This document shows positions 1-63,644 of a stretch of DNA of 63,644 nucleotides, piece after piece. This stretch comes from Devosia sp. 67-54 (GTDB taxonomy: Bacteria; Pseudomonadota; Alphaproteobacteria; Rhizobiales; Devosiaceae). The notes beneath the pieces were generated by a model. It had not been told where the DNA came from. It did no database searches and was given only the letters and a program-made list of their open reading frames with translations. A program made the translations under genes and the position numbers. The stretch's first letter is position 1. Every line of letters begins with the position of its first letter. The stretch is taken from positions 325,468 to 389,111 of the forward strand of contig NZ_MKVA01000002.1 of the NCBI RefSeq assembly GCF_001899075.1. The letters are read 5' to 3'.

Positions 1-2
1 CG

Positions 3-98
3 GAAGCGCCACAGCCGCCGCCGCGGCCGAAGCCCTCCGGGCCGGCGACGTCGCCGGGGGCAGCGTTCAACCCCGAGGTCGCGCCGGTCGACGAGTGA
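3..98 (+). CDS. C-terminal fragment of a Pro-rich protein (5' truncated by window edge)
   Basis: An open frame enters from the left edge and stops with TGA at 96-98. The 31 visible residues begin EAPQPPPRPKPSG and end in PEVAPVDE. They form a Pro/Ala-rich, probably disordered tail, which gives no family identity. The next gene starts 54 bp downstream on the same strand. The frame is open and the GC-rich third positions fit coding sequence, but so short a piece could be fortuitous. Confidence 0.45.
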   Translation, partial: EAPQPPPRPKPSGPATSPGAAFNPEVAPVDE

Positions 99-151
99 TC
101 TCGCATTTGCCGGCGGAGCCGCTATATCTCGGCTGAACCGATCGGCATTCG

Positions 152-586
152 ATGATTTCGCAAAAGGCAAAATACGCGCTGCGGGCGCTGCTGGCGCTGT
201 GCAAGGCGCCGCCCGAGGCGTCGCTGATGATCGCGGAAATCTCGAAGTCGCAGGCGATCCCCAAGAAATTCCTCGAGCAGATCCTGCTGGAGCTGAAGCG
301 CGCCGGCATCGTGATGAGCCGGCGCGGGCGGCTGGGCGGCTATGTGCTGTTGCGGCCGGCCGACAAGATCACCTTCGGCGAGGTGCTGCGGCTGATCGAC
401 GGGCCGATCGCGCCGCTGCCCTGCCTCAGCAAAATCGCCTATCGCCGCTGCGCCGACTGCCAGGACGAGGCGAGCTGCGAAATCCGGCACGTGTTCGCCG
501 GGGTGGTCAAGGCGCAGCGCGAGGTGCTCGACCACACCAGCTTCGCCGATGCCGTGCGCGCCGGCCGGGTGCCGGACCTCTCCTAG
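152..586 (+). CDS. Rrf2-family transcriptional regulator
   Basis: A 144-residue protein of the usual Rrf2 length. The N-terminal winged helix (about 1-80) starts MISQKAKYALRALLAL and carries the recognition-helix pattern 'IPKKFLEQILLELKRAGIV' and the wing 'SRRGRLGGY'. Residues about 90-112 contain four Cys (PC, RRCADC, SC), the region where IscR, NsrR and CymR-type members bind a cluster or sense a ligand. Cluster binding is possible but unproven. The next intact gene is cysA, with a decayed cysW between, so control of sulfur uptake (CymR-like) is a reasonable inference. Start ATG is the first in frame after the preceding stop. Confidence 0.88.
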   Translation: MISQKAKYALRALLALCKAPPEASLMIAEISKSQAIPKKFLEQILLELKRAGIVMSRRGRLGGYVLLRPADKITFGEVLRLIDGPIAPLPCLSKIAYRRCADCQDEASCEIRHVFAGVVKAQREVLDHTSFADAVRAGRVPDLS

Positions 587-628
587 GGTATTCGTGCGGC
601 GATGCCGTAGCGCACTCTGCGCAAGGCG

Positions 629-821
629 ATGCCGCTGCTGGTGGCGGTGATCGCGGTGCCGCTGAGCCTGGTGTTCGGCGTCGTGACGCTGATCGATCTG
701 CCGTTCTCGATCTCGCCGGTGGTGTTTGGCATGGTCTATGCTGGCGCTGGTGACGCTGCTCATCAAGACCATCCTCGAGTTCCGCTATGGCGACGAGCTC
801 GCGGGCACACGCGGACATTAG
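629..821 (+). pseudogene. cysW: decayed sulfate permease gene (cysW remnant)
   Basis: About 190 bp resembling three separated pieces of CysW. First is 'LLVAVIAVPLSLVFGVV' (an inner TM segment), joined directly to 'TLIDLPFSISPVVFGMVY' (the next conserved CysW segment). After a one-base frame change near 738-741 comes 'LALVTLLIKTILEFRYGDE', which matches the CysW C-terminus, ending at TAG 819-821. The region between these blocks (over 150 residues in the family) is missing, and no full-length frame exists. The position, immediately 5' of cysA, is where cysW normally sits. Similarity is judged from memory of the family. Weak similarity may extend back to about 599. Confidence 0.65.
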
Positions 822-891
822 GGGAGCGCGAGCAGCAAGAGTGGGTTTCCGGTCTTGCGGTTCGCGAGCGCGACAAACGTAGGAACATGCA

Positions 892-1932
892 TTGGATATT
901 CGCGTCGACCACGTGCTCAAGGAATTCTCGCGCTATCCGGCGCTCGACGACGTGTCGCTCGACATCGGCTCGGGCGAGCTGATCGCGCTGCTCGGGCCGT
1001 CGGGATCGGGCAAGACCACGCTGCTCAGGCTGATCGCGGGACTCGAGCGGCCGACCGCCGGGCGCATCCTGTTCGGCGACGAGGATGCGTCGCTGAAGAG
1101 CGTGCAGGAGCGCAATGTCGGCTTCGTGTTCCAGGCCTATGCGCTGTTCCGCAACATGAGCGTGGTCGAGAACATCTCGTTCGGCCTCAAGGTCAGGCCG
1201 CGGGCGACGCGGCCGCCGAATGCGGAGATCCGCAAGCGGGCGATGGAGCTGCTGGAGCTGGTGCAGCTTTCGGGGCTGCACGACCGCTTTCCGCAGCAGC
1301 TTTCGGGCGGGCAGCGGCAGCGCGTGGCGCTGGCGCGGGCGCTGGCCATCGAGCCGCGCGTGCTGCTGCTCGACGAGCCGTTCGGGGCGCTCGACGCGCA
1401 GGTGCGCAAGGAGCTGCGCAAATGGCTGCGCCAGATCCACGACAAGACCGGCCACACCACAGTGTTCGTGACGCACGACCAGGAGGAGGCGCTGGAGCTG
1501 GCCGACCGGCTGGTGGTGATGAGCCGCGGCAAGATCGAGCAGGTGGGCTCGCCCGATGCGGTTTATGACGGGCCGCTCAACCCGTTCGTGTTCGGCTTCA
1601 TCGGGGAATCGAGCGGGCTGCCGGTCGAGATCGACAATGGCGAGGTGTGGGTCGGCGGCCGCGCCGTGGGGCTGAGCGCGGGGGACACGCCCGGCGGGCA
1701 CGCGCAGCTTTTCTTCCGCCCGCACGATGTGGAGCTGGTGCCCGAGGGCGCGGCGCTGGCGGGGGTCGTCGCGGCGTCGCGCCGGGTCGGCGGCACGCGC
1801 CGGGTGGAGCTCGAGATCGGCGGCAATGCGCAGCGGGTCGAGATCGATTTGCCGTTCGACCATCCGGCCGGCGAAAAGACCCGCATCGCCTTCCGGCCGA
1901 AACGCTGGCGGATCTATCCGGCTACGGGCTGA
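892..1932 (+). CDS. cysA: sulfate/thiosulfate ABC transporter ATP-binding protein CysA
   Basis: A 346-residue ABC ATPase that would energise sulfate or thiosulfate import at the cytoplasmic face. Walker A GPSGSGKT is at 35-42, the Q-loop at about 81, signature LSGGQ at 137-141, Walker B VLLLDEP at 157-163 and the H-loop in 'FVTHDQEEA'. A TOBE-like C-terminal domain follows from about 240. The start is TTG at 892, with AGGA at 881-884; the nearby ATG at 886 is out of frame. The permease gene in front is broken and no sulfate-binding protein or cysT is in view, so this copy may be an orphan or serve permeases elsewhere. Its 3' end overlaps the convergent next gene by 11 bp. Confidence 0.88.
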
Positions 1933-2860
1933 CGGCGGCCGCCGTCCGGCCGCGCGTCGTGACCAGATAGATGCCGACGCTCACCAGCAGCAGGGCGACG
2001 AGGTTCTTCCATTCGAGCACGCTCTCGCCCAGCACCAGCGCGGCGAGTAGGGCGCCGAAGATCGGGATCTCGAAGTTGAACACCGCCACGCGGCCGACGG
2101 CGTTGTGCCGGAGCAGCAGGCTCCAGAGCGCGAAGGCGACGGCCGACACCGCGGCGAGATAGAGCATCAGCGCAGCGGCGGCGGCGCCGAAGGCGGCGAA
2201 ATGGCCGCCGCCGGCGAGGCCCATGGCAGTCAGCACCGCGCCGCCGATGAGCAATTGCCAGCCGGTCATCACCGTGGCGTCCATCTGCTGGCTGAGGCGC
2301 CGGCCGTAGATGGCGGCGGCCGAGCCGGCAAAGGTCGAGACCAGCAGCAGGCCCTCGCCCAACAGTGAAAAGTGGATATCGAGGCTGCCGGCCGCGAAGT
2401 TCACCGCCACCACGCCGGCAAAGCCGATGAGGCAGCCGAGCGCCTTGCGGCCATTGAGCCGGTCGTCGGGGTAGATCAGGTGCGCCAGCAGCACCGAAAA
2501 GAACACCAGCGTCGAGGAGAGGATCGAGGTCTTGACCGCGGTGGTGTGCGCCAGACCGACGTAATAGCAGATGTATTGCAGCACCGTCTGGCCGAGCCCG
2601 AGCAGCGCCACCTGCCCGAGCCGCCGCGGCGCCAGGGCGATCGGGCGGCGGGTCAGCAGCCCATAGGCCAGCAACAGCAGCCCGGCGAGAGCGAAGCGGA
2701 GGCCGGCGAACAGCAGCAGCGAGGCGGTGTCGCCCGATGCGATGCCGATCAGCCCGTAGCCGAGCTTGACCGCCGGCACGGCGCTGCCCCACAGCAGGCA
2801 GCAGAGGGTGGCGAAGCCGACCAGTGCGCGCCGATCGGCAAAGATCGACGAGGGGGCCAA
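1922..2860 (-). CDS. DMT-superfamily (EamA) transporter
   Basis: A 312-residue integral membrane protein with about ten hydrophobic segments arranged as two EamA repeats (about 12-150 and 165-300). The second repeat ends with the typical '[19 protein letters not shown]' block before the last helices. DMT transporters usually export metabolites or drugs; the substrate cannot be inferred here. It ends convergently inside the last codons of cysA and starts 1 bp after purU, so purU and this gene are probably co-transcribed. Confidence 0.85.
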
Positions 2861-2861
2861 T

Positions 2862-3719
2862 TCAGCCGAACACCACCGTGCGCTTGCCGTTGAGCATGAC
2901 GCGGCTCTCGAGATGCAGCTTCACCGCCCGGGCGAGGACGCGGCTTTCGATGTCGCGGCCGGCGGCGATCAGGTCGTCGGGGCTCATGGCGTGGGTGACG
3001 CGGGCGGTTTCCTGCTCGATGATCGGGCCCTCGTCGAGGGCCGGGGTCACGTAGTGGGCGGTGGCGCCGATGATCTTGACACCGCGCTCATGCGCCTGGT
3101 GGTACGGCCGCGCGCCCTTGAAGCTGGGCAGGAAGGAATGGTGGATGTTGATGATCTGCCCGTAGAGGCGGGTGGCGAAGCTGTCGCCCAGCACCTGCAT
3201 GTAGCGGGCCAGCACCACCAGCTCGGCGCCGGTCTCCTTCACCAGGCGCAGCACCTCCTGCTCCTGCGCCAGCTTGTTGGACTTGTCCTTGGCCACCGGC
3301 AGATAGTGGTAGGGGATACCCTCGTAGTCCGCCGTGGCGCGCGAATCCTCGTGGTTGGAGACGATCGCCGCCACCTCGGCGTCGAGCCAGCCGACGCGGA
3401 TCTGGTAGAGCAGATGCAGCAGCGCGTGGTCGAATTTCGAGACCATCACCACGATGCGCTTGCTGCGCCGCTCGTCGAGCAGGGTGGTGCGCATGCCGAA
3501 GCGCTCGACCGCCGGGCGCAGGGCCCGCTCGATGCCGTCGCGCTCGACGCCGTCGGGGGCGGTGAAGGCGAGGCGCATGAAGAAGGTGCCGGTCTCGCGG
3601 TCCCAGAACTGGTTGCTCTCGGAGATGTTGGCGTTGAGCGCGGCAAGCTCGGTGGTCACCGCGGCGACGATGCCGGGGCGGTCGGCGCAGCTGAGGGTGA
3701 GGACGAAATCGGCAGGCAT
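2862..3719 (-). CDS. purU: formyltetrahydrofolate deformylase PurU
   Basis: A 285-residue protein, the normal PurU length. It hydrolyses 10-formyl-THF to THF and formate, balancing the one-carbon pool. The N-terminal ACT domain (about 5-85) begins with 'LSCADRPGIVAAVT'. The C-terminal formyltransferase fold carries the catalytic Asn/His block 'NIHHSFLPSF' and the Asp loop 'TPALDEGPIIEQE'. The start ATG at 3719 is the only in-frame start in front of the ACT domain. It leads an apparent two-gene unit with the DMT transporter downstream. Confidence 0.95.
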   Translation of the reverse strand: MPADFVLTLSCADRPGIVAAVTTELAALNANISESNQFWDRETGTFFMRLAFTAPDGVERDGIERALRPAVERFGMRTTLLDERRSKRIVVMVSKFDHALLHLLYQIRVGWLDAEVAAIVSNHEDSRATADYEGIPYHYLPVAKDKSNKLAQEQEVLRLVKETGAELVVLARYMQVLGDSFATRLYGQIINIHHSFLPSFKGARPYHQAHERGVKIIGATAHYVTPALDEGPIIEQETARVTHAMSPDDLIAAGRDIESRVLARAVKLHLESRVMLNGKRTVVFG

Positions 3720-3819
3720 AGGCGGGTCGTTCCGGTTGGACGCGGGGCTTGTATCGGCGGCGTCCGGCCGGCGGTCAAGAGCCGCCGCGCGGCAGGATTA
3801 AGATGCTCCTACGGGGCGC

Positions 3820-4047
3820 TCAGGGCTGGCCGGGCGGCTCGGCCGGCGGCGTGGAGGCGGGAGGAAGGTCCCTGGGGAAGCGTAGAAAGAAGTTCCACAC
3901 GCAATAGACGGTGCCGACGGCAGTCACGCCCATCCACAGCGGATCGTGGCTGAACACCGCCTCGAGCACGAACCACGCCACGACGACGGCGGTGACCAGC
4001 AGGCGGATCCAGAGCGGGCGGAAGAATTTGACGTCGCTTTCCTTCAT
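3820..4047 (-). CDS. small two-helix membrane protein, unknown function
   Basis: A 75-residue protein: MKESDVKFF, then a hydrophobic helix around 'LLVTAVVVAWFVLEAVF', a short loop, a second helix around 'WMGVTAVGTVYCVWNFFL', and a Pro-rich tail. The topology suggests an inner-membrane protein. I do not recognise a named family. It is divergent from the SDR gene that starts 91 bp away and lies tail-to-head before purU, 100 bp apart. Coding support is a clean start and stop with two regular helices. Confidence 0.65.
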   Translation of the reverse strand: MKESDVKFFRPLWIRLLVTAVVVAWFVLEAVFSHDPLWMGVTAVGTVYCVWNFFLRFPRDLPPASTPPAEPPGQP

Positions 4048-4137
4048 GCGCGGAGCATAGCGCATCCGGGCGCGCAAGGAAGGGGCTTGAGCACGCCCGG
4101 CGCGGGCGCTAAGCCGCAGGCGCAGCGAGGACAATCC

Positions 4138-4959
4138 ATGCCAGACAGTTTCGAGCACGCCCGGTTCGCGGGCAAGGTCGCCGTCGTCACCGGTGCGGCG
4201 CAGGGGATCGGCGAGGCCGTGGCGCGGCTGCTGGCGGCGCGCGGCGCCGCGGGCCTGCTGCTGACCGACCGCAATGCCGACAAGGGCCGGGCGGTGGCCG
4301 GCGCGCTCGCGGCGGCCGGCACGCCGGCCGAGTTCGTCGCCGCCGAGCTCGACGACATGGCGCAGGTGCAGGCGATCGTACCGGCGGCGGAGGCGCGGTT
4401 TGGCCGGGTCGACGTGCTGGTCAACTGCGCCGGCCTCACCGACCGCGGCACGGTGCGCGACACCACGCCCGAGCTCTGGGACCGGATGTTCGCCGTCAAT
4501 GTGCGGGCGCCGTTCTTCCTGATGCAGGCGGCGCTGGCGGTGATGGAGCGGCAGGGCATCGAGGGGGCGATGGTCAACATCATCTCGATCAACGCGCATG
4601 GCGGCACCAGCTTTCTCACCCCCTACAGCGCCAGCAAGGGGGCGCTCTCGACGCTGACCAGGAATTTCGCGCATTCGGTCAGCAACCGGCGCATCAAGGT
4701 CAACGGCCTCAACATCGGCTGGGTCGACACGCCCGGCGAGCACACGACGCTCAAGCGCTTCCACAACATGCCCGACGACTGGCTGCAGACGGCGGAAAAA
4801 AGCCGGCCCTGGGGCCGGCTGATGAAGCCCGACGAGGTGGCGCGGGCGGTGGCGTATCTGGCGAGCGACGAGTCCGGGCTGATGACCGGCTCGATCATCG
4901 ATTTCGACCAGGTGGTGCAGGGCCCGAACGAGCAGATCGGCCCAGCTATGCGGAAGTAG
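4138..4959 (+). CDS. SDR-family oxidoreductase
   Basis: A 273-residue classical short-chain dehydrogenase/reductase. The Rossmann motif TGAAQGIGEAVA sits near residue 20, 'LVNCAG' at about 95, and the catalytic 'YSASKGAL' (Tyr/Lys) near 163 with the preceding Ser in 'NIISINAHGG'. The substrate is not deducible. The C-terminus 'GSIIDFDQVVQG' is where sugar- and polyol-type SDRs end. The start is ATG 4138 with GAGG 8 bp upstream; reading further upstream gives only low-quality sequence. Confidence 0.88.
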   Translation: MPDSFEHARFAGKVAVVTGAAQGIGEAVARLLAARGAAGLLLTDRNADKGRAVAGALAAAGTPAEFVAAELDDMAQVQAIVPAAEARFGRVDVLVNCAGLTDRGTVRDTTPELWDRMFAVNVRAPFFLMQAALAVMERQGIEGAMVNIISINAHGGTSFLTPYSASKGALSTLTRNFAHSVSNRRIKVNGLNIGWVDTPGEHTTLKRFHNMPDDWLQTAEKSRPWGRLMKPDEVARAVAYLASDESGLMTGSIIDFDQVVQGPNEQIGPAMRK

Positions 4960-5021
4960 ACGGTCTGGCCACCGCCAGCATTTTGGCGCGGACGTTGGCT
5001 ATTGATTTTATAAGCCACTTT

Positions 5022-5034
5022 GCTTACAGTAAGC
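5022..5034. promoter_or_regulatory. candidate ArsR-type operator palindrome
   Basis: A perfect dyad, GCTTAC-A-GTAAGC, lies 28 bp before the start of the two-gene unit that encodes an ArsR-type repressor. It sits within an AT-rich segment (TTGATTTTATAAG just upstream) that could hold the promoter. Autoregulation is inferred from position. Confidence 0.5.
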
Positions 5035-5061
5035 GATATTGCTGATAAAGGAGCGGATGAG

Positions 5062-5412
5062 ATGGCTGACGAGAAAATGGGCGACGAGGTGACGTTCGGC
5101 ACGTACTATGTTCGACAGGGTGCGGCCGATGAGTTCGAGCAGGTGCTGCCAAAAAGCTGGGCGACCTTGCATCGTCTGGGCTTCATTGCCGAAGACGCCC
5201 CCTTGTTGTTCCGTTCGGTGGCTACGCCCCTACGCTACATCGAGCTCACCAAATGGGTCCCGGGCGTCATGGGACCTGCGCACGAGCATCCCGATCTGAT
5301 CCCGATCTGGTCGCGGCTGGCCAGCCTCGTCGAGCCGCATATTCCTGCCGGGGTCGATCGCGGGTTGGTGTTCGACGAATTCGTACCCGTTCTGCTCCAT
5401 GCCGACGCCTGA
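5062..5412 (+). CDS. small soluble protein of unknown function, co-transcribed with ArsR regulator
   Basis: A 116-residue protein beginning MADEKMGDEVTFG, chosen because AAAGGAG lies at 5047-5053, 8 bp before this ATG; an earlier in-frame ATG at 5020 has no ribosome site and overlaps the operator. The pattern 'TYYVRQGAADEFEQVLPKSW...FRSV' resembles a single dimeric alpha+beta barrel (ABM/NIPSNAP-like) domain, which is a guess from secondary-structure pattern. Its stop overlaps the ArsR gene by 14 bp, implying translational coupling. Confidence 0.7.
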   Translation: MADEKMGDEVTFGTYYVRQGAADEFEQVLPKSWATLHRLGFIAEDAPLLFRSVATPLRYIELTKWVPGVMGPAHEHPDLIPIWSRLASLVEPHIPAGVDRGLVFDEFVPVLLHADA

Positions 5413-5707
5413 CCGCATCCCCGGCCTTGCCGATCTGGACCGCCTCGATGCGGTGTTCGCGGCGCTGTCGCACCGGACACGGCGTGCCATCCTCGTGACT
5501 CTGCTGGCGAATGGCGGCTCGCAGACATCGGGGAAGATTGCGGGCCGCATGGATCACAGTTGGCAGACGACGAGCCGTCATCTGCGTCAGCTTGAAGAAG
5601 CGGGGCTCATCAGGGTCGGGCTGCAGGGCCGGGAGCGGATCTACACCCTCGACAGCGCCTTCATGCTGAAGGTGCTCGACGAGTGGAGCCACCGGTTCCG
5701 GCCATGA
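5399..5707 (+). CDS. ArsR-family HTH transcriptional regulator
   Basis: A 102-residue winged-helix protein with typical ArsR order: 'LDAVFAALSHRTRRAILVTL' (helices 1-2), 'TSGKIAGRMDHSWQTTSRHL' (HTH) and 'LEEAGLIRVGLQGRERIYTL' (wing). No metal-binding Cys pair is present in the HTH, so it belongs with the non-metal ArsR members found beside START/AHSA1 or small dimeric-barrel proteins. It overlaps the upstream 116-residue protein by 14 bp and probably binds the palindrome at 5022-5034. Confidence 0.88.
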   Translation: MPTPDRIPGLADLDRLDAVFAALSHRTRRAILVTLLANGGSQTSGKIAGRMDHSWQTTSRHLRQLEEAGLIRVGLQGRERIYTLDSAFMLKVLDEWSHRFRP

Positions 5708-5755
5708 GGCATCGGCTGGAACCGGTCCGCCCGAACAGCCGCTCCCCGGTGCTCG

Positions 5756-6751
5756 TCAGGCCCCGAGCAGCTCGCCCGCCGGCGGCAGCGATTTGGTGCG
5801 CTGCGTCTCCACCACGAAGATGAAGACCGAGGCGCCGATGATCATCGCCGCGCCGAGCCAGAACCAGGGCGAGGGCACCTGGTTGAGCAGGACCCAGCCC
5901 AGCACCGCGCTCAGCGGCACCTTGAGATCGCCGAACGGCTGCAGATAGGTGGCGTCGGCGATCTTGTAGCCGGCCGCCAGCAGATATTGCGCCACGGCGG
6001 TCAGCACGCCGAGCGCCAGCAGCAGCCACAGGCCGGCGCCCGTCGGCAGCGCGAACGGAAAACCGGTGGCGAGGCCGGCCGGCGCCAGCGCCGGCAGCAG
6101 CCACGCCCAGGCGGTGGCGACCAGCAGGATCAGCAGGTGGTTGGGGGTGATCAGGACGAGCAGCGAGATTGTCAGGGTTTCGGGGCTCTCCTCGCGCGAC
6201 AGGTATTTGGTGAGGACGTCCGTGGTGGCCCACAGCGCCGCCGCGCCGACCGGCACCAGCGTCAGCGGGCTGAAGCCCTCGGTGCCGACGCCCGAGACGA
6301 TGATGGCGCCGGCGAAGGCCACCAGCGCGGCGACGAGGCGGGCCGCCGAGACGCGCTCGTGCAGGAACAGCGCCGAGCCGAGGATGATGAACAGCGGTCC
6401 GGTCGAGAGCAGCGTCACCATCTGCCAGATCGGCACGCCGGCGGCGAAGCCATAGACGAAGACGTGGACGCCGAGCGCCGAGACGAAGGCGCGGAGTTCG
6501 TGCGCCAGCGGATGGCGCGTGCGCAGATTCCTGAGGCCGATGCGCAGGATCAGCGGCAGCGCGATGACGGTGGCGATGAGGTATTGCCAGAACGCCATTC
6601 CGGTCGAGGCCATGCCGAAGCCGCCATATTGCTCGGGGGTCGGCAACAGCGATTGCGGGATGTTGCTGCCGGCCAGCGCCAGGCTTGCCAGAAGCATCAG
6701 GATGGGGCCCCAGACGAGGCCGGTGCGGGAGGTCGAGGAAAGCTGGCTCAT
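5756..6751 (-). CDS. ribN: riboflavin transporter RibN (DMT family)
   Basis: A 331-residue DMT-superfamily membrane protein with ten predicted helices in two EamA repeats. On sequence alone it is a generic DMT transporter. The reason for the RibN call is the well-formed FMN riboswitch in its leader; the alphaproteobacterial RibN riboflavin importers are DMT proteins under FMN-riboswitch control. The start is ATG 6751 (MSQLSSTSRTG) with AAAGGA 7 bp upstream. It stands alone: the nearest gene on the same strand is 430 bp away, across the riboswitch. Confidence 0.85.
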   Translation of the reverse strand: MSQLSSTSRTGLVWGPILMLLASLALAGSNIPQSLLPTPEQYGGFGMASTGMAFWQYLIATVIALPLILRIGLRNLRTRHPLAHELRAFVSALGVHVFVYGFAAGVPIWQMVTLLSTGPLFIILGSALFLHERVSAARLVAALVAFAGAIIVSGVGTEGFSPLTLVPVGAAALWATTDVLTKYLSREESPETLTISLLVLITPNHLLILLVATAWAWLLPALAPAGLATGFPFALPTGAGLWLLLALGVLTAVAQYLLAAGYKIADATYLQPFGDLKVPLSAVLGWVLLNQVPSPWFWLGAAMIIGASVFIFVVETQRTKSLPPAGELLGA

Positions 6752-6802
6752 TGTCGATCCTTTCGTAACCAGTTTCCTCAGGGTTACGGGATCGGGGACG
6801 AC

Positions 6803-6827
6803 GGTCCGGCCGGCCAATAGCCGGACC
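6803..6827 (-). promoter_or_regulatory. GC-rich hairpin in the ribN leader (candidate expression platform)
   Basis: Between the FMN aptamer and the ribN start is the perfect 8-bp dyad GGTCCGGC/GCCGGACC with a 9-nt loop. It has no following U-run, so simple intrinsic termination is not evident. A role in ribosome-site or Rho-dependent control is possible. The mechanism is inferred from position only. Confidence 0.4.
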
Positions 6828-6846
6828 GGGCCAGATGGCCCTAACG

Positions 6847-7052
6847 CCCATTCTCTTTCATCCGGACTGTGACCGTCGGCCTGGGAATCGCACCCAATCT
6901 GCTGACACCCGGCTCTTTGCTGGTCGCGCGGTCGAACCGGAAAACCGGCGACCACTTTCCTGACCACGCTCCGAAACCGGGCCGCTCGCGGGCTAGGCGG
7001 CCGGAGCCGCCATTACCGCCGGTGGGGAATTGCACCCCGCCCTGAGAACGTT
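6847..7052 (-). promoter_or_regulatory. FMN riboswitch (RFN element)
   Basis: Read on the minus strand, the leader holds the conserved RFN blocks in order: GGGCGGGGTGCAATTCCCCA, CCGGCGGTAAT, GCCCGCGAGC, then after a long variable arm CAGATTGGGTGCGATTCC, GCCGACGGTCACAGTCCGG and ATGAAAGAGAA. The outermost arms (GTTCTC near 7049, GAGAAT near 6849) pair as P1. High FMN should repress the ribN gene 95 bp downstream. The variable arm is unusually long and contains a dispersed repeat, listed separately. Confidence 0.95.
6933..6972. repeat. dispersed 40-bp repeat, copy A (inside riboswitch variable arm)
   Basis: On the plus strand this runs CGAACCGGAAAACCGG ... TTCCTGACCACGCTCC. It aligns without gaps to 36865-36904, with 30 of 40 positions identical by hand count. 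Both begin CGAACCGGAAA and end CGCTCC. Repeats of this look (CCGGAAAACCGG ... CACTTTTCC ... CGCTC) are familiar from intergenic regions of Hyphomicrobiales. Confidence 0.55.
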
Positions 7053-7181
7053 ATGCGCCGGTCCATCGTGAACCGGCGATGGAGAGATAGCGCCGCACCG
7101 GCTCGGGATCAATGCATGATTGCGCAACAATGCGGTCGCCATGGGCGGCGAATGCGGAACGATCGTCCCGACGCGGGACGG

Positions 7182-7406
7182 CTATTGCTGCGAGATCTTG
7201 TTCTTGTCGGCCAGTTCGTTGAGCGAGTCCGAGGTGAGGCAGAGCGCCGTCTTCTGGTACTGCCCCGGGCTCAGGGCGTCGTTGACGCGCTTGGCCGCCT
7301 CGGCGCACGCCGCCTGGCTCTGGAACGAGGCGAGGGCGGTGAAATCGGGCAGGGTGCTGCCGGACGACACCACGTAGAGAATGAAGATCATTGCTGCGTT
7401 GGCCAA
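7182..7406 (-). CDS. small protein with hydrophobic N-terminus, unknown function
   Basis: 74 residues if started at TTG 7406, which has GGAGGG 5 bp upstream; an internal ATG at 7391 is the alternative. The N-terminus 'AAMIFILYVVSSGSTL' looks like a signal or membrane anchor. The rest is soluble with two Cys (QAACAEA, TALCLTSD), probably a disulfide if exported. Such short Cys-pair envelope proteins are common in this order, but I cannot name the family. It follows a divergent TetR gene on the same strand, 36 bp away. Confidence 0.6.
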   Translation of the reverse strand: MANAAMIFILYVVSSGSTLPDFTALASFQSQAACAEAAKRVNDALSPGQYQKTALCLTSDSLNELADKNKISQQ

Positions 7407-7442
7407 AAATCCCTCCCGAATCGCCGGCGCGGCCGCAGCCTA

Positions 7443-8006
7443 TCACGCGGGCGGCAGCTCGGGCCGCAGCAGCCGTTCCGCCAGGAGCCGCAAAGGCGGG
7501 CCGAGCTCGGCGGGAGAGTGCGCCCTGTGGCCGATGCCGGCCGCGGCGGCGAGCAGCATCTGCGTCAGCAGGCGGGCGCGGACGATGCCGGCGCGGCTGA
7601 GCTCGGCTTCGAGCGCGGCGGCGAGCTCGGCGTCGAGGGCGCGGAACTGCGCGCCGGAGAGGCGGGCGTCGGTGCCCGCGCCGTAGAGCTCCGCGGCGTG
7701 CGGCGAGCCGCTGAGCAGGCGCATGGCGGCCCGGTGCTTGGCGACGAGCGCGGCGCCGACGCGCTGCACCAGGTCGCCGTCGCCGGCGAGCGCCGTGAGG
7801 AAATCGCCGCGCCAGAGCGCGACCTGCTGCTCGACGAGGCGCGAAAAGATCGCCGCCTTGTCGGGAAAGCAGGCATAGAGCGTCGGCTTGGCGACGCCGG
7901 CGGCGCGCGCGATGGCCTCCATCGAGGTGCCGCGCAGGCCGTGCTTGAGGAACAGCGTCGTCGCCGCCTCCAGGATCGCCTCGCGCTTGCCGGTGGATAC
8001 CGCCAT
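7443..8006 (-). CDS. TetR-family transcriptional regulator
   Basis: A 187-residue repressor-like protein. The TetR HTH is 'ILEAATTLFLKHGLRGTS' then 'IARAAGVAKPTLYACFPDK' (about 10-55). The C-terminal helical domain is Ala/Leu-rich and its ligand unknown. It is divergent from an NAD-dependent epimerase/reductase gene across 65 bp that contain inverted and direct repeats of TGAACG, so it most likely controls that gene and itself. Confidence 0.9.
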   Translation of the reverse strand: MAVSTGKREAILEAATTLFLKHGLRGTSMEAIARAAGVAKPTLYACFPDKAAIFSRLVEQQVALWRGDFLTALAGDGDLVQRVGAALVAKHRAAMRLLSGSPHAAELYGAGTDARLSGAQFRALDAELAAALEAELSRAGIVRARLLTQMLLAAAAGIGHRAHSPAELGPPLRLLAERLLRPELPPA

Positions 8007-8015
8007 CGATGCCTC

Positions 8016-8054
8016 ATTGAACGGAATGAACGGATAGCATACAGTTCGTTCAAT
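8016..8054. promoter_or_regulatory. candidate TetR operator in divergent intergenic region
   Basis: Perfect 8-bp inverted repeats ATTGAACG (8016-8023) and CGTTCAAT (8047-8054) flank the spacer. TGAACGGA also occurs twice in direct orientation at 8018-8025 and 8027-8034. The block lies between divergent starts at 8006 and 8072, where a TetR dimer would shut off both directions. Confidence 0.6.
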
Positions 8055-8071
8055 TGCTACGGAGACCCCAG

Positions 8072-9103
8072 ATGGACGACCTCGTGCTGCTCACCGGCAT
8101 TTCCGGCTTCCTCGGCGGCCATGTCGGGCTGGCGCTGCTCAAGGCGGGCTATCGCGTGCGTGGTTCGGTGCGCGACCTGGGCAAGGCCGACAAGGTGCGC
8201 GCCAGCCTGCAGCGGGCGGGCGGCGACGTGTCGCGCCTCGATTTCGTGGCGCTCGAGCTCAATTCCGACGCCGGCTGGGACGCGGCGATGCGCGGCGTGC
8301 GCTATCTGCAGCACACGGCTTCGCCCTTCGTCACCAACATGCCCAAGGACCGGATGGAGCTGATCCGGCCGGCGGTGGACGGCACGCGCCGGGCGCTGCA
8401 GGCCGCCCTCGCGGCCGAGGTCGAGCGCATCGTCGTCACCTCGTCGATGGCGGCGATCGCCTACGGCCACTCCAGGGACCGCAGCACGCCGTTCACCGGC
8501 GCCGACTGGACCGATCTCGCGGGGCGGGGCGTCAACGCCTATGTCGAATCCAAGACGCTGGCCGAACGCGAGGCCTGGACCGTCATCGACAGCGCCGGCC
8601 GGCACGACGATCTCGCCACCATCAATCCGAGCGTCATCCTCGGGCCGCTGCTCGACGACGATCCGGGCACCTCGGCGGCGCTGGTGGGGCGGCTGATGAA
8701 CGGCAGCGTTCCCGCCGCGGCGCGCATCTATTTCTCGGTGATCGACGCGCGCGACGTGGCCGAAGCGCACGTCAGGGCGATGACGGCGCCGGAAGCCGGG
8801 GGGCGCCGCTACGCCATCGGGGACAGGACGCTGAGCCTGCTCGAATTCGCCGATGTGGTGCGGGCCGGGCTGCCGGAGTTTTCGCCGCGCCTGCCCAAGC
8901 GCGAGGTGCCCGACTGGATGGTGCGGCTGTTCGCCTTCGTCGACAAGGACATCCGCGGCAATGTCGGCGAGCTCGGCGTGGAGCGGCGCATCGATGCGCG
9001 CGACGCCGTCGCGCTCCTGGGCCACCCGCTGATCGCCGCCCCCGAGGCGGTGCTCGCCACGGCGCGCAGCCTCGTCGCGCAGGGCCTCGTCAAGCAGCCG
9101 TGA
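8072..9103 (+). CDS. NAD(P)-dependent epimerase/dihydroflavonol-reductase-like SDR
   Basis: A 343-residue extended SDR. The nucleotide motif 'TGISGFLGGHVGLALL' lies near residues 8-23, 'HTASPF' near 85 and the catalytic 'YVESKTLAE' (Tyr/Lys) near 157, with Ser in 'VTSSMAAIAYG'. The 'HTASPF' and 'NPSVILGPLL' blocks are those of the dihydroflavonol-4-reductase/cinnamoyl-CoA-reductase-like group, so an aldehyde or ketone reductase is likely. The start is ATG 8072 with GGAG 8 bp upstream; TTG 8054 in frame overlaps the operator. It is the probable target of the divergent TetR. Confidence 0.88.
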   Translation: MDDLVLLTGISGFLGGHVGLALLKAGYRVRGSVRDLGKADKVRASLQRAGGDVSRLDFVALELNSDAGWDAAMRGVRYLQHTASPFVTNMPKDRMELIRPAVDGTRRALQAALAAEVERIVVTSSMAAIAYGHSRDRSTPFTGADWTDLAGRGVNAYVESKTLAEREAWTVIDSAGRHDDLATINPSVILGPLLDDDPGTSAALVGRLMNGSVPAAARIYFSVIDARDVAEAHVRAMTAPEAGGRRYAIGDRTLSLLEFADVVRAGLPEFSPRLPKREVPDWMVRLFAFVDKDIRGNVGELGVERRIDARDAVALLGHPLIAAPEAVLATARSLVAQGLVKQP

Positions 9104-9166
9104 GAGTGGAAAAAAGGGGCTAGGCCAACGCCTCGCGATTGGCTATATGGCGCGCACCGTGCGGAC

Positions 9167-9242
9167 GGGGCTGTAGCTCAGTTGGGAGAGCGTATCGTTC
9201 GCAATGATAAGGTCAGGGGTTCGATTCCCCTCAGCTCCACCA
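9167..9242 (+). tRNA. tRNA-Ala (CGC anticodon)
   Basis: 76 nt fold as a complete cloverleaf: acceptor GGGGCTG/CAGCTCC, D-arm GCTC..GAGC, anticodon loop TTCGCAA (anticodon CGC, reading GCG), T-arm AGGGG-TTCGATT-CCCCT, and an encoded CCA end. The acceptor contains the G3:U70 wobble pair that is the alanine identity element. No repeat of the tRNA 3' end was seen downstream, so there is no sign of an integrated element. Confidence 0.97.
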
Positions 9243-9744
9243 CTCTTTCGCACGGCACCCTCAGGGTTATAAGACCTTGAACCGCAAGGCGGTTTCCGCG
9301 GTTCGATAGCCGGTCTTCCGGTCATGGGCCAGATGCCGCCGTGCGAGGATGGCCTGCGACTTTCCGCTTCTCTATCGTTCCGGATGCTCCTACGAGTCTT
9401 CGCACGCCGGCAGGAGCGCAGGCTTGCGATCGGCCTGATCGCCCTCGATCAGGGGCCTCTGACCGTGCCGCAGGTTTTCGAGGGGCTGGCCGCCTACAGG
9501 AGAGCAATCGCCATCTTGTATGGCCGTCGGGAGGAACTGCGCCCGTGGGGCGTTGAGTAGCCGGGACGGAGCGAGGGATGTTTCTCACTCCCTACATCGC
9601 GCATGATGTTGCGATCAAAGCCTGGGGCAGAGTTCTCGATCGATAGGCGTCGTGTGCATGTCGCCGGCGCAGCTCGCGGCCTGGCCGCGCAGCACCCTGC
9701 GTCTGTTGCGGCGTCCGGAGCTCAAAGTCCGGGCGGCCGGTGCC
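9243..9744. other. about 500 bp without a confident gene
   Basis: Between tRNA-Ala and the convergent antiporter gene. One weak open frame (9324-9560) is listed separately. The rest shows no RBS-linked frame, no clear terminator and no mobile-element signature. GC content drops slightly around 9580-9650 (TTTCTCACTCCCTACATCG), unlike the surrounding genes. Confidence 0.5.
9324..9560 (+). CDS. possible small protein or gene remnant
   Basis: An open frame of 78 residues starting ATG 9324 ([10 protein letters not shown]). The middle ('[21 protein letters not shown]', continuing as alternating hydrophobic and charged residues) reads more like protein than the flanks do. There is no good ribosome site and no family that I recognise. 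It may be a leftover of a longer gene or a chance frame. Confidence 0.25.
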
Positions 9745-10812
9745 TCACCCCCACCAGAAGATGGTGGCGATGATGATGTAGAGGCCGATCAGCGCCGCGC
9801 CGTCGACCACATCGGCGCGGCCGTCCACGGTCACCACCGTGACCACGAGCACCGACAGGAAGAGCGCTGCGGCGAGTATCGGCGGGATCACCAGCGTGAA
9901 CGGCGTGCCGCCGATGGCGAAGCTGACGAGGATCAGGATGGGGATCAGCGCCACGGCGACCTGCAGGGCGCCGTTGAGCACGACGCTGAGCGCCAGGTCG
10001 GCCTTGCCCTCGGCCGCCAGCCGGATGCCGACGACATTCTCGACGGCGTTGCCGGCGATGGCGACGATGACGAGACCGGCGAAGGCCTGGTTGATCCCGA
10101 GCGTCTGCATTGCCGGCTGGAGCGCGTCGACGAACCAGTCCGAGACCAGCGCTGCCGCGATACCGCACGCGATCAGCACACCGGCCGCAAGGAGGAGCGG
10201 CCAGGCACCGTCCCGCCGATGCGCCTTGGCACTTACCGTCCGTTGTCCGTGGGTGAGCACGGTCCAGGTCTGGACCGCGAAGACGAGCAGCAGAACGATG
10301 GCGCAGACCACCGCCAGGGGCTGCTCATGCGCGCCGGCCGGAAGATGCAGCTCGTCGGCGAGCGTCGGCAGCACCAGGGCGCAGACCGCCAGGAGGAGCA
10401 GGGTTGCGATCATCCGTGGCGCCTGGTCCTCGAATCTCAGCACGCCGTGCCTGGCGCCGCCCATGACGAAGGCGAGACCCAGTACGAGAAGCGCGTTGAC
10501 GAGGATCGAGCCGATCAGCGAGGTCTGGACTACGACGACGAGACCCGCCCGGAGCGCGAAGATGGCGACGAAGAGCTCGGGCAAATTGCCGACGATCGAC
10601 TGCACGATGCCGGTTGCCGCCGGCCCGAGATAGACCCCGAGCTGATCGGTCGCCTCGCCGATCACATAGGCGATGCCGGCCAGTGCCAGGGCGCAGACGA
10701 CAAAACTCGGTATTGCCTCGACACCCAGCACGTGCAGCACCGCGGCGAGCACGACCAGGACGGCCGATGCTGCCATGGCCAGCAGGGCGCTGCGTTCGAC
10801 CGTTGCGAGCAT
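9745..10812 (-). CDS. Ca2+/H+ antiporter-like protein (CaCA superfamily, CAX/ChaA type)
   Basis: A 355-residue membrane protein of about 11 helices. It carries two internal repeats with the CaCA signature: 'GNLPELFVAIFALRAG' near residue 75 and 'GNAVENVVGIRLAAEG' near 275, the alpha-repeats whose Glu residues bind the cation. A role in Ca2+ (or Na+/K+) extrusion in exchange for protons is inferred. The start ATG 10812 (MLATVERS) has GGGGAG 9 bp upstream; a longer in-frame start at 10878 would add 22 residues without a ribosome site. Confidence 0.87.
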   Translation of the reverse strand: MLATVERSALLAMAASAVLVVLAAVLHVLGVEAIPSFVVCALALAGIAYVIGEATDQLGVYLGPAATGIVQSIVGNLPELFVAIFALRAGLVVVVQTSLIGSILVNALLVLGLAFVMGGARHGVLRFEDQAPRMIATLLLLAVCALVLPTLADELHLPAGAHEQPLAVVCAIVLLLVFAVQTWTVLTHGQRTVSAKAHRRDGAWPLLLAAGVLIACGIAAALVSDWFVDALQPAMQTLGINQAFAGLVIVAIAGNAVENVVGIRLAAEGKADLALSVVLNGALQVAVALIPILILVSFAIGGTPFTLVIPPILAAALFLSVLVVTVVTVDGRADVVDGAALIGLYIIIATIFWWG

Positions 10813-11123
10813 TTGCTTTAGCTCCCCGTTGCAAATTCGATCTGCCGGAATGGTATCGACATTCGGCCGGCTGTGCATGTTGCCCCGACGATTGTCGATC
10901 GGGCCGAACCGTAGCGTGCTGAAGGGGCGGCATCTGGGGACGATGCAGCGGCCCTATGCGTTCCGTCATTGCCTATGGAGCGAGCGGCTGCCGTCAAATG
11001 CAGGTCAGCGCATGCCCTAGCGTCCCAACACCTTATCGGCCAAAGCCATGGCCGATGAGGATGGAGTCCCCCGACAACCCCTTGCGAATCAGGCCGAGGA
11101 CACGGTTCCTGCCGCCCTGCGGC
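10813..11123. other. intergenic region, about 310 bp
   Basis: Separates the antiporter start from the 3' end of the sugar-acid island (both on the minus strand). It should hold the antiporter promoter. I see no convincing -35/-10 pair and no conserved frame. An 8-bp near-palindrome around 11038-11058 (CGGCCAAAGCCATGGCCG) is the only visible dyad. Confidence 0.4.
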
Positions 11124-12278
11124 TCACCAGTTGGTCACCGAGCCGTCGCGGCGGGTCAGATGCGGGGCTTCCCAGAATTCGAAGCTTTGTTTCTTCAGGG
11201 CGTCTTCGTTGACCTCGATGCCGAGGCCGGGAGCGTCGGAGACGGGGTAGACGGCGCCGGCGAGGCGAGGCTGCACGGGGAAGAATACGGAATTGTCGAA
11301 GCCGAGCTTTTCGTATTGCGTGGTGCGGGTTTCGAGCCAGGCGAAATTGGGCACGGCGGCGGCGAAGTGCACGGTGGCGGCGGTGCAGACGGGGCCGAGC
11401 GGATTGTGCGGCATCATGTCGACGTAGTGCGCCTCGCTCCAGCCGGCGATCTTCATCGCCTCGGTCAGGCCGCCGACGTTGCACACATCGATGCGGTTGA
11501 ACTGGTGGATGCCGCGCTCGATGTAGGGCAGGAACTGCCATTTGCTGGCAAATTCCTCGCCGATGGCGAAGGGCACATCGGTCATGGTGCGCAGCGATTC
11601 GTAGGCTTCGGGGGTCTCGTCGCGGATCGGCTCCTCGAGGAAGTCGAGCGTGCCCGACGGCATCTTCTGGCAGAAGCTGGCGGTCTCGGCGACGCTCAGC
11701 CGGTGATGGTAGTCGATGCCCAGCACCACGTCGTCGCCCAGCGCCTCGCGCGCCTTGACCATCCATCTGGCGGTGGGGCCGATGGACACGCGCGGCTCGA
11801 ACACGTTGCCGGCGAGCTGGTGGTCGTGCGGGAAGAAGCGGATCACGGTCCAGCCGCCCTCCAGCAAGGCGCGGGCCTGGTCGAGCATGGCCTCGCCGGG
11901 CTGCGCCGAGGTCGAGGCGAAGGTGGGGATGTGGTCGCGCTGCTTGCCGCCGAGCAGCTCGTACACCGGCACGCCGAGCGCCTTTCCCTTGATGTCGTGG
12001 AGCGCGATGTCGAGCGCCGAGATGGCCGCCTGCAGCACGCGGCCGCCCTCGAAATACTGGCTGCGGTAGAGCTCCTGCCAGATCCGGCCGATCTGCATCG
12101 GGTCGCGGCCGACAAGAAATTCGCGGAAATGCTCGAGCGCGCCGGCGACCGCCTTCTCGCGGCCCGAGAGGCCGCTTTCGCCCCAGCCGAAGACACCCTC
12201 GTCGGTCTCGACCTTGACCAGCATCTGGTTACGGGTGCCCACCCATACCGGGTAGGGCCTGATGGCAGTGATTTTCAT
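11124..12278 (-). CDS. mandelate racemase/muconate lactonizing enzyme-family dehydratase (paralogue 1)
   Basis: A 384-residue enolase-superfamily protein. The N-terminal capping domain (1-120) is followed by the TIM barrel with metal ligands in 'LGIDYHH' (Asp), 'FLEEP' (Glu) and 'IGEEFASKW' (Glu). The general-base His lies in 'MMPHNPLGP' with its Asp partner in 'FNRIDVCNVGGL'. This pattern fits acid-sugar dehydratases such as galactonate or mannonate dehydratase; the exact substrate is not readable. Start ATG 12278. It is the last gene of the minus-strand transport operon, 19 bp after the ATPase. Confidence 0.9.
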   Translation of the reverse strand: MKITAIRPYPVWVGTRNQMLVKVETDEGVFGWGESGLSGREKAVAGALEHFREFLVGRDPMQIGRIWQELYRSQYFEGGRVLQAAISALDIALHDIKGKALGVPVYELLGGKQRDHIPTFASTSAQPGEAMLDQARALLEGGWTVIRFFPHDHQLAGNVFEPRVSIGPTARWMVKAREALGDDVVLGIDYHHRLSVAETASFCQKMPSGTLDFLEEPIRDETPEAYESLRTMTDVPFAIGEEFASKWQFLPYIERGIHQFNRIDVCNVGGLTEAMKIAGWSEAHYVDMMPHNPLGPVCTAATVHFAAAVPNFAWLETRTTQYEKLGFDNSVFFPVQPRLAGAVYPVSDAPGLGIEVNEDALKKQSFEFWEAPHLTRRDGSVTNW

Positions 12279-12297
12279 GTGGTGACGCCTTCGGGAC

Positions 12298-13395
12298 TCA
12301 GTTGCGCGGCAACGCCTGCTGCGTTTCGCCGTCGAACAGATGCAACTTGTCCTGGTCGAACTCAACCCATACCGGTTCGTCGGGCACGATGGGCACCTGC
12401 GGCTCGAGGCTGACGATGACGATATGGCCGCCCAGATACACCTGGGCGAAGGTGATGTCGCCGGTCGGCTCGACCGTATAGACCTTGCCGGCGACGGCGC
12501 CGGGCACGGCGCTCTTGTGCACCTTGAGGGTCGAATGGCGGGCCCCCAGGATCACCTTGGCGGTCGTCGCCCGGGCAACGCGGCGGGCGTTTTCGGGGCT
12601 GAGCGGCAGGCTCCAGCCGTCGGGGCTGCGAAGCGTCGCGGCGCCAGCGTCGGTGCCGGCCTCGAGCGGGATGAGGCTCATGGCGGGGGAGCCGACGAAG
12701 CCGGCAACGAAGGTGTTCTTGGGGTGCGCGAACACTTCGGCGGGCGAATCGTATTGCTGCAGCACGCCGCCGCTCATCACCGCCATCTTGTCGGCCATGG
12801 TGACGGCTTCGAGCTGGTCGTGCGTCACGTAGATCACGGTGGCCCTGAGGTCCTGGTGGAAGCGCTTGATCTCCGAGCGCATCTGCACGCGCAGCTTGGC
12901 GTCGAGGTTGCTGAGCGGCTCGTCCATCAGGAAGGCGCGCGGATCGCGCACCAGCGCCCGGCCGAGCGCCACGCGCTGCTGCTGGCCGCCCGACAGCTCG
13001 CGCGGGCGGCGCTCGAGCAGGTGGGTGATGTCGAGCACCTTGGCGGCCGCCAGCACCTTGGCTTCGATGTCGGCGCGCGGCAGCCGGCGCATCTGCAACG
13101 GGAAGGCGAGGTTCTTGAACACGGTCTTGTTGGGGTAGAGCGCGTAGTTCTGGAACACCATCGCAATGTCGCGATCCTTGGGATCGAGGTCGTTGACCAG
13201 CCGGTCGCCGATATAGATATCGCCGCCCGAAAGCGGAATCAGCCCGGCGACGAGGTTGAGCGTCGTGGTCTTGCCGCAGCCGGAGGGGCCGACCAGCGCC
13301 ACGAACTCGCCGTCGTCGATCTCGATCGAGACGTGGTCGACGGCATAGATGGGGCCGTATGTCTTGACGAGATCCCGAAGCACCACTTGGGCCAT
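12298..13395 (-). CDS. sugar ABC transporter ATP-binding protein (UgpC/MsmK type)
   Basis: A 365-residue ATPase of the CUT1 importer class. Walker A is GPSGCGKT (about 37-44), the signature LSGGQQQR near 135, Walker B 'AFLMDEPLSNLD' near 155, the switch His in 'YVTHDQLEA', and a C-terminal MalK-like regulatory (TOBE) domain ends 'FDQDKLHLFDGET'. It would drive uptake of a sugar or sugar acid through the two permeases encoded just upstream. The start is ATG 13395, 11 bp after the permease stop. Confidence 0.92.
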   Translation of the reverse strand: MAQVVLRDLVKTYGPIYAVDHVSIEIDDGEFVALVGPSGCGKTTTLNLVAGLIPLSGGDIYIGDRLVNDLDPKDRDIAMVFQNYALYPNKTVFKNLAFPLQMRRLPRADIEAKVLAAAKVLDITHLLERRPRELSGGQQQRVALGRALVRDPRAFLMDEPLSNLDAKLRVQMRSEIKRFHQDLRATVIYVTHDQLEAVTMADKMAVMSGGVLQQYDSPAEVFAHPKNTFVAGFVGSPAMSLIPLEAGTDAGAATLRSPDGWSLPLSPENARRVARATTAKVILGARHSTLKVHKSAVPGAVAGKVYTVEPTGDITFAQVYLGGHIVIVSLEPQVPIVPDEPVWVEFDQDKLHLFDGETQQALPRN

Positions 13396-13406
13396 TGTGC
13401 AACCTT

Positions 13407-14297
13407 CTAGTGTTTGACGGCGCCTTCGGTGAGGGCACGCACGAAATATCGCTGGAGGACGAGGAAGAGAACGACGACCGGCACGCTCATCATGAAGCTT
13501 GCCGCCATGAGCCCGGGAAAGTCGGTGGTGTTCTCGGAAAAGAAGCGCTGGATGCCGACCGGCAAAGTGAGCTGGTCGTTCCTGGTGAGGAAGGTGTAGG
13601 CGTAGATGTATTCGTTCCAGGCGCCGATGAAGGAGTAGATCGCGGTGGCGATGATGCCCGGCATCGACAGCGGCATCACGATCACCAGGAAGGCGCGGAA
13701 GCGCGTGGCGCCGTCGATGCGCGCCGCCTGCTCGAGCTGGATTGGAATGTTGTCGTAAAAGCCCTTGAGCAGCCAGATCGCCAGCGGCAGGCCGAAGGTC
13801 ATGTAGGTGAGGATCAGCGAGCCGTGCGTGTTCACCAGGCCGAGGAAGCGCATCAGGATGAAGAGCGGCACGAGGAAGATGACCGCCGGGAACATGTTGC
13901 GCAGCAGCACGGAAAAGAACAGGAACCGGCGTCCGGGGAAGTGGAAGCGCGAAAACGCATAGGCGGCCGGCACCGCGACCGCCACGCTCAGCACCGTGGT
14001 GACCGACGACACGAAGAGGCTGTTCCAGAAGAACCGCAGGAAGTCCTGGCCGACGCTGTTCTGCGGATCGAGCAGCTTCTGGTAGCTGGCGAGGGTCGGC
14101 TCCGACGGCCACCATTGCGGCGGGAACTGCATCGCCGCGAAGCCGGATTTGATCGAGGTCAGCAGCATCCAGATCATGGGCACCGCGGTGTAGAGCAGCA
14201 TCAGCACGAGGAAGCCGCGGCCGGCCCAGCGCCAGCCGTCGATCGGCTTGCGGCGGCGCGGCCGGGCGGCGGCCGGGGTGTCGGCGATCGCGCTCAT
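13407..14297 (-). CDS. sugar ABC transporter permease (MalG type)
   Basis: A 296-residue protein with six helices after a short basic N-terminus. The EAA loop 'LEQAARIDGATRFRAFLVIV' (about 190-210) docks on the ATPase. It overlaps the upstream permease gene by 4 bp (ATGA), which supports translational coupling. In the CUT1 family this is the second permease of a heterodimeric pore in the inner membrane. Confidence 0.93.
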   Translation of the reverse strand: MSAIADTPAAARPRRRKPIDGWRWAGRGFLVLMLLYTAVPMIWMLLTSIKSGFAAMQFPPQWWPSEPTLASYQKLLDPQNSVGQDFLRFFWNSLFVSSVTTVLSVAVAVPAAYAFSRFHFPGRRFLFFSVLLRNMFPAVIFLVPLFILMRFLGLVNTHGSLILTYMTFGLPLAIWLLKGFYDNIPIQLEQAARIDGATRFRAFLVIVMPLSMPGIIATAIYSFIGAWNEYIYAYTFLTRNDQLTLPVGIQRFFSENTTDFPGLMAASFMMSVPVVVLFLVLQRYFVRALTEGAVKH

Positions 14298-15253
14298 CCC
14301 TCGGCCTCCTTGCGTTCGCCGCGGCTGAGCGCGCGGACGTAGAAATAGCCGAGCGTCATCAGGATGATGAACAGCAGGACCGAATAGGCGGCGGCTACGC
14401 CCCAGCGCTGCCGGCCGAAAGCGAGCTCGTAGATGTGGGTGATCCAGATATGCGAGGCATTGGACGGGCCGCCGCCGGTCATGATCCAGGGGATGATGAA
14501 GGAATTGAAGTTGGCCACGGCCAGCAGCAGCACGGTGACGGTCGACACGCTGCGCAGATGCGGGAAGGTGACGTGCCAGAAGCGCTGCCAGGCGGAGGCG
14601 CCGTCGACCTGCGCGGCGCGCAGCAGCTGATCGGGCACCGTCTGCAGGCCGGCCATCAGCATGATCATGGCGAAGGGGAATTCGCGCCAGACATTGACCA
14701 CGATGAGCGAGGGCAGCACGGTGTTGACGCTGTCGATGAAATTGGGCGGCCGGCTCAGGAGGCCGAGCTCCACCAGCACCGCGCCGATCACCCCGAAATC
14801 GGAATGGTAGATCCACTTCCAGATGTAGGACGCGGCGACTGCGCTGATGACCCAGGGAATGATCAGGATGGCGCGCAGCACGCCGCGGCCGATGAAATCG
14901 CGATGCAAGGCGAGCGCCGAGCCGAGGCCGAACACGAACGACACCACGGTGGAGGCGAGCGTCCAGATGATGGTGTTCAGCGTCACGCGCCAGAACACCT
15001 CGCTGGTGAGGATCGCCGTGTAGTTCTCGAGGCCGATGAAGACCTTGTCCTTGAGCTGCAGGCCGGGCGGGGTTTTGAAGAAGGACAGGTCGATCGTGTA
15101 GTAGATCGGGTAGGCGATGACGATGAGCATCACCACCAGCGCCGGCAGCACGTAGAGATAGTCCGTCCGATTGATCCAGGCCTGCCGCAGCACTCCGGAC
15201 CGCGCGGCCGGGGTTCGGCGCGGAGCGCCGGCCTCTCCTGTTACCGTGGTCAT
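14294..15253 (-). CDS. sugar ABC transporter permease (MalF/UgpA type)
   Basis: A 319-residue inner-membrane permease. Its EAA motif is 'LLRAAQVDGASAWQRFWHV' near residue 215, and the C-terminus faces the cytoplasm. It forms the transport channel with the downstream MalG-type protein. The solute-binding protein gene ends 79 bp upstream of its start, so the order is SBP, permease, permease, ATPase, dehydratase. Confidence 0.93.
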   Translation of the reverse strand: MTTVTGEAGAPRRTPAARSGVLRQAWINRTDYLYVLPALVVMLIVIAYPIYYTIDLSFFKTPPGLQLKDKVFIGLENYTAILTSEVFWRVTLNTIIWTLASTVVSFVFGLGSALALHRDFIGRGVLRAILIIPWVISAVAASYIWKWIYHSDFGVIGAVLVELGLLSRPPNFIDSVNTVLPSLIVVNVWREFPFAMIMLMAGLQTVPDQLLRAAQVDGASAWQRFWHVTFPHLRSVSTVTVLLLAVANFNSFIIPWIMTGGGPSNASHIWITHIYELAFGRQRWGVAAAYSVLLFIILMTLGYFYVRALSRGERKEAEG

Positions 15254-15332
15254 CGTCGCGCCGCCCCAGTCGTTTCAGGATCGGAAGCCAGCAGCGCCGA
15301 AGCGCCGCCGGCCGGGAGAGTCGCCGCTGGCT

Positions 15333-16817
15333 CTAGAGCCCGCCTCCGCTCATCAGGTCCTTGACCTTCTTGGCCGCGTCGTCCGCCGCCTGGTCCACCG
15401 TCATGGCGCCGGTCAGGGCGTTCTGCAGCATGTCCGGGACGATGATGTTCATGATCTCGGGCGATTGCGGCAGGGCCGGGAACGGGATGCCGTAGGGCAG
15501 CATCGAGGTGGTGACGTCGAGGAACTTCGTCTTTTCCAGGCGCTCCTTCATCAGCGTGGTGAGGAAGCCGTTGAGGTTGCCCGGATTGGAGCCGACATAG
15601 GCCATCTTGAGCGACCATTCCGGGCTCGTCCACATGCAGATCAGCGCCTTGGCCGCCGGCTCGTCCACCTTGCCGCCCTCGACATATTCGGGCTTGAGGA
15701 TGTGGATGTTGGAGCCGCCGAAGACCACGGCGCGCTTGCCGTCCGGACCGGTCGGGATCAGGCCGTAGCGCATGTTGTCGATGACGGTCTGCGCCTTGGC
15801 GGTGTCGGTTCCCGTCGTCTTCTTCAGCAGGTCCTGCATCACGTTGTAGTCGGACGGATGCGAGATCATCATGCCGAGCTGGCCGGCAAGGAACAGCGGC
15901 TGGTTGTCCGCCTGCTGGTTGGTGAGGGCCGAGACCGGCACCGATTTGTCGCGGACATACATGTCGTACGACGCCTGCAGGGCCTGCTTGCTCTGCGGGC
16001 TGTCGAGCTCGACGTTCTGGTAGGTCGGGTTGGCGCTCGCTTCGTCGAACACGCCGCCGCCATAGGCCCAGAGCTGCGGCATGAAGCGGTAGGGCGTGTT
16101 GCCGGCGTTCTTGCGGGCCACCAGGCCGTAGCCGGCAATGCCGAGCTTGTCGTGGATCTGCTTGGAGTATTTGACGACGTCGTCCCAGGTTGCCGGCGGC
16201 TTGTCCGGGTCGAGGCCGGCGCGCTTGAAGATGTCGGCGTTCCAGATGAACGCCATGGTCTCGTTGTTGGTGGGAATGCCGTAGCTGACGCCCTGCCAGG
16301 TGACGGCCTTCATGGCGCCGGGCCAGAAGTCCTCGGTCGAATAACCCACGTCCTCGGGCTTCAGCGGCTGCAGATAGCCCTTCGCGGCGAATTCGGTGCC
16401 GCCCAGGATCTGCAGGCGGATGGCCATCGGCGCGGCATTGCCCAGGAGCGCGGTGCGGAACTTGTCGAGCAGATCGTTATAGGTGATGCCCTGCTCTTCG
16501 AGATCGATGTTGGGATAGGTCTTGCGGAAGGTCTCGAAGAATTCCTTGTAGTACTGCCGCAGGACGTCGGGATCGCCTTCGAACACGCCCTGGTACCAGA
16601 AGGTCAGGTGCCCCTTGTAGTCGAGCGGGGTGACCTTGGCGCAGTCGGCAGCGGTGTCGAAATCCTTGGTGCCGGCGATCGATTTCACATAGTCCGGCGA
16701 CCATTTGCTCAGATCGACCGGCGGCGCCGCCAATGCCGACGTCGACATCGCCGACGCCAGGAATGCAGAGGCGACCGCACCGCGCAACACGGCGGCGCCG
16801 AGTTTCAAACTCGTCAT
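15333..16817 (-). CDS. extracellular solute-binding protein (family 1, sugar type)
   Basis: A 494-residue periplasmic protein with a Sec signal peptide (about 1-30, ending 'STSALAAPP'). It has the alternating lobes of family-1 sugar binders, e.g. 'WYQGVFEGDP' and 'YGIPTNNETMAFIWNADIF'. It is about 60-80 residues longer than most family members, mainly from an N-terminal extension between the signal and the first beta strand. As first gene of the minus-strand operon it should define substrate specificity. The ligand is unknown, but the adjoining dehydratases suggest a sugar acid or a precursor of one. Confidence 0.92.
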   Translation of the reverse strand: MTSLKLGAAVLRGAVASAFLASAMSTSALAAPPVDLSKWSPDYVKSIAGTKDFDTAADCAKVTPLDYKGHLTFWYQGVFEGDPDVLRQYYKEFFETFRKTYPNIDLEEQGITYNDLLDKFRTALLGNAAPMAIRLQILGGTEFAAKGYLQPLKPEDVGYSTEDFWPGAMKAVTWQGVSYGIPTNNETMAFIWNADIFKRAGLDPDKPPATWDDVVKYSKQIHDKLGIAGYGLVARKNAGNTPYRFMPQLWAYGGGVFDEASANPTYQNVELDSPQSKQALQASYDMYVRDKSVPVSALTNQQADNQPLFLAGQLGMMISHPSDYNVMQDLLKKTTGTDTAKAQTVIDNMRYGLIPTGPDGKRAVVFGGSNIHILKPEYVEGGKVDEPAAKALICMWTSPEWSLKMAYVGSNPGNLNGFLTTLMKERLEKTKFLDVTTSMLPYGIPFPALPQSPEIMNIIVPDMLQNALTGAMTVDQAADDAAKKVKDLMSGGGL

Positions 16818-16956
16818 TGAATCCTCCAGATTCTCCCATTCCGCCCATGCGAGGGCATGAGCGGTCTCTGATCGGAGGGGTGTCTTATCGTTCTTGTGTA
16901 TCCCCCCGCTCGGCTTGTACGGTTTCAGATCATGGATTGCGTGTCAACGTGAATGG

Positions 16957-16989
16957 ATCGTACATTGTTCAATGTGAGCAATGTATGAT
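16957..16989. promoter_or_regulatory. candidate GntR operator between the divergent catabolic operons
   Basis: Inverted repeat ATCGTACATTG (16957-16967) and CAATGTATGAT (16979-16989) with 10 of 11 pairs matching and an 11-bp spacer. A second perfect dyad, ACATTG-TT-CAATGT (16962-16975), is nested inside. It lies between the solute-binding-protein start (16817) and the GntR start (17027), where one regulator could control both directions. Confidence 0.6.
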
Positions 16990-17026
16990 AGCACACCGAT
17001 GGTGTCATCGGCTTGGGGAGCGTCGC

Positions 17027-17740
17027 TTGGCGAAGACCAGCGAGTTCAGGATTTCGCCGCCAGCCGGCCTCGAGGAGATCGACGTCTCGAGTCAGCGGGC
17101 GCTGTCGCTGTACGAGATCATTCGCGACGACATCATTTCGGGGCGGCTGAAGCCGAACGAACGGCTGGTGGTCGCCGATCTGGCCGAGCAGCTCGGGACC
17201 TCGACCAATCCGGTGCGCGAAGCGCTGCAATTGCTGCGCGGCGAGGGCTTCGTGATCTTCTCGCCCAATCGCGGCGCGCGCGTGCGCCCCATCGACCAGG
17301 ATTTCGTGCGCAACATCTACGAGATCAGCGCCCTGATCGAGCCGGCGCTGACGCGCTGGTTCGTGGGTATGGCGACCGACGCCGACATTGCCGAGCTGGA
17401 GCGGATCGAGCGGCTGATCGAGCAGAACAATTTCGTGGATCCCGTCCTGCACAGCGGGTTGGACGTGCAGTTCCACACCGTCATGTATCAGCGCCACTAC
17501 AACCGGCACGCCGCCGAAATCTGGTGGAAGCATCGCCAGGTGCTGCGGGCGGTCAACCAGCGCTTCAACTACACGGTGGCGCGGCGTGGCCAGGTGATCC
17601 GCGATCACCGCGAGCTGATCGGGCTGGTCAAGGCCGGCGACGCCGAGCAGGCGGCAGCGGTGGTCGCCCGGCACGTGGAAGGCTCGGGCCGGCATCTGCT
17701 CGAGCTGATGCGCGCCTACGACGCCGCCAAGGCCGGGTAG
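17027..17740 (+). CDS. GntR-family transcriptional regulator (FCD/FadR subfamily)
   Basis: A 237-residue regulator. The winged helix runs about 22-90, with 'LYEIIRDDIISGRLKPNERL' and the recognition segment 'LAEQLGTSTNPVREALQLL'. An all-helical FCD effector domain follows from about 100, with His-rich positions ('HSGLDVQFHTVMY', 'HRELIGLVKAGD') typical of the metal/ligand pocket. TTG 17027 is chosen as start because GGGGAG lies 6 bp upstream; in-frame ATG 16985 falls inside the operator and has no ribosome site. It is the likely local switch for the transporter and dehydratase operons, with a sugar acid as inducer. Confidence 0.88.
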   Translation: MAKTSEFRISPPAGLEEIDVSSQRALSLYEIIRDDIISGRLKPNERLVVADLAEQLGTSTNPVREALQLLRGEGFVIFSPNRGARVRPIDQDFVRNIYEISALIEPALTRWFVGMATDADIAELERIERLIEQNNFVDPVLHSGLDVQFHTVMYQRHYNRHAAEIWWKHRQVLRAVNQRFNYTVARRGQVIRDHRELIGLVKAGDAEQAAAVVARHVEGSGRHLLELMRAYDAAKAG

Positions 17741-17788
17741 AGTTCCGTTCTATCGGTGGCCGCAAGAGTTCATGGAAAGGCAAGAGCA

Positions 17789-18952
17789 ATGAAGATCACC
17801 GGTGTCAAACCGTGGCTAATCAAATCGGCCGCCTCGTATTGGGGCGAGTTCCTGTTCATCGAGATCACGACGGACGAAGGCGTCAGCGGCTGGGGCGAGA
17901 TCACCACCACCACCAAGCTCGCCAACCGCGCCCTGTGCGCGATGCTGCGGCAGATCGGCTCGTCGCTGGTGGGCGAGGATCCGGCAAAGATCGAATATCT
18001 CTGGCACAAGACCTTCCGCAGCTACACCTATATGGGCAGCCGCGGCGCGGCGGTCGAATGCGTCAGCGCCATCGACATCGCGCTGTGGGATATCCGCGGC
18101 AAGGTGCTGGGCAAGCCGATCTACGAACTGCTGGGCGGTGCGGTGCGCGACGAGATCGCGCTCTACACCCATCCCGACCAGCGCAAATTCACCAGCAAGG
18201 AGGGTGTCGTCAACGAGATCCGCGACATCGTCAGATCCGGGCACACGGCGCTGAAGTTCGACCCCTACGAGTACCAGGGCGAAATCGTCGACGGGCGGGC
18301 GCGCGAACAGCGCAACGGCTATCTCGACGGCAGCATGACGCGCAAGGACGAGCGCGCGGCGGCGGAACTGACGGCCCTGATCCGCGAGACGACCGGCCCC
18401 GACATCGAAATCCTGATCGACGCGCATGGGCGTTTCGACGTGCCGACCGCGATCCGACTCTGCCGCAGCCTCGAAGAGGCGGGGGACATCGACTGGTTCG
18501 AGGAGCCCTGTCCGCCGGAAAGCGTCAATGCGCTCAAGCAGGTGCGCGAGAAGGTCAGCGCGCCGATCTCGTGGGGGGAACGCGGCCATACCAAATGGGA
18601 CTTCGTGCCGATCCTCGAGAACAAGCTCGCCGACTACATCATGCCGGACGTGACCTGGACCGGCGGCATCACCGAACTCAAGAAGATCTCGGCCCTGTGC
18701 GAGGCCCACTACATTCCGGTGTCGCCGCACGACGCGGCCGGCCCGATCAACGTCGTCGCCGGCGCGCAGGTGATGATGACGGTGCCCAACTTCTACAAGC
18801 TCGAAACGTCGGAGTGGAACCTCAACAAATACAACGATCTGATCGACACGCCGCTCGACAACTCCAACGGCAGCCTGAAGCTCCCCAACAAGCCCGGACT
18901 CGGCTACGAGATGAACCGGGACTATCTCGAAGCGAACGCCATCGACGTTTGA
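17789..18952 (+). CDS. mandelate racemase/muconate lactonizing enzyme-family dehydratase (paralogue 2)
   Basis: A 387-residue enolase-superfamily enzyme starting MKITGVKPW. Barrel motifs: '[10 protein letters not shown]' (second strand), Asp in 'ILIDAHGRF', Glu in 'WFEEPCPPE', Glu in '[10 protein letters not shown]', Asp in '[11 protein letters not shown]' and the base His in 'VSPHDAAGP'. All three metal ligands and the His-Asp dyad are kept, so it should be active. This pattern fits a galactonate-type acid-sugar dehydratase. Start ATG 17789 follows AAAGG by 8 bp and comes 48 bp after the GntR gene, so the two are probably co-transcribed. Confidence 0.9.
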
Positions 18953-19016
18953 CCGGGACGAACCCGATCGGGCGGCAACGGGCCGCCGACGCCAGGAAAA
19001 CCACAGGGAGCATGTC

Positions 19017-20375
19017 ATGGCCAAGGCGGGTCGCGCCGACGAAGCCCTCAACCGGGTCAACACCAGGTCGCGGCCGTCCGAGCTTCGCATCACCGACATG
19101 CGGGTGGCCGAAATTGTCGGGGCGCCGTTCACCTCGGCGCTGCTGAAGATCTACACCAACCAGGGCATCGTGGGCCTGGGCGAGGTGCGCGACGGCGCCA
19201 GCGCCACCTTCGCGCTGATGCTGAAGAGCCGGCTGCTCGGCGAAAATCCCTGCGACATCGACCGGCTGTTCCGCCGCATCAGGCAGTTCGGCGGCCACGG
19301 CCGGCAGGGCGGGGGCGTATCGGCGGTCGAGATCGCGCTGTGGGATCTCGCCGGCAAGGCCTATGGCGTGCCGATCTACCAGATGCTGGGCGGCCGCTTC
19401 CGCGAGAAGGTGCGCATCTATTGCGACACCGACGCCGAAAAGCCGAGCGGCACGGAGACCGGCAAGCGGCTCAAGGAACGCATGGAGCTCGGCTTCACCT
19501 TCCTCAAGATGGATCTGGGGCTGATGCAGATCGCCGACGTGCCGGGCGCGGTGGTGGCGCCCGCCGGCTCGCTCGAAGGCTATCGCGTCCACCCTGGCCG
19601 CGGCCCGGTGAAGACGCTCGAGGACCGGCGCGCCCGCAACGCCGTCTACGACATCCACAATGTGCGCCACCCGTTCAGCGGGCTGCACTTCACCGACAAG
19701 GGCATCGACCTGTTGGAGCAGTACATCCACGAGGTGCGCGAGGTGGTGGGCTACGAGATCCCGCTTGCCATCGACCATGTCGGCCACATCTCGCTGCAGA
19801 ACGGCATTCGCCTGGCGCGGCGGATCGAGAAATACGTGCCGGCCTGGCTCGAGGACGTGATCCCCTGGCAGTACACCGAGCAGTACCGGCAACTGCAGCA
19901 GGCGACCACGGTGCCGATCTGCACCGGCGAGGACATCTATCTCAAGGAGGGTTTCGCGCCGCTGCTCGAGGCCGGCATCTCGGTGATCCATCCGGACCTG
20001 CTGACCGCCGGCGGCATCCTCGAAACCAAGAAGATCGGCGACATGGCGCAGGAGCAGGGCGTCGCCATGGCCATCCACATGGCCGAGAGCCCGATCGCGG
20101 CGATGGCCGCGGCGCATGTCGCCATCGCCACCGAGAATTTCATGGCGCTCGAATATCACTCCGTCGACGTGCCGTGGTGGGACGACATCGTCACCGGCCT
20201 GCCCAGGCCGCTGGTCAAGGACGGCTTCATCACCGTGCCCGACAAGCCCGGACTCGGCATCGACGACGTGGTCGACGAGGTGATCGGCCAGCATCTGCAG
20301 CCGGGCGTCAGCGGCATCTGGCAGCCGACCGACCGCTGGGACGACGAATACTCCTGGGATCGCACCTGGAGCTGA
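19017..20375 (+). CDS. mandelate racemase/muconate lactonizing enzyme-family protein with long barrel insertion (paralogue 3)
   Basis: A 452-residue enolase-superfamily enzyme, some 50-70 residues longer than its three neighbours. Extra length is an N-terminal arm of about 25 residues and an insertion between the second- and third-strand motifs ('FLKMDLG' and 'LAIDHVGH'), containing '[16 protein letters not shown]'. Metal ligands are present (Asp in IDH, Glu in 'WLEDVIPW', Glu in 'CTGEDIY'), with the Asp/His dyad in '[12 protein letters not shown]' and 'AIHMAESP'. Substrate unknown. GGGAG precedes the ATG by 6 bp, and the next dehydratase follows 16 bp downstream. Confidence 0.88.
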
Positions 20376-20391
20376 AACGAAAGACAACAGC

Positions 20392-21594
20392 ATGAAGATC
20401 ACCGATCTGCGCTGCGCCGTCATCGGCCGGCATCCCATCGTCCGCATCGTCACCGACGAGGGCCTCTACGGCCTGGGCGAGGTGGAATTCACCAAGACTT
20501 ACCTCAAGCCGTGGGTGCTGCATTTCCGCGACGCGCTGGTGGGCGAGGACCCCACCGACGTCGAGCGGGTGATGCTGAAGATCCGCCAGCGCGGCTCGTT
20601 CAAGCCCTATGGCGCGGCGGTGAGCGCCATCGAGCATGCGCTGTGGGACATCGCCGGCAAGGCGGCCAACGTGCCGGCCTACAAGCTGCTCGGCGGCAAG
20701 GTGCGCGACAAGGTGCGCTGCTACAATGGCAGCCTGCGCAAGAAGCGCACCGGCGACCGGCCGGAGGACTATGCCGCCGACGTCAAGTGGATGAAGGAGC
20801 TGCCCGAGAACTTCTTCATGATCAAGCAGGGAATCTCGTTCCACTCGAACATGAAGGACACCATCGACGATTTCCACTACGGCGTGGTGCAGACCAAATC
20901 GGGCTATCACGGCGCGATGGACCAGGGGGTGATCTCCGAGCACGGCTTCAACCACATGCTCGACTGCGTCATCGCCATGAAGGAGGTGCTGGGCGACACG
21001 GTGTCGCTGGCGCTCGATTGCGGGCCGGGCTGGATGCTGCCCGACGCCATCAAATTCGCCCGCGCGGTCGAAAAGTACAACATCATGTGGCTCGAGGACA
21101 TGCTCACCGGCGACTACGTGCCGTGGGTCAACCCGCAGGCCTATCGCGAGCTGACGCTGTCGACCTCGACGCCGATCCATACCGGCGAGCAGATCTACAG
21201 CCGGCACAATTTCAAGGAGCTGATCGAGACGCAGGCGGTGCGCGTCATCGGCCCCGACCCGGCCGATATCGGCGGCATCGCTGAGCTCAAATGGGTGGCC
21301 GAGCACGCCTACATGCATTCGATCCTGATGGCGCCGCACGGCACCGCCAACGGCCTGCTCGGCCTCGGCGCGCTGATCAATGTGTGCGCCACGCTGCCGG
21401 CCAACTACATCGCGTTCGAATATCCCAGCGCGTCCGACCCGTGGTGGGAGGAGATCGTCACCGGCCTGCCGTCCGGCCGCATCGTCAACGAGTCGATGAT
21501 CGACCTGCTCCCCGGCCCCGGCCTCGGCCTCGACATCGACGCCAAGGCCGCCAAACGCTATCTGCGCGAGGAAGATGCGGGGTTCTTCGACTAG
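20392..21594 (+). CDS. mandelate racemase/muconate lactonizing enzyme-family dehydratase (paralogue 4)
   Basis: A 400-residue enolase-superfamily enzyme starting MKITDLRCAV. Barrel motifs are 'FFMIKQGISFH', Asp in 'LALDCGPGW', Glu in 'WLEDMLTGDY', Glu in 'HTGEQIYS', Asp in 'VIGPDPADIGGI' and His in 'LMAPHGTANG'. It differs from paralogues 1-3 at most pocket residues, so it probably acts on another sugar acid or on the opposite C2 configuration. It is the last gene of the plus-strand operon; the GIY-YIG gene follows after 33 bp. Confidence 0.9.
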   Translation: MKITDLRCAVIGRHPIVRIVTDEGLYGLGEVEFTKTYLKPWVLHFRDALVGEDPTDVERVMLKIRQRGSFKPYGAAVSAIEHALWDIAGKAANVPAYKLLGGKVRDKVRCYNGSLRKKRTGDRPEDYAADVKWMKELPENFFMIKQGISFHSNMKDTIDDFHYGVVQTKSGYHGAMDQGVISEHGFNHMLDCVIAMKEVLGDTVSLALDCGPGWMLPDAIKFARAVEKYNIMWLEDMLTGDYVPWVNPQAYRELTLSTSTPIHTGEQIYSRHNFKELIETQAVRVIGPDPADIGGIAELKWVAEHAYMHSILMAPHGTANGLLGLGALINVCATLPANYIAFEYPSASDPWWEEIVTGLPSGRIVNESMIDLLPGPGLGLDIDAKAAKRYLREEDAGFFD

Positions 21595-21627
21595 GGCGGC
21601 GGCGCAGCCCGGTGCTAAGCTCGGGCC

Positions 21628-21927
21628 ATGGGGCAGTTCGGAAGCTATGCCGTCTATATCCTCGCCAGCCGCAAATATGGTGCGCTCTATATCGGCGTCA
21701 CCGGCAATCTGCTCGGTCGCGTGATCACGCATCGCGAGGAACTGCTCCCCGACTTCACCTCGCGCTACCACATCCACAACCTCGTCCATTTCGAGTTCTA
21801 CGATCTGCCGCGAGATGCGATCGCACGCGAAAAACGGCTCAAGAAGTGGCGGCGCGAGTGGAAGATCGCTCTGATCGAGACGACCAATCCCGATTGGCAC
21901 GATCTGTTCGACGAGATCGTGGGGTAA
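21628..21927 (+). CDS. GIY-YIG nuclease-domain protein (UPF0213-like)
   Basis: A 99-residue single-domain protein. The catalytic layout is complete: 'YAVYILASRKYGALYIGVT' (GIY/YIG equivalents), Arg in 'LLGRVITHREE' and Glu in 'AIAREKRLKKWRREWK'. Small stand-alone GIY-YIG proteins of this type are common and mostly uncharacterised; DNA cleavage or repair is the usual guess. It follows the dehydratase operon by 33 bp and is followed at once by an array of palindromic repeats, a frequent arrangement for these proteins in alphaproteobacteria, though a functional link is not shown. Confidence 0.85.
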   Translation: MGQFGSYAVYILASRKYGALYIGVTGNLLGRVITHREELLPDFTSRYHIHNLVHFEFYDLPRDAIAREKRLKKWRREWKIALIETTNPDWHDLFDEIVG

Positions 21928-21949
21928 GCATCCACGATATCCCCCTCCC

Positions 21950-22690
21950 ACCGGGTCATCCCCGCGAAAGCGGGGACCTCCGTTTGCTGGAGGTGCAGTC
22001 GGCGGTGCGGGGTGAGCCGGGCGACGCCCGGCCCGGTCCACCGGGGCCGTGCCTCGCTCCGCCAACGGAGGTTCCCGCTTGCGCGGGGATGACCCGGTGG
22101 GGGAGGGACGAGGGAGGGGAATTGGCAGCGAAGGTCCGCCACGTTCTCAACGCGGCATAGCGTGATTGGACGCAAAAGCGACATCTGCCGTCCCACCTCC
22201 GTGTCATCTCCACGAAATTCGTCCTTCCATCCACCGGGTCATCCCCGCCAAGGTGGGGACCTCTGTTTGCCGCGGGTGCAGTCGGCAATGCGAGGACGAG
22301 CCGGGCGACGCCCGGCCTGGTCCACCGGGGCCGTACCCTCGCTCCGCCAACGGAGGTTCCCGCTTGCGCGGGAATGACCCGGTGGGGAGGGACAAGGGAA
22401 TGACCCGGTGGGGGAGGGGACAAGGGAGTGGAATTGGCAGTGAGGTCCGCCACGTTCTCAACGCGGCATAGCGTTATGGACGCGGAAGCGACATCTGCCG
22501 CCCGCCTCCGTGTCATCTCCACGAAATTCGTCCTTCCATCCACCGGGTCATCCCCGCGCAAGCGGGACCTCCGTTTGCCGCGGATGCAGTCGGCAATGCG
22601 GGGGTGAGCCGGGCGACGCCCGGCCCGATCCACCGGGGCCATCTCCCGCGCTGCCAACAGAGGTTCCCGCTTGCGCGGGAATGACCCGGT
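21950..22690. repeat. tandem array of three long palindromic repeats
   Basis: Three copies of a palindromic unit of about 150 bp lie at 21950-22098, 22233-22383 and 22542-22690. They are separated by two copies of a spacer of about 134 bp (containing TCCGCCACGTTCTCAACGCG), giving an A-B-A-B-A layout with a period of about 283 bp. The second spacer is longer by a 26-bp local duplication of its GAATGACCCGGTGG end. Each unit begins ACCGGGTCATCCCCGC and ends GCGGGGATGACCCGGT or GCGGGAATGACCCGGT. It has paired inner arms (CCTCCGTTTGC near the left, CAACGGAGG near the right) and a central GCCGGGCGACGCCCGGC hairpin. No coding frame is credible across it. Confidence 0.9.
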
Positions 22691-22711
22691 GCGCGTGGTG
22701 ACGATTGGCGG

Positions 22712-23596
22712 CTACGGCAGGGGCTGGCCGCCGATGCGGGTGACGGCTTCGGCGCCGGCGGCGATGCCGGCTTTGAGGCAGGCGTCGACCGGCTTGCCGG
22801 CGAGTTCGCTGGCGATGAAGGCGGCGGCGAAGGCGTCGCCGGCGCCGGTGGTGTCGATGACGTCGCTGGGCGGCGCCGGCAGCGACAATTGCACGCCGGT
22901 GCGGCCGCCGATGGCGGCGCCGGCGACGCCGCGCTTGATCACCACGCGGCCATAGAAGCGGCCCAGCGTCTGCATCTGCAGATTGAGGTCGACCGAACCG
23001 GTCAGCTCCAGCGCCTCGTCGAGGTTGGCAAAGATGGTGCCCACCCCTTGCGTCCATTTGAGGAAGGCTTCGGCGCCGACTTCGCGCAGAAACCCCACCG
23101 AGGCGGGGTCGACCGCGGTGGCGACGTTGCGCTCGCGCGCCGCCTTGAGCAAGGCGATCACGGCGCCGCGCGGCCCGGCGGTGAAGAACGAATAGCCCGA
23201 CACCATCAGCAGCTGGACGTCGTCGAGCAGGCTCTGCGGCAGGTCGGCGGCGCAAAGCTTCAGATTGGCGCCGCGGTCGGTGAGGAAGCTGCGCTCGCCG
23301 TCGGCGTCGACGATCGAGATCAGCACGCCCGAGGGCGCCTCGGCGTCGCCGACGAGCAGCGGCTCGACGCCGCGCGAGCGGAAATAGGCGATGTTGGCGT
23401 CGAGCTCGGCGGCGGCGACGCGCGCCACGAACTTCACCGGCACCCCGATCGAGCCCAGCCAGACGGCCTGGTTGGCGCCCGAGCCGCCGGGGCGCGAGCG
23501 GATGGTGGCGCGGCGGTCGGAGCCGCGCACCATCGGCCCCTCCGGCATCACGATGACGTCGGTGATGACGTCGCCGACGACGAGGACGCCGCTCAT
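22712..23596 (-). CDS. psuK: pseudouridine kinase (PfkB family)
   Basis: A 294-residue ribokinase-fold kinase. The N-terminal 'GSDRRATIRSRPGGSGANQA' carries the PfkB signature 1 Gly-Gly, and the C-terminal 'DTTGAGDAFAAAFIA' holds the anion-hole/catalytic Asp. By itself it is only a PfkB sugar or nucleoside kinase. The specific call rests on its 4-bp overlap with psuG: in the known pathway PsuK phosphorylates pseudouridine and PsuG splits the C-C bond. No dedicated transporter gene lies beside it. Confidence 0.85.
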   Translation of the reverse strand: MSGVLVVGDVITDVIVMPEGPMVRGSDRRATIRSRPGGSGANQAVWLGSIGVPVKFVARVAAAELDANIAYFRSRGVEPLLVGDAEAPSGVLISIVDADGERSFLTDRGANLKLCAADLPQSLLDDVQLLMVSGYSFFTAGPRGAVIALLKAARERNVATAVDPASVGFLREVGAEAFLKWTQGVGTIFANLDEALELTGSVDLNLQMQTLGRFYGRVVIKRGVAGAAIGGRTGVQLSLPAPPSDVIDTTGAGDAFAAAFIASELAGKPVDACLKAGIAAGAEAVTRIGGQPLP

Positions 23597-24519
23597 CGCG
23601 CCATCCGCCGGCTCAGCGCCACGGCGATGGCGGCGGCGACGCGGGCGTTGTTTTCGACCAGCGCGATGTTGGAGACGAGGCTCCTGCCGCCGGTCAGCTC
23701 GAAGATGCGCTTGAGCAGGAACGGCGTCGTCGCCTTGCCGGCGATGCCGGCCGCGCCGGCGTCGGCGAGAGCCTGCTCGATGGTCGCGGCGATCATTTGC
23801 GGGTCGAGCGCGTCGGCCGCGGGGATCGGGTTGGCGACCAGCACGCCGCCCATGCCCAGCCGGAACTGCGTGTCGAGCAGCGCCGCCACCGCCTCTGGCG
23901 TGTCGAGCCGCTGGTCGACGGGATGGCCGCTGCCGCGCGTCCAGAAGGCGGGAAACTCGTCGGTGCCGTAGCCGACCACCGGCACGCCCTTGGTTTCGAG
24001 CACTTCCAGCGTCTTGGCGATGTCGAGGATGGCCTTGGCGCCGGCGCAGACCACCGCCACGGGCGTCCGGCTCAGTTCCTCGAGGTCGGCGGAGACGTCG
24101 AAGCTCAGCTCGGCGCCGCGATGCACCCCGCCGATGCCGCCGGTGGCGAACAGCTGGATGCCGGCGAACTCGGCCGCCTGCATGGTGGTGGCCACCGTGG
24201 TGCCGGCGATGGCGCCGGAATTGAGCAGCGCGGCGACGTCGCGGCGCGACGCCTTGGCCGCCGTAGCGCCGGTCTCGGCCAGGCGGCGGAGATCGGCGCC
24301 GGCGAGGCCGACCCGGAACGCTCCGTCCATGATGGCGATGGTGGCCGGGATGGCGCCGGCCGCCCTGACGATGGCCTCCACCCTGCCCGCCATTTCGAGG
24401 TTCTGCGGGTAGGGCATGCCGTGGGTGATGATGGTCGATTCGAGCGCGACCACCGGCCGGCCGTCGGCGAGCGCGTCGGCGATCTCGGGGCTGATCTTGA
24501 GCAGGTCGGAAAGGGGCAC
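23593..24519 (-). CDS. psuG: pseudouridine-5'-phosphate glycosidase
   Basis: A 308-residue protein, the family length. It cleaves pseudouridine 5'-phosphate to uracil and ribose 5-phosphate. Recognisable blocks include 'VVALESTIITHGMPYPQN' near the N-terminus (metal/phosphate site), 'TTVATTMQAAEFAGI', 'FATGGIGGVHRGAE' and 'VCAGAKAILDIAKTLEVLE' (with a catalytic Lys). The start is GTG at 24519, the only in-frame start before the conserved segment. It is first in a two-gene operon with psuK. Confidence 0.95.
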   Translation of the reverse strand: MPLSDLLKISPEIADALADGRPVVALESTIITHGMPYPQNLEMAGRVEAIVRAAGAIPATIAIMDGAFRVGLAGADLRRLAETGATAAKASRRDVAALLNSGAIAGTTVATTMQAAEFAGIQLFATGGIGGVHRGAELSFDVSADLEELSRTPVAVVCAGAKAILDIAKTLEVLETKGVPVVGYGTDEFPAFWTRGSGHPVDQRLDTPEAVAALLDTQFRLGMGGVLVANPIPAADALDPQMIAATIEQALADAGAAGIAGKATTPFLLKRIFELTGGRSLVSNIALVENNARVAAAIAVALSRRMAR

Positions 24520-24891
24520 GTGCGGGGCAGTCCTTGGCCGTTTCCGCCCTATAGAGGGTGCGGCGCCAACCTCGTCAAGGGCCCCGGAAATTCGTGGCTG
24601 CCGAAGTCTTGTTCCTCCCCGGTTTTGGTCTTAGGGTCGCCGCTCGTTGCAACCACCCTTTCGGGGCATTCGCTGAAGATCATGGTCCCTGGTCCCGACC
24701 GGCCCCCCGACCGTTTCGCGCGCTGCCGACACGGCGCCGCCCCCCGAAGCTCCGGCACTCCTGCCTGCCGCCTGGCGCAGATGCAGCCGCCGGTCCAGCC
24801 ATATCCAAGCCGCCGCACGCTGACCCCTGCGGCGGTTCAGCTTTTTGCCTAATCCCCGCGCCCGAGCGGGGTCGAAGAAGGAGAATCCCAT
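24520..24891. other. divergent intergenic region (psuG / potF)
   Basis: About 370 bp separating divergent operons, presumably holding both promoters. Just before potF is a short GC hairpin (CCCCGC...GCGGGG, 24857-24873) followed by the potF ribosome site AAGGAG at 24880-24885. I see no clear operator palindrome or conserved small frame. Confidence 0.45.
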
Positions 24892-25986
24892 ATGAAGACA
24901 TCATCGTTCGCCGTCGCCGTCGGCGCGCTGCTGCTGACGACGGCGGTGGCCGCGGCCCAGGAGGAAAAGGTCCTCAACCTCTTCAACTGGTCCGACTACC
25001 GCGCCGAGGACACGCTCGACAATTTCACCAAGGCGACCGGCATCAAGGTGGTGGAGTCCAACTACGATTCCAACGAGATGCTGGAGGGCAAGCTGGTGGC
25101 CGGCAATTCCGGCTTCGACGTGGTGGTGCCGTCGGGCTTCTTCCTGCAGCACCAGATCCCGATCGGGCTCTACCAGAAGCTCGACAAGTCCAAGCTGCCC
25201 AACCTCAAGAACATGGACCCCGCCATCATGAAGGCCACCGAGGCCTTCGATCCGGGCAACCTCTACGCCGTCGACTACATGTGGGGCACCACCGCGCTCG
25301 GCTACAACGAGGATCTGATCAAGGCCCGCATGCCGGACGCGCCGGTCGACAGCTGGGACCTGCTGTTCAAGCCCGAGAACGCGGCCAAGTTCGCCGATTG
25401 CGGCATCACCGTGCTCGACGCGCCGGCCGAGGTCATGGCCATCGCGCTCAACTATCTGGGGCTCAACCCCAACAGCGAGAAGCCGGAGGAGCTGAAGAAG
25501 GCCGAGGACCTGATGACCTCGATCAAGCCCTACATCCGCAAGTTCGATTCCTCGGGCTATATCGACGACCTCGCCAATGGCGATGCCTGCCTGTCGATCG
25601 GCTATTCGGGCGACGTCTACATCGCCAAGGATCGCGCCGAGCAGGCCGGCAAGGGCGTCAAGGTGCGGTACGTGATCCCCAAGGAAGGCACGATCGAGTG
25701 GTTCGACATGCTGGCGATCCCGGCCGACGCGCCGCATCCGGAGAATGCGCTCGCCTTCATCAACTACATCATGGACCCCAAGGTCACCGCCGACATTTCG
25801 GACAACGTGTTCTACGCCAACGGCAACAAGGCGGCGTTCGACCTGACCAGCAAGGACATCACCGGCGATCCCAACATCTATCCGCCGGCCGACATCGCCG
25901 CCAAGCTGACGCCGCTGCAGGCGCACAGCGACGGCTTCACCCGCGATCTGACGCGCACCTGGACCCGCATCAAGACCGGCCAGTAA
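24892..25986 (+). CDS. potF: polyamine (putrescine) ABC transporter substrate-binding protein
   Basis: A 364-residue periplasmic binding protein. The signal peptide is residues 1-22 (ends 'AVAAAQ'). The mature part starts 'EEKVLNLFNWSDY', the spermidine/putrescine-binding signature in which the aromatic residues line the polyamine site. Further pocket blocks are 'VVVPSGFFLQHQIP', 'YMWGTTALGYNED' and 'LSIGYSGDVYIA'. PotF-like rather than PotD-like by length and the following genes. The start ATG follows AAGGAG by 6 bp. A strong hairpin separates it from potG. Confidence 0.93.
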   Translation: MKTSSFAVAVGALLLTTAVAAAQEEKVLNLFNWSDYRAEDTLDNFTKATGIKVVESNYDSNEMLEGKLVAGNSGFDVVVPSGFFLQHQIPIGLYQKLDKSKLPNLKNMDPAIMKATEAFDPGNLYAVDYMWGTTALGYNEDLIKARMPDAPVDSWDLLFKPENAAKFADCGITVLDAPAEVMAIALNYLGLNPNSEKPEELKKAEDLMTSIKPYIRKFDSSGYIDDLANGDACLSIGYSGDVYIAKDRAEQAGKGVKVRYVIPKEGTIEWFDMLAIPADAPHPENALAFINYIMDPKVTADISDNVFYANGNKAAFDLTSKDITGDPNIYPPADIAAKLTPLQAHSDGFTRDLTRTWTRIKTGQ

Positions 25987-25995
25987 ACGACGACA

Positions 25996-26020
25996 GGGGC
26001 GGAGCCACCGGCTCCGCCCC
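25996..26020 (+). terminator. intercistronic hairpin between potF and potG
   Basis: A perfect 11-bp stem, GGGGCGGAGCC/GGCTCCGCCCC, with a 3-nt loop sits in the 57 bp between potF and potG. There is no U-run after it. Such hairpins after binding-protein genes usually protect the upstream mRNA or attenuate, giving more binding protein than transporter. That role is inferred. Confidence 0.7.
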
Positions 26021-26043
26021 GCCGATGAGGGGCGCGCCATCCG

Positions 26044-27204
26044 ATGGCCAAGAAACCGCAGATCGCCGCCGACACCAGGCCGTGGCGCGATCCCAACGCC
26101 AAGCCGTTCGTGCGCATCCGCGACGTGACCAAGAAGTTCGGCGACGTGGTGGCCGTCTCCGAGGTGTCGCTCGACATCTTCAAGGGCGAGCTGTTCTGCC
26201 TTTTGGGCGGCTCCGGGTCGGGCAAGTCGACGCTGCTGCGCATGCTCGCCGGCTTCGAGGAGCCGACCGCCGGCGCCATCGAGATCGACGGCCAGGACAT
26301 GGCGGGGGTGCCGCCCTACCGCCGGCCGATCAATATGATGTTCCAGTCCTACGCGCTGTTCCCGCACATGACGGTGTGGAACAACATCGCCTACGGGCTG
26401 AAGCGCGACCACCTGCCGAGGCCCGAGATCGAGGCGCGCGTGGCGGAGCTGCTGAAGCTGGTCAAGCTCGAGGGCTATGAGCGGCGCAAGCCCAACCAGC
26501 TTTCCGGCGGGCAGCGGCAGCGCGTGGCGCTGGCGCGGGCGCTCGCCAGGCGGCCGAAGCTGCTGCTGCTCGACGAGCCGCTCGGCGCGCTCGACAAGAA
26601 GCTGCGCGAGGAAACGCAGTTCGAGCTGGTCAAGATCCAGGAGACGCTGGGCGTCACCTTCATCGTGGTGACGCACGACCAGGAAGAGGCGATGAGCCTT
26701 GCCACCCGCATCGGCGTCATGAACCAGGGCGAGATCGCCATGGTGGGCGAGCCCAGCGAGATCTACGAATTTCCCAATTCGCGCTTCGTCGCCAATTTCA
26801 TCGGCTCGGCCAACATGGTCGAGGGCGTGGTCACCGAGGACGAGCCCGACCATGTGCGCATCCGCTCGGCGGAGCTGGGCGCCGACATCTATGTCGACCA
26901 CGGCGTCGACTGCTCGCCCGAGCAGATCCTGTGGTGGGCCATCCGGCCGGAAAAGATCCGGCTGACGCGCGAGAAGCCGGCGGTGCAGGCGGGCGTGCCG
27001 CCCGACACCAACATGACCAAGGGCTTCGTCGAGGACATCGCCTATCTGGGCGACATGACGGTGTATCAGGTGCGGCTCGACAATGGCCGCTACATGCGCG
27101 TCACCAAGGCCAATGCCCTGCGCGGCGACCCGGACGCCATCTCGTGGGACGAGACGGTGTGGGCGAGCTGGTCGGGCTCGTCCGGCTCGGTGCTGACCTC
27201 GTGA
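26044..27204 (+). CDS. potG: polyamine ABC transporter ATP-binding protein
   Basis: A 386-residue ATPase. Walker A variant GGSGSGKS is near residue 57, signature LSGGQRQR near 152, Walker B 'LLLLDEPLGALD' near 174, the switch His in 'VVTHDQEEA', and a C-terminal TOBE domain from about 290. It energises polyamine import through PotH/PotI. The N-terminal extension of about 20 residues ('AKKPQIAADTRPWRD') is usual for PotG. Its stop overlaps the next gene start as GTGA. Confidence 0.94.
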   Translation: MAKKPQIAADTRPWRDPNAKPFVRIRDVTKKFGDVVAVSEVSLDIFKGELFCLLGGSGSGKSTLLRMLAGFEEPTAGAIEIDGQDMAGVPPYRRPINMMFQSYALFPHMTVWNNIAYGLKRDHLPRPEIEARVAELLKLVKLEGYERRKPNQLSGGQRQRVALARALARRPKLLLLDEPLGALDKKLREETQFELVKIQETLGVTFIVVTHDQEEAMSLATRIGVMNQGEIAMVGEPSEIYEFPNSRFVANFIGSANMVEGVVTEDEPDHVRIRSAELGADIYVDHGVDCSPEQILWWAIRPEKIRLTREKPAVQAGVPPDTNMTKGFVEDIAYLGDMTVYQVRLDNGRYMRVTKANALRGDPDAISWDETVWASWSGSSGSVLTS

Positions 27205-28160
27205 GCGCCATGGACCTGCCGGCCGCCGCGGCGGCGCCCGAGCGCGGGCCCTGGCCGCTGCTCAGGCGCTGGCTGGTGCGCATGGGCATCACCGGGCGCT
27301 GGGCGGTGATCCTGCCGCCGGCGCTGTGGCTCACGGTGTTCCTGCTGATCCCGGTGCTGGTGGTCTTCAAGATCTCGTTCAGCGAGGCGGTGGTGGCGCG
27401 GCCGCCCTATCTGCCGCTGCTGACGTTCGGCGAGGACGGCGAGGTGCAGCTCACGCTGCACCTTTCCAATTACATGTTCCTCGGGCAGGACACGCTCTAC
27501 ATCGCGGCCTATCTCAACTCGATCAAGATCGCCTTCATCTCGACCATCCTGGCGCTGCTGGTCGGCTATCCGATCGCCTATTTCATCGCGCGCTCGTCCG
27601 ACCGCTGGCGCAACATCCTGCTGATGCTGATCATCCTGCCGTTCTGGAGCTCGTTCCTGCTGCGCGTCTATGCCTGGATCGGCTTTCTCAAGAACAACGG
27701 CGTCATCAACAATGCGCTGCAGGCCGTCGGGCTGCCGCAGGTGACGATGCTCTACACCGATTTTGGCGTCTATGTCGGCATCGTCTACACCTACCTGCCG
27801 TTCATGATCCTGCCGCTCTACACCACGCTGGTGAAGCTCGACGATGCGCTGCTCGAGGCCTCGGCCGATCTCGGGGCGCGGCCGTTCCGCACCTTCCTCA
27901 GCGTGACGCTGCCGCTGTCGCTGCCCGGCATCATCGCCGGCTCGATGCTGGTGTTCATCCCGGCGATCGGCGAGTACGTGATTCCGACGCTGCTCGGCAG
28001 CCCCTCGACGCTGATGATCGGCCGCGTGCTGTGGGACGAGTTCTTCGCCAACCGCGACTGGCCGCTCGCCGCCTCGGTCGCCATCGCCATGCTGGTCGTG
28101 GTGGTGGTGCCGCTGATGCTGATGCAGAACGCGCAGAACGCCGTGGTGGAGCGCAAATAG
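27201..28160 (+). CDS. potH: polyamine ABC transporter permease PotH
   Basis: A 319-residue inner-membrane permease with six helices. The EAA-type loop is 'LLEASADLGARPFRTFLSVT' (about 220-240). GTG 27201, overlapping the potG stop by 4 bp, is preferred; ATG 27210 three codons on is the alternative. It pairs with PotI to form the pore. Confidence 0.93.
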   Translation: MSAMDLPAAAAAPERGPWPLLRRWLVRMGITGRWAVILPPALWLTVFLLIPVLVVFKISFSEAVVARPPYLPLLTFGEDGEVQLTLHLSNYMFLGQDTLYIAAYLNSIKIAFISTILALLVGYPIAYFIARSSDRWRNILLMLIILPFWSSFLLRVYAWIGFLKNNGVINNALQAVGLPQVTMLYTDFGVYVGIVYTYLPFMILPLYTTLVKLDDALLEASADLGARPFRTFLSVTLPLSLPGIIAGSMLVFIPAIGEYVIPTLLGSPSTLMIGRVLWDEFFANRDWPLAASVAIAMLVVVVVPLMLMQNAQNAVVERK

Positions 28161-28967
28161 ATGAAGCGCGGGCCGCTCATTCCGATCATCGCCACGCTCG
28201 GCTTCGTGTTCCTCTACGCGCCGATCATCTCGCTCATCGTGTTCTCGTTCAACGAGAGCAAGCTGGTGACGGTGTGGGGTGGCTTTTCCACCAAATGGTA
28301 TGGCGAGCTGTTTGCCGATCCGCAGGTGCTGAACGCCGGGCTGCTGTCGCTGCGCGTCGCGGCGGTGAGTGCCAGCATCGCGCTGGTGCTGGGCACGCTG
28401 TGCGGCGTGGCGCTGACGCGCTTCCGCCGTTTCCGCGGCAAGACGCTGCTGGCGGGGCTGGTTTCGGCGCCGCTGGTGATGCCCGACGTGATCACCGGGC
28501 TGAGCCTGCTGCTGCTGTTCGTCGCCATGGAATCGCTGATCGGCTGGCCGGCCGGGCGCAGCGAGCTCACCATCGTCCTCGCGCACTCGACCTTCTGCAT
28601 GTCGTACGTCACGGTGGTGGTGCGCTCGCGCCTCGCCGACCTCGACCTCAGCCTCGAAGAGGCGGCGCAGGACCTCGGCGCGACGCCGGCCCGGGTGTTC
28701 TTCGACATCACCCTGCCGATCATCGCGCCCGCCCTGGTCTCGGGGTGGCTGTTGAGCTTCACCCTGTCGCTCGACGACCTGGTGATCGCGAGCTTCGTCT
28801 CCGGCCCCGGCTCGAGCACGCTGCCGATGGTGATCTTTTCCAAGATCAAGCTGGGCGTGTCGCCCGACGTCAACGCGCTCGCCAGCGTCATCATCGGCAT
28901 CGTCGCGCTCGGCGTCGTGATCGCCACCATCCTGCAATTGCGCCGGCCGCGCACGGCGCGGGCCTAG
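28161..28967 (+). CDS. potI: polyamine ABC transporter permease PotI
   Basis: A 268-residue permease, six helices, with the EAA loop 'LEEAAQDLGATPARVFFDIT' (about 163-182). Its ATG follows the potH stop without any gap. It is the last gene of potFGHI. No separate terminator with a U-run is visible in the 120 bp that follow. Confidence 0.93.
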   Translation: MKRGPLIPIIATLGFVFLYAPIISLIVFSFNESKLVTVWGGFSTKWYGELFADPQVLNAGLLSLRVAAVSASIALVLGTLCGVALTRFRRFRGKTLLAGLVSAPLVMPDVITGLSLLLLFVAMESLIGWPAGRSELTIVLAHSTFCMSYVTVVVRSRLADLDLSLEEAAQDLGATPARVFFDITLPIIAPALVSGWLLSFTLSLDDLVIASFVSGPGSSTLPMVIFSKIKLGVSPDVNALASVIIGIVALGVVIATILQLRRPRTARA

Positions 28968-29087
28968 GCGCCGGCGGCGCCCGGCCGCACAAACATCACA
29001 AACTCGTGGTGTTGCTCGGCGGTGACGGTGCGGTAACTGTCGTCCGTGTAGGACTTTGGGGCAGTAGTTTCGGGCAGATTCGGGTCG

Positions 29088-30137
29088 ATGCGCTTGCCGG
29101 TTGCGAGAATTTTCGGGATGGTCGCGGTGCTGCTGGCGGCGCTGCTGCTGGCGTCGTGCTCCGACATTTTGCCGCGCAATTCCTCGATGAAGGCGGTGCA
29201 GCCGCTGAAGCAGGCGGCGATCAACCGGCTGGCCGAGATCGGCTCGACCCCCGGCGCGCCGATGATGATCCGCATCTTCAAGCAGAGCAGCGAGTTCGAG
29301 GTCTGGAAGCAGAGCAAGGCCGGGCCGTACAAGCTCTACAAGACCTATGCCATCTGCGCCTGGTCGGGCACGCTGGGGCCCAAGATCAAGGAGGGCGACC
29401 GGCAGGCGCCCGAGGGCTTCTACAACATCACCCCGGCGCAGCTGAACCCGAACTCCAACTACTATTTGAGCTTCAACACCGGCTTTCCCAACAAGTTCGA
29501 CCGGGCCTGGGGCCGCACCGGCGCCAATCTGATGGTGCATGGCGACTGCTCGTCGGCCGGCTGCTATTCGATGACCGACGAATCCGTTGCCGAGATCTAC
29601 GCGCTCGCCCGCGAAACCTTCAACGCCGGCAACACCGTCATCCAGATGCAGATCTTCCCCTTCCGCATGACGCCGCAGAACCTGGCGCTGGTGGCCGACA
29701 ATCCGAACCTGCCGTTCTGGATGGACATCAAGGAAGGCTACGACCGCTTCGAGCTGGCCAAGACGCCGCCGAGCTGGGACGTGTGCGAGAAGAAATACGT
29801 GTTCGACCTCAAGGGCCCGAACGGGGCGGCGCTCGATGCCGCGGCCGCCTGTCCGGCCCGCGGCAGCGACACACTGCTCGCCGCGCTCAGCGCCAAGGAG
29901 GCGGCGGACGACGCGCAGTTCAAGACACTGGTGGCGCAGATCGCCGACCGCAACGCCAAGAGCGCGGCCGACAAGCAGGCCGCCGAGGCCGAAAAGGAAG
30001 CGGCCAAGGCGCGCGGCGAGGCGATCGGCGGGTTCATCTCCGGCGTGTTCGGCGGCGGCAACGCCCGGACGGCGCAGCCGGCGGCCAGCGGCAGCACCAC
30101 CGTCGCGCCGACGCCGATGCCCCGCCGCTTCGGCTGA
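29088..30137 (+). CDS. YafK-type L,D-transpeptidase-domain lipoprotein
   Basis: A 349-residue protein with a lipoprotein signal (lipobox LASC, Cys about 24). The YkuD-type catalytic segment is 'MVHGDCSSAGCYSM', with His151 and Cys159 as the expected catalytic pair of the YafK/DpaA branch. Family members act on peptidoglycan, either forming 3-3 links or cutting lipoprotein links. The last 80 residues are a charged Ala/Lys helix and a Gly/Pro/Ser-rich tail. It stands alone, 120 bp after potI. Confidence 0.85.
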   Translation: MRLPVARIFGMVAVLLAALLLASCSDILPRNSSMKAVQPLKQAAINRLAEIGSTPGAPMMIRIFKQSSEFEVWKQSKAGPYKLYKTYAICAWSGTLGPKIKEGDRQAPEGFYNITPAQLNPNSNYYLSFNTGFPNKFDRAWGRTGANLMVHGDCSSAGCYSMTDESVAEIYALARETFNAGNTVIQMQIFPFRMTPQNLALVADNPNLPFWMDIKEGYDRFELAKTPPSWDVCEKKYVFDLKGPNGAALDAAAACPARGSDTLLAALSAKEAADDAQFKTLVAQIADRNAKSAADKQAAEAEKEAAKARGEAIGGFISGVFGGGNARTAQPAASGSTTVAPTPMPRRFG

Positions 30138-30274
30138 TCTCGCCAAAGCCGCGCCGGCACGCTATTTCCGCCAAGATCGTCGGCTAGCCGTTTGAGCATG
30201 GATCGTTTGCGCCGCCTTTGCGGAACCGTGGTTTCCGCGTCCCCTAGCTTTGCCCCCGCGACGGGGTGGGCCTG

Positions 30275-31033
30275 ATGGATCGCGTCATTTCGCTGCTCGC
30301 CGCGCTGGTGGGCCTGATCGCGCTGGGCGGCGCCATCCTGGTGCACACCAACGCCGACACGCAGCGGCGCGAGATGGCGACCGAGATCGCCCAGCTCAAG
30401 GCCTCGATGTCGCTGCTCGGCGCGCCGGGGGCGGCGAGCGGCAAGACGCATACCGCGGCGCCCTTGCTGCCGGCGGCCGCCTCGTCAGTTGCGCCGCCGA
30501 GCCAGCCATCGGCCTCCATGCCGTCGGCGTCGATGCCCTCGGCCGCCGCCTCGGCGCCGCCGACCGACGACACCGCCAGGGCCATGCAGGATCTGCAGGC
30601 GCGGATCGCCAGCCTCGAACAGGTCGCGTCGTCGCAGGCGGCCGAGCTCGATGCGGCCCGCGCCCGGCTGGCGGCGGCGTCGGCGCCGCCGACCGATGTC
30701 GCAACGGCCGAGCCGGCGGCCGTCACGCCGCTCACGGCGGCCACGGCATCGGGCGCGCCCACGGCAACGCCGAGCGCGGTCAGCACCGACGGGCCGACCA
30801 AGGACTGCATCCCGCTCGGCACGCGCTTCATGGGGCAGTCGGGCGACAGCTTCCCGCTGTGCAAGACGCACATCGTGCTGAAGGTCGCCGCCGTCACCGA
30901 CGGGCTGGCCACCATCAGCGGCGCCGGCGACGTGGCGGTAGGCGCCACGGTGCCCTACAACAAGGGCTGCATGCTGGCGGTGTTCTCGGCCGACGACAGC
31001 GGCTTCGCCGAGATGCGGGTCACCTGCCAGTAA
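30275..31033 (+). CDS. membrane-anchored coiled-coil protein, unknown function
   Basis: A 252-residue protein: one N-terminal helix ('VISLLAALVGLIALGGAIL'), then two heptad-like segments ('REMATEIAQLKASMSLL' and 'LQARIASLEQVASSQAAELD') joined by Ala/Ser/Pro-rich linkers. A small C-terminal globular part has three Cys (KDC, PLC, KGC) and 'MGQSGDSFPLC'. This suggests an inner-membrane anchor with a periplasmic domain. ATG 30275 is used; GTG 30266 in frame overlaps the GGGGTGGG ribosome-site region. No family is recognised. Confidence 0.75.
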   Translation: MDRVISLLAALVGLIALGGAILVHTNADTQRREMATEIAQLKASMSLLGAPGAASGKTHTAAPLLPAAASSVAPPSQPSASMPSASMPSAAASAPPTDDTARAMQDLQARIASLEQVASSQAAELDAARARLAAASAPPTDVATAEPAAVTPLTAATASGAPTATPSAVSTDGPTKDCIPLGTRFMGQSGDSFPLCKTHIVLKVAAVTDGLATISGAGDVAVGATVPYNKGCMLAVFSADDSGFAEMRVTCQ

Positions 31034-31051
31034 GGCCGGCGCGGTCCGGCG

Positions 31052-31390
31052 TCAGGCGAAGGCGCCGAGCTTGCCGAAATGTTCGGCGAGCAGGTAGTAG
31101 ACCGTGACGCGGTTCTTGGTGTGGTCGGCCTTCATCTTTTCGCCCACCGCCGCGATCGCCTTGTCCAGCTCGGCGTCGGTCTGGGTCAGCCCCAGCTTCT
31201 TTTTCAGGAAATTGTCGCGCACCCGCGCCGTCTCGGTCTTGTCGGTGAACGAGACCAGCGAGCTGTCGCGGTTGTGCAGCGCGATCCCGCAATATTTCAC
31301 GATCCCGGCGATCGCCTTGGAATCCGCGCCTGGCGCATATTTCTTGACGTCGACAGACCAGTCTTCAGCCACAGCAGCCTCCTTTGTCAT
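31052..31390 (-). CDS. DUF2853-family protein
   Basis: A 112-residue small soluble protein. The blocks 'VKKYAPGADSKAIAGIVKYC', 'FLKKKLGLTQTDAELDKAI' and 'KNRVTVYYLLAEHFGKL' match the DUF2853 family as I know it: an all-helical, conserved protein of unknown function in alphaproteobacteria and Bacteroidetes. It lies tail-to-tail with the preceding gene (18 bp) and divergent from the toxin/antitoxin pair. Confidence 0.85.
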   Translation of the reverse strand: MTKEAAVAEDWSVDVKKYAPGADSKAIAGIVKYCGIALHNRDSSLVSFTDKTETARVRDNFLKKKLGLTQTDAELDKAIAAVGEKMKADHTKNRVTVYYLLAEHFGKLGAFA

Positions 31391-31475
31391 GGTCGGGCCG
31401 AGCTAAAAACGTGCCGGCCGGGGCGTCAATATACTTCCACGCAAGATTCGCGCTCCCCCGTAGGGGGTTTGCTTT

Positions 31476-31494
31476 TATGCGCCAATGGCGTATA
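31476..31494. promoter_or_regulatory. candidate autoregulatory operator of the toxin/antitoxin pair
   Basis: TATGCGCC-AAT-GGCGTATA is an 8-bp dyad with one mismatch, 12 bp before the toxin start and overlapping a possible -10 (TATGCG or TATAT). Binding by the HTH antitoxin is inferred from its position. Confidence 0.5.
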
Positions 31495-31505
31495 TCGTTC
31501 GGGCG

Positions 31506-31826
31506 ATGAAGATCGTCCGTACCAGTCGCTATGTTCGCGACCTGAAACGGCTGCGGGTTTCGGCGGGAGACGTCGCCCGGCTGGAACAGGCCATCGTGCT
31601 CGATCCGGCCGTCGGCGACGTGATTCCTGGCCTGAGCGGCATCCGCAAGCTTCGTTTCGGGTTCGGCAACCAGGGCAAGCGCGGCGGCGGGCGGGCGATC
31701 TACTTCCTCATGCTGGCAGATGATGTGGTGGTGATGCTTCACATCTACGCCAAGAACGAAAAGGGCGATCTGACGTCGCTGGATCGGCGGATCCTGCTCG
31801 GGATTGCGAAGGAGTACGGCAAATGA
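31506..31826 (+). CDS. RelE/HigB-like type II toxin
   Basis: A 106-residue RelE-superfamily protein. The characteristic core is 'GLSGIRKLRFGFGNQGKRGG' then 'RAIYFLMLADDVVVMLHIYA' and 'KNEKGDLT', the HigB/'RelE-like' layout with basic residues for mRNA cleavage at the ribosome. Start ATG 31506 is preferred over ATG 31485, because the latter lies inside the operator dyad. The toxin precedes and overlaps the antitoxin by 4 bp, the reversed order typical of higBA. Confidence 0.85.
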   Translation: MKIVRTSRYVRDLKRLRVSAGDVARLEQAIVLDPAVGDVIPGLSGIRKLRFGFGNQGKRGGGRAIYFLMLADDVVVMLHIYAKNEKGDLTSLDRRILLGIAKEYGK

Positions 31827-32134
31827 CCACCGAGAAGCGTTCGGAACTGGGATTGGCCCTCGAGGAGGGCTTGCGCGAGGCGCTGGCCTGGAAGCGCGGC
31901 GAGATCGCGCTCGAGGTGGTCAACATCGATCCCATGCCGGTGGAGCGCATTCGCGCCATTCGCCGCAAGGTGGCGCGCTCGGCCCGGCAGTTCGAGAAGC
32001 GGTTCGGCATTCCTGCCGCCACGATGAACAATTGGGAGCAGGGGCGGCGCCGCCCCGATCCCGCCGGCCGGCTGCTGCTCAAGGTGATCGAATTGCATCC
32101 CGAGGCGGTCGAGCAGGCCGCGCACGCGGACTGA
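31823..32134 (+). CDS. HTH (XRE) antitoxin partner
   Basis: A 103-residue protein. A helical N-terminus with 'LALEEGLREALAWKRGE' is followed by an XRE/HigA-type HTH: 'IRAIRRKVARSARQFEKRFG' then 'IPAATMNNWEQGRRRPD'. It should neutralise the upstream RelE-like toxin and repress the operon. ATGA overlap with the toxin gene couples their translation. The stop lies 24 bp from the convergent secA stop. Confidence 0.87.
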   Translation: MTTEKRSELGLALEEGLREALAWKRGEIALEVVNIDPMPVERIRAIRRKVARSARQFEKRFGIPAATMNNWEQGRRRPDPAGRLLLKVIELHPEAVEQAAHAD

Positions 32135-32158
32135 AGCGTCGCCGTCCCGATATGGCCG

Positions 32159-34915
<2,757 letters not shown>

Positions 34916-35127
34916 AGGGCGTTCCTTGTCTTGATGGCGCCGCATTTCGGGGCGCGCCGGCGGTATGAATTCAGACCATCTGAAGGGCCGAAAACCGCCG
35001 CTTTTCGGGCGTTTACAGGCGTTGCGGGTATGTAAGAGCGGGGGTCAGTATTGTCAACGGAGGCGAAATCGGCCAAACCACCGGCCGCGCCGCGAGGGCA
35101 AGGCGCCTGCTGGAGCCAAGCAATCAC

Positions 35128-36072
35128 ATGACATCTCACATTTCGCCGGCGCGCCTGCCCGGCTTCCTCAAGGCCCTGGTGATCGCGCTCCTGGCGCTGA
35201 CGCTGTGCGGCACCCCCTTCGCGTCGCTGGCGCAGGGCACCTCGTCCGCCGCCGCGGCCTCGTCCGCCGAGCCGGCCGCCCCGGCGGCGGGCCCGAGCCC
35301 GACCAGCGTGGTGGCGACGGTGGGCGGCCAGCCCATCACCGAGGCCGACCTCGCCTTCGCCGCCGAGGATCTGGGGCAGGATCTGCAGCAGATCCCGCAG
35401 GACCAGATCCGCGCGGTGCTGCTGGCGCAGATGATCGACCTCAAGCTGATGGCGGCGGCCGGCCATGCCGCCAATCTCGAGCAGTCGGACCTCTACAAGC
35501 AGCGGCTGAGCTACCTGCAGGACCGCGCGCTGCGCCGCGCCTACACCAAGCAGGCGGTGAGCGACACCATCACCGAAGCGCAGATCAAGGCCGAGTACGA
35601 CAAGGCCATCGCGGCCATGCCCAATGTCGACGAGGTGCATGCCCGTCACATTCTGGTGAGCAGCGAGGACGACGCCAAGGCGATCAAGGCGCAGCTCGAC
35701 GGCGGCGCCGATTTCGCCACCCTGGCCAAGGAGAAGTCGATCGAGCCCGGCGCCAAGGATTCCGGCGGCGACCTCGGCTATTTCACCCAGGACAAGATGG
35801 TGAAGCCGTTCGCCGACGCCGCCTTCGCGCTCAAGGTCAACGAGATCTCGCAGCCGGTGCAGACGCAGTTCGGCTGGCACATCATCCAGGTGCTCGACCG
35901 CCGCCCGGCCGCCAAGCCGACGCTGGAGCAGCTCACCCAACAGATCGGCCAGCAGCTCTACGTGCAGAAATACCGCACGCTGTTCGACCAGTTGCGCAAG
36001 GCGACCAGCATCGACATCCCGGACGCCGCGCTGAAGCAGCAGGTGGAAGCCCAGCTCGGCCCGAACCAGTAA
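35128..36072 (+). CDS. exported parvulin-type peptidyl-prolyl isomerase (PrsA/PpiC-like)
   Basis: A 314-residue secreted protein. Signal peptide about 1-36 (ends 'ASLAQG'), an Ala/Ser/Pro linker, a SurA/PrsA-like chaperone segment ('VVATVGGQPITEADLAF'), then the parvulin domain from about 168: 'VHARHILVSSEDDAKAI', 'DLGYFTQDKMVKPFADAAF' and 'TQFGWHIIQVLD'. It should assist folding of exported proteins in the periplasm. It is divergent from secA, which sends such proteins out. A strong terminator follows. Confidence 0.92.
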   Translation: MTSHISPARLPGFLKALVIALLALTLCGTPFASLAQGTSSAAAASSAEPAAPAAGPSPTSVVATVGGQPITEADLAFAAEDLGQDLQQIPQDQIRAVLLAQMIDLKLMAAAGHAANLEQSDLYKQRLSYLQDRALRRAYTKQAVSDTITEAQIKAEYDKAIAAMPNVDEVHARHILVSSEDDAKAIKAQLDGGADFATLAKEKSIEPGAKDSGGDLGYFTQDKMVKPFADAAFALKVNEISQPVQTQFGWHIIQVLDRRPAAKPTLEQLTQQIGQQLYVQKYRTLFDQLRKATSIDIPDAALKQQVEAQLGPNQ

Positions 36073-36095
36073 GGTTCGGCGGGAAGATGAACAAA

Positions 36096-36125
36096 GGGCC
36101 GGGAGCGATCCCGGCCTTCTTGTTT
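36096..36125 (+). terminator. intrinsic terminator after the PPIase gene
   Basis: GGCCGGGA-GCGA-TCCCGGCC (36097-36116) followed by TTCTTGTTT, 24 bp beyond the PPIase stop. The perfect 8-bp GC stem, tetraloop and T-rich tail are classical. It isolates the MNT/HEPN pair from secretion genes. Confidence 0.88.
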
Positions 36126-36173
36126 AGGCCGCGGTGGCTGGAAATCGCGCTCCGGCGGGGCTATTTTCGAGAC

Positions 36174-36470
36174 ATGGACAAGGACGCAGTCATCGACATC
36201 CTGCGCCGGCATCGGCCCGAGCTCGAACGGCTCGGCGTGCGCCACGCCGCGCTGTTCGGATCGGTGGCCCGTGGTGAGGCCGGGCCGGAGAGCGACATCG
36301 ATATTGCGATCGATCTCGACGTGGACCGGCATCCAACGGTCTATGACTATGTTGGCATGCAGCAATATATCGTGGGCTTGCTGGACGGCCCGGTTGATGT
36401 CGTCGATCGGGCCGCGCTGAAGGCCGGCATCCGTGAGCGGGTGGCTGCCGACCTTATTCATGCCTTTTGA
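36174..36470 (+). CDS. MNT-type nucleotidyltransferase antitoxin (MntA-like)
   Basis: A 98-residue minimal nucleotidyltransferase. The catalytic signature 'LFGSVARGEAGPESDIDIAI' (Gly29-Ser30 and Asp41-x-Asp43) is complete, and a later acidic strand ('GPVDVVDRA') supplies the third Asp. In characterised MntA/HepT systems this enzyme AMPylates a Tyr of the HEPN toxin to silence it. Start ATG 36174. It overlaps the HEPN gene by 11 bp. Confidence 0.88.
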   Translation: MDKDAVIDILRRHRPELERLGVRHAALFGSVARGEAGPESDIDIAIDLDVDRHPTVYDYVGMQQYIVGLLDGPVDVVDRAALKAGIRERVAADLIHAF

Positions 36471-36804
36471 TCGTAACGCTGATCGGCTGGACGATATGGC
36501 CGTGGCTATCCGGCTGGCGCAGCAATTTGTCGGCGAACGCAGCTACGAGCAGTTCGAGCGCGACACGATGTGCGTTTTCGCGGTCATCCGCTGTCTCGAG
36601 ATCATTTCGGAAGCGTCGCGCAGAGTGGACACCGGCTTCCGGGACCGGCATCCGGATTTGCCCTGGCCCCAAATCGCCGCCGCCGGAAATGTTTATCGGC
36701 ACGAATACCCGACAGTGCGGACCGACATGGTTTGGGATACCGTGAAGATCGCCCTGCCGCCGCTACTCGCCGCGATCGAGACGGAACTGGGACCCGGCCG
36801 CTAG
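36460..36804 (+). CDS. HEPN-domain toxin (HepT/DUF86-like)
   Basis: A 114-residue all-helical HEPN protein and partner of the upstream MntA-like enzyme. The expected Rx4-6H nuclease motif appears as 'AGNVYRHEY' (76-83): His81 and the AMPylation-target Tyr83 are kept, but the usual Arg position is Gly76, with an Arg at 80 instead. Start ATG 36460 ([10 protein letters not shown]) overlaps the MntA stop; GTG/ATG choices further upstream would overlap more. Activity as an RNase is therefore uncertain. Confidence 0.85.
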
Positions 36805-36864
36805 CGTCTTGCGCCCGCCCGTCACATCGGGCATCACGGGCCAAAATCCTGTTCGTCGCGTTTC

Positions 36865-36904
36865 CGAACCGGAAAGCCGCGTACACCGTTCCTGGAAACG
36901 CTCC
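36865..36904. repeat. dispersed 40-bp repeat, copy B (just before argJ)
   Basis: CGAACCGGAAAGCCGCG ... TTCCTGGAAACGCTCC ends 12 bp before the argJ start and matches copy A at 6933-6972 at 30 of 40 positions. The end of the repeat abuts the argJ ribosome site (AAAGG), so it lies within the argJ leader. Confidence 0.55.
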
Positions 36905-36916
36905 AAAGGCACCGCC

Positions 36917-38149
36917 ATGGCCCATCCCGTTTCTCCGCTCGCGCCCAAATCCTACCCCGAACTGCCCGAAATCGCGGGGGTGCGCTTTGCCACCGCGGCG
37001 GCGGGGATCAAGTACAAGGGGCGGACCGACGTGCTGCTGGCGGCGTTCGAGCCGGGAACCACGGTCGCCGGCGTGTTCACCTCGAGCCGCTGTCCGTCGG
37101 CGCCGGTCGACTGGTGCCGGCAGAGCCTCAAGGGCGGGGTGGCGCGCGGGCTCCTGGTCAATTCCGGCAACGCCAATGCCTTCACCGGCATGAAGGGCAA
37201 GCACACGGTCGAGGTGTCGGCCGGCTATGCCGCCAAGGCGCTGGGCGTTGCGGCCGGAGAGATCTTCCTCGCCTCCACCGGCGTCATCGGCGAGCCGCTC
37301 GATCCGGAGAAATTCGCGGCGGTGACCACCGAGACGGCCGGGCGGCTCGCAGCCGGCCCGTGGATGGAGGCGGCAAAGGCGATCATGACCACCGACACCT
37401 ACCCCAAGGTGGCGAGCGCGACGGTGGATTTCGACGGCGTCACCGTGTCGATCGCGGGCATCGCCAAGGGCTCGGGCATGATCGCGCCGGCGATGGCGAC
37501 GATGCTGAGCTTCGTCTTCACCGACGCGCCGATTGCGAGCGGCGTTCTACAGGGGCTGCTGCAGCCGCTGGTCGACAGGAGCTTCAACGCGGTGACGGTC
37601 GACAGCGACACCTCGACCTCCGACACCTGCCTGGTGTTCGCCACCGGCAAGGCGCCGATCGACGCCATCAACGAGAGCAGCGATCCGCGCGCGCATGCCT
37701 TCGCCGCGGCGCTCGGCGACGTGCTGCACGATCTCGCCCTGCTGGTGGTGCGCGACGGCGAGGGCGCGAGCAAGATGGTGACCGTTACCGTCGAGGGCGC
37801 CGTCGACGACCGCAGCGCCTTCCGCATCGCGCAGTCGATCGCCAATTCGCCGCTGGTCAAGACCGCCATCGCCGGCGAGGACGCCAATTGGGGCCGCGTG
37901 GTGATGGCCGTCGGCAAGGCGGGCGAGCCGGCCGACCGCGACCGGCTGACCATCGCCTTCGGCGACGTGGTGGTGGCCGAAAAGGGCGAGCGCGCGCCGG
38001 GCTATGACGAGGCGGCGGCGTCCGCCTACATGAAGAACCAGGAGCTCGACCTCCGGGTCGGCCTCGGCCTCGGCCATGGCAGCGCCACGGTCTATACCTG
38101 CGATTTGACGCACGGCTATATCGACATCAACGGCAGCTACCGGAGCTGA
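36917..38149 (+). CDS. argJ: bifunctional ornithine acetyltransferase/N-acetylglutamate synthase ArgJ
   Basis: A 410-residue arginine-biosynthesis enzyme that moves acetyl from acetylornithine to glutamate. The autoprocessing site is in '[11 protein letters not shown]' (about 155-165), where cleavage before Thr frees the nucleophile of the beta chain. Also present are '[17 protein letters not shown]' and the C-terminal '[15 protein letters not shown]'. Start ATG 36917 follows AAAGG by 7 bp. GNAT and mutT genes follow tightly, as in other members of this order. Confidence 0.97.
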
Positions 38150-38150
38150 G

Positions 38151-38894
38151 ATGGCGCTGCCGGGGGCCGATGTCTTCGAGCGCGCCGGCCTCAAGGCGTG
38201 GCCGGGCATCGAGGTCGAATATGATGGCCAATGGATTCGCCGCTGGGCCAATGGCTACACGCAGCGCGCCAATTCGGTGCAAAGCCTCGATCCGGGCGAT
38301 GTGGCCGGCGCGACCGAACGCCTCGAGGCCAGCCGGCGCTGGTACGAGGCGCGCCGGCAGACGCCGATCTTCCGTGTCACGCCGCTGGCCGGGCCGGCCG
38401 TCGTCGCGGCACTCGACGCCGCCGGCTGGTCGAGCGTCGATGCCAGTCATCTGTTTGCCATGGAACTTGGTTCCATCGAGCCCGACCCGCGCGGCCGTCT
38501 GCACGATCTGCTCGATCCGGAGTTCCTTGCCGTGCAGCAGCGGCTGCAAGGCTATGCCGACGACAAGCTCGCGCGCATGCGGGCCCTGCTGTCGGTTATC
38601 GACGTTCCGGCCAGGGGGATTGTGCTCCGTGCCGATGGCCAGCCGGTCGCGTCGGCGCTGATGGCGGTGGCCGACGGCATCGTCGTCACCGGCAATGTGG
38701 TGACCGATCCGACGCAGCGGCGCAAAGGCTATGCCGTCGCAATGATGCGGACGGGGCTCGCCTGGGCCCGCGCGGCGGGAGCGCGCATCGCCGCGCTCAA
38801 CGTTGCGGCGGACAATCCGCCGGCGCAGGCGCTCTACCGCGGGCTCGGCTACATGCATCGGTACGACTACAGCTACCGGGTGCCGCCCGCATGA
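38151..38894 (+). CDS. GNAT-family N-acetyltransferase
   Basis: A 247-residue protein. The C-terminal half is a GNAT fold with the acetyl-CoA loop 'VTDPTQRRKGYAVAMMRTGL' (Q/RxxGxA type, about 185-205) and 'ADNPPAQALYRGLGY'. The N-terminal half is a degenerate second GNAT-like domain. The substrate is unknown. It starts 1 bp after argJ and overlaps mutT by 4 bp, so the three are one operon. Confidence 0.88.
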   Translation: MALPGADVFERAGLKAWPGIEVEYDGQWIRRWANGYTQRANSVQSLDPGDVAGATERLEASRRWYEARRQTPIFRVTPLAGPAVVAALDAAGWSSVDASHLFAMELGSIEPDPRGRLHDLLDPEFLAVQQRLQGYADDKLARMRALLSVIDVPARGIVLRADGQPVASALMAVADGIVVTGNVVTDPTQRRKGYAVAMMRTGLAWARAAGARIAALNVAADNPPAQALYRGLGYMHRYDYSYRVPPA

Positions 38895-39298
38895 GCGACA
38901 AGAAGCTGCTGCTCGTCGTCGCCTGCGCCCTGGTCGATGCCGACCGGCGGGTGCTGATCGCGCAGCGCCCTGCCGGCAAGCAATTGGCGGGGCTGTGGGA
39001 GTTTCCCGGCGGGAAGCTCGAGCCGGGGGAGACGCCGGAGGCGGCGCTGATCCGCGAGCTCGAGGAAGAGCTGGGTATCGCCACCAAAACGGCCTGTCTC
39101 GCTCCGTTAACCTTTGCGTCCCACTCTTACGAAAGCTTTCACCTTCTGATGCCACTTTTCGTCTGCCGGAAATGGCAGGGGACCCCGATTGCCCGCGAGC
39201 ACGCCGCCCTCAAATGGGTGCGGCCGCAGCAGCTCAGGGAGTACCCGATGCCGCCGGCGGATGGGCCGCTGATCGCGCCGCTGTGCGATCTGCTGTGA
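38891..39298 (+). CDS. mutT: 8-oxo-dGTP diphosphatase MutT-like Nudix hydrolase
   Basis: A 135-residue Nudix protein. The full Nudix box 'GGKLEPGETPEAALIRELEE', followed by ELGI, lies at about 38-60. The N-terminus 'LLLVVACALVDADRRVLIAQ' and short length fit MutT, which removes oxidised guanine nucleotides from the pool. It is the last gene of the argJ/GNAT/mutT operon. Confidence 0.92.
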   Translation: MSDKKLLLVVACALVDADRRVLIAQRPAGKQLAGLWEFPGGKLEPGETPEAALIRELEEELGIATKTACLAPLTFASHSYESFHLLMPLFVCRKWQGTPIAREHAALKWVRPQQLREYPMPPADGPLIAPLCDLL

Positions 39299-39311
39299 CC
39301 GGGAGGCGCCG

Positions 39312-39500
39312 ATGCGAAGCATGCTTGTGCGGTTCGTCCATGACGACCGCGGGGCCACGGCCATCGAATACGGGCTCATCGCCGGGCTGATCGCGGTGGC
39401 GCTGATCGTCGCCATGACCACCTTCGGCACCAGCCTCAGGGTTCTGTTCAGCGGCGTCAGCGACAAATCCACCAGCGCCATCGACGCCGCCGGCGTGTGA
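39312..39500 (+). CDS. Flp/Fap-type pilin
   Basis: A 62-residue class IVb prepilin. After the leader 'MRSMLVRFVHDDRG' comes the processing site G|ATAIEYGLIA, with Glu at +5 and Tyr at +6, then a hydrophobic helix ('LIAGLIAVALIVAM') and a short tail. TadV/CpaA-type peptidase would cut it. A good ribosome site (GGGAGG) precedes the ATG. No other tad/cpa pilus gene is in the window, so it is an orphan copy. Confidence 0.92.
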   Translation: MRSMLVRFVHDDRGATAIEYGLIAGLIAVALIVAMTTFGTSLRVLFSGVSDKSTSAIDAAGV

Positions 39501-39504
39501 CCGC

Positions 39505-40371
39505 CTAGTTCTTCGTTCCAAGCACCCTGGTGAGGCTGATCTCGGCGCTGCCCGGCTTCAGCGGCTTCTGCTGGCTTTCGTGCGGCGCCCAGCCGCTCAT
39601 CCAGACGATTTCGAGCGTCGCCCGCACCCGCCCGTCGAGGTCGGTGGCAAGATTGGCGTAGGCCTCCGACGCCGCCTGCAGGAGCCGCAGCGTGGCGAAT
39701 TTCGTCGGCCGGTCGGCCAGCGGATTGGAGGCGCCCAGGAGCTTCAGCTCGCGCATCACCGAAAGCGGCGATTCGTAGCGCACCGTATGGGTCTCGACGT
39801 CGCTGACCGGCAGGGCGAAGCCGGCGCGCTGCAGCAGGCCGGCCGCCTCGCTCAGCGGAATGAAGGGCGCAACGCGCAGGAAGGCGCCGCCGCCGAGCCG
39901 GGCGTCGGCGCTGAGGAACGCCTCGCGCAGCTCGGTCAGGCTGTCGCCGCCGATGGCCGCGGCGAGGAACAGGCCGTCGCCGCGCAGATGCGCGCGGGCC
40001 CGCGCCAGAAAGCCCGGCACGTCGTCGACCACGTCGAGGTCGAAGATGGAGACGATCAGATCGTAATTGCGGCGCGGCAGGTCGAGCGCCTCGGCGTCGA
40101 CCAGCGGAATGCCGGGTGTGTCGACCACCGTCGCCGCCCGCTCGAAGCTGAACTCGCCATTGGCGCTGCGGCCGGCGACGGGCAGGGCCGCGGCGTCGGG
40201 CGACAGGATCAGCGCCTGCGTGAAGTCGCGCGTCACCGTGCCGAGCCGGTCGGCCAGATCGGCGAGCACCAGGCGCGTGACGAAATCGTCGGCGCCGGCG
40301 GGCCGGCGGGCGAGGTGGCGGGCGATCAGCCGGCGGTCGAAGATCTTGGGCGGCGGTTTCGGGTCGGGCAT
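39505..40371 (-). CDS. SAM-dependent methyltransferase-like protein (NDUFAF5/BioC-like)
   Basis: A 288-residue protein. It starts 'MPDPKPPPKIFDRRLIARH', the conserved N-terminus of the alphaproteobacterial relatives of NDUFAF5. The Rossmann core is diverged: 'RDFTQALILSPDAAALP' replaces the usual D/E-x-G-x-G motif, while 'YDLIVSIFDLDVVDDVPGFL' and 'LRGDGLFLAAAIGGDSLTEL' are kept. It may be a hydroxylase or methyltransferase for a complex I subunit, as for the mitochondrial protein; that is an extrapolation. It is divergent from comF (34 bp). Confidence 0.8.
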   Translation of the reverse strand: MPDPKPPPKIFDRRLIARHLARRPAGADDFVTRLVLADLADRLGTVTRDFTQALILSPDAAALPVAGRSANGEFSFERAATVVDTPGIPLVDAEALDLPRRNYDLIVSIFDLDVVDDVPGFLARARAHLRGDGLFLAAAIGGDSLTELREAFLSADARLGGGAFLRVAPFIPLSEAAGLLQRAGFALPVSDVETHTVRYESPLSVMRELKLLGASNPLADRPTKFATLRLLQAASEAYANLATDLDGRVRATLEIVWMSGWAPHESQQKPLKPGSAEISLTRVLGTKN

Positions 40372-40405
40372 GGCGTCGGACCGGGCGCGGTGGCAGGATG
40401 GCCTT

Positions 40406-41179
40406 ATGGAGACGGGGGCGGGGCTTGTCAAAAGCGGGGCCGTCACCCGGCCGCTCAGGCGGCTGGGTACGCTGCTGCTCGATACGCTCTATCCGCCGAC
40501 CTGCCTTGCCTGCGAGGCGCCGGTCGCCACCGCCGATACGCTGTGCGCCGCGTGCTTTCGGGCGCTGCGTCCGATCAGCGCGCCGCTCTGTCCGGTGCTG
40601 GGGATTCCCTTCGAGGTCTCGCTCGGGCCCGGGGCGCGCTCCGCCGAGGCCATCGCCGATCCGCCGCCCTTCGACCGCGCCCGCGCCGCGGTGGTCTACA
40701 ACGAGGTGGCGGGGGCGCTGGTGGGCAAGCTCAAATATGGCGACCGGCCGGAACTGGCGCGCTTCTGCGCCCGGCTGATGGCGCAGGCCGGCCACGAGCT
40801 CTGGGGGCCGGATGCGGTGCTGGTGCCGGTGCCGATGCATCGGCGGCGGCAGTTCGCCCGGCGCTACAACCAGTCGACCGAGCTGGCGCGGGTGCTCGGC
40901 CGGCTCACCGGCCTGCCGGTCGATCCGCTGCTGGTCGGGCGCCGCAAGAACACGCGGCCGCAGGTCGGCCTGTCGGGCGAAGCGCGGCGACGCAATCTTG
41001 CCGGCGCATTCCAGCCATTACCTGACATAGCTTCACGGCTGCGGGGCCGCCGTGTCATCCTCGTCGACGACGTCGTCACCACCGGTTCGACCGTCAAGGC
41101 GGTCGCCCGGGCGCTCCTCGGAGCCGGGGTCGAACATGTCGATGTGATCAGCTTTTCCCGTGTCGTGACAGGGAGTTAG
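40406..41179 (+). CDS. ComF-family phosphoribosyltransferase-like protein
   Basis: A 257-residue protein. The zinc-ribbon Cys pairs 'CLAC' and 'CAAC' are near the N-terminus, and 'LKYGDRPELAR' follows. The PRTase core 'VPVPMHRRRQFARRYNQS' and PRPP loop 'VILVDDVVTTGSTVKAVARA' are intact. ComF is required for DNA uptake in competent bacteria; the many non-competent homologues have unclear roles. Start ATG 40406 (METGAGLV) follows AGGATGG. It is divergent from the methyltransferase gene. Confidence 0.9.
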   Translation: METGAGLVKSGAVTRPLRRLGTLLLDTLYPPTCLACEAPVATADTLCAACFRALRPISAPLCPVLGIPFEVSLGPGARSAEAIADPPPFDRARAAVVYNEVAGALVGKLKYGDRPELARFCARLMAQAGHELWGPDAVLVPVPMHRRRQFARRYNQSTELARVLGRLTGLPVDPLLVGRRKNTRPQVGLSGEARRRNLAGAFQPLPDIASRLRGRRVILVDDVVTTGSTVKAVARALLGAGVEHVDVISFSRVVTGS

Positions 41180-41182
41180 GAA

Positions 41183-41542
41183 ATGGGCGAGCTCCGCATC
41201 AACCGCCCCCGCTTCCTGCGCAGCCGCGTCGCGCGGCCGCCCGGGCTCACCGCCGGCGACATCCTCCCCGGCCTCGGCCACAATGGTGGTCCGCCGCTGG
41301 AGGAGCACGTGCCCGAATGGGGCGTCGGCGGCATCGGCAGCTATTTCGTGTGGCGCACCGCATCCGAGGCGGCGTTCAAGAAAGTCCCCGTCGAAACTGT
41401 CATCCGCCGGGCGAAAAAGGCGGAATCGCTGGGCCTTACCTATCGCGAATACCAGCTCGAAATCCTCGAGCGCGGCCGCTTCCTGCAGGCCGAGGACACG
41501 CAGCGGATCGCCGAGATCGTCGCCCGGCGCGGCCGCCGCTGA
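41183..41542 (+). CDS. conserved small protein with GHNGGPPL motif, unknown function
   Basis: A 119-residue protein. After a basic N-terminus comes 'LPGLGHNGGPPLEEHVPEW', then 'GGIGSYFVWRTASEAAFKKV' and a helical C-terminus. The GHNGGPPL...W segment recurs in short proteins of Hyphomicrobiales whose role I do not know. It begins 3 bp after the comF stop and precedes grxC, so it may be part of that operon. No catalytic signature is seen. Confidence 0.7.
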   Translation: MGELRINRPRFLRSRVARPPGLTAGDILPGLGHNGGPPLEEHVPEWGVGGIGSYFVWRTASEAAFKKVPVETVIRRAKKAESLGLTYREYQLEILERGRFLQAEDTQRIAEIVARRGRR

Positions 41543-41593
41543 GCGTTGTCAGCGCCGGGACATTCCCCATATACAGGGAAACGGAACCCGCTG

Positions 41594-41851
41594 ATGCACA
41601 TGTCCAAAGTCCAGATCTACACCACCAATTGGTGCCCCTACTGCACCGCCGCCAAGTCCCTGCTGGCCGAAAAGGGCGTCTCCTACGAGGAGATCGACGT
41701 CACCGATCCGGCGCTGCGCGCCGACATGATGCAGCGCGCCCATGGCCGCCGGACCGTGCCGCAGATCTTCGTCGGCGACACCCATGTCGGCGGCTACGAC
41801 GACCTCGCCGCGCTGGAGCGCCGCGGCCAGCTCGATCCGCTGCTCGGCTGA
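41594..41851 (+). CDS. grxC: glutaredoxin 3
   Basis: An 85-residue dithiol glutaredoxin. Active site 'NWCPYC' (Cys about 14 and 17), 'TVPQIFVGDTHVGGYDDLAALE' gives the cis-Pro and the GG glutathione site. It reduces disulfides using glutathione. ATG 41594 (MHMSKVQIY) is used; a second ATG two codons on is equally possible. The nitrilase gene starts 6 bp downstream. Confidence 0.95.
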   Translation: MHMSKVQIYTTNWCPYCTAAKSLLAEKGVSYEEIDVTDPALRADMMQRAHGRRTVPQIFVGDTHVGGYDDLAALERRGQLDPLLG

Positions 41852-41857
41852 TCCAAA

Positions 41858-42697
41858 GTGGTTCGGGTCGCCGCGCTGCAGATGAATTCGGGCACCGAGC
41901 CCGGCCCCAATCTCGCAGCGCTGGAGCGGCTCGCCCGCGAAGCGGCGGCGCAGGGCGCGCGATACGCGCTGAGCCCGGAAGTCACCGTGGTGTTCGCCGA
42001 AAACCGCGAGGGCCTGCGGGCCGTCGCCGGCGGCTGGGACGATAACCCGGCGATTGCGCAGGTGGCCGGCATCGCCCGCGACACCGGGCTCTGGCTGCAT
42101 CTGGGCTCGCTGGCGGTGGCACTGCCGGACGGGCGCTTCGCCAATCGCTCGGTGCTGTTCCGTCCGGACGGATCCATCGCGGCGAGCTACGACAAGATCC
42201 ACCTGTTCGACGCGACGCTGCCCGGCCTCAAGCAGTATCGCGAGAGCGAGACCTATGCGGGCGGTCGCGAGGCGGTGGTCGCCGATGCGGCCGGGCTCAG
42301 GCTCGGCTTCAGCATCTGCTACGACGTGCGGTTTCCGAGCCTCTACCGCGCCTTGGCCGAGGCCGACGCCGAGCTGATCGCAGTGCCCGCCGCCTTCACG
42401 GTGCCGACCGGCGAGGCGCATTGGGAGGTGCTGCTGCGGGCCCGTGCGATCGAGACGGGATGTTTCGTGGTCGCGGCGGCGCAGGCCGGCCGGCACCAGA
42501 ATGGCCGATCCACATATGGCCATTCGATGATCATCGATCCGTGGGGCAAGGTGCTGGGAGAACTCGGCGCAGAGGGCGAGGGCGTGCTGTGCGCCGACAT
42601 CGACCAGAACGCCGTGGCCGAAGCGCGCGGCCGCGTGCCGGCGCTTGCGAACGCACGCACATTTTCGTTATCCGTTAACCCTACGGGCGCAAGCTGA
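41858..42697 (+). CDS. carbon-nitrogen hydrolase (Nit1/omega-amidase-like)
   Basis: A 279-residue nitrilase-superfamily amidase. The catalytic triad is visible: Glu in 'LSPEVTVVF', Lys in 'YDKIHLFD' and Cys in 'FSICYDVRFPSLY'. The layout matches the Nit1/Nit2 branch, often a repair enzyme for deaminated glutathione. Placement directly after glutaredoxin agrees with a glutathione-related job, though the reaction is not proven. GTG 41858 is the start, 6 bp after grxC. Confidence 0.9.
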   Translation: MVRVAALQMNSGTEPGPNLAALERLAREAAAQGARYALSPEVTVVFAENREGLRAVAGGWDDNPAIAQVAGIARDTGLWLHLGSLAVALPDGRFANRSVLFRPDGSIAASYDKIHLFDATLPGLKQYRESETYAGGREAVVADAAGLRLGFSICYDVRFPSLYRALAEADAELIAVPAAFTVPTGEAHWEVLLRARAIETGCFVVAAAQAGRHQNGRSTYGHSMIIDPWGKVLGELGAEGEGVLCADIDQNAVAEARGRVPALANARTFSLSVNPTGAS

Positions 42698-42718
42698 CGG
42701 CTCGGAAAGGTTTCTGGC

Positions 42719-43144
42719 GTGATCCACTACTCACTCGTTTGTGACAAGTCCCACAAGTTCGACGGCTGGTTTTCGAACGCGGCGGCCTATGACGCCCAGA
42801 AGCTGCGCGGCCTCGTCACCTGTCCGATCTGCCTCAGCACGGCGGTGGACAAGGCCGTCATGGCGCCGGCCGTGAGCCGCCCCAGCGGCGAGAAGGTGTC
42901 GCTGTCGATCGGTCACCCGCAGCACCAGGAACTGCGCGACGCCATGCTGGCGCTGCGCAAGAAGGTGACGAGCGAGGCCGACTATGTCGGCGACAAGTTT
43001 GCCGAGGAAGCGCGCAAGATCCACTTCAAGGAAGTCGATGCGCGCGGCATCTACGGCGAAGCGACGCGCGAGGAAGTGACCTCGCTGATCGAGGACGGCG
43101 TCGACTTCATGCCGCTGCCGAACCTGCCCGAAGAGCACAATTAG
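42719..43144 (+). CDS. DUF1178-family protein
   Basis: A 141-residue soluble protein with a zinc-ribbon-like pair of Cys clusters at the N-terminus ('LVCDKSHKFDGWF' and 'CPICLSTAVDKAVMAP'), and the end 'EDGVDFMPLPNLPEEHN' typical of DUF1178. Function unknown. It follows the nitrilase gene in many alphaproteobacteria; here the gap is 21 bp. The start is GTG 42719. Confidence 0.9.
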   Translation: MIHYSLVCDKSHKFDGWFSNAAAYDAQKLRGLVTCPICLSTAVDKAVMAPAVSRPSGEKVSLSIGHPQHQELRDAMLALRKKVTSEADYVGDKFAEEARKIHFKEVDARGIYGEATREEVTSLIEDGVDFMPLPNLPEEHN

Positions 43145-43264
43145 CGCTCTCTGCCGGCCGCGCTCGGCGCCGCGTGGTGGAAAGGCCGCCCAGGCGGTTG
43201 ACGCTTCGCGCGAAGCACCCCAAGGCTGACCGCTCGAGGTTGGTTTTCTTACTGGGGCGATAGA

Positions 43265-43939
43265 ATGAGAGTTGCGGTTTCGGCGTTGGCGAGCGGTGTG
43301 CTGGTCGCGGGGCTTGCGGTGGCGTCGGTTGCGGTGGGTACCGTGCCGGCCGCGGCATTTTCATGGACGTGCGGGTATACGATGGACTGCGCGCAACCGA
43401 GCGCGGCCGCAAGCGCGGTGCAATCGACGCAGATCTATGCCGGCCTGCGCTGGAATTTCGGGGTCCAGAAGCCGGCGCTGGTGACCGGTGTGCGCTTCAC
43501 CAACACCAGCGTGTCGGGGCTGGTGCTCGGCGCCAAGCTCGACGCGGCGTTCACGCTGGGCGGCGACAGCTTCGCGCCCGTCGTGCGTCTGCTCGGCGTG
43601 GGCGGCTCGACGCTGGTGCAGGGCGAAGCCGGCTTCGGCATCGACACGGCCACCATGTCGCCGCTGTTCGCCGGCGGCATCCAGTTCCCCTACGCGTCCT
43701 TCGGCGCCAACATTTCGCCCAAGGGATACATCGCACCCTATGTGGAGCTCAATGCGCTGAGCGCGCCGCCGAGCTCCGGCAATGGCGCGGCCACCTGTCC
43801 GTCCGACCACGACTATCAACTGGTCGCGGTTTCGGGCGGGTTCGGCGACTACCAGTTCGGCGGCTCGACGAGCCCGGTGGCGGTCGACTCGTCCTATGTC
43901 CGCGACGGCAAGGCCTGCGTATTCGCGGCGCCGAGCTAA
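43265..43939 (+). CDS. secreted protein of unknown function
   Basis: A 224-residue protein with a clear signal peptide (about 1-31, ends 'VPAAAFS'). The mature part is Gly/Ala/Ser-rich with short alternating hydrophobic strands ('QIYAGLRWNFGVQKPALVTG', 'LGAKLDAAFTLGGDSFAPV') that look like a small beta-barrel or beta-sandwich. Cys pairs occur near each end (TCGYTMDC and ATC/KAC). No named family is recognised. It is a single gene between DUF1178 and a terminator. Confidence 0.75.
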   Translation: MRVAVSALASGVLVAGLAVASVAVGTVPAAAFSWTCGYTMDCAQPSAAASAVQSTQIYAGLRWNFGVQKPALVTGVRFTNTSVSGLVLGAKLDAAFTLGGDSFAPVVRLLGVGGSTLVQGEAGFGIDTATMSPLFAGGIQFPYASFGANISPKGYIAPYVELNALSAPPSSGNGAATCPSDHDYQLVAVSGGFGDYQFGGSTSPVAVDSSYVRDGKACVFAAPS

Positions 43940-43957
43940 TCTGCATCATGGCTCCGG

Positions 43958-43981
43958 ACAGAGGGGCTTAGGTCCCTCTGT
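43958..43981 (+). terminator. hairpin terminator after the secreted-protein gene
   Basis: A perfect 8-bp stem, ACAGAGGG/CCCTCTGT, with an 8-nt loop lies 18 bp after the stop. The tail (TGCCATCC) has no T-run, so it may work as a mRNA-end stabiliser or a weak terminator. Confidence 0.55.
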
Positions 43982-44038
43982 TGCCATCCATCGGCAGTTG
44001 CCGATAAAGTTGGCGTCATCTGCGATGGAGATTTGGCG

Positions 44039-44896
44039 ATGCCCACACCCGATGCCTCCCGTGCGGGGACGTTCGCCATTGGCGGCGACATGCGGGTCAA
44101 CCGCCTCGGCTTCGGCGCCATGCGCGTCACCGGCGCCGGCATCTGGGGACCGCCGGCCGATCCCGACGAGGCGCGCCGGACGCTGCGGCGGCTGCCTGAG
44201 CTCAATATCGATTTCGTCGACACCGCTGAGGCGTACGGCCCGTACGTGTCGGAGGACCTGATCGCCGAAGTGCTGGCGCCGTACGGCAAGCTGCACATCG
44301 CCACCAAGGGCGGCCACACGCGGCAGGGGCCGAACCGCTGGGCGCAGGTGGGACGGCCGGAATTCCTGATGCAGGGCGTCAAGACGTCGCTGCTGCGGCT
44401 GAAGCTCGATCGGCTCGATTTGTGGCAGTTGCACCGGATCGACCCCAAGGTTCCGGCCGCCGAGCAATTCGGCACCATCGCCGAAATGCAGAAGCAGGGC
44501 CTGATCCGGCATGCCGGCCTCAGCGAGGTGGGCGTCGAGGAGATCAAGGCGGCGCAGAAATTCTTCCCCGTCGTCAGCGTGCAGAACAAATACTCGATCA
44601 GCGACCGCAACAGCGACGCCGTGCTGAGCTATTGCGAGGCCAACGGCATCGGCTTCATCCCGTGGCGACCGATCGATGGCGGCAGCACCAATGCCGCCGA
44701 TCCGAAGTTCCAGGCGCTGCTGAAAAAATATGGCGCGACGCCGGGCCAGCTCTCGCTTGCCTGGCTGCTGAAGCGCTCGCCGGTGATGCTGCCGATCCCG
44801 GGGACGGGCAAGGTGGCGCATCTCGAGGAGAACATCGCGGCGGCGGCGATCACGCTCAGCGACGAGGATTTCGCGACGCTGAGCAGCCTGCGCTGA
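44039..44896 (+). CDS. aldo/keto reductase
   Basis: A 285-residue TIM-barrel oxidoreductase. The catalytic tetrad positions are Asp/Tyr in 'FVDTAEAYGPYVSED', Lys in 'HIATKGGHTR' and His in 'LWQLHRIDP'. NADPH contacts are in 'LLKRSPVMLPIPGTGKVAHL'. Substrate unknown. ATG 44039 is chosen with GGAG 8 bp before; TTG 44033 is an alternative. It is convergent with ubiG, 4 bp apart. Confidence 0.92.
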   Translation: MPTPDASRAGTFAIGGDMRVNRLGFGAMRVTGAGIWGPPADPDEARRTLRRLPELNIDFVDTAEAYGPYVSEDLIAEVLAPYGKLHIATKGGHTRQGPNRWAQVGRPEFLMQGVKTSLLRLKLDRLDLWQLHRIDPKVPAAEQFGTIAEMQKQGLIRHAGLSEVGVEEIKAAQKFFPVVSVQNKYSISDRNSDAVLSYCEANGIGFIPWRPIDGGSTNAADPKFQALLKKYGATPGQLSLAWLLKRSPVMLPIPGTGKVAHLEENIAAAAITLSDEDFATLSSLR

Positions 44897-44900
44897 AGCG

Positions 44901-45638
44901 TCAGGCGGGGCGCTCGGCCAGCACCATGTAGTTGACGCCGGTGTCGGGGCTCTTGCGCCACTCGTCGGCCAGGGGGTGGAAGACCACGCCGGTTTCCTCG
45001 ACGATCCGCAGTCCGTTGCGGGTGATCAGCGCCTTGAGCTCGTCCGGGGTCAGGAATCTGTTCCAGTCATGGGTGCCGCGCGGCAGCCAGCGCAGCACGT
45101 ATTCGGCACCGAATTTGGCCAGAGCGAGCGCCCGCAGCGTGCGGTTTATGGTGGCGGAAAACAGCAGCCCGCCGGGCGCCACCAGATCGGCGCAGCTCTT
45201 CATGTAGAGCGGCACGTTGTCGACGTGCTCGACCACTTCCATGTTGAGCACGATGTCGAAGCGGGCGCCCTCGGCCGCCAGCGCTTCGGATGTGGTTTCG
45301 CGGTAGGCGATGTCGAGCCCCGAGCGCGCGGCGTGCACCTTGGCCACGGCGATGTTCCTGCCGCCGGCGTCGATGCCGGTGACGGTGGCGCCGAGCCGGG
45401 TCAGCGGCTCGGTGAGCAGGCCGCCGCCGCAGCCGATGTCGAGAACGCCGAGACCGGCGAGCGGGCGTCGCTCCGTCTCCGAGCGCTCGAAATGCCGGAG
45501 CGCCCAGTCGCGGATATAGGCCAGCCGCACCGGGTTGAATTTGTGCAGCGGCTTGAAGTCGCCATCAGGGTTCCACCAATCGTCGGCCATGGCCGCGAAT
45601 TTGGCGATCTCGTCGGCATTGATGGTGGTGTCGGTCAT
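44901..45638 (-). CDS. ubiG: ubiquinone biosynthesis O-methyltransferase UbiG
   Basis: A 245-residue class I methyltransferase. It begins MTDTTINADEIAKFAAMADD and 'WWNPDGDFKPLHKFNPVRL', the UbiG hallmark; the SAM motif is 'VLDIGCGGGLLTEPL' and motif IV 'MEVVEHV'. It performs both O-methylations of the ubiquinone ring at the membrane. It is divergent from lysC, as in many members of the order. Confidence 0.96.
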   Translation of the reverse strand: MTDTTINADEIAKFAAMADDWWNPDGDFKPLHKFNPVRLAYIRDWALRHFERSETERRPLAGLGVLDIGCGGGLLTEPLTRLGATVTGIDAGGRNIAVAKVHAARSGLDIAYRETTSEALAAEGARFDIVLNMEVVEHVDNVPLYMKSCADLVAPGGLLFSATINRTLRALALAKFGAEYVLRWLPRGTHDWNRFLTPDELKALITRNGLRIVEETGVVFHPLADEWRKSPDTGVNYMVLAERPA

Positions 45639-45695
45639 TCTTGTAACTCCGCGGCCTTTGTGGCATGTCCCGCGCCGAATTGAAAAGCGTCCCCA

Positions 45696-45746
45696 GCGGT
45701 TGGCCGAGCGGCCGTCCTCCCGACGGCCGCTTGGACAGAGCGCAAA
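45696..45746 (+). repeat. hairpin repeat upstream of lysC (same family as the 60.5-kb array)
   Basis: GCGGTTGG, then a perfect 10-bp stem AGCGGCCGTC/GACGGCCGCT with a 5-nt loop, then GGACAGAGCGCAAA. The outer blocks are the same as in the 54-bp units at 60517-60678, while the stem sequence differs but remains paired. It ends 16 bp before the lysC start, so any transcript of lysC starting upstream carries it. Confidence 0.6.
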
Positions 45747-45762
45747 AAGAAGACCTCGGGGA

Positions 45763-47043
45763 ATGTCCTTGGCCCGTATCGTGGTGAAGTTCGGCGGCAC
45801 GTCCGTCGCCAATGTCGAGCGCATCCGGCAGGCGGCGCGGCACGTCAAGCGCGAGGTCGACGCCGGCAACCAGGTCACGGTGGTGGTCTCGGCCATGTCG
45901 GGCAAGACCAATGAACTGGTCGGCTGGGTCAACGAAAGCAGCAAGCTGCACGACGCGCGCGAATATGACGCGGTGGTCGCCTCCGGCGAGCAGGTCACGG
46001 CGGGGCTGATGGCGATCGTGCTCAGCGAAATGGGCATTCCGTCGCGCTCGTTCCAGGGCTGGCAGGTGCCGATCCATACCGACGACGCGCATGGGGCGGC
46101 GCGCATCACCGAGATCATTCCCGACGAGCTGGTGAGGCGCATGCAGGACGGCGTGGTGCCGGTGGTCACGGGCTTCCAGGGCATCGTGCCGGAGACCGGA
46201 CGCGTCACCACGCTGGGACGGGGCGGCTCCGACACCTCGGCGGTGGCGATCGCGGCCTCGGTCGGCGCCGACCGCTGCGACATCTATACCGACGTCGACG
46301 GGGTCTATACGACCGACCCGCGCATCGACCCCAAGGCCAAGCGGCTCAACCGGATCGCCTTCGAGGAAATGCTCGAGATGGCGTCCCTCGGCGCCAAGGT
46401 GCTGATGATCCGCTCGGTGGAGATGGCGATGGCGCACAAGGTGCGGCTGGTCGTCCGCTCCACCTTCGATGACCCGGAGGCGCCGCAGATCGCGCCGGAC
46501 GGAACGCCCGGCGTGCCCGGCACGCTGGTTTGCGATGAGGATGAGATCATGGAAAAGCAGATCGTTTCGGGCGTCACGCTGGCCAAGGCCGAGGCCAAGA
46601 TCACGTTGCGCGACGTCAAGGACAAGCCGGGCGTCGCCGCGGCGGTATTCGGCGCCCTGGCCGACGAATCCATCGTCGTCGACATGATCGTCCAGAACAT
46701 CTCGGACGACGGCTCGGTCACCGACATCACCTTCACCGTGCCCGACAGCGAATATGACAAGTCGGTGCGCGTGCTCGAGGCGGCGCGGACGTCCGGCGCC
46801 ATCGAATATGCGCGGGTGACCGGCTCCAAGGGCGGCGCCAAGGTCTCGGTGGTGGGGGTGGGCATGCGCAACCATGCGGGCGTCGCCGCCAGCATGTTCA
46901 AGGCGCTGGCCGACAAGGGCATCAATATCCAGCTGATCACCACCTCGGAAATCAAGACCTCGGTGCTGATCGACGACGAATATGCCGAGCTTGCGGTGCG
47001 GGCCCTCCATACGTATTACGGACTGGACAAGCCGGCGGCCTGA
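45763..47043 (+). CDS. lysC: aspartate kinase LysC
   Basis: A 426-residue aspartokinase catalysing the first step to Lys, Met and Thr. It begins 'MSLARIVVKFGGTSVAN' (ATP/Asp site), followed by 'TTLGRGGSDTSAVAIAASVG' and two C-terminal ACT domains (about 270-420, e.g. 'VSGVTLAKAEAKITLRDV' and 'KVSVVGVGMRNHAGVAASMF') for feedback control. Start ATG 45763 with GGGGA close by. A hairpin repeat lies directly upstream. ptsP follows after 80 bp. Confidence 0.96.
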   Translation: MSLARIVVKFGGTSVANVERIRQAARHVKREVDAGNQVTVVVSAMSGKTNELVGWVNESSKLHDAREYDAVVASGEQVTAGLMAIVLSEMGIPSRSFQGWQVPIHTDDAHGAARITEIIPDELVRRMQDGVVPVVTGFQGIVPETGRVTTLGRGGSDTSAVAIAASVGADRCDIYTDVDGVYTTDPRIDPKAKRLNRIAFEEMLEMASLGAKVLMIRSVEMAMAHKVRLVVRSTFDDPEAPQIAPDGTPGVPGTLVCDEDEIMEKQIVSGVTLAKAEAKITLRDVKDKPGVAAAVFGALADESIVVDMIVQNISDDGSVTDITFTVPDSEYDKSVRVLEAARTSGAIEYARVTGSKGGAKVSVVGVGMRNHAGVAASMFKALADKGINIQLITTSEIKTSVLIDDEYAELAVRALHTYYGLDKPAA

Positions 47044-47123
47044 TCGGGTCCGGCCGGCCGTTCGCGGCGCTTCCGCCAATCGCGGCGGGCGCCGAAGGAG
47101 GCGGTGCGGGGCCGCGAGAGGGT

Positions 47124-49388
47124 ATGGCGACAGCGATCGGCGGTCCGCGCGTGCTGCTCCGGCAGTTGCGGGAAACGATGGCGGAGCCGCTGGCTTCGCA
47201 GGACCGGCTCGACAAGATCGTCAACCTGATCGCCGAGAACATGCACGCAGATGTGTGCTCTTTCTACGTGCTTCGCGACGACGGGGCGCTGGAATTGTTC
47301 GCGACGTACGGGCTCAAGCGCGAATCCGTGCACATGACGACGCTGCGGCTGGGCGAGGGACTGGTAGGGCTGATCGCGGCGCAGGCGGAGCCCTTGCGGC
47401 TCGAGGACGCGCCGAGCCATCCGGCCTTCGCCTACCGGCCCGAAACCGGCGAGGATCCGTTCAAGGCGTTCCTGGGCGTGCCTGTGTTGCGCGCCGGGCA
47501 GACGCTCGGCGTGCTGGTGGTGCAGAACCGCGACCACCGCGTCTATGGCGAGGACGAGACCGAGGCGCTGCTGACCACCGCCACCATCCTTGCCGAAATG
47601 ATCGCGACGTCGGAATTCGACGCGCTGATCAAGCCGGGCCAGGACATCGACCTCCGGCGCCCGCGCACCATCCAGGGCACCAGCTTCGGCGAAGGCATCG
47701 CGCTCGGCAAAGTGGTGCTGCACGACCCGCGCGTGGTGGTGACCAATTTCATCGCCGAGGACACGGCGCAGGAGACCAAGCGGCTCGACGACGCGCTGGC
47801 GACGATGCGGCTCAGCATCGACGACATGCTGAGCCATGGCGACCTCGCGACGGGCGAGCATCGCGACATCCTCGAGACCTACCGCATGTTCGCCAACGAC
47901 CGCGGCTGGGTGGACCGGCTGGAGGAGGCGATCAACAACGGCCTCACCGCCGAGGCGGCGGTCGAGCGGGTGCAGAACGATACGCGCGCCCGCATGCTGC
48001 GCTCGACCGATCCCTACATCCGCGAGCGGCTGCACGATTTCGACGACCTCGCCAACCGGCTGCTGCGCGTGCTGACCGGCGACGGCACCACGACGACGCC
48101 GCGCGAGCTGCCGGAAAACGCCATCCTCGTGGCGCGCAACATGGGGCCGGCGGAGCTGCTCGAATACGACCGCACGCGGCTGCGCGCCATTGTGCTCGAG
48201 GAGGGCGGCGCCACCGCGCACGTCGCCATCGTGGCGCGCTCGCTCGGGCTGGTGGCGGTCGGGCAGGCCGACAATATCGTCTCGATCTCGGAGAATGGCG
48301 ACGACATCATCGTCGACGGGCCGTCGGGCACGGTGCATCTGCGTCCGACTCCGGAACTCGAGCAGAACTATATCGACAAGGTGCGGCTGGGTGCCAAGCG
48401 GCGGGCGCACTACCTCGAACTGCGGCACAAACCAGCGATAACCAGAGATGGTGTCACGGTCACGCTGCTGCACAATTCCGGGCTGGTCGCCGATCTGCCG
48501 ATGCTCGACGACACCGGCGCCGAGGGCGTCGGACTGTTCCGCACCGAATTGCAGTTCATGATCGCAAGCCGCCTGCCCAAGGTGCAGGAGCAGATCGGGC
48601 TCTATCGCGAGGCGATCCGCATCAGCGCCGGCCGGCCCATCGTCTTCCGCCTGCTCGATGTGGGCGGCGACAAGGTGATCCCCTATCTGCGCTCGGCGCC
48701 GGAGGAAAATCCGGCGATGGGCTTCCGCTCACTGCGCCTCGCGCTCGACCGGCCGGGCCTGTTGCGCACGCAGGTGCGCGCGCTGCTGACGGCGGCCGAT
48801 GGCGGCCCGATGAAAATCCTCGTGCCCATGGTCACCGAGACCTGGGAATTCATCGAGACCAAGCGCGTGGTCAAGCTCGAGCTCGAGCGGCTGATCCGCG
48901 CCGGCGTCCGGCCGCCGAGCCGGCTCGAAATCGGCGCCATGATCGAGGTGCCCTCGCTGCTGTTCGAGCTCGACCATGTGCTGCCCGAGGCCGATTTCGT
49001 CTCCATCGGCTCGAACGATCTGATCATGTTCATGAACGCTGCCGACCGCACCAATGCGCGCGTCAACAAGGCCTACGATCCGATCGGGCTGCCGCGCCTC
49101 AGGGCGCTGCGGCACATCGTCGACATGGCCAAGCGCTACGGCGTGCCGATCACCATGTGCGGCGAACTGGCCGGACGCACGGTCGAAGCGCTGGCGCTGA
49201 TGGCGATCGGGATGACGCGCCTTTCCATGTCGCCGCCCGCCGTCGGGCCGATTAAGGAGATGGTGCTGGGCCTGGAGCTGAAGCCGATCCAGGCGGCCGT
49301 TGCCGCGGCGCTCGGCGAGGGCCAGTCCGGGGTCGCTGTTCGCGAGCTGCTGATGGACGTTGCGGAAAAGCAGGGGCTGGCGATCTAG
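47124..49388 (+). CDS. ptsP: phosphoenolpyruvate-protein phosphotransferase PtsP (EI-Ntr)
   Basis: A 754-residue enzyme I of the nitrogen-linked PTS. An N-terminal GAF domain (about 20-165) senses glutamine/nitrogen. Then come the EI N-domain, the swivelling His domain with 'EEGGATAHVAIVARSLG' (phospho-His366), and the PEP-binding barrel with 'RTELQFM', 'MIEVPSLLFELD' and the active Cys in 'PITMCGELAGR'. It phosphorylates NPr and so tunes EIIA-Ntr. A palindromic repeat separates it from prfA. Confidence 0.96.
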   Translation: MATAIGGPRVLLRQLRETMAEPLASQDRLDKIVNLIAENMHADVCSFYVLRDDGALELFATYGLKRESVHMTTLRLGEGLVGLIAAQAEPLRLEDAPSHPAFAYRPETGEDPFKAFLGVPVLRAGQTLGVLVVQNRDHRVYGEDETEALLTTATILAEMIATSEFDALIKPGQDIDLRRPRTIQGTSFGEGIALGKVVLHDPRVVVTNFIAEDTAQETKRLDDALATMRLSIDDMLSHGDLATGEHRDILETYRMFANDRGWVDRLEEAINNGLTAEAAVERVQNDTRARMLRSTDPYIRERLHDFDDLANRLLRVLTGDGTTTTPRELPENAILVARNMGPAELLEYDRTRLRAIVLEEGGATAHVAIVARSLGLVAVGQADNIVSISENGDDIIVDGPSGTVHLRPTPELEQNYIDKVRLGAKRRAHYLELRHKPAITRDGVTVTLLHNSGLVADLPMLDDTGAEGVGLFRTELQFMIASRLPKVQEQIGLYREAIRISAGRPIVFRLLDVGGDKVIPYLRSAPEENPAMGFRSLRLALDRPGLLRTQVRALLTAADGGPMKILVPMVTETWEFIETKRVVKLELERLIRAGVRPPSRLEIGAMIEVPSLLFELDHVLPEADFVSIGSNDLIMFMNAADRTNARVNKAYDPIGLPRLRALRHIVDMAKRYGVPITMCGELAGRTVEALALMAIGMTRLSMSPPAVGPIKEMVLGLELKPIQAAVAAALGEGQSGVAVRELLMDVAEKQGLAI

Positions 49389-49405
49389 CCAATGTACGGT
49401 TTGAC

Positions 49406-49503
49406 CCACCACGTCATTCCCGCGAAGGCGGGAATCCAGACCGGCCTCTCGGACGTCCGCGCGCTTCGCCTGGGTTCCCGCTTTCGCGGGAATGACGTGG
49501 TGG
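49406..49503. repeat. 98-bp palindromic repeat between ptsP and prfA
   Basis: Ends are perfect inverted repeats of CCACCACGTCATTCCCGCG, and inner arms GGCGGGAATCCAG/CTGGGTTCCCGC also pair. The unit is a short relative of the 150-bp palindromes at 21950-22690, sharing the GTCATTCCCGCG...AGCGGGA core. It occupies nearly all of the gap and ends 14 bp before the prfA ATG, which has no clear ribosome site. Confidence 0.85.
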
Positions 49504-49517
49504 TGTAACGAAGCGAC

Positions 49518-50591
49518 ATGCCCAGCCTTCCCGAAGACAAGCTTGCGCAACTCGAAAAGCGCTTCGACAGTGTTGAGGCGGCGCTGGCGGCCGGGCCGTC
49601 GGCGGACGCCTATGTGCGGCTCAGCAAGGAATATGCCGAGCTCGAACCGGTGGTGCGGCCGATCAGCGCCTGGCGCAGGGCGGTCGACGAGCTGCGGTCG
49701 GCCGAGGAGCTGGCGGAGTCGGGCGACAAGGACATGGCCGAGATGGCCAATGCCGAAATCCTCGAGCTCCGGCCGAAGATCTCCGAGATGGAGCAGGCCA
49801 TCCGCATCCTGCTGCTGCCCAAGGATGCGGCGGACGAAAAGAACGTCATTCTGGAAGTGCGCGCCGGCACCGGCGGCGACGAGGCGGCGCTGTTCGCCGG
49901 CGACCTCCTGCGCATGTACCAGCGCTATGCTGACCTCAAGGGCTGGAAATTCGAGATCATGGAAGAAGCCCCCGGCGAAGTGGGCGGCTACAAGGAAGTG
50001 ATCGCCAAGGTGGCCGGCAAGGGCGCCTATGCCCGGCTCAAATACGAATCCGGCGTGCATCGCGTGCAGCGCGTGCCGGAGACCGAGGCGTCGGGCCGGA
50101 TTCATACGTCGGCGGCGACGGTGGCGGTGCTGCCCGAGGTCGAGGAGATCGACATCGAGATCCGGCCCGAGGACATCCGCATCGACACGATGCGCTCGTC
50201 GGGCGCCGGCGGCCAGCACGTCAACACCACCGATTCGGCGGTGCGCATCACACACCTGCCCACCGGCATCGTCGTCACTTCCGGTATGAAGAGCCAGCAC
50301 CAGAACCGGGCGCAGGCGATGACGGTGCTGCGGGCCCGGCTGTACGAGGCGCAGCGCGACGCGCGCGATACGGCGCGGGCCGATGCGCGGCGCGAGCAGG
50401 TGGGCTCGGGCGACCGCTCGGAGCGCATCCGCACCTACAATTTCCCGCAGGGGCGGGTAACCGACCACCGCATCAACCTGACGCTCTACAAGCTCGACAA
50501 GGTCATCGCCGGCGATGCGCTGGACGAGCTGATCGAGGCGCTGACCACCGAGGACCAGGCGGCCCAGCTCGCCGCCATGGACGGCGCGTGA
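49518..50591 (+). CDS. prfA: peptide chain release factor 1
   Basis: A 357-residue class I release factor reading UAA and UAG. The catalytic GGQ is at 231-233 in '[18 protein letters not shown]'; the codon-recognition region is upstream ('[18 protein letters not shown]'). prmC, which methylates the GGQ Gln, overlaps the stop by 4 bp. Start ATG 49518 is chosen by homology with the family N-terminus; the SD sequence is weak. Confidence 0.97.
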
Positions 50592-51448
50592 GCGCCCCGG
50601 TTGCGATCGGCGTCGCCTGGCGGCAGGTGCGCGACCGCTTCCGCGCCGCCGGTCTCGATACGCCCGAGCTCGATGCGCGGCTGCTGGCGCAGACGGCGTT
50701 CGGGCTCGATGCGATGGGGCTGGTGCGACGCGAGCGGCAGGCCGCCACACCTGAGCAATTGGTCGAGCTCGACCGCTTCGCGCTCCGGCGTCTCGCCGGC
50801 GAACCGGTGAGCCGGATTGCCGGCGAGCAGGAGTTCTGGGGCCTCAGATTCGCGCTCAGCGACGCAACGCTGGTGCCACGCCCGGAGACGGAGCAACTGG
50901 TCGAGGAGGCGCTGGCCCGGCTGGCGGGGCAGCGGGCGCCGCGCATCGTCGATCTGGGCACCGGCTCGGGGGCGATCATCGTCTCGATCCTCGAGGCGCT
51001 GCCCAAGGCCAGGGGCTTTGCCACCGACATCTCGGAGGCGGCGCTGGCGACGGCGCGGCAGAATGCCGAGCGGCACGGGGTCGCGGCGCGGCTGGACGTC
51101 CGGCAGGGCGCCTGGTGGCAGGCGGTGCCGCATACCGAATTGTTCGACCTGATCGTCTCCAATCCGCCCTATATTGCGACGGCGGCGATCGCGGAACTGG
51201 CGCCGGAGGTTCGCGTGTTCGACCCAAAGGTGGCGCTCGACGGCGGCTGGGACGGGCTCGAGGCCTACCGGGCGATCGCCTCGCAGGCGGCGCGCCGGCT
51301 GGTGCCGAAGGGGCAGATGCTGCTCGAAATCGGCTACAACCAGGCGGAGGCGGTGCGCCGGGTGTTCAGCCGGGCCGGTTTCGGGCGGGTGGAAATATTA
51401 AAGGACCTGGCGGGTCTTGATCGGGTAGTCGTGGCTTCCCATTCTTGA
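50588..51448 (+). CDS. prmC: peptide chain release factor N5-glutamine methyltransferase
   Basis: A 286-residue methyltransferase. The helical N-domain (about 1-95) precedes the Rossmann domain with '[16 protein letters not shown]' (SAM) and the substrate motif 'SNPPYIA' (about 194-200). It methylates the GGQ glutamine of release factors. GTG overlaps the prfA stop (GTGA), so the two are co-translated. Confidence 0.97.
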
Positions 51449-51765
51449 GGATAAGGAAACCAGTCAAGCAAAACGGGCATTTTCCGCTTGGAAAGGTGGA
51501 ACGAACCGGCTAGTTTCCCGGTGCTGTCAGTGGCGCGGGTTGAGCGCCAAGGTGACGGCCACCCGCTCATCGGCGATGCTGGATTGCCAGCAAGGGTATC
51601 CCGGTTCGGACCCCTGCCTGACGTGATGAGCCAAAAGTGGTTCAGCCCGAACAGCTCTCGGACAAGTTCCCGCCCCTCATGGGCCGCCCGCTGAGGGCGC
51701 CATCGGCCGAGCGGGCCTGAGACACGCAACCTCCATAGGCTCATTTTGAAGGCTTATCGCGACCA
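51449..51765 (+). other. about 317-bp leader region before the DUF4167 gene
   Basis: No credible coding frame. Several short dyads are present, such as GCTGG-ATTG-CCAGC at 51578-51591 and GGTTCGG/CCGAAC (51610, 51648 areas), so a structured leader or small RNA is possible. None of the riboswitch signatures I know fits. Confidence 0.35.
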
Positions 51766-52419
51766 ATGAGACCAAACCAGAACAACAAGAACCGCCAGCG
51801 TGGACGCAACAACAATGGCGGGCGCAAGCACGTCAACCCGCTGAGCCGGAACTTCGAGTCCAACGGCCCCGACGTGAAGGTGCGCGGCAACGCCGCCCAT
51901 ATCGCCGAGAAATACCTGCAGCTCGCCCGCGACGCCCAATCCTCCGGCGATCCGGTGCTGGCCGAGAACTATCTGCAGCACGCCGAGCATTATTTCCGCA
52001 TCGTGGCGGCCGCGCAGGCGCAGACGCAGTTCCGGCCGGACCAGCCCAACCAGGTGCCCGAGATCGACGAAGACGACGATTTTCCGCCGATCAACGACCG
52101 CTTCGCCTCGCCCGAGCCGATGCAGCGCTTCCAGCAGCCCCAGCCGCCGCAGGACCAGCCCGGCTTCAACGGCGATGCCGAAGAGGGCGGCGAGAGCGCC
52201 GGCCAGCCGGCGCCGCCGCAGGGCGAGCCGGCCGCCGAGGGCGGCGAAGGCCTTGCGGCGCAGGGCGAGGGCGAAGGCCGCCGGCACCGCGATCGCCGCC
52301 GTCGGCGTGGCCGCGGCAATGGCGACGGGCAGGGCGATCCCGCCAACGCGCCGCAACCTGATGTGGGCGAATTGCCGGCGTTCCTGACGGCCAACGGATC
52401 GACCACCGTCGCCGAGTAA
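51766..52419 (+). CDS. DUF4167-family RNA-associated-like protein
   Basis: A 217-residue protein. The conserved N-terminus 'MRPNQNNKNRQRGRNNNGGR' is Asn/Arg-rich, then 'ARDAQSSGDPVLAENYLQHA' and 'EHYFRI' form the DUF4167 helical core. The rest is a disordered Pro/Gln/Gly/Glu-rich tail with 'RRHRDRRRRRGRGNGDG'. The basic low-complexity ends suggest nucleic-acid binding, but no function is established. This gene follows prmC in many alphaproteobacteria. Confidence 0.9.
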   Translation: MRPNQNNKNRQRGRNNNGGRKHVNPLSRNFESNGPDVKVRGNAAHIAEKYLQLARDAQSSGDPVLAENYLQHAEHYFRIVAAAQAQTQFRPDQPNQVPEIDEDDDFPPINDRFASPEPMQRFQQPQPPQDQPGFNGDAEEGGESAGQPAPPQGEPAAEGGEGLAAQGEGEGRRHRDRRRRRGRGNGDGQGDPANAPQPDVGELPAFLTANGSTTVAE

Positions 52420-52457
52420 GGCGCGGCGGTCTGCTCTTCGGCTGTTGTTTCCAGGCT

Positions 52458-53156
52458 TTAGCGGCCGCGTTTCGCCGAGAGTTGGGTGACGTTTTCCGGG
52501 CTGGCCCGTTCGGCCATCAGCTCGGCGTGGCGCTGGCGCAGGCCGGAAATCAGCAGCGCAAGACCGTGCTCGAAGCTCGAATGCGGGTCCTCGGCGCGCC
52601 GTTCGGCGCGGGCGCGAGCCGCGGCGCGCAACGTCGGATAGGAATCGATCTTGTCCCAGATGGCGCGTTGCTGTTCGGGCTGCTGCAGGCGCCGCCGCTC
52701 AGTCTCGGCCTGCACCTCCAGCGCCGAGCCGGCGATGAAATCGCCGAAGGTGAGGATGGTGGCGAGCGCCTCGTCGGGCGGAAAGCCCATATCGACCCAA
52801 AGCTTCATGTAGCGCTCGATCATCGGCAGCGCCGCCTCGGTGGGGCGGTTGCCGGCGACGACGCGGGCGCCGTCGCGATAGGCGAGAATGCCGAGATAGC
52901 GCCGGCGCATGCTCTCGGCGATCTGCTCCCACCATTGCAGGCCTTCGGGGAAGGGCGGCATCTGCTCGCCGGCGTCGTGCGCCATCTGCTCTGCCATGAG
53001 GTCGAGCAATTCGCGCTTGTCCTTGACGTGCCAGTAAAGGGTGGGGGCGGAGACGCCGAGCTCGGTGGCGAGGCGGCGCAGGGTCAGCCCGTCCAGTCCC
53101 ACCTCCTGCAGCAGCTGGATCGCGGTGTGGATCACATCGTCGCGCGTAATCGCCAT
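52458..53156 (-). CDS. TetR-family regulator (TetR_C, tetracycline-repressor-like)
   Basis: A 232-residue repressor. The HTH is 'IHTAIQLLQEVGLDGLTLRR' with 'LATELGVSAPTLYWHVKDKR', the pattern of TetR itself, and the C-domain resembles TetR_C_1 ('GARVVAGNRPTEAALPMIER'). It is divergent from a DrrAB-like exporter across 72 bp that carry two CTAAC-N3-GTTAG palindromes. It is therefore a probable repressor of that exporter. Confidence 0.9.
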   Translation of the reverse strand: MAITRDDVIHTAIQLLQEVGLDGLTLRRLATELGVSAPTLYWHVKDKRELLDLMAEQMAHDAGEQMPPFPEGLQWWEQIAESMRRRYLGILAYRDGARVVAGNRPTEAALPMIERYMKLWVDMGFPPDEALATILTFGDFIAGSALEVQAETERRRLQQPEQQRAIWDKIDSYPTLRAAARARAERRAEDPHSSFEHGLALLISGLRQRHAELMAERASPENVTQLSAKRGR

Positions 53157-53171
53157 TCGCCCTTGCCTTCT

Positions 53172-53210
53172 CTAACGATGTTAGGCTAATAGCACATCTA
53201 ACAGTGTTAG
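53172..53210. promoter_or_regulatory. two tandem TetR operators
   Basis: CTAAC-GAT-GTTAG (53172-53184) and CTAAC-AGT-GTTAG (53198-53210) are two perfect dyads with centres 26 bp apart. The second extends to 6-bp arms. They lie between the TetR start at 53156 and the exporter start at 53229, with TAGGCTAAT between as a possible -10. Confidence 0.75.
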
Positions 53211-53228
53211 AGAACCCCGGAGCTCAGC

Positions 53229-54221
53229 ATGCATGGCTCATCAGGCAGCGCCGTGCCGGCCGTTGCCGTCGAAAAGCTGGTGAAGACGTTCAAGACCGTC
53301 GAGGCGGTGAAGGGCATCGACCTCGTCGTCCATCCGGGCGAGACGTTCGGCTTCCTCGGTCCCAACGGCGCGGGCAAGTCGACGACCATCAAGATCCTGT
53401 GCACGCTCGCCGATGCGACGTCGGGGTCGGCGCGAGTCGCGGGATTCGACGTCGCGACCGAACGCGACGCGGTGCGGCGCTCGATCGGGCTGGTGTTCCA
53501 GGAACCGACGCTCGACGGCTATCTGACGGCGGAACAGAACCTCAAATTCCACGGCGAGCTCTACGGCGTCGACAAATCCAGCGCAGCGCAGCGCCGCAAG
53601 GACGTGCTGGAGATGGTGGGGCTGTGGGACCGCAAGGACGATCTGGTGCAGACGTTCTCGGGCGGCATGCGGCGGCGGCTCGAGATCGCGCGCGGGCTGC
53701 TGCATTCGCCCAAGGTGCTGTTCCTCGACGAGCCGACCATTGGGCTCGACCCGCAGACGCGCGCCTCGATCTGGCAGTATCTGGGCGAATTGCACAAGCG
53801 CGAGGAGATCACCGTCTTCGTCACCACGCACTACATGGACGAGGCCGAGAACTGCGACCGCATCGCCATCATCGACCAGGGGCGGATCGTGGCGCTCGAT
53901 ACGCCCGAGGCGCTGAAGGCGGGGGTGGGCAAGGACCGGGTGTCGATCGCGACGGCGGACGATGTGGCGGCGATCACGGCGCTCAAGGACAAGTTCGGGC
54001 TCGAGGCGAAGATGGTCGAGGGGCTGGTGACGTTCTCGGTGGCGGAAGGCGCGGCGTTCGTGCCGCAACTGTTCGAAAAGCTGGGCGTCGCCATCAAATC
54101 GGTGGCGGTGGCGCGGCCGACGCTCGACGACGTGTTCCTCAATTTCACCGGCACTTCGCTGCGCGACGCCGAGCAGAAGGGCGGGTTCAATCCAATGGCG
54201 GCGCGGTTCCGCGGGAGATAG
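53229..54221 (+). CDS. DrrA-like ABC exporter ATP-binding protein
   Basis: A 330-residue ATPase of the daunorubicin-resistance type. Walker A GPNGAGKS is near residue 45, signature 'FSGGMRRRLEIARGLL' near 145, Walker B 'VLFLDEPTIGLDP', and a C-terminal extension of about 90 residues ending 'TLDDVFLNFTGTSLRDAEQ', the DrrA-family C-motif. It should power drug or lipid export with the permease encoded 3 bp downstream. Control by the divergent TetR is likely. Confidence 0.92.
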   Translation: MHGSSGSAVPAVAVEKLVKTFKTVEAVKGIDLVVHPGETFGFLGPNGAGKSTTIKILCTLADATSGSARVAGFDVATERDAVRRSIGLVFQEPTLDGYLTAEQNLKFHGELYGVDKSSAAQRRKDVLEMVGLWDRKDDLVQTFSGGMRRRLEIARGLLHSPKVLFLDEPTIGLDPQTRASIWQYLGELHKREEITVFVTTHYMDEAENCDRIAIIDQGRIVALDTPEALKAGVGKDRVSIATADDVAAITALKDKFGLEAKMVEGLVTFSVAEGAAFVPQLFEKLGVAIKSVAVARPTLDDVFLNFTGTSLRDAEQKGGFNPMAARFRGR

Positions 54222-54224
54222 AGC

Positions 54225-55094
54225 ATGGCCGACACTCTCACACATACCGCCATTGCGCGGGTCGTCGTTCCCAAGGGCGGTTTCGGCCACGAATTGCGCG
54301 CCACGCTGGTGGTGTGGAACCGCGAGCTGATCCGCTTCCGGCGCGATCCGGCGCGGGTGATCTCCTCGGTGATCCAGCCGCTGCTGTTCCTGTTCGTGCT
54401 CGGCGGGGGGCTGAGCGCGCTGGTGGCGTCGGGAACCGGCGGGGTCGACTTCAAGACGTTCCTGTTTCCCGGCGTGATGTCGATGTCGGTGCTGTTCACC
54501 GCCGCCTTTGCGGGCATCTCGATGGTGTGGGACCGCGAGTTCGGTTTCCTGCGCGAGATGCTGGTGGCGCCGGTGTCGACGGCGGCGATCCTCACCGGCA
54601 AGTGCCTGGGCGGGGCGAGCGTCGCGACGTTGCAGGCGGTGATCGTGATCCTGCTCGCGGGGCTGGTGGGCGTGCCGTACGACCCGCTGATGATCCTCGA
54701 GCTCCTGGTGTTGCTGTTCATCATGAGCTTCATGATCACGGCGCTGGGGCTGGTGCTGGCGAGCCGGGTCAAGCAGGTGCAGTCGGCGATGCCGCTGGTG
54801 CAGATGATCATCACGCCGCTGATGTTCCTCAGCGGCGCGCTGTTTCCGCTGAGCCGGCTGCCGGCGTGGCTGACGGTGGTCACCCACATCAACCCGATGA
54901 CCTATGCGGTCGAGCCGGTGCGGGCGGTGGTGTTCGACCGGCTGAACATGTCGACGGAGGCGCGGGCGATCCTCGATCCGGGCATCTGGTGGGGCAGCTA
55001 TCAGGTGCCGCTGCTGCTGCAGGTGGCGCTGGTGATCGCCTCGTCGCTGCTCCTGCTGCTGCTGGCGGTGAAGCTGTTCAACCGGACCGAGTGA
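54225..55094 (+). CDS. DrrB-like ABC-2 type exporter permease
   Basis: A 289-residue permease with six helices. 'LRATLVVWNRELIRFRRDPA' precedes the first helix, and 'SMVWDREFGFLREMLVAP' is the ABC-2 signature in the cytoplasmic loop. It pairs with the preceding ATPase to make the exporter; the substrate is unknown. A strong terminator follows at 55114. Confidence 0.92.
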   Translation: MADTLTHTAIARVVVPKGGFGHELRATLVVWNRELIRFRRDPARVISSVIQPLLFLFVLGGGLSALVASGTGGVDFKTFLFPGVMSMSVLFTAAFAGISMVWDREFGFLREMLVAPVSTAAILTGKCLGGASVATLQAVIVILLAGLVGVPYDPLMILELLVLLFIMSFMITALGLVLASRVKQVQSAMPLVQMIITPLMFLSGALFPLSRLPAWLTVVTHINPMTYAVEPVRAVVFDRLNMSTEARAILDPGIWWGSYQVPLLLQVALVIASSLLLLLLAVKLFNRTE

Positions 55095-55113
55095 ACGGCC
55101 CCGGACGCATTTG

Positions 55114-55141
55114 AAAAGGCCGGTTCGTCCGGCCTTTTTTT
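55114..55141 (+). terminator. intrinsic terminator after the exporter operon
   Basis: AAAAGGCCGG-TTCGT-CCGGCCTTTT followed by TTT: a 10-bp stem with a 5-nt loop and U-run, 20 bp after the permease stop. It ends the exporter transcript before clpB. Confidence 0.93.
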
Positions 55142-55161
55142 GTTCCGCGCTCTTCCTATAT
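55134..55161 (+). promoter_or_regulatory. possible heat-shock (RpoH-type) promoter of clpB
   Basis: CCTATAT at 55155-55161 fits the alphaproteobacterial RpoH -10 (CYTATNT). A poor -35 (CTTT instead of CTTG) lies 18 bp before it, overlapping the terminator tail. clpB starts 113 bp on. Support is partial. Confidence 0.35.
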
Positions 55162-55273
55162 CTTGCCTGAAGTCACGGAACCGTGCCGCATTGCGGGCGG
55201 TCCGAAATCAACGCTTCGAGCGGTCAAACCTGTGCCTGACAGGGCAGGAGGCCGTGGCAAAAGGAGAGTTGCC

Positions 55274-57889
<2,616 letters not shown>

Positions 57890-57905
57890 CGCATCGAACG
57901 AGTTG

Positions 57906-57932
57906 AAGGGCGGCTTGCGAGCCGCCCTTTTT
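57906..57932 (+). terminator. intrinsic terminator after clpB
   Basis: GGGCGGCT-TGCG-AGCCGCCC (57908-57927) plus TTTTT, 16 bp after the clpB stop. A perfect 8-bp GC stem, extended by two A-T pairs, with a U-run. Confidence 0.93.
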
Positions 57933-58008
57933 GTTGACAGCCGGACCGGCCGATTCCAATGAGCGCAGAGCCAGCATGGCGTTTCGGCCGGGATTTCAGG
58001 ACATGACG

Positions 58009-60069
58009 ATGACCAATCCATTCTTTGCCGCCTGGGACACGCCGTTCGGCGTGCCGCCGTTCGAGGCGATCGAAACGGCGCATTTCGCACCGGCCTACCA
58101 GCGGGCGCTGGCCGAGCACGACCGGGAGGTGGCGGCGATTGCCGGCAATCCCGAAGCGCCGAGCTTCGACAACACCATCGCGGCGCTGGAGCTCAGCGGC
58201 CAGCTGCTGCGCAAGGTGGACATGGTGTTCTCGCAGCTGGCGAGCGCCAACACCAATCCCGAGCTGCAGGCGGTGGAGCGCGACATGGCGCCGGTGGTGG
58301 CGCGGCACTGGAACGGCATCTTTCTCAACGCGGCGCTGTTCCGGCGCATCGACCAGCTCTACCGGCAGCGCGACGGGCTGGGCCTCGATGCGGAATCGGC
58401 GCGGGTGCTGGAGCGCTATCATCTCGATTTCGTGCGCGCCGGCGCGCAGCTGAGCGTCGCCGAACGGGCGCGCTTTGCCGAGATCATCGAGCGGCTGGCG
58501 GTGCTGGCGACCGAGTTTGCGCAGAACGTGCTCGGCGACGAGCAGGAGACGGTGTTCGCGCTCACCGAGGCCGAGGTGGACGGATTGCCCGGGGACGCGC
58601 GCGCGGCGGCGGCGGAGCTGGCGCGTGCGCGCAAGCTCAACGCGCCCTTCGCCGCCTCGACGTCGCGGTCGAGCGTCGAGCCGATCCTGCATTACGCGAC
58701 GGATCGCGGCGTGCGCGAAAAGGTGTGGCGCGCCTTCGTCGATCGCGGCCGCAACGGCAATTCGCACGACAACCGCAAGATCATCGCCGAGATCGTGACG
58801 CTGCGCAGCGAGATCGCGCGACTGCTCGGCTACGACACCTATGCCGCCTACAAGCTTGCCGACACGATGGCCAAGACGCCCGAGGCGGCGCAGGGACTGC
58901 TCGAGCAGATCTGGTCGCCGGGCGTGAAGCGCGCCGAGCAGGATCGCGACGCGCTGCAGGAGCTGGTCGATGCGGCGGGCGGCGGCTTCCGCCTCGAGCC
59001 CTGGGACTGGCGCTTCTACGCCGAACAGCTGCGGCGGGCGCGCTACGATTTCGACGAGAGCGAGATCAAGCCGTATCTGCAGCTCGAAAAGGTGGTGGAG
59101 GCGGCGTTCTACACCGCCGGCCGGCTGTTCGGCGTGAGCTTCACGCCGCGCCCGGACATTACGGGCTACCATCCGGACGTGCGAGCGTGGAGCGTCGAGC
59201 GCGACGGCAGGACCATCGGACTGTTCTATGGCGATTTCTTCGCGCGGCCGGGCAAGCGCAGCGGCGCGTGGATGACCTCGTTCCGCGACCAGCAGAAGCT
59301 GGGCGGCGAGGTGCTGCCGATCATCGTCAACACCTGCAATTTCAACAAGCCGCCAGAGGGCGAACCGGCGTTGCTGTCGCTCGACGAGGCCAGAACCGTG
59401 TTCCATGAGTTCGGACACGGCCTGCATGGGCTGCTCTCGAACGTCACCTATCCACGCATTTCGGGCACCAGCACGGTGCGTGACTGGGTGGAGCTGCCGA
59501 GCCAGCTCTACGAGCACTGGCTGGAGGCGCCGCCGGTGCTGGCGCGGCTGACGCATTACAAGACGGGTGCGCCGATACCGCCGGACCTGCTCACGCGGCT
59601 GAAGGCGGCGCGCAATGCCAATACCGGCTTCGAGACGGTGGAGTTTCTGGCCTCGGCGCTGCTCGACATGGCGTATCACACGCGGCCGGCGGGCGAGCCG
59701 ATCGACGCCGACGTCATCGAGAGCGAAACGCTTGCACGCATCGGCATGCCGCGCGAAGTCGCGCTGAGGCATGCGAGCCCGCATTTCCTGCACATCTTTT
59801 CCGGCGACGGCTATTCGGCCGGCTATTACAGCTATCTGTGGTCGGAGGTGCTGGACGCCGACGGCTTCGAGGCCTTCGAGGAGGCCGGCGATCCGTTCGA
59901 CGCGGCGACGGCCGGGCGGCTCTACACCTACGTCTATTCGGCGGGAGGCTCGCGCGATTTCGCCGAGGCCTACCGGCTGTTCCGCGGGCGCGATCCAGAT
60001 GTGGGCGGTCTGCTGCGCGGGCGCGGCCTCGTGGCGCTGGAGCCGCTCGAGGACGGTGCGGCGGTGTAG
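58009..60069 (+). CDS. M3-family metallopeptidase (oligopeptidase A / Dcp-like)
   Basis: A 686-residue cytoplasmic zinc peptidase. The HEFGH site is at 466-470 with the third ligand Glu in the following helix ('RDWVELPSQLYEHWLE'). The family C-terminus 'LWSEVLDADGFEAFEEAG' and 'YSAGGSRDFAEAYRLFRGRD' is intact. It degrades short peptides left by proteolysis. The start is ATG 58009 (MTNPFFAAWDTPFG), since AGGA lies 7 bp before; ATG 58003 and 57976 are alternatives. Confidence 0.94.
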   Translation: MTNPFFAAWDTPFGVPPFEAIETAHFAPAYQRALAEHDREVAAIAGNPEAPSFDNTIAALELSGQLLRKVDMVFSQLASANTNPELQAVERDMAPVVARHWNGIFLNAALFRRIDQLYRQRDGLGLDAESARVLERYHLDFVRAGAQLSVAERARFAEIIERLAVLATEFAQNVLGDEQETVFALTEAEVDGLPGDARAAAAELARARKLNAPFAASTSRSSVEPILHYATDRGVREKVWRAFVDRGRNGNSHDNRKIIAEIVTLRSEIARLLGYDTYAAYKLADTMAKTPEAAQGLLEQIWSPGVKRAEQDRDALQELVDAAGGGFRLEPWDWRFYAEQLRRARYDFDESEIKPYLQLEKVVEAAFYTAGRLFGVSFTPRPDITGYHPDVRAWSVERDGRTIGLFYGDFFARPGKRSGAWMTSFRDQQKLGGEVLPIIVNTCNFNKPPEGEPALLSLDEARTVFHEFGHGLHGLLSNVTYPRISGTSTVRDWVELPSQLYEHWLEAPPVLARLTHYKTGAPIPPDLLTRLKAARNANTGFETVEFLASALLDMAYHTRPAGEPIDADVIESETLARIGMPREVALRHASPHFLHIFSGDGYSAGYYSYLWSEVLDADGFEAFEEAGDPFDAATAGRLYTYVYSAGGSRDFAEAYRLFRGRDPDVGGLLRGRGLVALEPLEDGAAV

Positions 60070-60165
60070 CTGAGCGGCGTGGCCGCCGGTGCAGCAGCAT
60101 CGGCGGCGCTTGATCTTGTGGACGGCGTGCGTTAGAACAAAAAGAGAACAATGGAGCGGGCGCGC

Positions 60166-60516
60166 ATGGCCGATTTCACCCTCGACTACCTCGAATTGCC
60201 GTCGGCGGATGCCGGCAAGAGCCGCGCGTTCTTCAGCGACGCGTTCGGCTGGACGCATGTCGACTATGGCGGGAGCTATGCCGAAATCCGCGGCGCCGGG
60301 CTGCTGTTCGGGGTCAACGCCGACGCGGCCGACCGCAGCGCGGCGCCGATGGCGGTGATCCGCACCGACGATCTCGCCGCGGCGGAGAAGGCGGTGGTCG
60401 CTGCCGGCGGGACGATCACGCGCGAGGCCTATGATTTTCCCGGCGGGCGGCGATTCTTCTTCCGCGAGCCGGGCGGGGCGGAACTGGCGGTGTATGCGGC
60501 GAGCGAGGACGCCTGA
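60166..60516 (+). CDS. glyoxalase/bleomycin-resistance-fold protein
   Basis: A 116-residue single VOC-domain protein: 'LDYLELPSADAGKSRAFFSD', 'AFGWTHVDYGGSYAEI', and the second beta-alpha-beta unit ending 'GRRFFFREPGGAELAVYA'. It may be a lyase-like enzyme or a binding protein; the metal ligands are not all recognisable. ATG 60166 is preferred, with GGAG 9 bp upstream; ATG 60151 adds five residues. The stop abuts the 54-bp repeats. Confidence 0.87.
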   Translation: MADFTLDYLELPSADAGKSRAFFSDAFGWTHVDYGGSYAEIRGAGLLFGVNADAADRSAAPMAVIRTDDLAAAEKAVVAAGGTITREAYDFPGGRRFFFREPGGAELAVYAASEDA

Positions 60517-60678
60517 GCGGCTGGACGATCGGGCGCTCTTGCGACCGATCGGACAGAGCGCAAACACCAGGCGGTTGGACGATCGGACGTTCTCGCGGCC
60601 GATCGGACAGAGCGCAGACGACAGGCGGTTGGACGATCGGGCGCTCTTGCGGCCGATCGGACAGAGCGTAGATAAACG
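60517..60678 (+). repeat. three tandem 54-bp hairpin repeats
   Basis: Units start at 60517, 60571 and 60625, an exact 54-bp period. Each reads GCGG(C/T)TGG-A-CGATCGG ... CCGATCGGACAGAGCG, so GATCGG and CCGATC can form a stem around a 12-nt variable loop. They lie between convergent genes (glyoxalase-like stop 60516, M23 stop at 60681). A fourth member with a different stem lies before lysC. Confidence 0.9.
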
Positions 60679-60680
60679 TT

Positions 60681-62723
60681 CTAGCCGTTGCTGGCCGGGG
60701 TGGCCGGCGTTGCGGCGGCGATCTGGGTCGGGGGCATGGCCTCGCCGTCGCGCTTCATCAGATCCTTGATCTGGGCGATGGTCTGCCGGAAGGCGTCGCC
60801 GTCCTGGCTCGGCAGGGCATGGTCGCGCGGCAGCTTGACGCTGAGCGGATCGACGAAATTGCCGTTGATCTTGATCTCGAAGTGCAGATGGTTGCCGGTC
60901 GAATTGCCGGTCGAGCCGACATAGCCGATGAGCTGGCCTTGGCGCACCTTGTCGCCGGGCCTGACGATGATCTTGCTCTGGTGGCCGTAGCCGGTTTCGT
61001 AGCCGTTGACATGGCGGATCAGGGTATAGTTGCCGTAGCCCGAGGACCAGCCGGCGCGCTCGACGATGCCGTCGCCAGCCGCATAGATCGGCGTTCCACG
61101 TGGGCTGGCGAGGTCGACGCCGGTGTGCAGCTTGCGGGTGTGGAAGATCGGATGCACGCGCCAGCCGAAGCGGCTGGCGAGGCGGCCGCCGCCCTGCAGC
61201 GGCCGACGAGTGAGGAAGCGCTTGCCGGTTTCGCCGTCGGGATCGTAGAAATCCACGGCGCCGTCGTCGGTGCGGAAGCGGTAGAGCTGGCGCAGGGTGG
61301 AACCGAGTTTCAGCCCGACGTAGAGCAGGTCCTGGTTGCCGTCCTTGTCCTTTTCGGTCTCCAGCACCTCGATGGAATCGCCGGGCGAAATCTTCTTGGT
61401 CAGGTCGACGTCGTAGGCGTACATGGCGACGATGCGCTTGGTGATCTTGTCGGGAATGTCGTGCTTGCGCGCGGTTTCCCAGATGGCGCGATAGACCGTC
61501 GGAAGGTTGGAAACGTTGACTTCTTCGGTGTCTTCCTCGGGGAAGGTGATCTCCGAGGGCGCGAGGCCGAGCACGTAGGTGCCGCGGTCGGTGAGGGCGA
61601 CGGTCGCGGCGTGCTTGTCGGTGTTGGAGGTGTCGTCGTGCACGTAGATCGACAGCCGGTAGGGGATCAGCGTGTCGGAGGTGCGCGAGGCGCCGAAGAG
61701 GATGCGCAGGCGCGCATGCGCCGGCAACACCGGGTCGGGATAGACATTCTTGAGCGTCGCAGTGATCGCGTCGATCATCTGTTCCGTAAAGCCGTTCTTC
61801 TTGAGCATGTCCTCGAGATTGGTCGGCTCCTTGACCGTGAGGATGCGCTCGGTGCGGCCGAGGCTGGCCTGGTCGGCGAGGGTGCTCTTGGGCATCACCG
61901 TGACGTTTTCGGCCACGCCACCGAGCCCGCCATCGTCGAGTACGCCCAGATCGCGCAGCGAATTGACCGGCTCGGCGGCATAGGCGGTGGGGCCGGTGTC
62001 GCCATTGCCGTTGGAATCGATGTCGTCGCCGCCGCCCTCCGAGAAGAAATTGTCGAGCGTCTGGCGGACATAGGCCTCCGCCATCTTGTCGCTCACCACC
62101 TTGGGCGGCACGTAGGTCAGCGGCAGGGCCGAGGTCTTGATCGTCACCTCGCCCTCGACGGCGCCGCCATAGATGTTGGTGTTGGTGTCGTCGGGCGTCA
62201 TGATCGGCTGGGTGGAGTCGATCAGCGAGGCCGGATCGTAGGCCGGCACGTCGTCGCTGAGGGCGGTGGCGGCGGTGGCGAGGGTGGCGCGGATGCGCTC
62301 GAAGGGCTGCTTCTTGATGATGTCGCGGCCGTCGACGCTTTCCTTGATCGAGGCCTCGACGATCTCGGTCTCCGACTTGGTCTGGGTGACCGGGCGGATG
62401 CGGTTGGTCTTGTTGATGAGGTCGGTGGCGGTGTCGGCGTTGTTGGTGACGATCTGTAGCGCCTCGTAGGCGGTGGAGAAGGTGTCCTGGCCCTGGAAGC
62501 TCACATAGAGCGCGGCGCCCATCAGCAGCACCGAGGTGAGGCCGGTCATCACCGTGCCGGTGAGCCAGGCGAAGCTCAGCTCGCGGCCCTGCGGAATCTC
62601 GCCGTCGGTAGAGGCAACCGTCAGCGCCGGTCCGTCCTCGAAGCCGGCGCGCACCAAGGCCAATGTGCGATTGCGTTGCGCCGGATTCACCCTTGGTCCC
62701 GCCCCCAGATGTTCGCGATTCAC
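60681..62723 (-). CDS. M23-family metalloendopeptidase, membrane-anchored
   Basis: A 680-residue envelope protein. A cytoplasmic N-terminus and one transmembrane helix near residue 55 ('VMTGLTSVLLMGAALYV') precede a long periplasmic region with a LysM/OapA-like segment ('KKISPGDSIEVLETEKDKDG'). The C-terminal peptidase has metal ligands in 'HTGVDLASPRGTPIYAAGDG' (His and Asp) and 'HLHFEIKING' (HxH). It likely cuts peptidoglycan cross-links during growth or division. GTG 62723 (VNREHLGAG) is used; TTG 62768 would add 15 residues. Confidence 0.9.
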   Translation of the reverse strand: MNREHLGAGPRVNPAQRNRTLALVRAGFEDGPALTVASTDGEIPQGRELSFAWLTGTVMTGLTSVLLMGAALYVSFQGQDTFSTAYEALQIVTNNADTATDLINKTNRIRPVTQTKSETEIVEASIKESVDGRDIIKKQPFERIRATLATAATALSDDVPAYDPASLIDSTQPIMTPDDTNTNIYGGAVEGEVTIKTSALPLTYVPPKVVSDKMAEAYVRQTLDNFFSEGGGDDIDSNGNGDTGPTAYAAEPVNSLRDLGVLDDGGLGGVAENVTVMPKSTLADQASLGRTERILTVKEPTNLEDMLKKNGFTEQMIDAITATLKNVYPDPVLPAHARLRILFGASRTSDTLIPYRLSIYVHDDTSNTDKHAATVALTDRGTYVLGLAPSEITFPEEDTEEVNVSNLPTVYRAIWETARKHDIPDKITKRIVAMYAYDVDLTKKISPGDSIEVLETEKDKDGNQDLLYVGLKLGSTLRQLYRFRTDDGAVDFYDPDGETGKRFLTRRPLQGGGRLASRFGWRVHPIFHTRKLHTGVDLASPRGTPIYAAGDGIVERAGWSSGYGNYTLIRHVNGYETGYGHQSKIIVRPGDKVRQGQLIGYVGSTGNSTGNHLHFEIKINGNFVDPLSVKLPRDHALPSQDGDAFRQTIAQIKDLMKRDGEAMPPTQIAAATPATPASNG

Positions 62724-63006
62724 GCCGGTGCCCCGGGATCCGCGCAGGCGGGTCGAATAAGGCCGCAAATTGATGGCGCGGCCGCCCCGGCTTCGTCAAG
62801 CCGACGCGACCGGCTCTTGGTCAAACCCAATTGCGGCAAGTTTCGGAGCGAGGGGCACCAAAAAATCTTCGGGCCCCTTGTAGAGTTTTGCCCCCCTTCC
62901 CACATAGCGGCTACCGGACGAGCGGGCGCAAAGGCCCGGAACGGCTGGGGTTTTTCGGTGGCAAAAGCGGCGTCTGGTTTTTTGTCGGTTTTGTCATTTT
63001 CGGGTG

Positions 63007-63035
63007 TTGACAGGCAAATAGGCCAGCCATATAAC
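63007..63035 (+). promoter_or_regulatory. strong sigma-70 promoter of the rRNA operon
   Basis: TTGACA (63007-63012), a 17-bp spacer and TATAAC (63030-63035), the consensus -35 and a near-consensus -10. The transcript would start near 63042 and carry about 350 nt of leader. An AT/G-rich upstream segment (GGTTTTTTGTCGGTTTTGTC) could be an UP-like element. Confidence 0.85.
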
Positions 63036-63188
63036 CCGCCTCGCTGATGCAGACGGCCTTGCGGCCCGGCGGCGGCGATTTCTGAAAGGGCAGATGTGCT
63101 GCCGGGGAACCGGAAGCAAAATCTTGTTCCCAAAAATTAGGAAGCCCTGCTTCCACTGACGCTGCCCTCGAAAGAGGTTCCCAGGGTC

Positions 63189-63202
63189 CGCTCTTTGACA
63201 TT
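63189..63202 (+). promoter_or_regulatory. boxA-like antitermination element of the rRNA leader
   Basis: CGCTCTTTGACATT closely matches the rrn boxA (TGCTCTTTAACA-type) of this group and lies between the promoter and 16S, its normal place. NusB/NusE binding is expected. Confidence 0.75.
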
Positions 63203-63388
63203 GTGAAGATGGAAGAAAGGGAAACGTGGACGGCGAGGTTCTTGCGGTCCGATCGTGAGATTGGACAAACAGACTTCGACGGTACGTTTCTCAGAGGTAC
63301 ACTACCAATCACACAGGTCTTCGGATCTGCAGTGACAGGTGTGTGTCCTCGTCAAGCAAACGTGCATGCGTCGACCAAGTCAGATATC

Positions 63389-63644
63389 AAACTTGAGAGT
63401 TTGATCCTGGCTCAGAACGAACGCTGGCGGCAGGCTTAACACATGCAAGTCGAACGCCCCGCAAGGGGAGTGGCAGACGGGTGAGTAACGCGTGGGAATC
63501 TACCCAGAACTTCGGAACAACTGAGGGAAACTTCAGCTAATACCGGATACGCCCTACGGGGGAAAGATTTATCGGTTCTGGATGAGCCCGCGTTGGATTA
63601 GCTAGTTGGTGGGGTAATGGCCTACCAAGGCGACGATCCATAGC
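63389..63644 (+). rRNA. 16S rRNA, 5' part (runs off the window)
   Basis: The universal primer site AGAGTTTGATCCTGGCTCAG begins at 63396, which puts the mature 5' end at about 63389 by E. coli numbering. The next conserved blocks (GGCGGCAGGCTTAACACATG, GTGAGTAACGCGTGGGAATC, GGATTAGCTAGTTGGTGGGG) follow. The short helix-6 region CGCCCCGCAAGGGGAGT and 'TCTACCCAGAACTTCGGAAC' point to Hyphomicrobiales. The RNA continues past the right edge. Confidence 0.98.

Follow-up and report, generated by a model that had tools for sequence, protein, structure and literature searches.

The window analysed here is a stretch of 63,644 nucleotides from Devosia sp. 67-54, in which a block of nine genes (11124..21594) encodes four enolase-superfamily enzymes (E1–E4), an ABC importer, and a GntR/FCD regulator. 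A transporter operon on the minus strand closes with E1, and the plus strand carries the regulator followed by E2–E4. The features are as follows.

11124..12278, minus strand: E1, enolase-superfamily protein with galactonate dehydratase models nearest (PF02746 + PF13378; NF010624 276 bits against a cut-off of 311)
12298..13395, minus strand: ABC importer ATPase, MalK/UgpC type (ABC_tran + TOBE_2; UgpC subfamily 419 bits against a cut-off of 432)
13407..14297, minus strand: ABC importer permease, MalG-like (BPD_transp_1; MalG model 163 bits, below the cut-off of 261)
14294..15253, minus strand: ABC importer permease, MalF-like (BPD_transp_1, found by scanning 14294-15193)
15333..16817, minus strand: solute-binding protein of the importer, sugar-type (SBP_bac_1, 123 bits)
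16957..16989, no strand: candidate operator, inverted repeat ATCGTACATTG / 11-nt centre / CAATGTATGAT, arms complementary at 10 of 11 positions
17027..17740, plus strand: GntR/FCD transcriptional regulator (GntR + FCD domains)
17789..18952, plus strand: E2, enolase-superfamily protein (PF02746 + PF13378; catalytic columns kept in 76/76)
19017..20375, plus strand: E3, enolase-superfamily protein with an extended N-terminus and an insertion, without the third-strand His (PF02746 + PF13378; alignment; H185 column Val/Ile in 79/79)
20392..21594, plus strand: E4, enolase-superfamily protein without the third-strand His (PF02746 + PF13378; H185 column Gly in 81/81)

The start of E1 was set at 12278. 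For the MalF-like permease, the start at 15253 fits the median length of its orthologs (319 aa); start prediction preferred 15193. No known RNA element was found at gathering threshold in 10800-22800, and the annotations consulted name the cassette genes by superfamily only.

The importer set is complete and of the CUT1 type, with a substrate-binding protein, two BPD_transp_1 permeases, and a MalK-type ATPase (ABC_tran + TOBE_2). The solute-binding protein is 83-91% identical across the 73 nine-gene loci found among the best 80 of 560 E4 loci. Its best-scoring solved relative, 4qrz, covers residues 96-327 and is named only as a sugar-type binding protein, and this route to the substrate was not decisive. 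For a CUT1 importer, an oligosaccharide would be a more fitting cargo than a free acid, and there is no kinase and no glycosidase among the cassette genes; such an importer without a glycosidase in the cassette counts against the model proposed below. The motif ATCRTACATTG, or its reverse, is found in 71 of 77 divergent regions, that of the window included, compared with a mean of 0.0 in 50 rounds of simple shuffling.

In Pfam, all four of E1–E4 exceed the gathering cut-offs of both PF02746 and PF13378; their pairwise identities are 26-34%. In an alignment to E. coli DgoD, RspA, and RhmD, each retains the columns of DgoD D183, E209, and E235, which we take to be the metal ligands at the ends of strands 3-5, and those of D258 and H285, presumably the dyad. 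These five columns are invariant in the aligned orthologs (77 for E1, 75 for E2, 78 for E3, and 80 for E4) and in the window copies. The column of DgoD H185, a third-strand His that we assume to be the acid in the DgoD reaction, is His in E1 (78/78) and in E2, Val or Ile in E3 (79/79), and Gly in E4 (81/81). The first-pass annotation had described four divergent proteins of the mandelate-racemase type, each keeping its His-Asp dyad and all three metal ligands, next to an ABC importer and a GntR/FCD regulator. Pfam matches, alignment, and ortholog invariance bear out the enzyme assignment, and both GntR and FCD domains and those of the importer are present. Neither outcome that the annotation had named as refuting appeared, as the ligands are kept in all four proteins and their orthologs, and the four are 26-34% identical with differing residues in the H185 column.

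Membership of one superfamily, a common locus, and overlapping best NCBIfam models could suggest that E1–E4 are near-redundant copies of a single activity. However, they share only 26-34% identity with each other versus 81-92% with their Rhizobium leguminosarum orthologs, against which each gene is under purifying selection (dN/dS 0.08-0.15), and their H185-column residues differ; on these grounds we rejected redundancy, which seems scarcely credible. E1–E4 were also rejected as ManD or DgoD equivalogs. Against the galactonate dehydratase model NF010624 (cut-off 311), E1, E2, E3, and E4 score 276, 238, 193, and 165 bits, respectively, and although they belong to the same superfamily as the ManD subgroup, they score 244, 192, 146, and 125 against ManD (NF043051, cut-off 550). 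In fact, every NCBIfam cut-off listed against E1–E4 lies above their scores, which, together with the lack of the third-strand His in E3 and E4, counts against the model proposed below.

Without the third-strand His, E3 and E4 may catalyze another reaction. An AlphaFold2 model of E4 (pLDDT 82.3) has 2qq6 as its nearest solved fold (TM 0.81) and compares with the D-mannonate-bound ManD 4kpl at TM 0.80; a single-sequence model of E3 (pLDDT 34) was unusable. In the E4 model, K145 directly follows strand 141-144, taken as the second barrel strand, an assignment that varies between alignments. Racemases of the enolase superfamily have a Lys after the second barrel strand. The enzymes might thus act partly in series, with E3 and/or E4 epimerising or isomerising an acid that E1 or E2 then dehydrates, as the H185-column residues of E3 and E4, constant in all aligned orthologs, and K145 would allow. 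We consider this improbable, as 8 of 19 genomes of the genus yield no match to E2, and 7 of these 8 keep E4 and the RraA-family gene described below (some of them are drafts less than 90% complete), and as reduced units with that gene and few relatives of E1–E4 exist.

Among E4 loci, the 80 closest were compared, and 73 of them have all nine genes in the same order. These are the best 80 of 560, and the sample therefore leans to close relatives. The cassette is carried by many bacteria of soil and roots, among them many Rhizobium and Mesorhizobium strains, and also lies on plasmids of nodule isolates; its substrate may therefore be an acid that comes from plants or soil. The conserved order and the low dN/dS are more than chance.

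The same 80 loci revealed the usual tenth gene, a partner that the window lacks and that the first-pass annotation had missed. In 76 of 77 loci, the gene next after E1 belongs to the Aldolase/RraA family, the sole exception being L156, where this gene lies 8.6 kb from E1, apparently on the same contig. In view of these relatives, the earlier idea of a cassette without any gene for a later step is not supported. In Devosia sp. 67-54 itself, one ortholog lies on another contig (G000 contig C11); it is a member of PF03737 (117.5 bits against a gathering score of 24.5), and its 124 bits against the HMG/CHA aldolase model NF006731 fall below the cut-off of 179. The genome further has a kinase of the DgoK family and two genes of the Eda family, one of them over its cut-off, which bears out the first-pass view that the pathway must be completed elsewhere. 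The first-pass statement that the window holds no aldolase, keto-deoxy kinase, or dehydrogenase calls for caution: outside the cassette, the window encodes a kinase of the PfkB family (22712-23596), an SDR at 4138-4959, and, at 44090-44896, an aldo/keto reductase.

The association with RraA is less strict at a distance. Of 19 genomes of the genus, the 18 that have E4 are also the 18 that have RraA, a weak test of co-occurrence because only one genus genome lacks E4. Further out, five loci that carry a relative of E3 or E4 have no RraA gene in the stretches covered, namely L112 (E4-like, 64%), L159 (62%), L137 (56%), L138 (52%), and L116 (E3-like, 35%); judged from these stretches, RraA is not a fixed partner among more distant loci. 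In the window's own genome the candidate operator occurs as one exact site and two sites with two mismatches, none on the RraA contig, and shared regulation with the cassette is therefore not supported. These RraA-less loci, the absence of the operator at RraA, and the lack of a ManD match at E 1e-100 in the window's genome all count against the model proposed below. Three quick trees, built without bootstrap, suggest that a rhizobial-type cassette has been combined with a genus-type RraA. One run took 16 of the 80 E4 loci plus genus and other loci, and the other was a selection; rows labelled rhizobial include two Devosia loci, L063 and L086, and the long branches of L145 (E4 tree) and L024 (RraA tree) are artefacts.

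Within the genus, the enzyme set is modular, in that E2 may be missing, sit within the cassette, or lie elsewhere, and a fifth, ManD-scoring enzyme is usual. E2 is present in 11 of 19 genomes; in the 10 beyond that of the window it lies beside E4 in 2 and on another contig or far away in 8. An enzyme above the ManD cut-off occurs in 14 of 19, and in one genus cassette its gene lies inside (L151:10813-12024, 660 against 550). At a second locus, a galactonate-dehydratase equivalog (318 against 311) adjoins E2. In Microvirga ossetica, RraA and E2–E4 are present and E1 is replaced by another superfamily member. Reduced units pair RraA (63%) with an E4-like protein (61%) in S. mexicanum, RraA (63%) with an E3-like protein (44%) in Microvirga terrae, and an RraA-family protein (30%) with an E2-like protein (68%) in Roseomonas. 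The optional E2, the usual ManD-type fifth enzyme, and the co-occurrence of E4 and RraA favour parallel dehydratases feeding one RraA-type enzyme.

In 8 of 18 E4-bearing genus genomes (a raw count), UxuA-family genes lie no more than 6 kb from E4 or RraA, and such genes also occur near E4 relatives in L112, L113, L157, and L158. This proximity speaks for the model proposed below; the scores of these neighbours, under the UxuA equivalog cut-offs, count against it. Pairs of UxuA-family and RraA-family genes could instead serve the breakdown of lignin-derived ring-cleavage products, as proposed in Paenibacillus sp. B2, with a similar pair in Agrobacterium sp. B1; however, in the accessible portion of that report, upregulation and gene position are what suggest the hydratase step (PMC12673573). 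The contents of the cassette are of the sugar type (CUT1 importer, ManD and galactonate-dehydratase equivalogs), which makes a role in lignin breakdown very improbable.

The sequences directly show which genes the cassette holds and in what order, that the catalytic residues are conserved, that the set is modular, and that RraA co-occurs with it in close relatives. With moderate confidence, we propose a regulated uptake-and-dehydration cassette for related sugar acids, with parallel dehydratases and one RraA-family enzyme downstream. The GntR/FCD protein would bind the inverted repeat at 16957-16989 and respond to an acid, and the importer would take up a sugar acid or an acid-containing saccharide. 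Each of E1–E4 would have its own stereoisomer or chain length as substrate; the His-Asp dyad would abstract the C2 proton beside the Mg-bound carboxylate, and the 3-hydroxyl would then depart to give a 2-keto-3-deoxy acid. The common product type would be cleaved or further dehydrated by the one RraA-family enzyme, here encoded on the other contig. The putative substrates rated most likely are hexonates such as mannonate or galactonate and their kind, and a uronate oligomer may be one option of several. The earlier claim that the locus handles a mixture of sugar acids is partly supported, as four distinct, separately conserved dehydratase-type enzymes are most simply read as acting in parallel.

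Two other readings concern the substrate. There is a slim chance that the importer takes up disaccharide acids, for which no glycosidase is needed, and that at least one of E1–E4 expels a 3-O-linked sugar instead of water upon removal of the C2 proton, acting as a lyase on aldobionic acids, with the RraA-family enzyme handling the freed 2-keto-3-deoxy acid. Alternatively, the substrates could be aldarates, with an RraA-family dehydratase/decarboxylase converting 2-keto-3-deoxy-hexarate to a semialdehyde, toward 2-oxoglutarate. The cassette RraA is related to the HMG/CHA aldolase 3noj (E 7e-22), with which it has an Arg-Asp pair in common in the alignment; HMG/CHA aldolase acts on keto-diacids. 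In addition, FlDet, an RraA-like protein of Flavobacterium, is described as a 2-keto-3-deoxy-D-glucarate dehydratase/decarboxylase in the accessible text of its report (PMC8563752). However, the functionally anchored neighbours (ManD and the galactonate dehydratase equivalog) are monoacid dehydratases, and the talarate/galactarate and glucarate dehydratase models, where listed, lie far under cut-off on E1–E4. Aldarates are thus an unlikely alternative to the cassette for hexonate-type acids.

A literature search found no account of the cassette. The E. coli dgo operon (DgoD, DgoK, DgoA, DgoR) resembles it in having an enolase-superfamily dehydratase with the same ligands and dyad and a regulator of its own, DgoR, presumably also of the GntR type. 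However, dgo has one dehydratase and a symporter, whereas the cassette has four dehydratase-type enzymes, a CUT1 importer, and no kinase; instead of the KDPGal aldolase of dgo, relatives of the cassette have an RraA-family gene. The expansion of COG4948 in SAR202, as far as the consulted part of the paper describes it, comprises many divergent paralogs proposed for parallel non-phosphorylative sugar-acid pathways; it amounts to 80 genes in a genome, in contrast to a compact one-regulator cassette with one RraA-family partner, and RraA has no occurrence in the main text consulted (PMC10444878). FlDet is similar in being an RraA-family protein that acts on a 2-keto-3-deoxy sugar acid, but it belongs to the alginate pathway of Flavobacterium in the excerpt at hand and is likened to the cassette RraA by description only (PMC8563752). 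The available part of PMC5789663 concerns a Burkholderia gene, and this paper was set aside. For the Natronoarchaeal mannan clusters, the legend to the cluster comparison lists manD as well as an RraA-family gene; these clusters are archaeal and contain mannanases, and a multi-dehydratase importer cassette is not among the features described in the sections seen (PMC10963439). The cassette's link to an RraA-family enzyme and to ManD, which sits in genus versions of it, provides a concrete list of candidate substrates and suggests what the RraA family, so far poorly understood, may do.

The cassette comprises nine genes within positions 11124-21594 of the window, arranged in two divergent halves, with intergenic gaps of -4 to 79 nt inside each half and a divergent gap of 209 nt. 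Its four enolase-superfamily proteins are designated E1 to E4.

Genes of the cassette
15333-16817, minus strand: solute-binding protein, first gene of the minus-strand half
between the solute-binding protein and E1, minus strand: two permeases, then an ATPase (domain matches)
11124-12278, minus strand: E1, last gene of the minus-strand half, reading outward
17027-17740, plus strand: GntR/FCD regulator, first gene of the plus-strand half
after the regulator, plus strand: E2, E3 and E4, in that order (domain matches)

Downstream of E4 lies a small gene with a GIY-YIG domain (21628-21927), and just past it, at 21948-22698, are repeat units about 300 nt apart that contain long inverted repeats with arms of up to 48 nt. 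A PfkB-family kinase and an adjoining Indigoidine_A-family gene at 22712-24519, outside the cassette, are probably a pseudouridine kinase/glycosidase pair.

The first-pass annotation had described four distinct mandelate-racemase-type enzymes with metal ligands and a catalytic dyad, an importer and a regulator, and domains and alignments bear this out. Both mandelate-racemase-type domains were found in each of E1-E4, which are 26-34% identical in pairwise comparisons. In an alignment with E. coli D-galactonate dehydratase (DgoD), RspA and RhmD, residues D183, E209 and E235 of DgoD, the metal ligands, and D258 and H285, the dyad, are conserved in all four enzymes; the same five columns are invariant across the orthologs of E1 (77 rows), E2 (75), E3 (78) and E4 (80). 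At the column of DgoD H185, E1 and E2 have His, whereas E3 has V/I and E4 has G; E3 and E4 may for this reason use another acid or perform another reaction. None of the four reached an NCBIfam cut-off. An AlphaFold2 model of E4 (16 input sequences, pLDDT 82.3, pTM 0.85) has 2qq6 as its closest structure (TM 0.81), and the D-mannonate-bound D-mannonate dehydratase (ManD) 4kpl aligns to this predicted model with a TM of 0.80. Across E1-E4, dN/dS versus R. leguminosarum is 0.08-0.15.

A search with E4 gave 560 relatives. The analysis covered the best 80, largely Rhizobium and Mesorhizobium according to their record titles, so the sample is skewed to close relatives. Counting a gene as present at no less than 55% identity over at least 40% of its length, the complete nine-gene set occurs in 73 of these best 80 of 560 loci, identically ordered and oriented as judged from the listed genes; the remaining seven are three Devosia loci without E2, three cut by contig ends and one without the regulator. 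Of the 96 records in a plasmid collection that match E4 at E 1e-40 or better, 85 are from Rhizobium. A NIPSNAP-family gene is inserted between E3 and E4 in 24 of 77 loci from the same best 80 of 560 (L023, L027, L035 and 21 more, mostly Mesorhizobium).

The usual tenth gene belongs to the Aldolase/RraA family (hereafter RraA), and is annotated in R. leguminosarum and Microvirga ossetica as 'ribonuclease activity regulator RraA'. It stands directly after E1 in 76 of the 77 E1-holding loci among the best 80 of 560, many of the 76 showing only part of the gene in the fetched stretch; in the sole exception, L067, it lies 8.6 kb from E1 as seen in L156 (genus genome G018), taken as the same contig. 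In the window, E1 adjoins a Na/Ca-exchanger-family gene (9745-10812) where RraA would stand, and the genome's ortholog is on contig C11 (81% to the R. leguminosarum gene; two other genome matches reach 38% and 27%), beside an opposite-strand gene matching Peripla_BP_3, a domain of LacI-type regulators. The C11 protein is a PF03737 member that passes the cut-off of subfamily model NF006093 and falls under those of the HMG/CHA aldolase and RraA equivalog models. In quick trees, the window's binding protein and E4 cluster with sequences from rhizobia and others outside the genus, away from most copies of the genus, and the C11 RraA falls together with 12 cassette copies from the genus (SH-aLRT 99). 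The simplest reading is that the cassette was swapped for a rhizobial-type one arriving without RraA, and that the native RraA would have been retained.

E4 and RraA each occur in 18 of 19 genus genomes, and these are the same genomes; this co-occurrence test leans on a single negative genome, since only G007 lacks both. No RraA was found within the fetched stretches of four E4-like loci (L112, L159, L137 and L138; 52-64%) and one E3-like locus (L116; 35%), which argues against a fixed partnership.

A 33-nt inverted repeat at 16957-16989, with arms complementary at 10 of 11 positions, is a candidate operator. The arm ATCRTACATTG, or its reverse, occurs in 71 of 77 divergent regions, the window counted, against a mean of 0.0 over 50 simple shuffling rounds; rhizobial loci conserve the right-hand arm less well. 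A single exact site of the repeat pattern is present in the window's genome, and the RraA contig has none, which speaks against shared control of RraA there.

The enzyme set varies among relatives. E2 is matched in 11 of the 19 genus genomes: the window's genome has it in the cassette, G006 and G016 have it next to E4, and the other eight, several of them drafts, have it far off or on a separate contig. All five distant places that were fetched (L131-L135) carry E2 with relatives of the binding protein and GntR regulator and with an enzyme that, in its L131 copy, exceeds the galactonate dehydratase cut-off; L135 additionally has E3 as well as genes for an importer. In 13 fetched loci (12 from the genus), E1 has a fifth enolase-superfamily gene as its neighbour; the copy in L151 reaches a score of 660, the ManD cut-off being 550. 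ManD is over the cut-off in 14 of the 19 genus genomes; the window's genome gave no ManD match. Of the 18 genus genomes that bear E4, 8 have UxuA-family genes no more than 6 kb from E4 or RraA (raw count). Microvirga ossetica has RraA and E2-E4, another superfamily member replacing E1, and distant relatives hold smaller RraA units with an E4-like (Sinorhizobium mexicanum), E3-like (Microvirga terrae) or E2-like gene (Roseomonas, its RraA only 30% identical). Because close relatives gain or lose single enzymes while RraA persists, we infer, short of proof, that dehydratases acting in parallel on related acids are an easier explanation than a chain of obligatory steps. The proposal that the locus funnels a mixture of sugar acids to 2-keto-3-deoxy acids, to be finished elsewhere, was right in part; what it chiefly lacked was the partner from the RraA family and the modularity of the set.

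As to the substrate class, hexonates are suggested by the neighbouring genes of the ManD, galactonate-dehydratase and UxuA-family types. Against this, an RraA-like enzyme is reported to be active on a 2-keto-3-deoxy-hexarate (PMC8563752), which would suit aldarates. For a UxuA/RraA pair, a role connected with lignin has been put forward (PMC12673573). The 2-keto-3-deoxy acids may also be processed phosphorylatively, since the window's genome has a DgoK-family kinase adjoining an Eda-family gene that is under its cut-off, and a second Eda over it. Searches of the open-licence literature for the superfamily together with either RraA, rhizobia or importers found no account of the cassette; the nearest published idea found is the expansion of the same superfamily in SAR202 (PMC10444878).

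Genome-wide, the MR_MLE_C domain is over the cut-off at 19 places, 15 of them outside the cassette. A further cluster on contig C6 (L127:5884-12386) combines two enolase-superfamily genes with ABC-transport and other sugar-type genes and is, by eye only, similar to a rhamnose/fucose-acid pathway.
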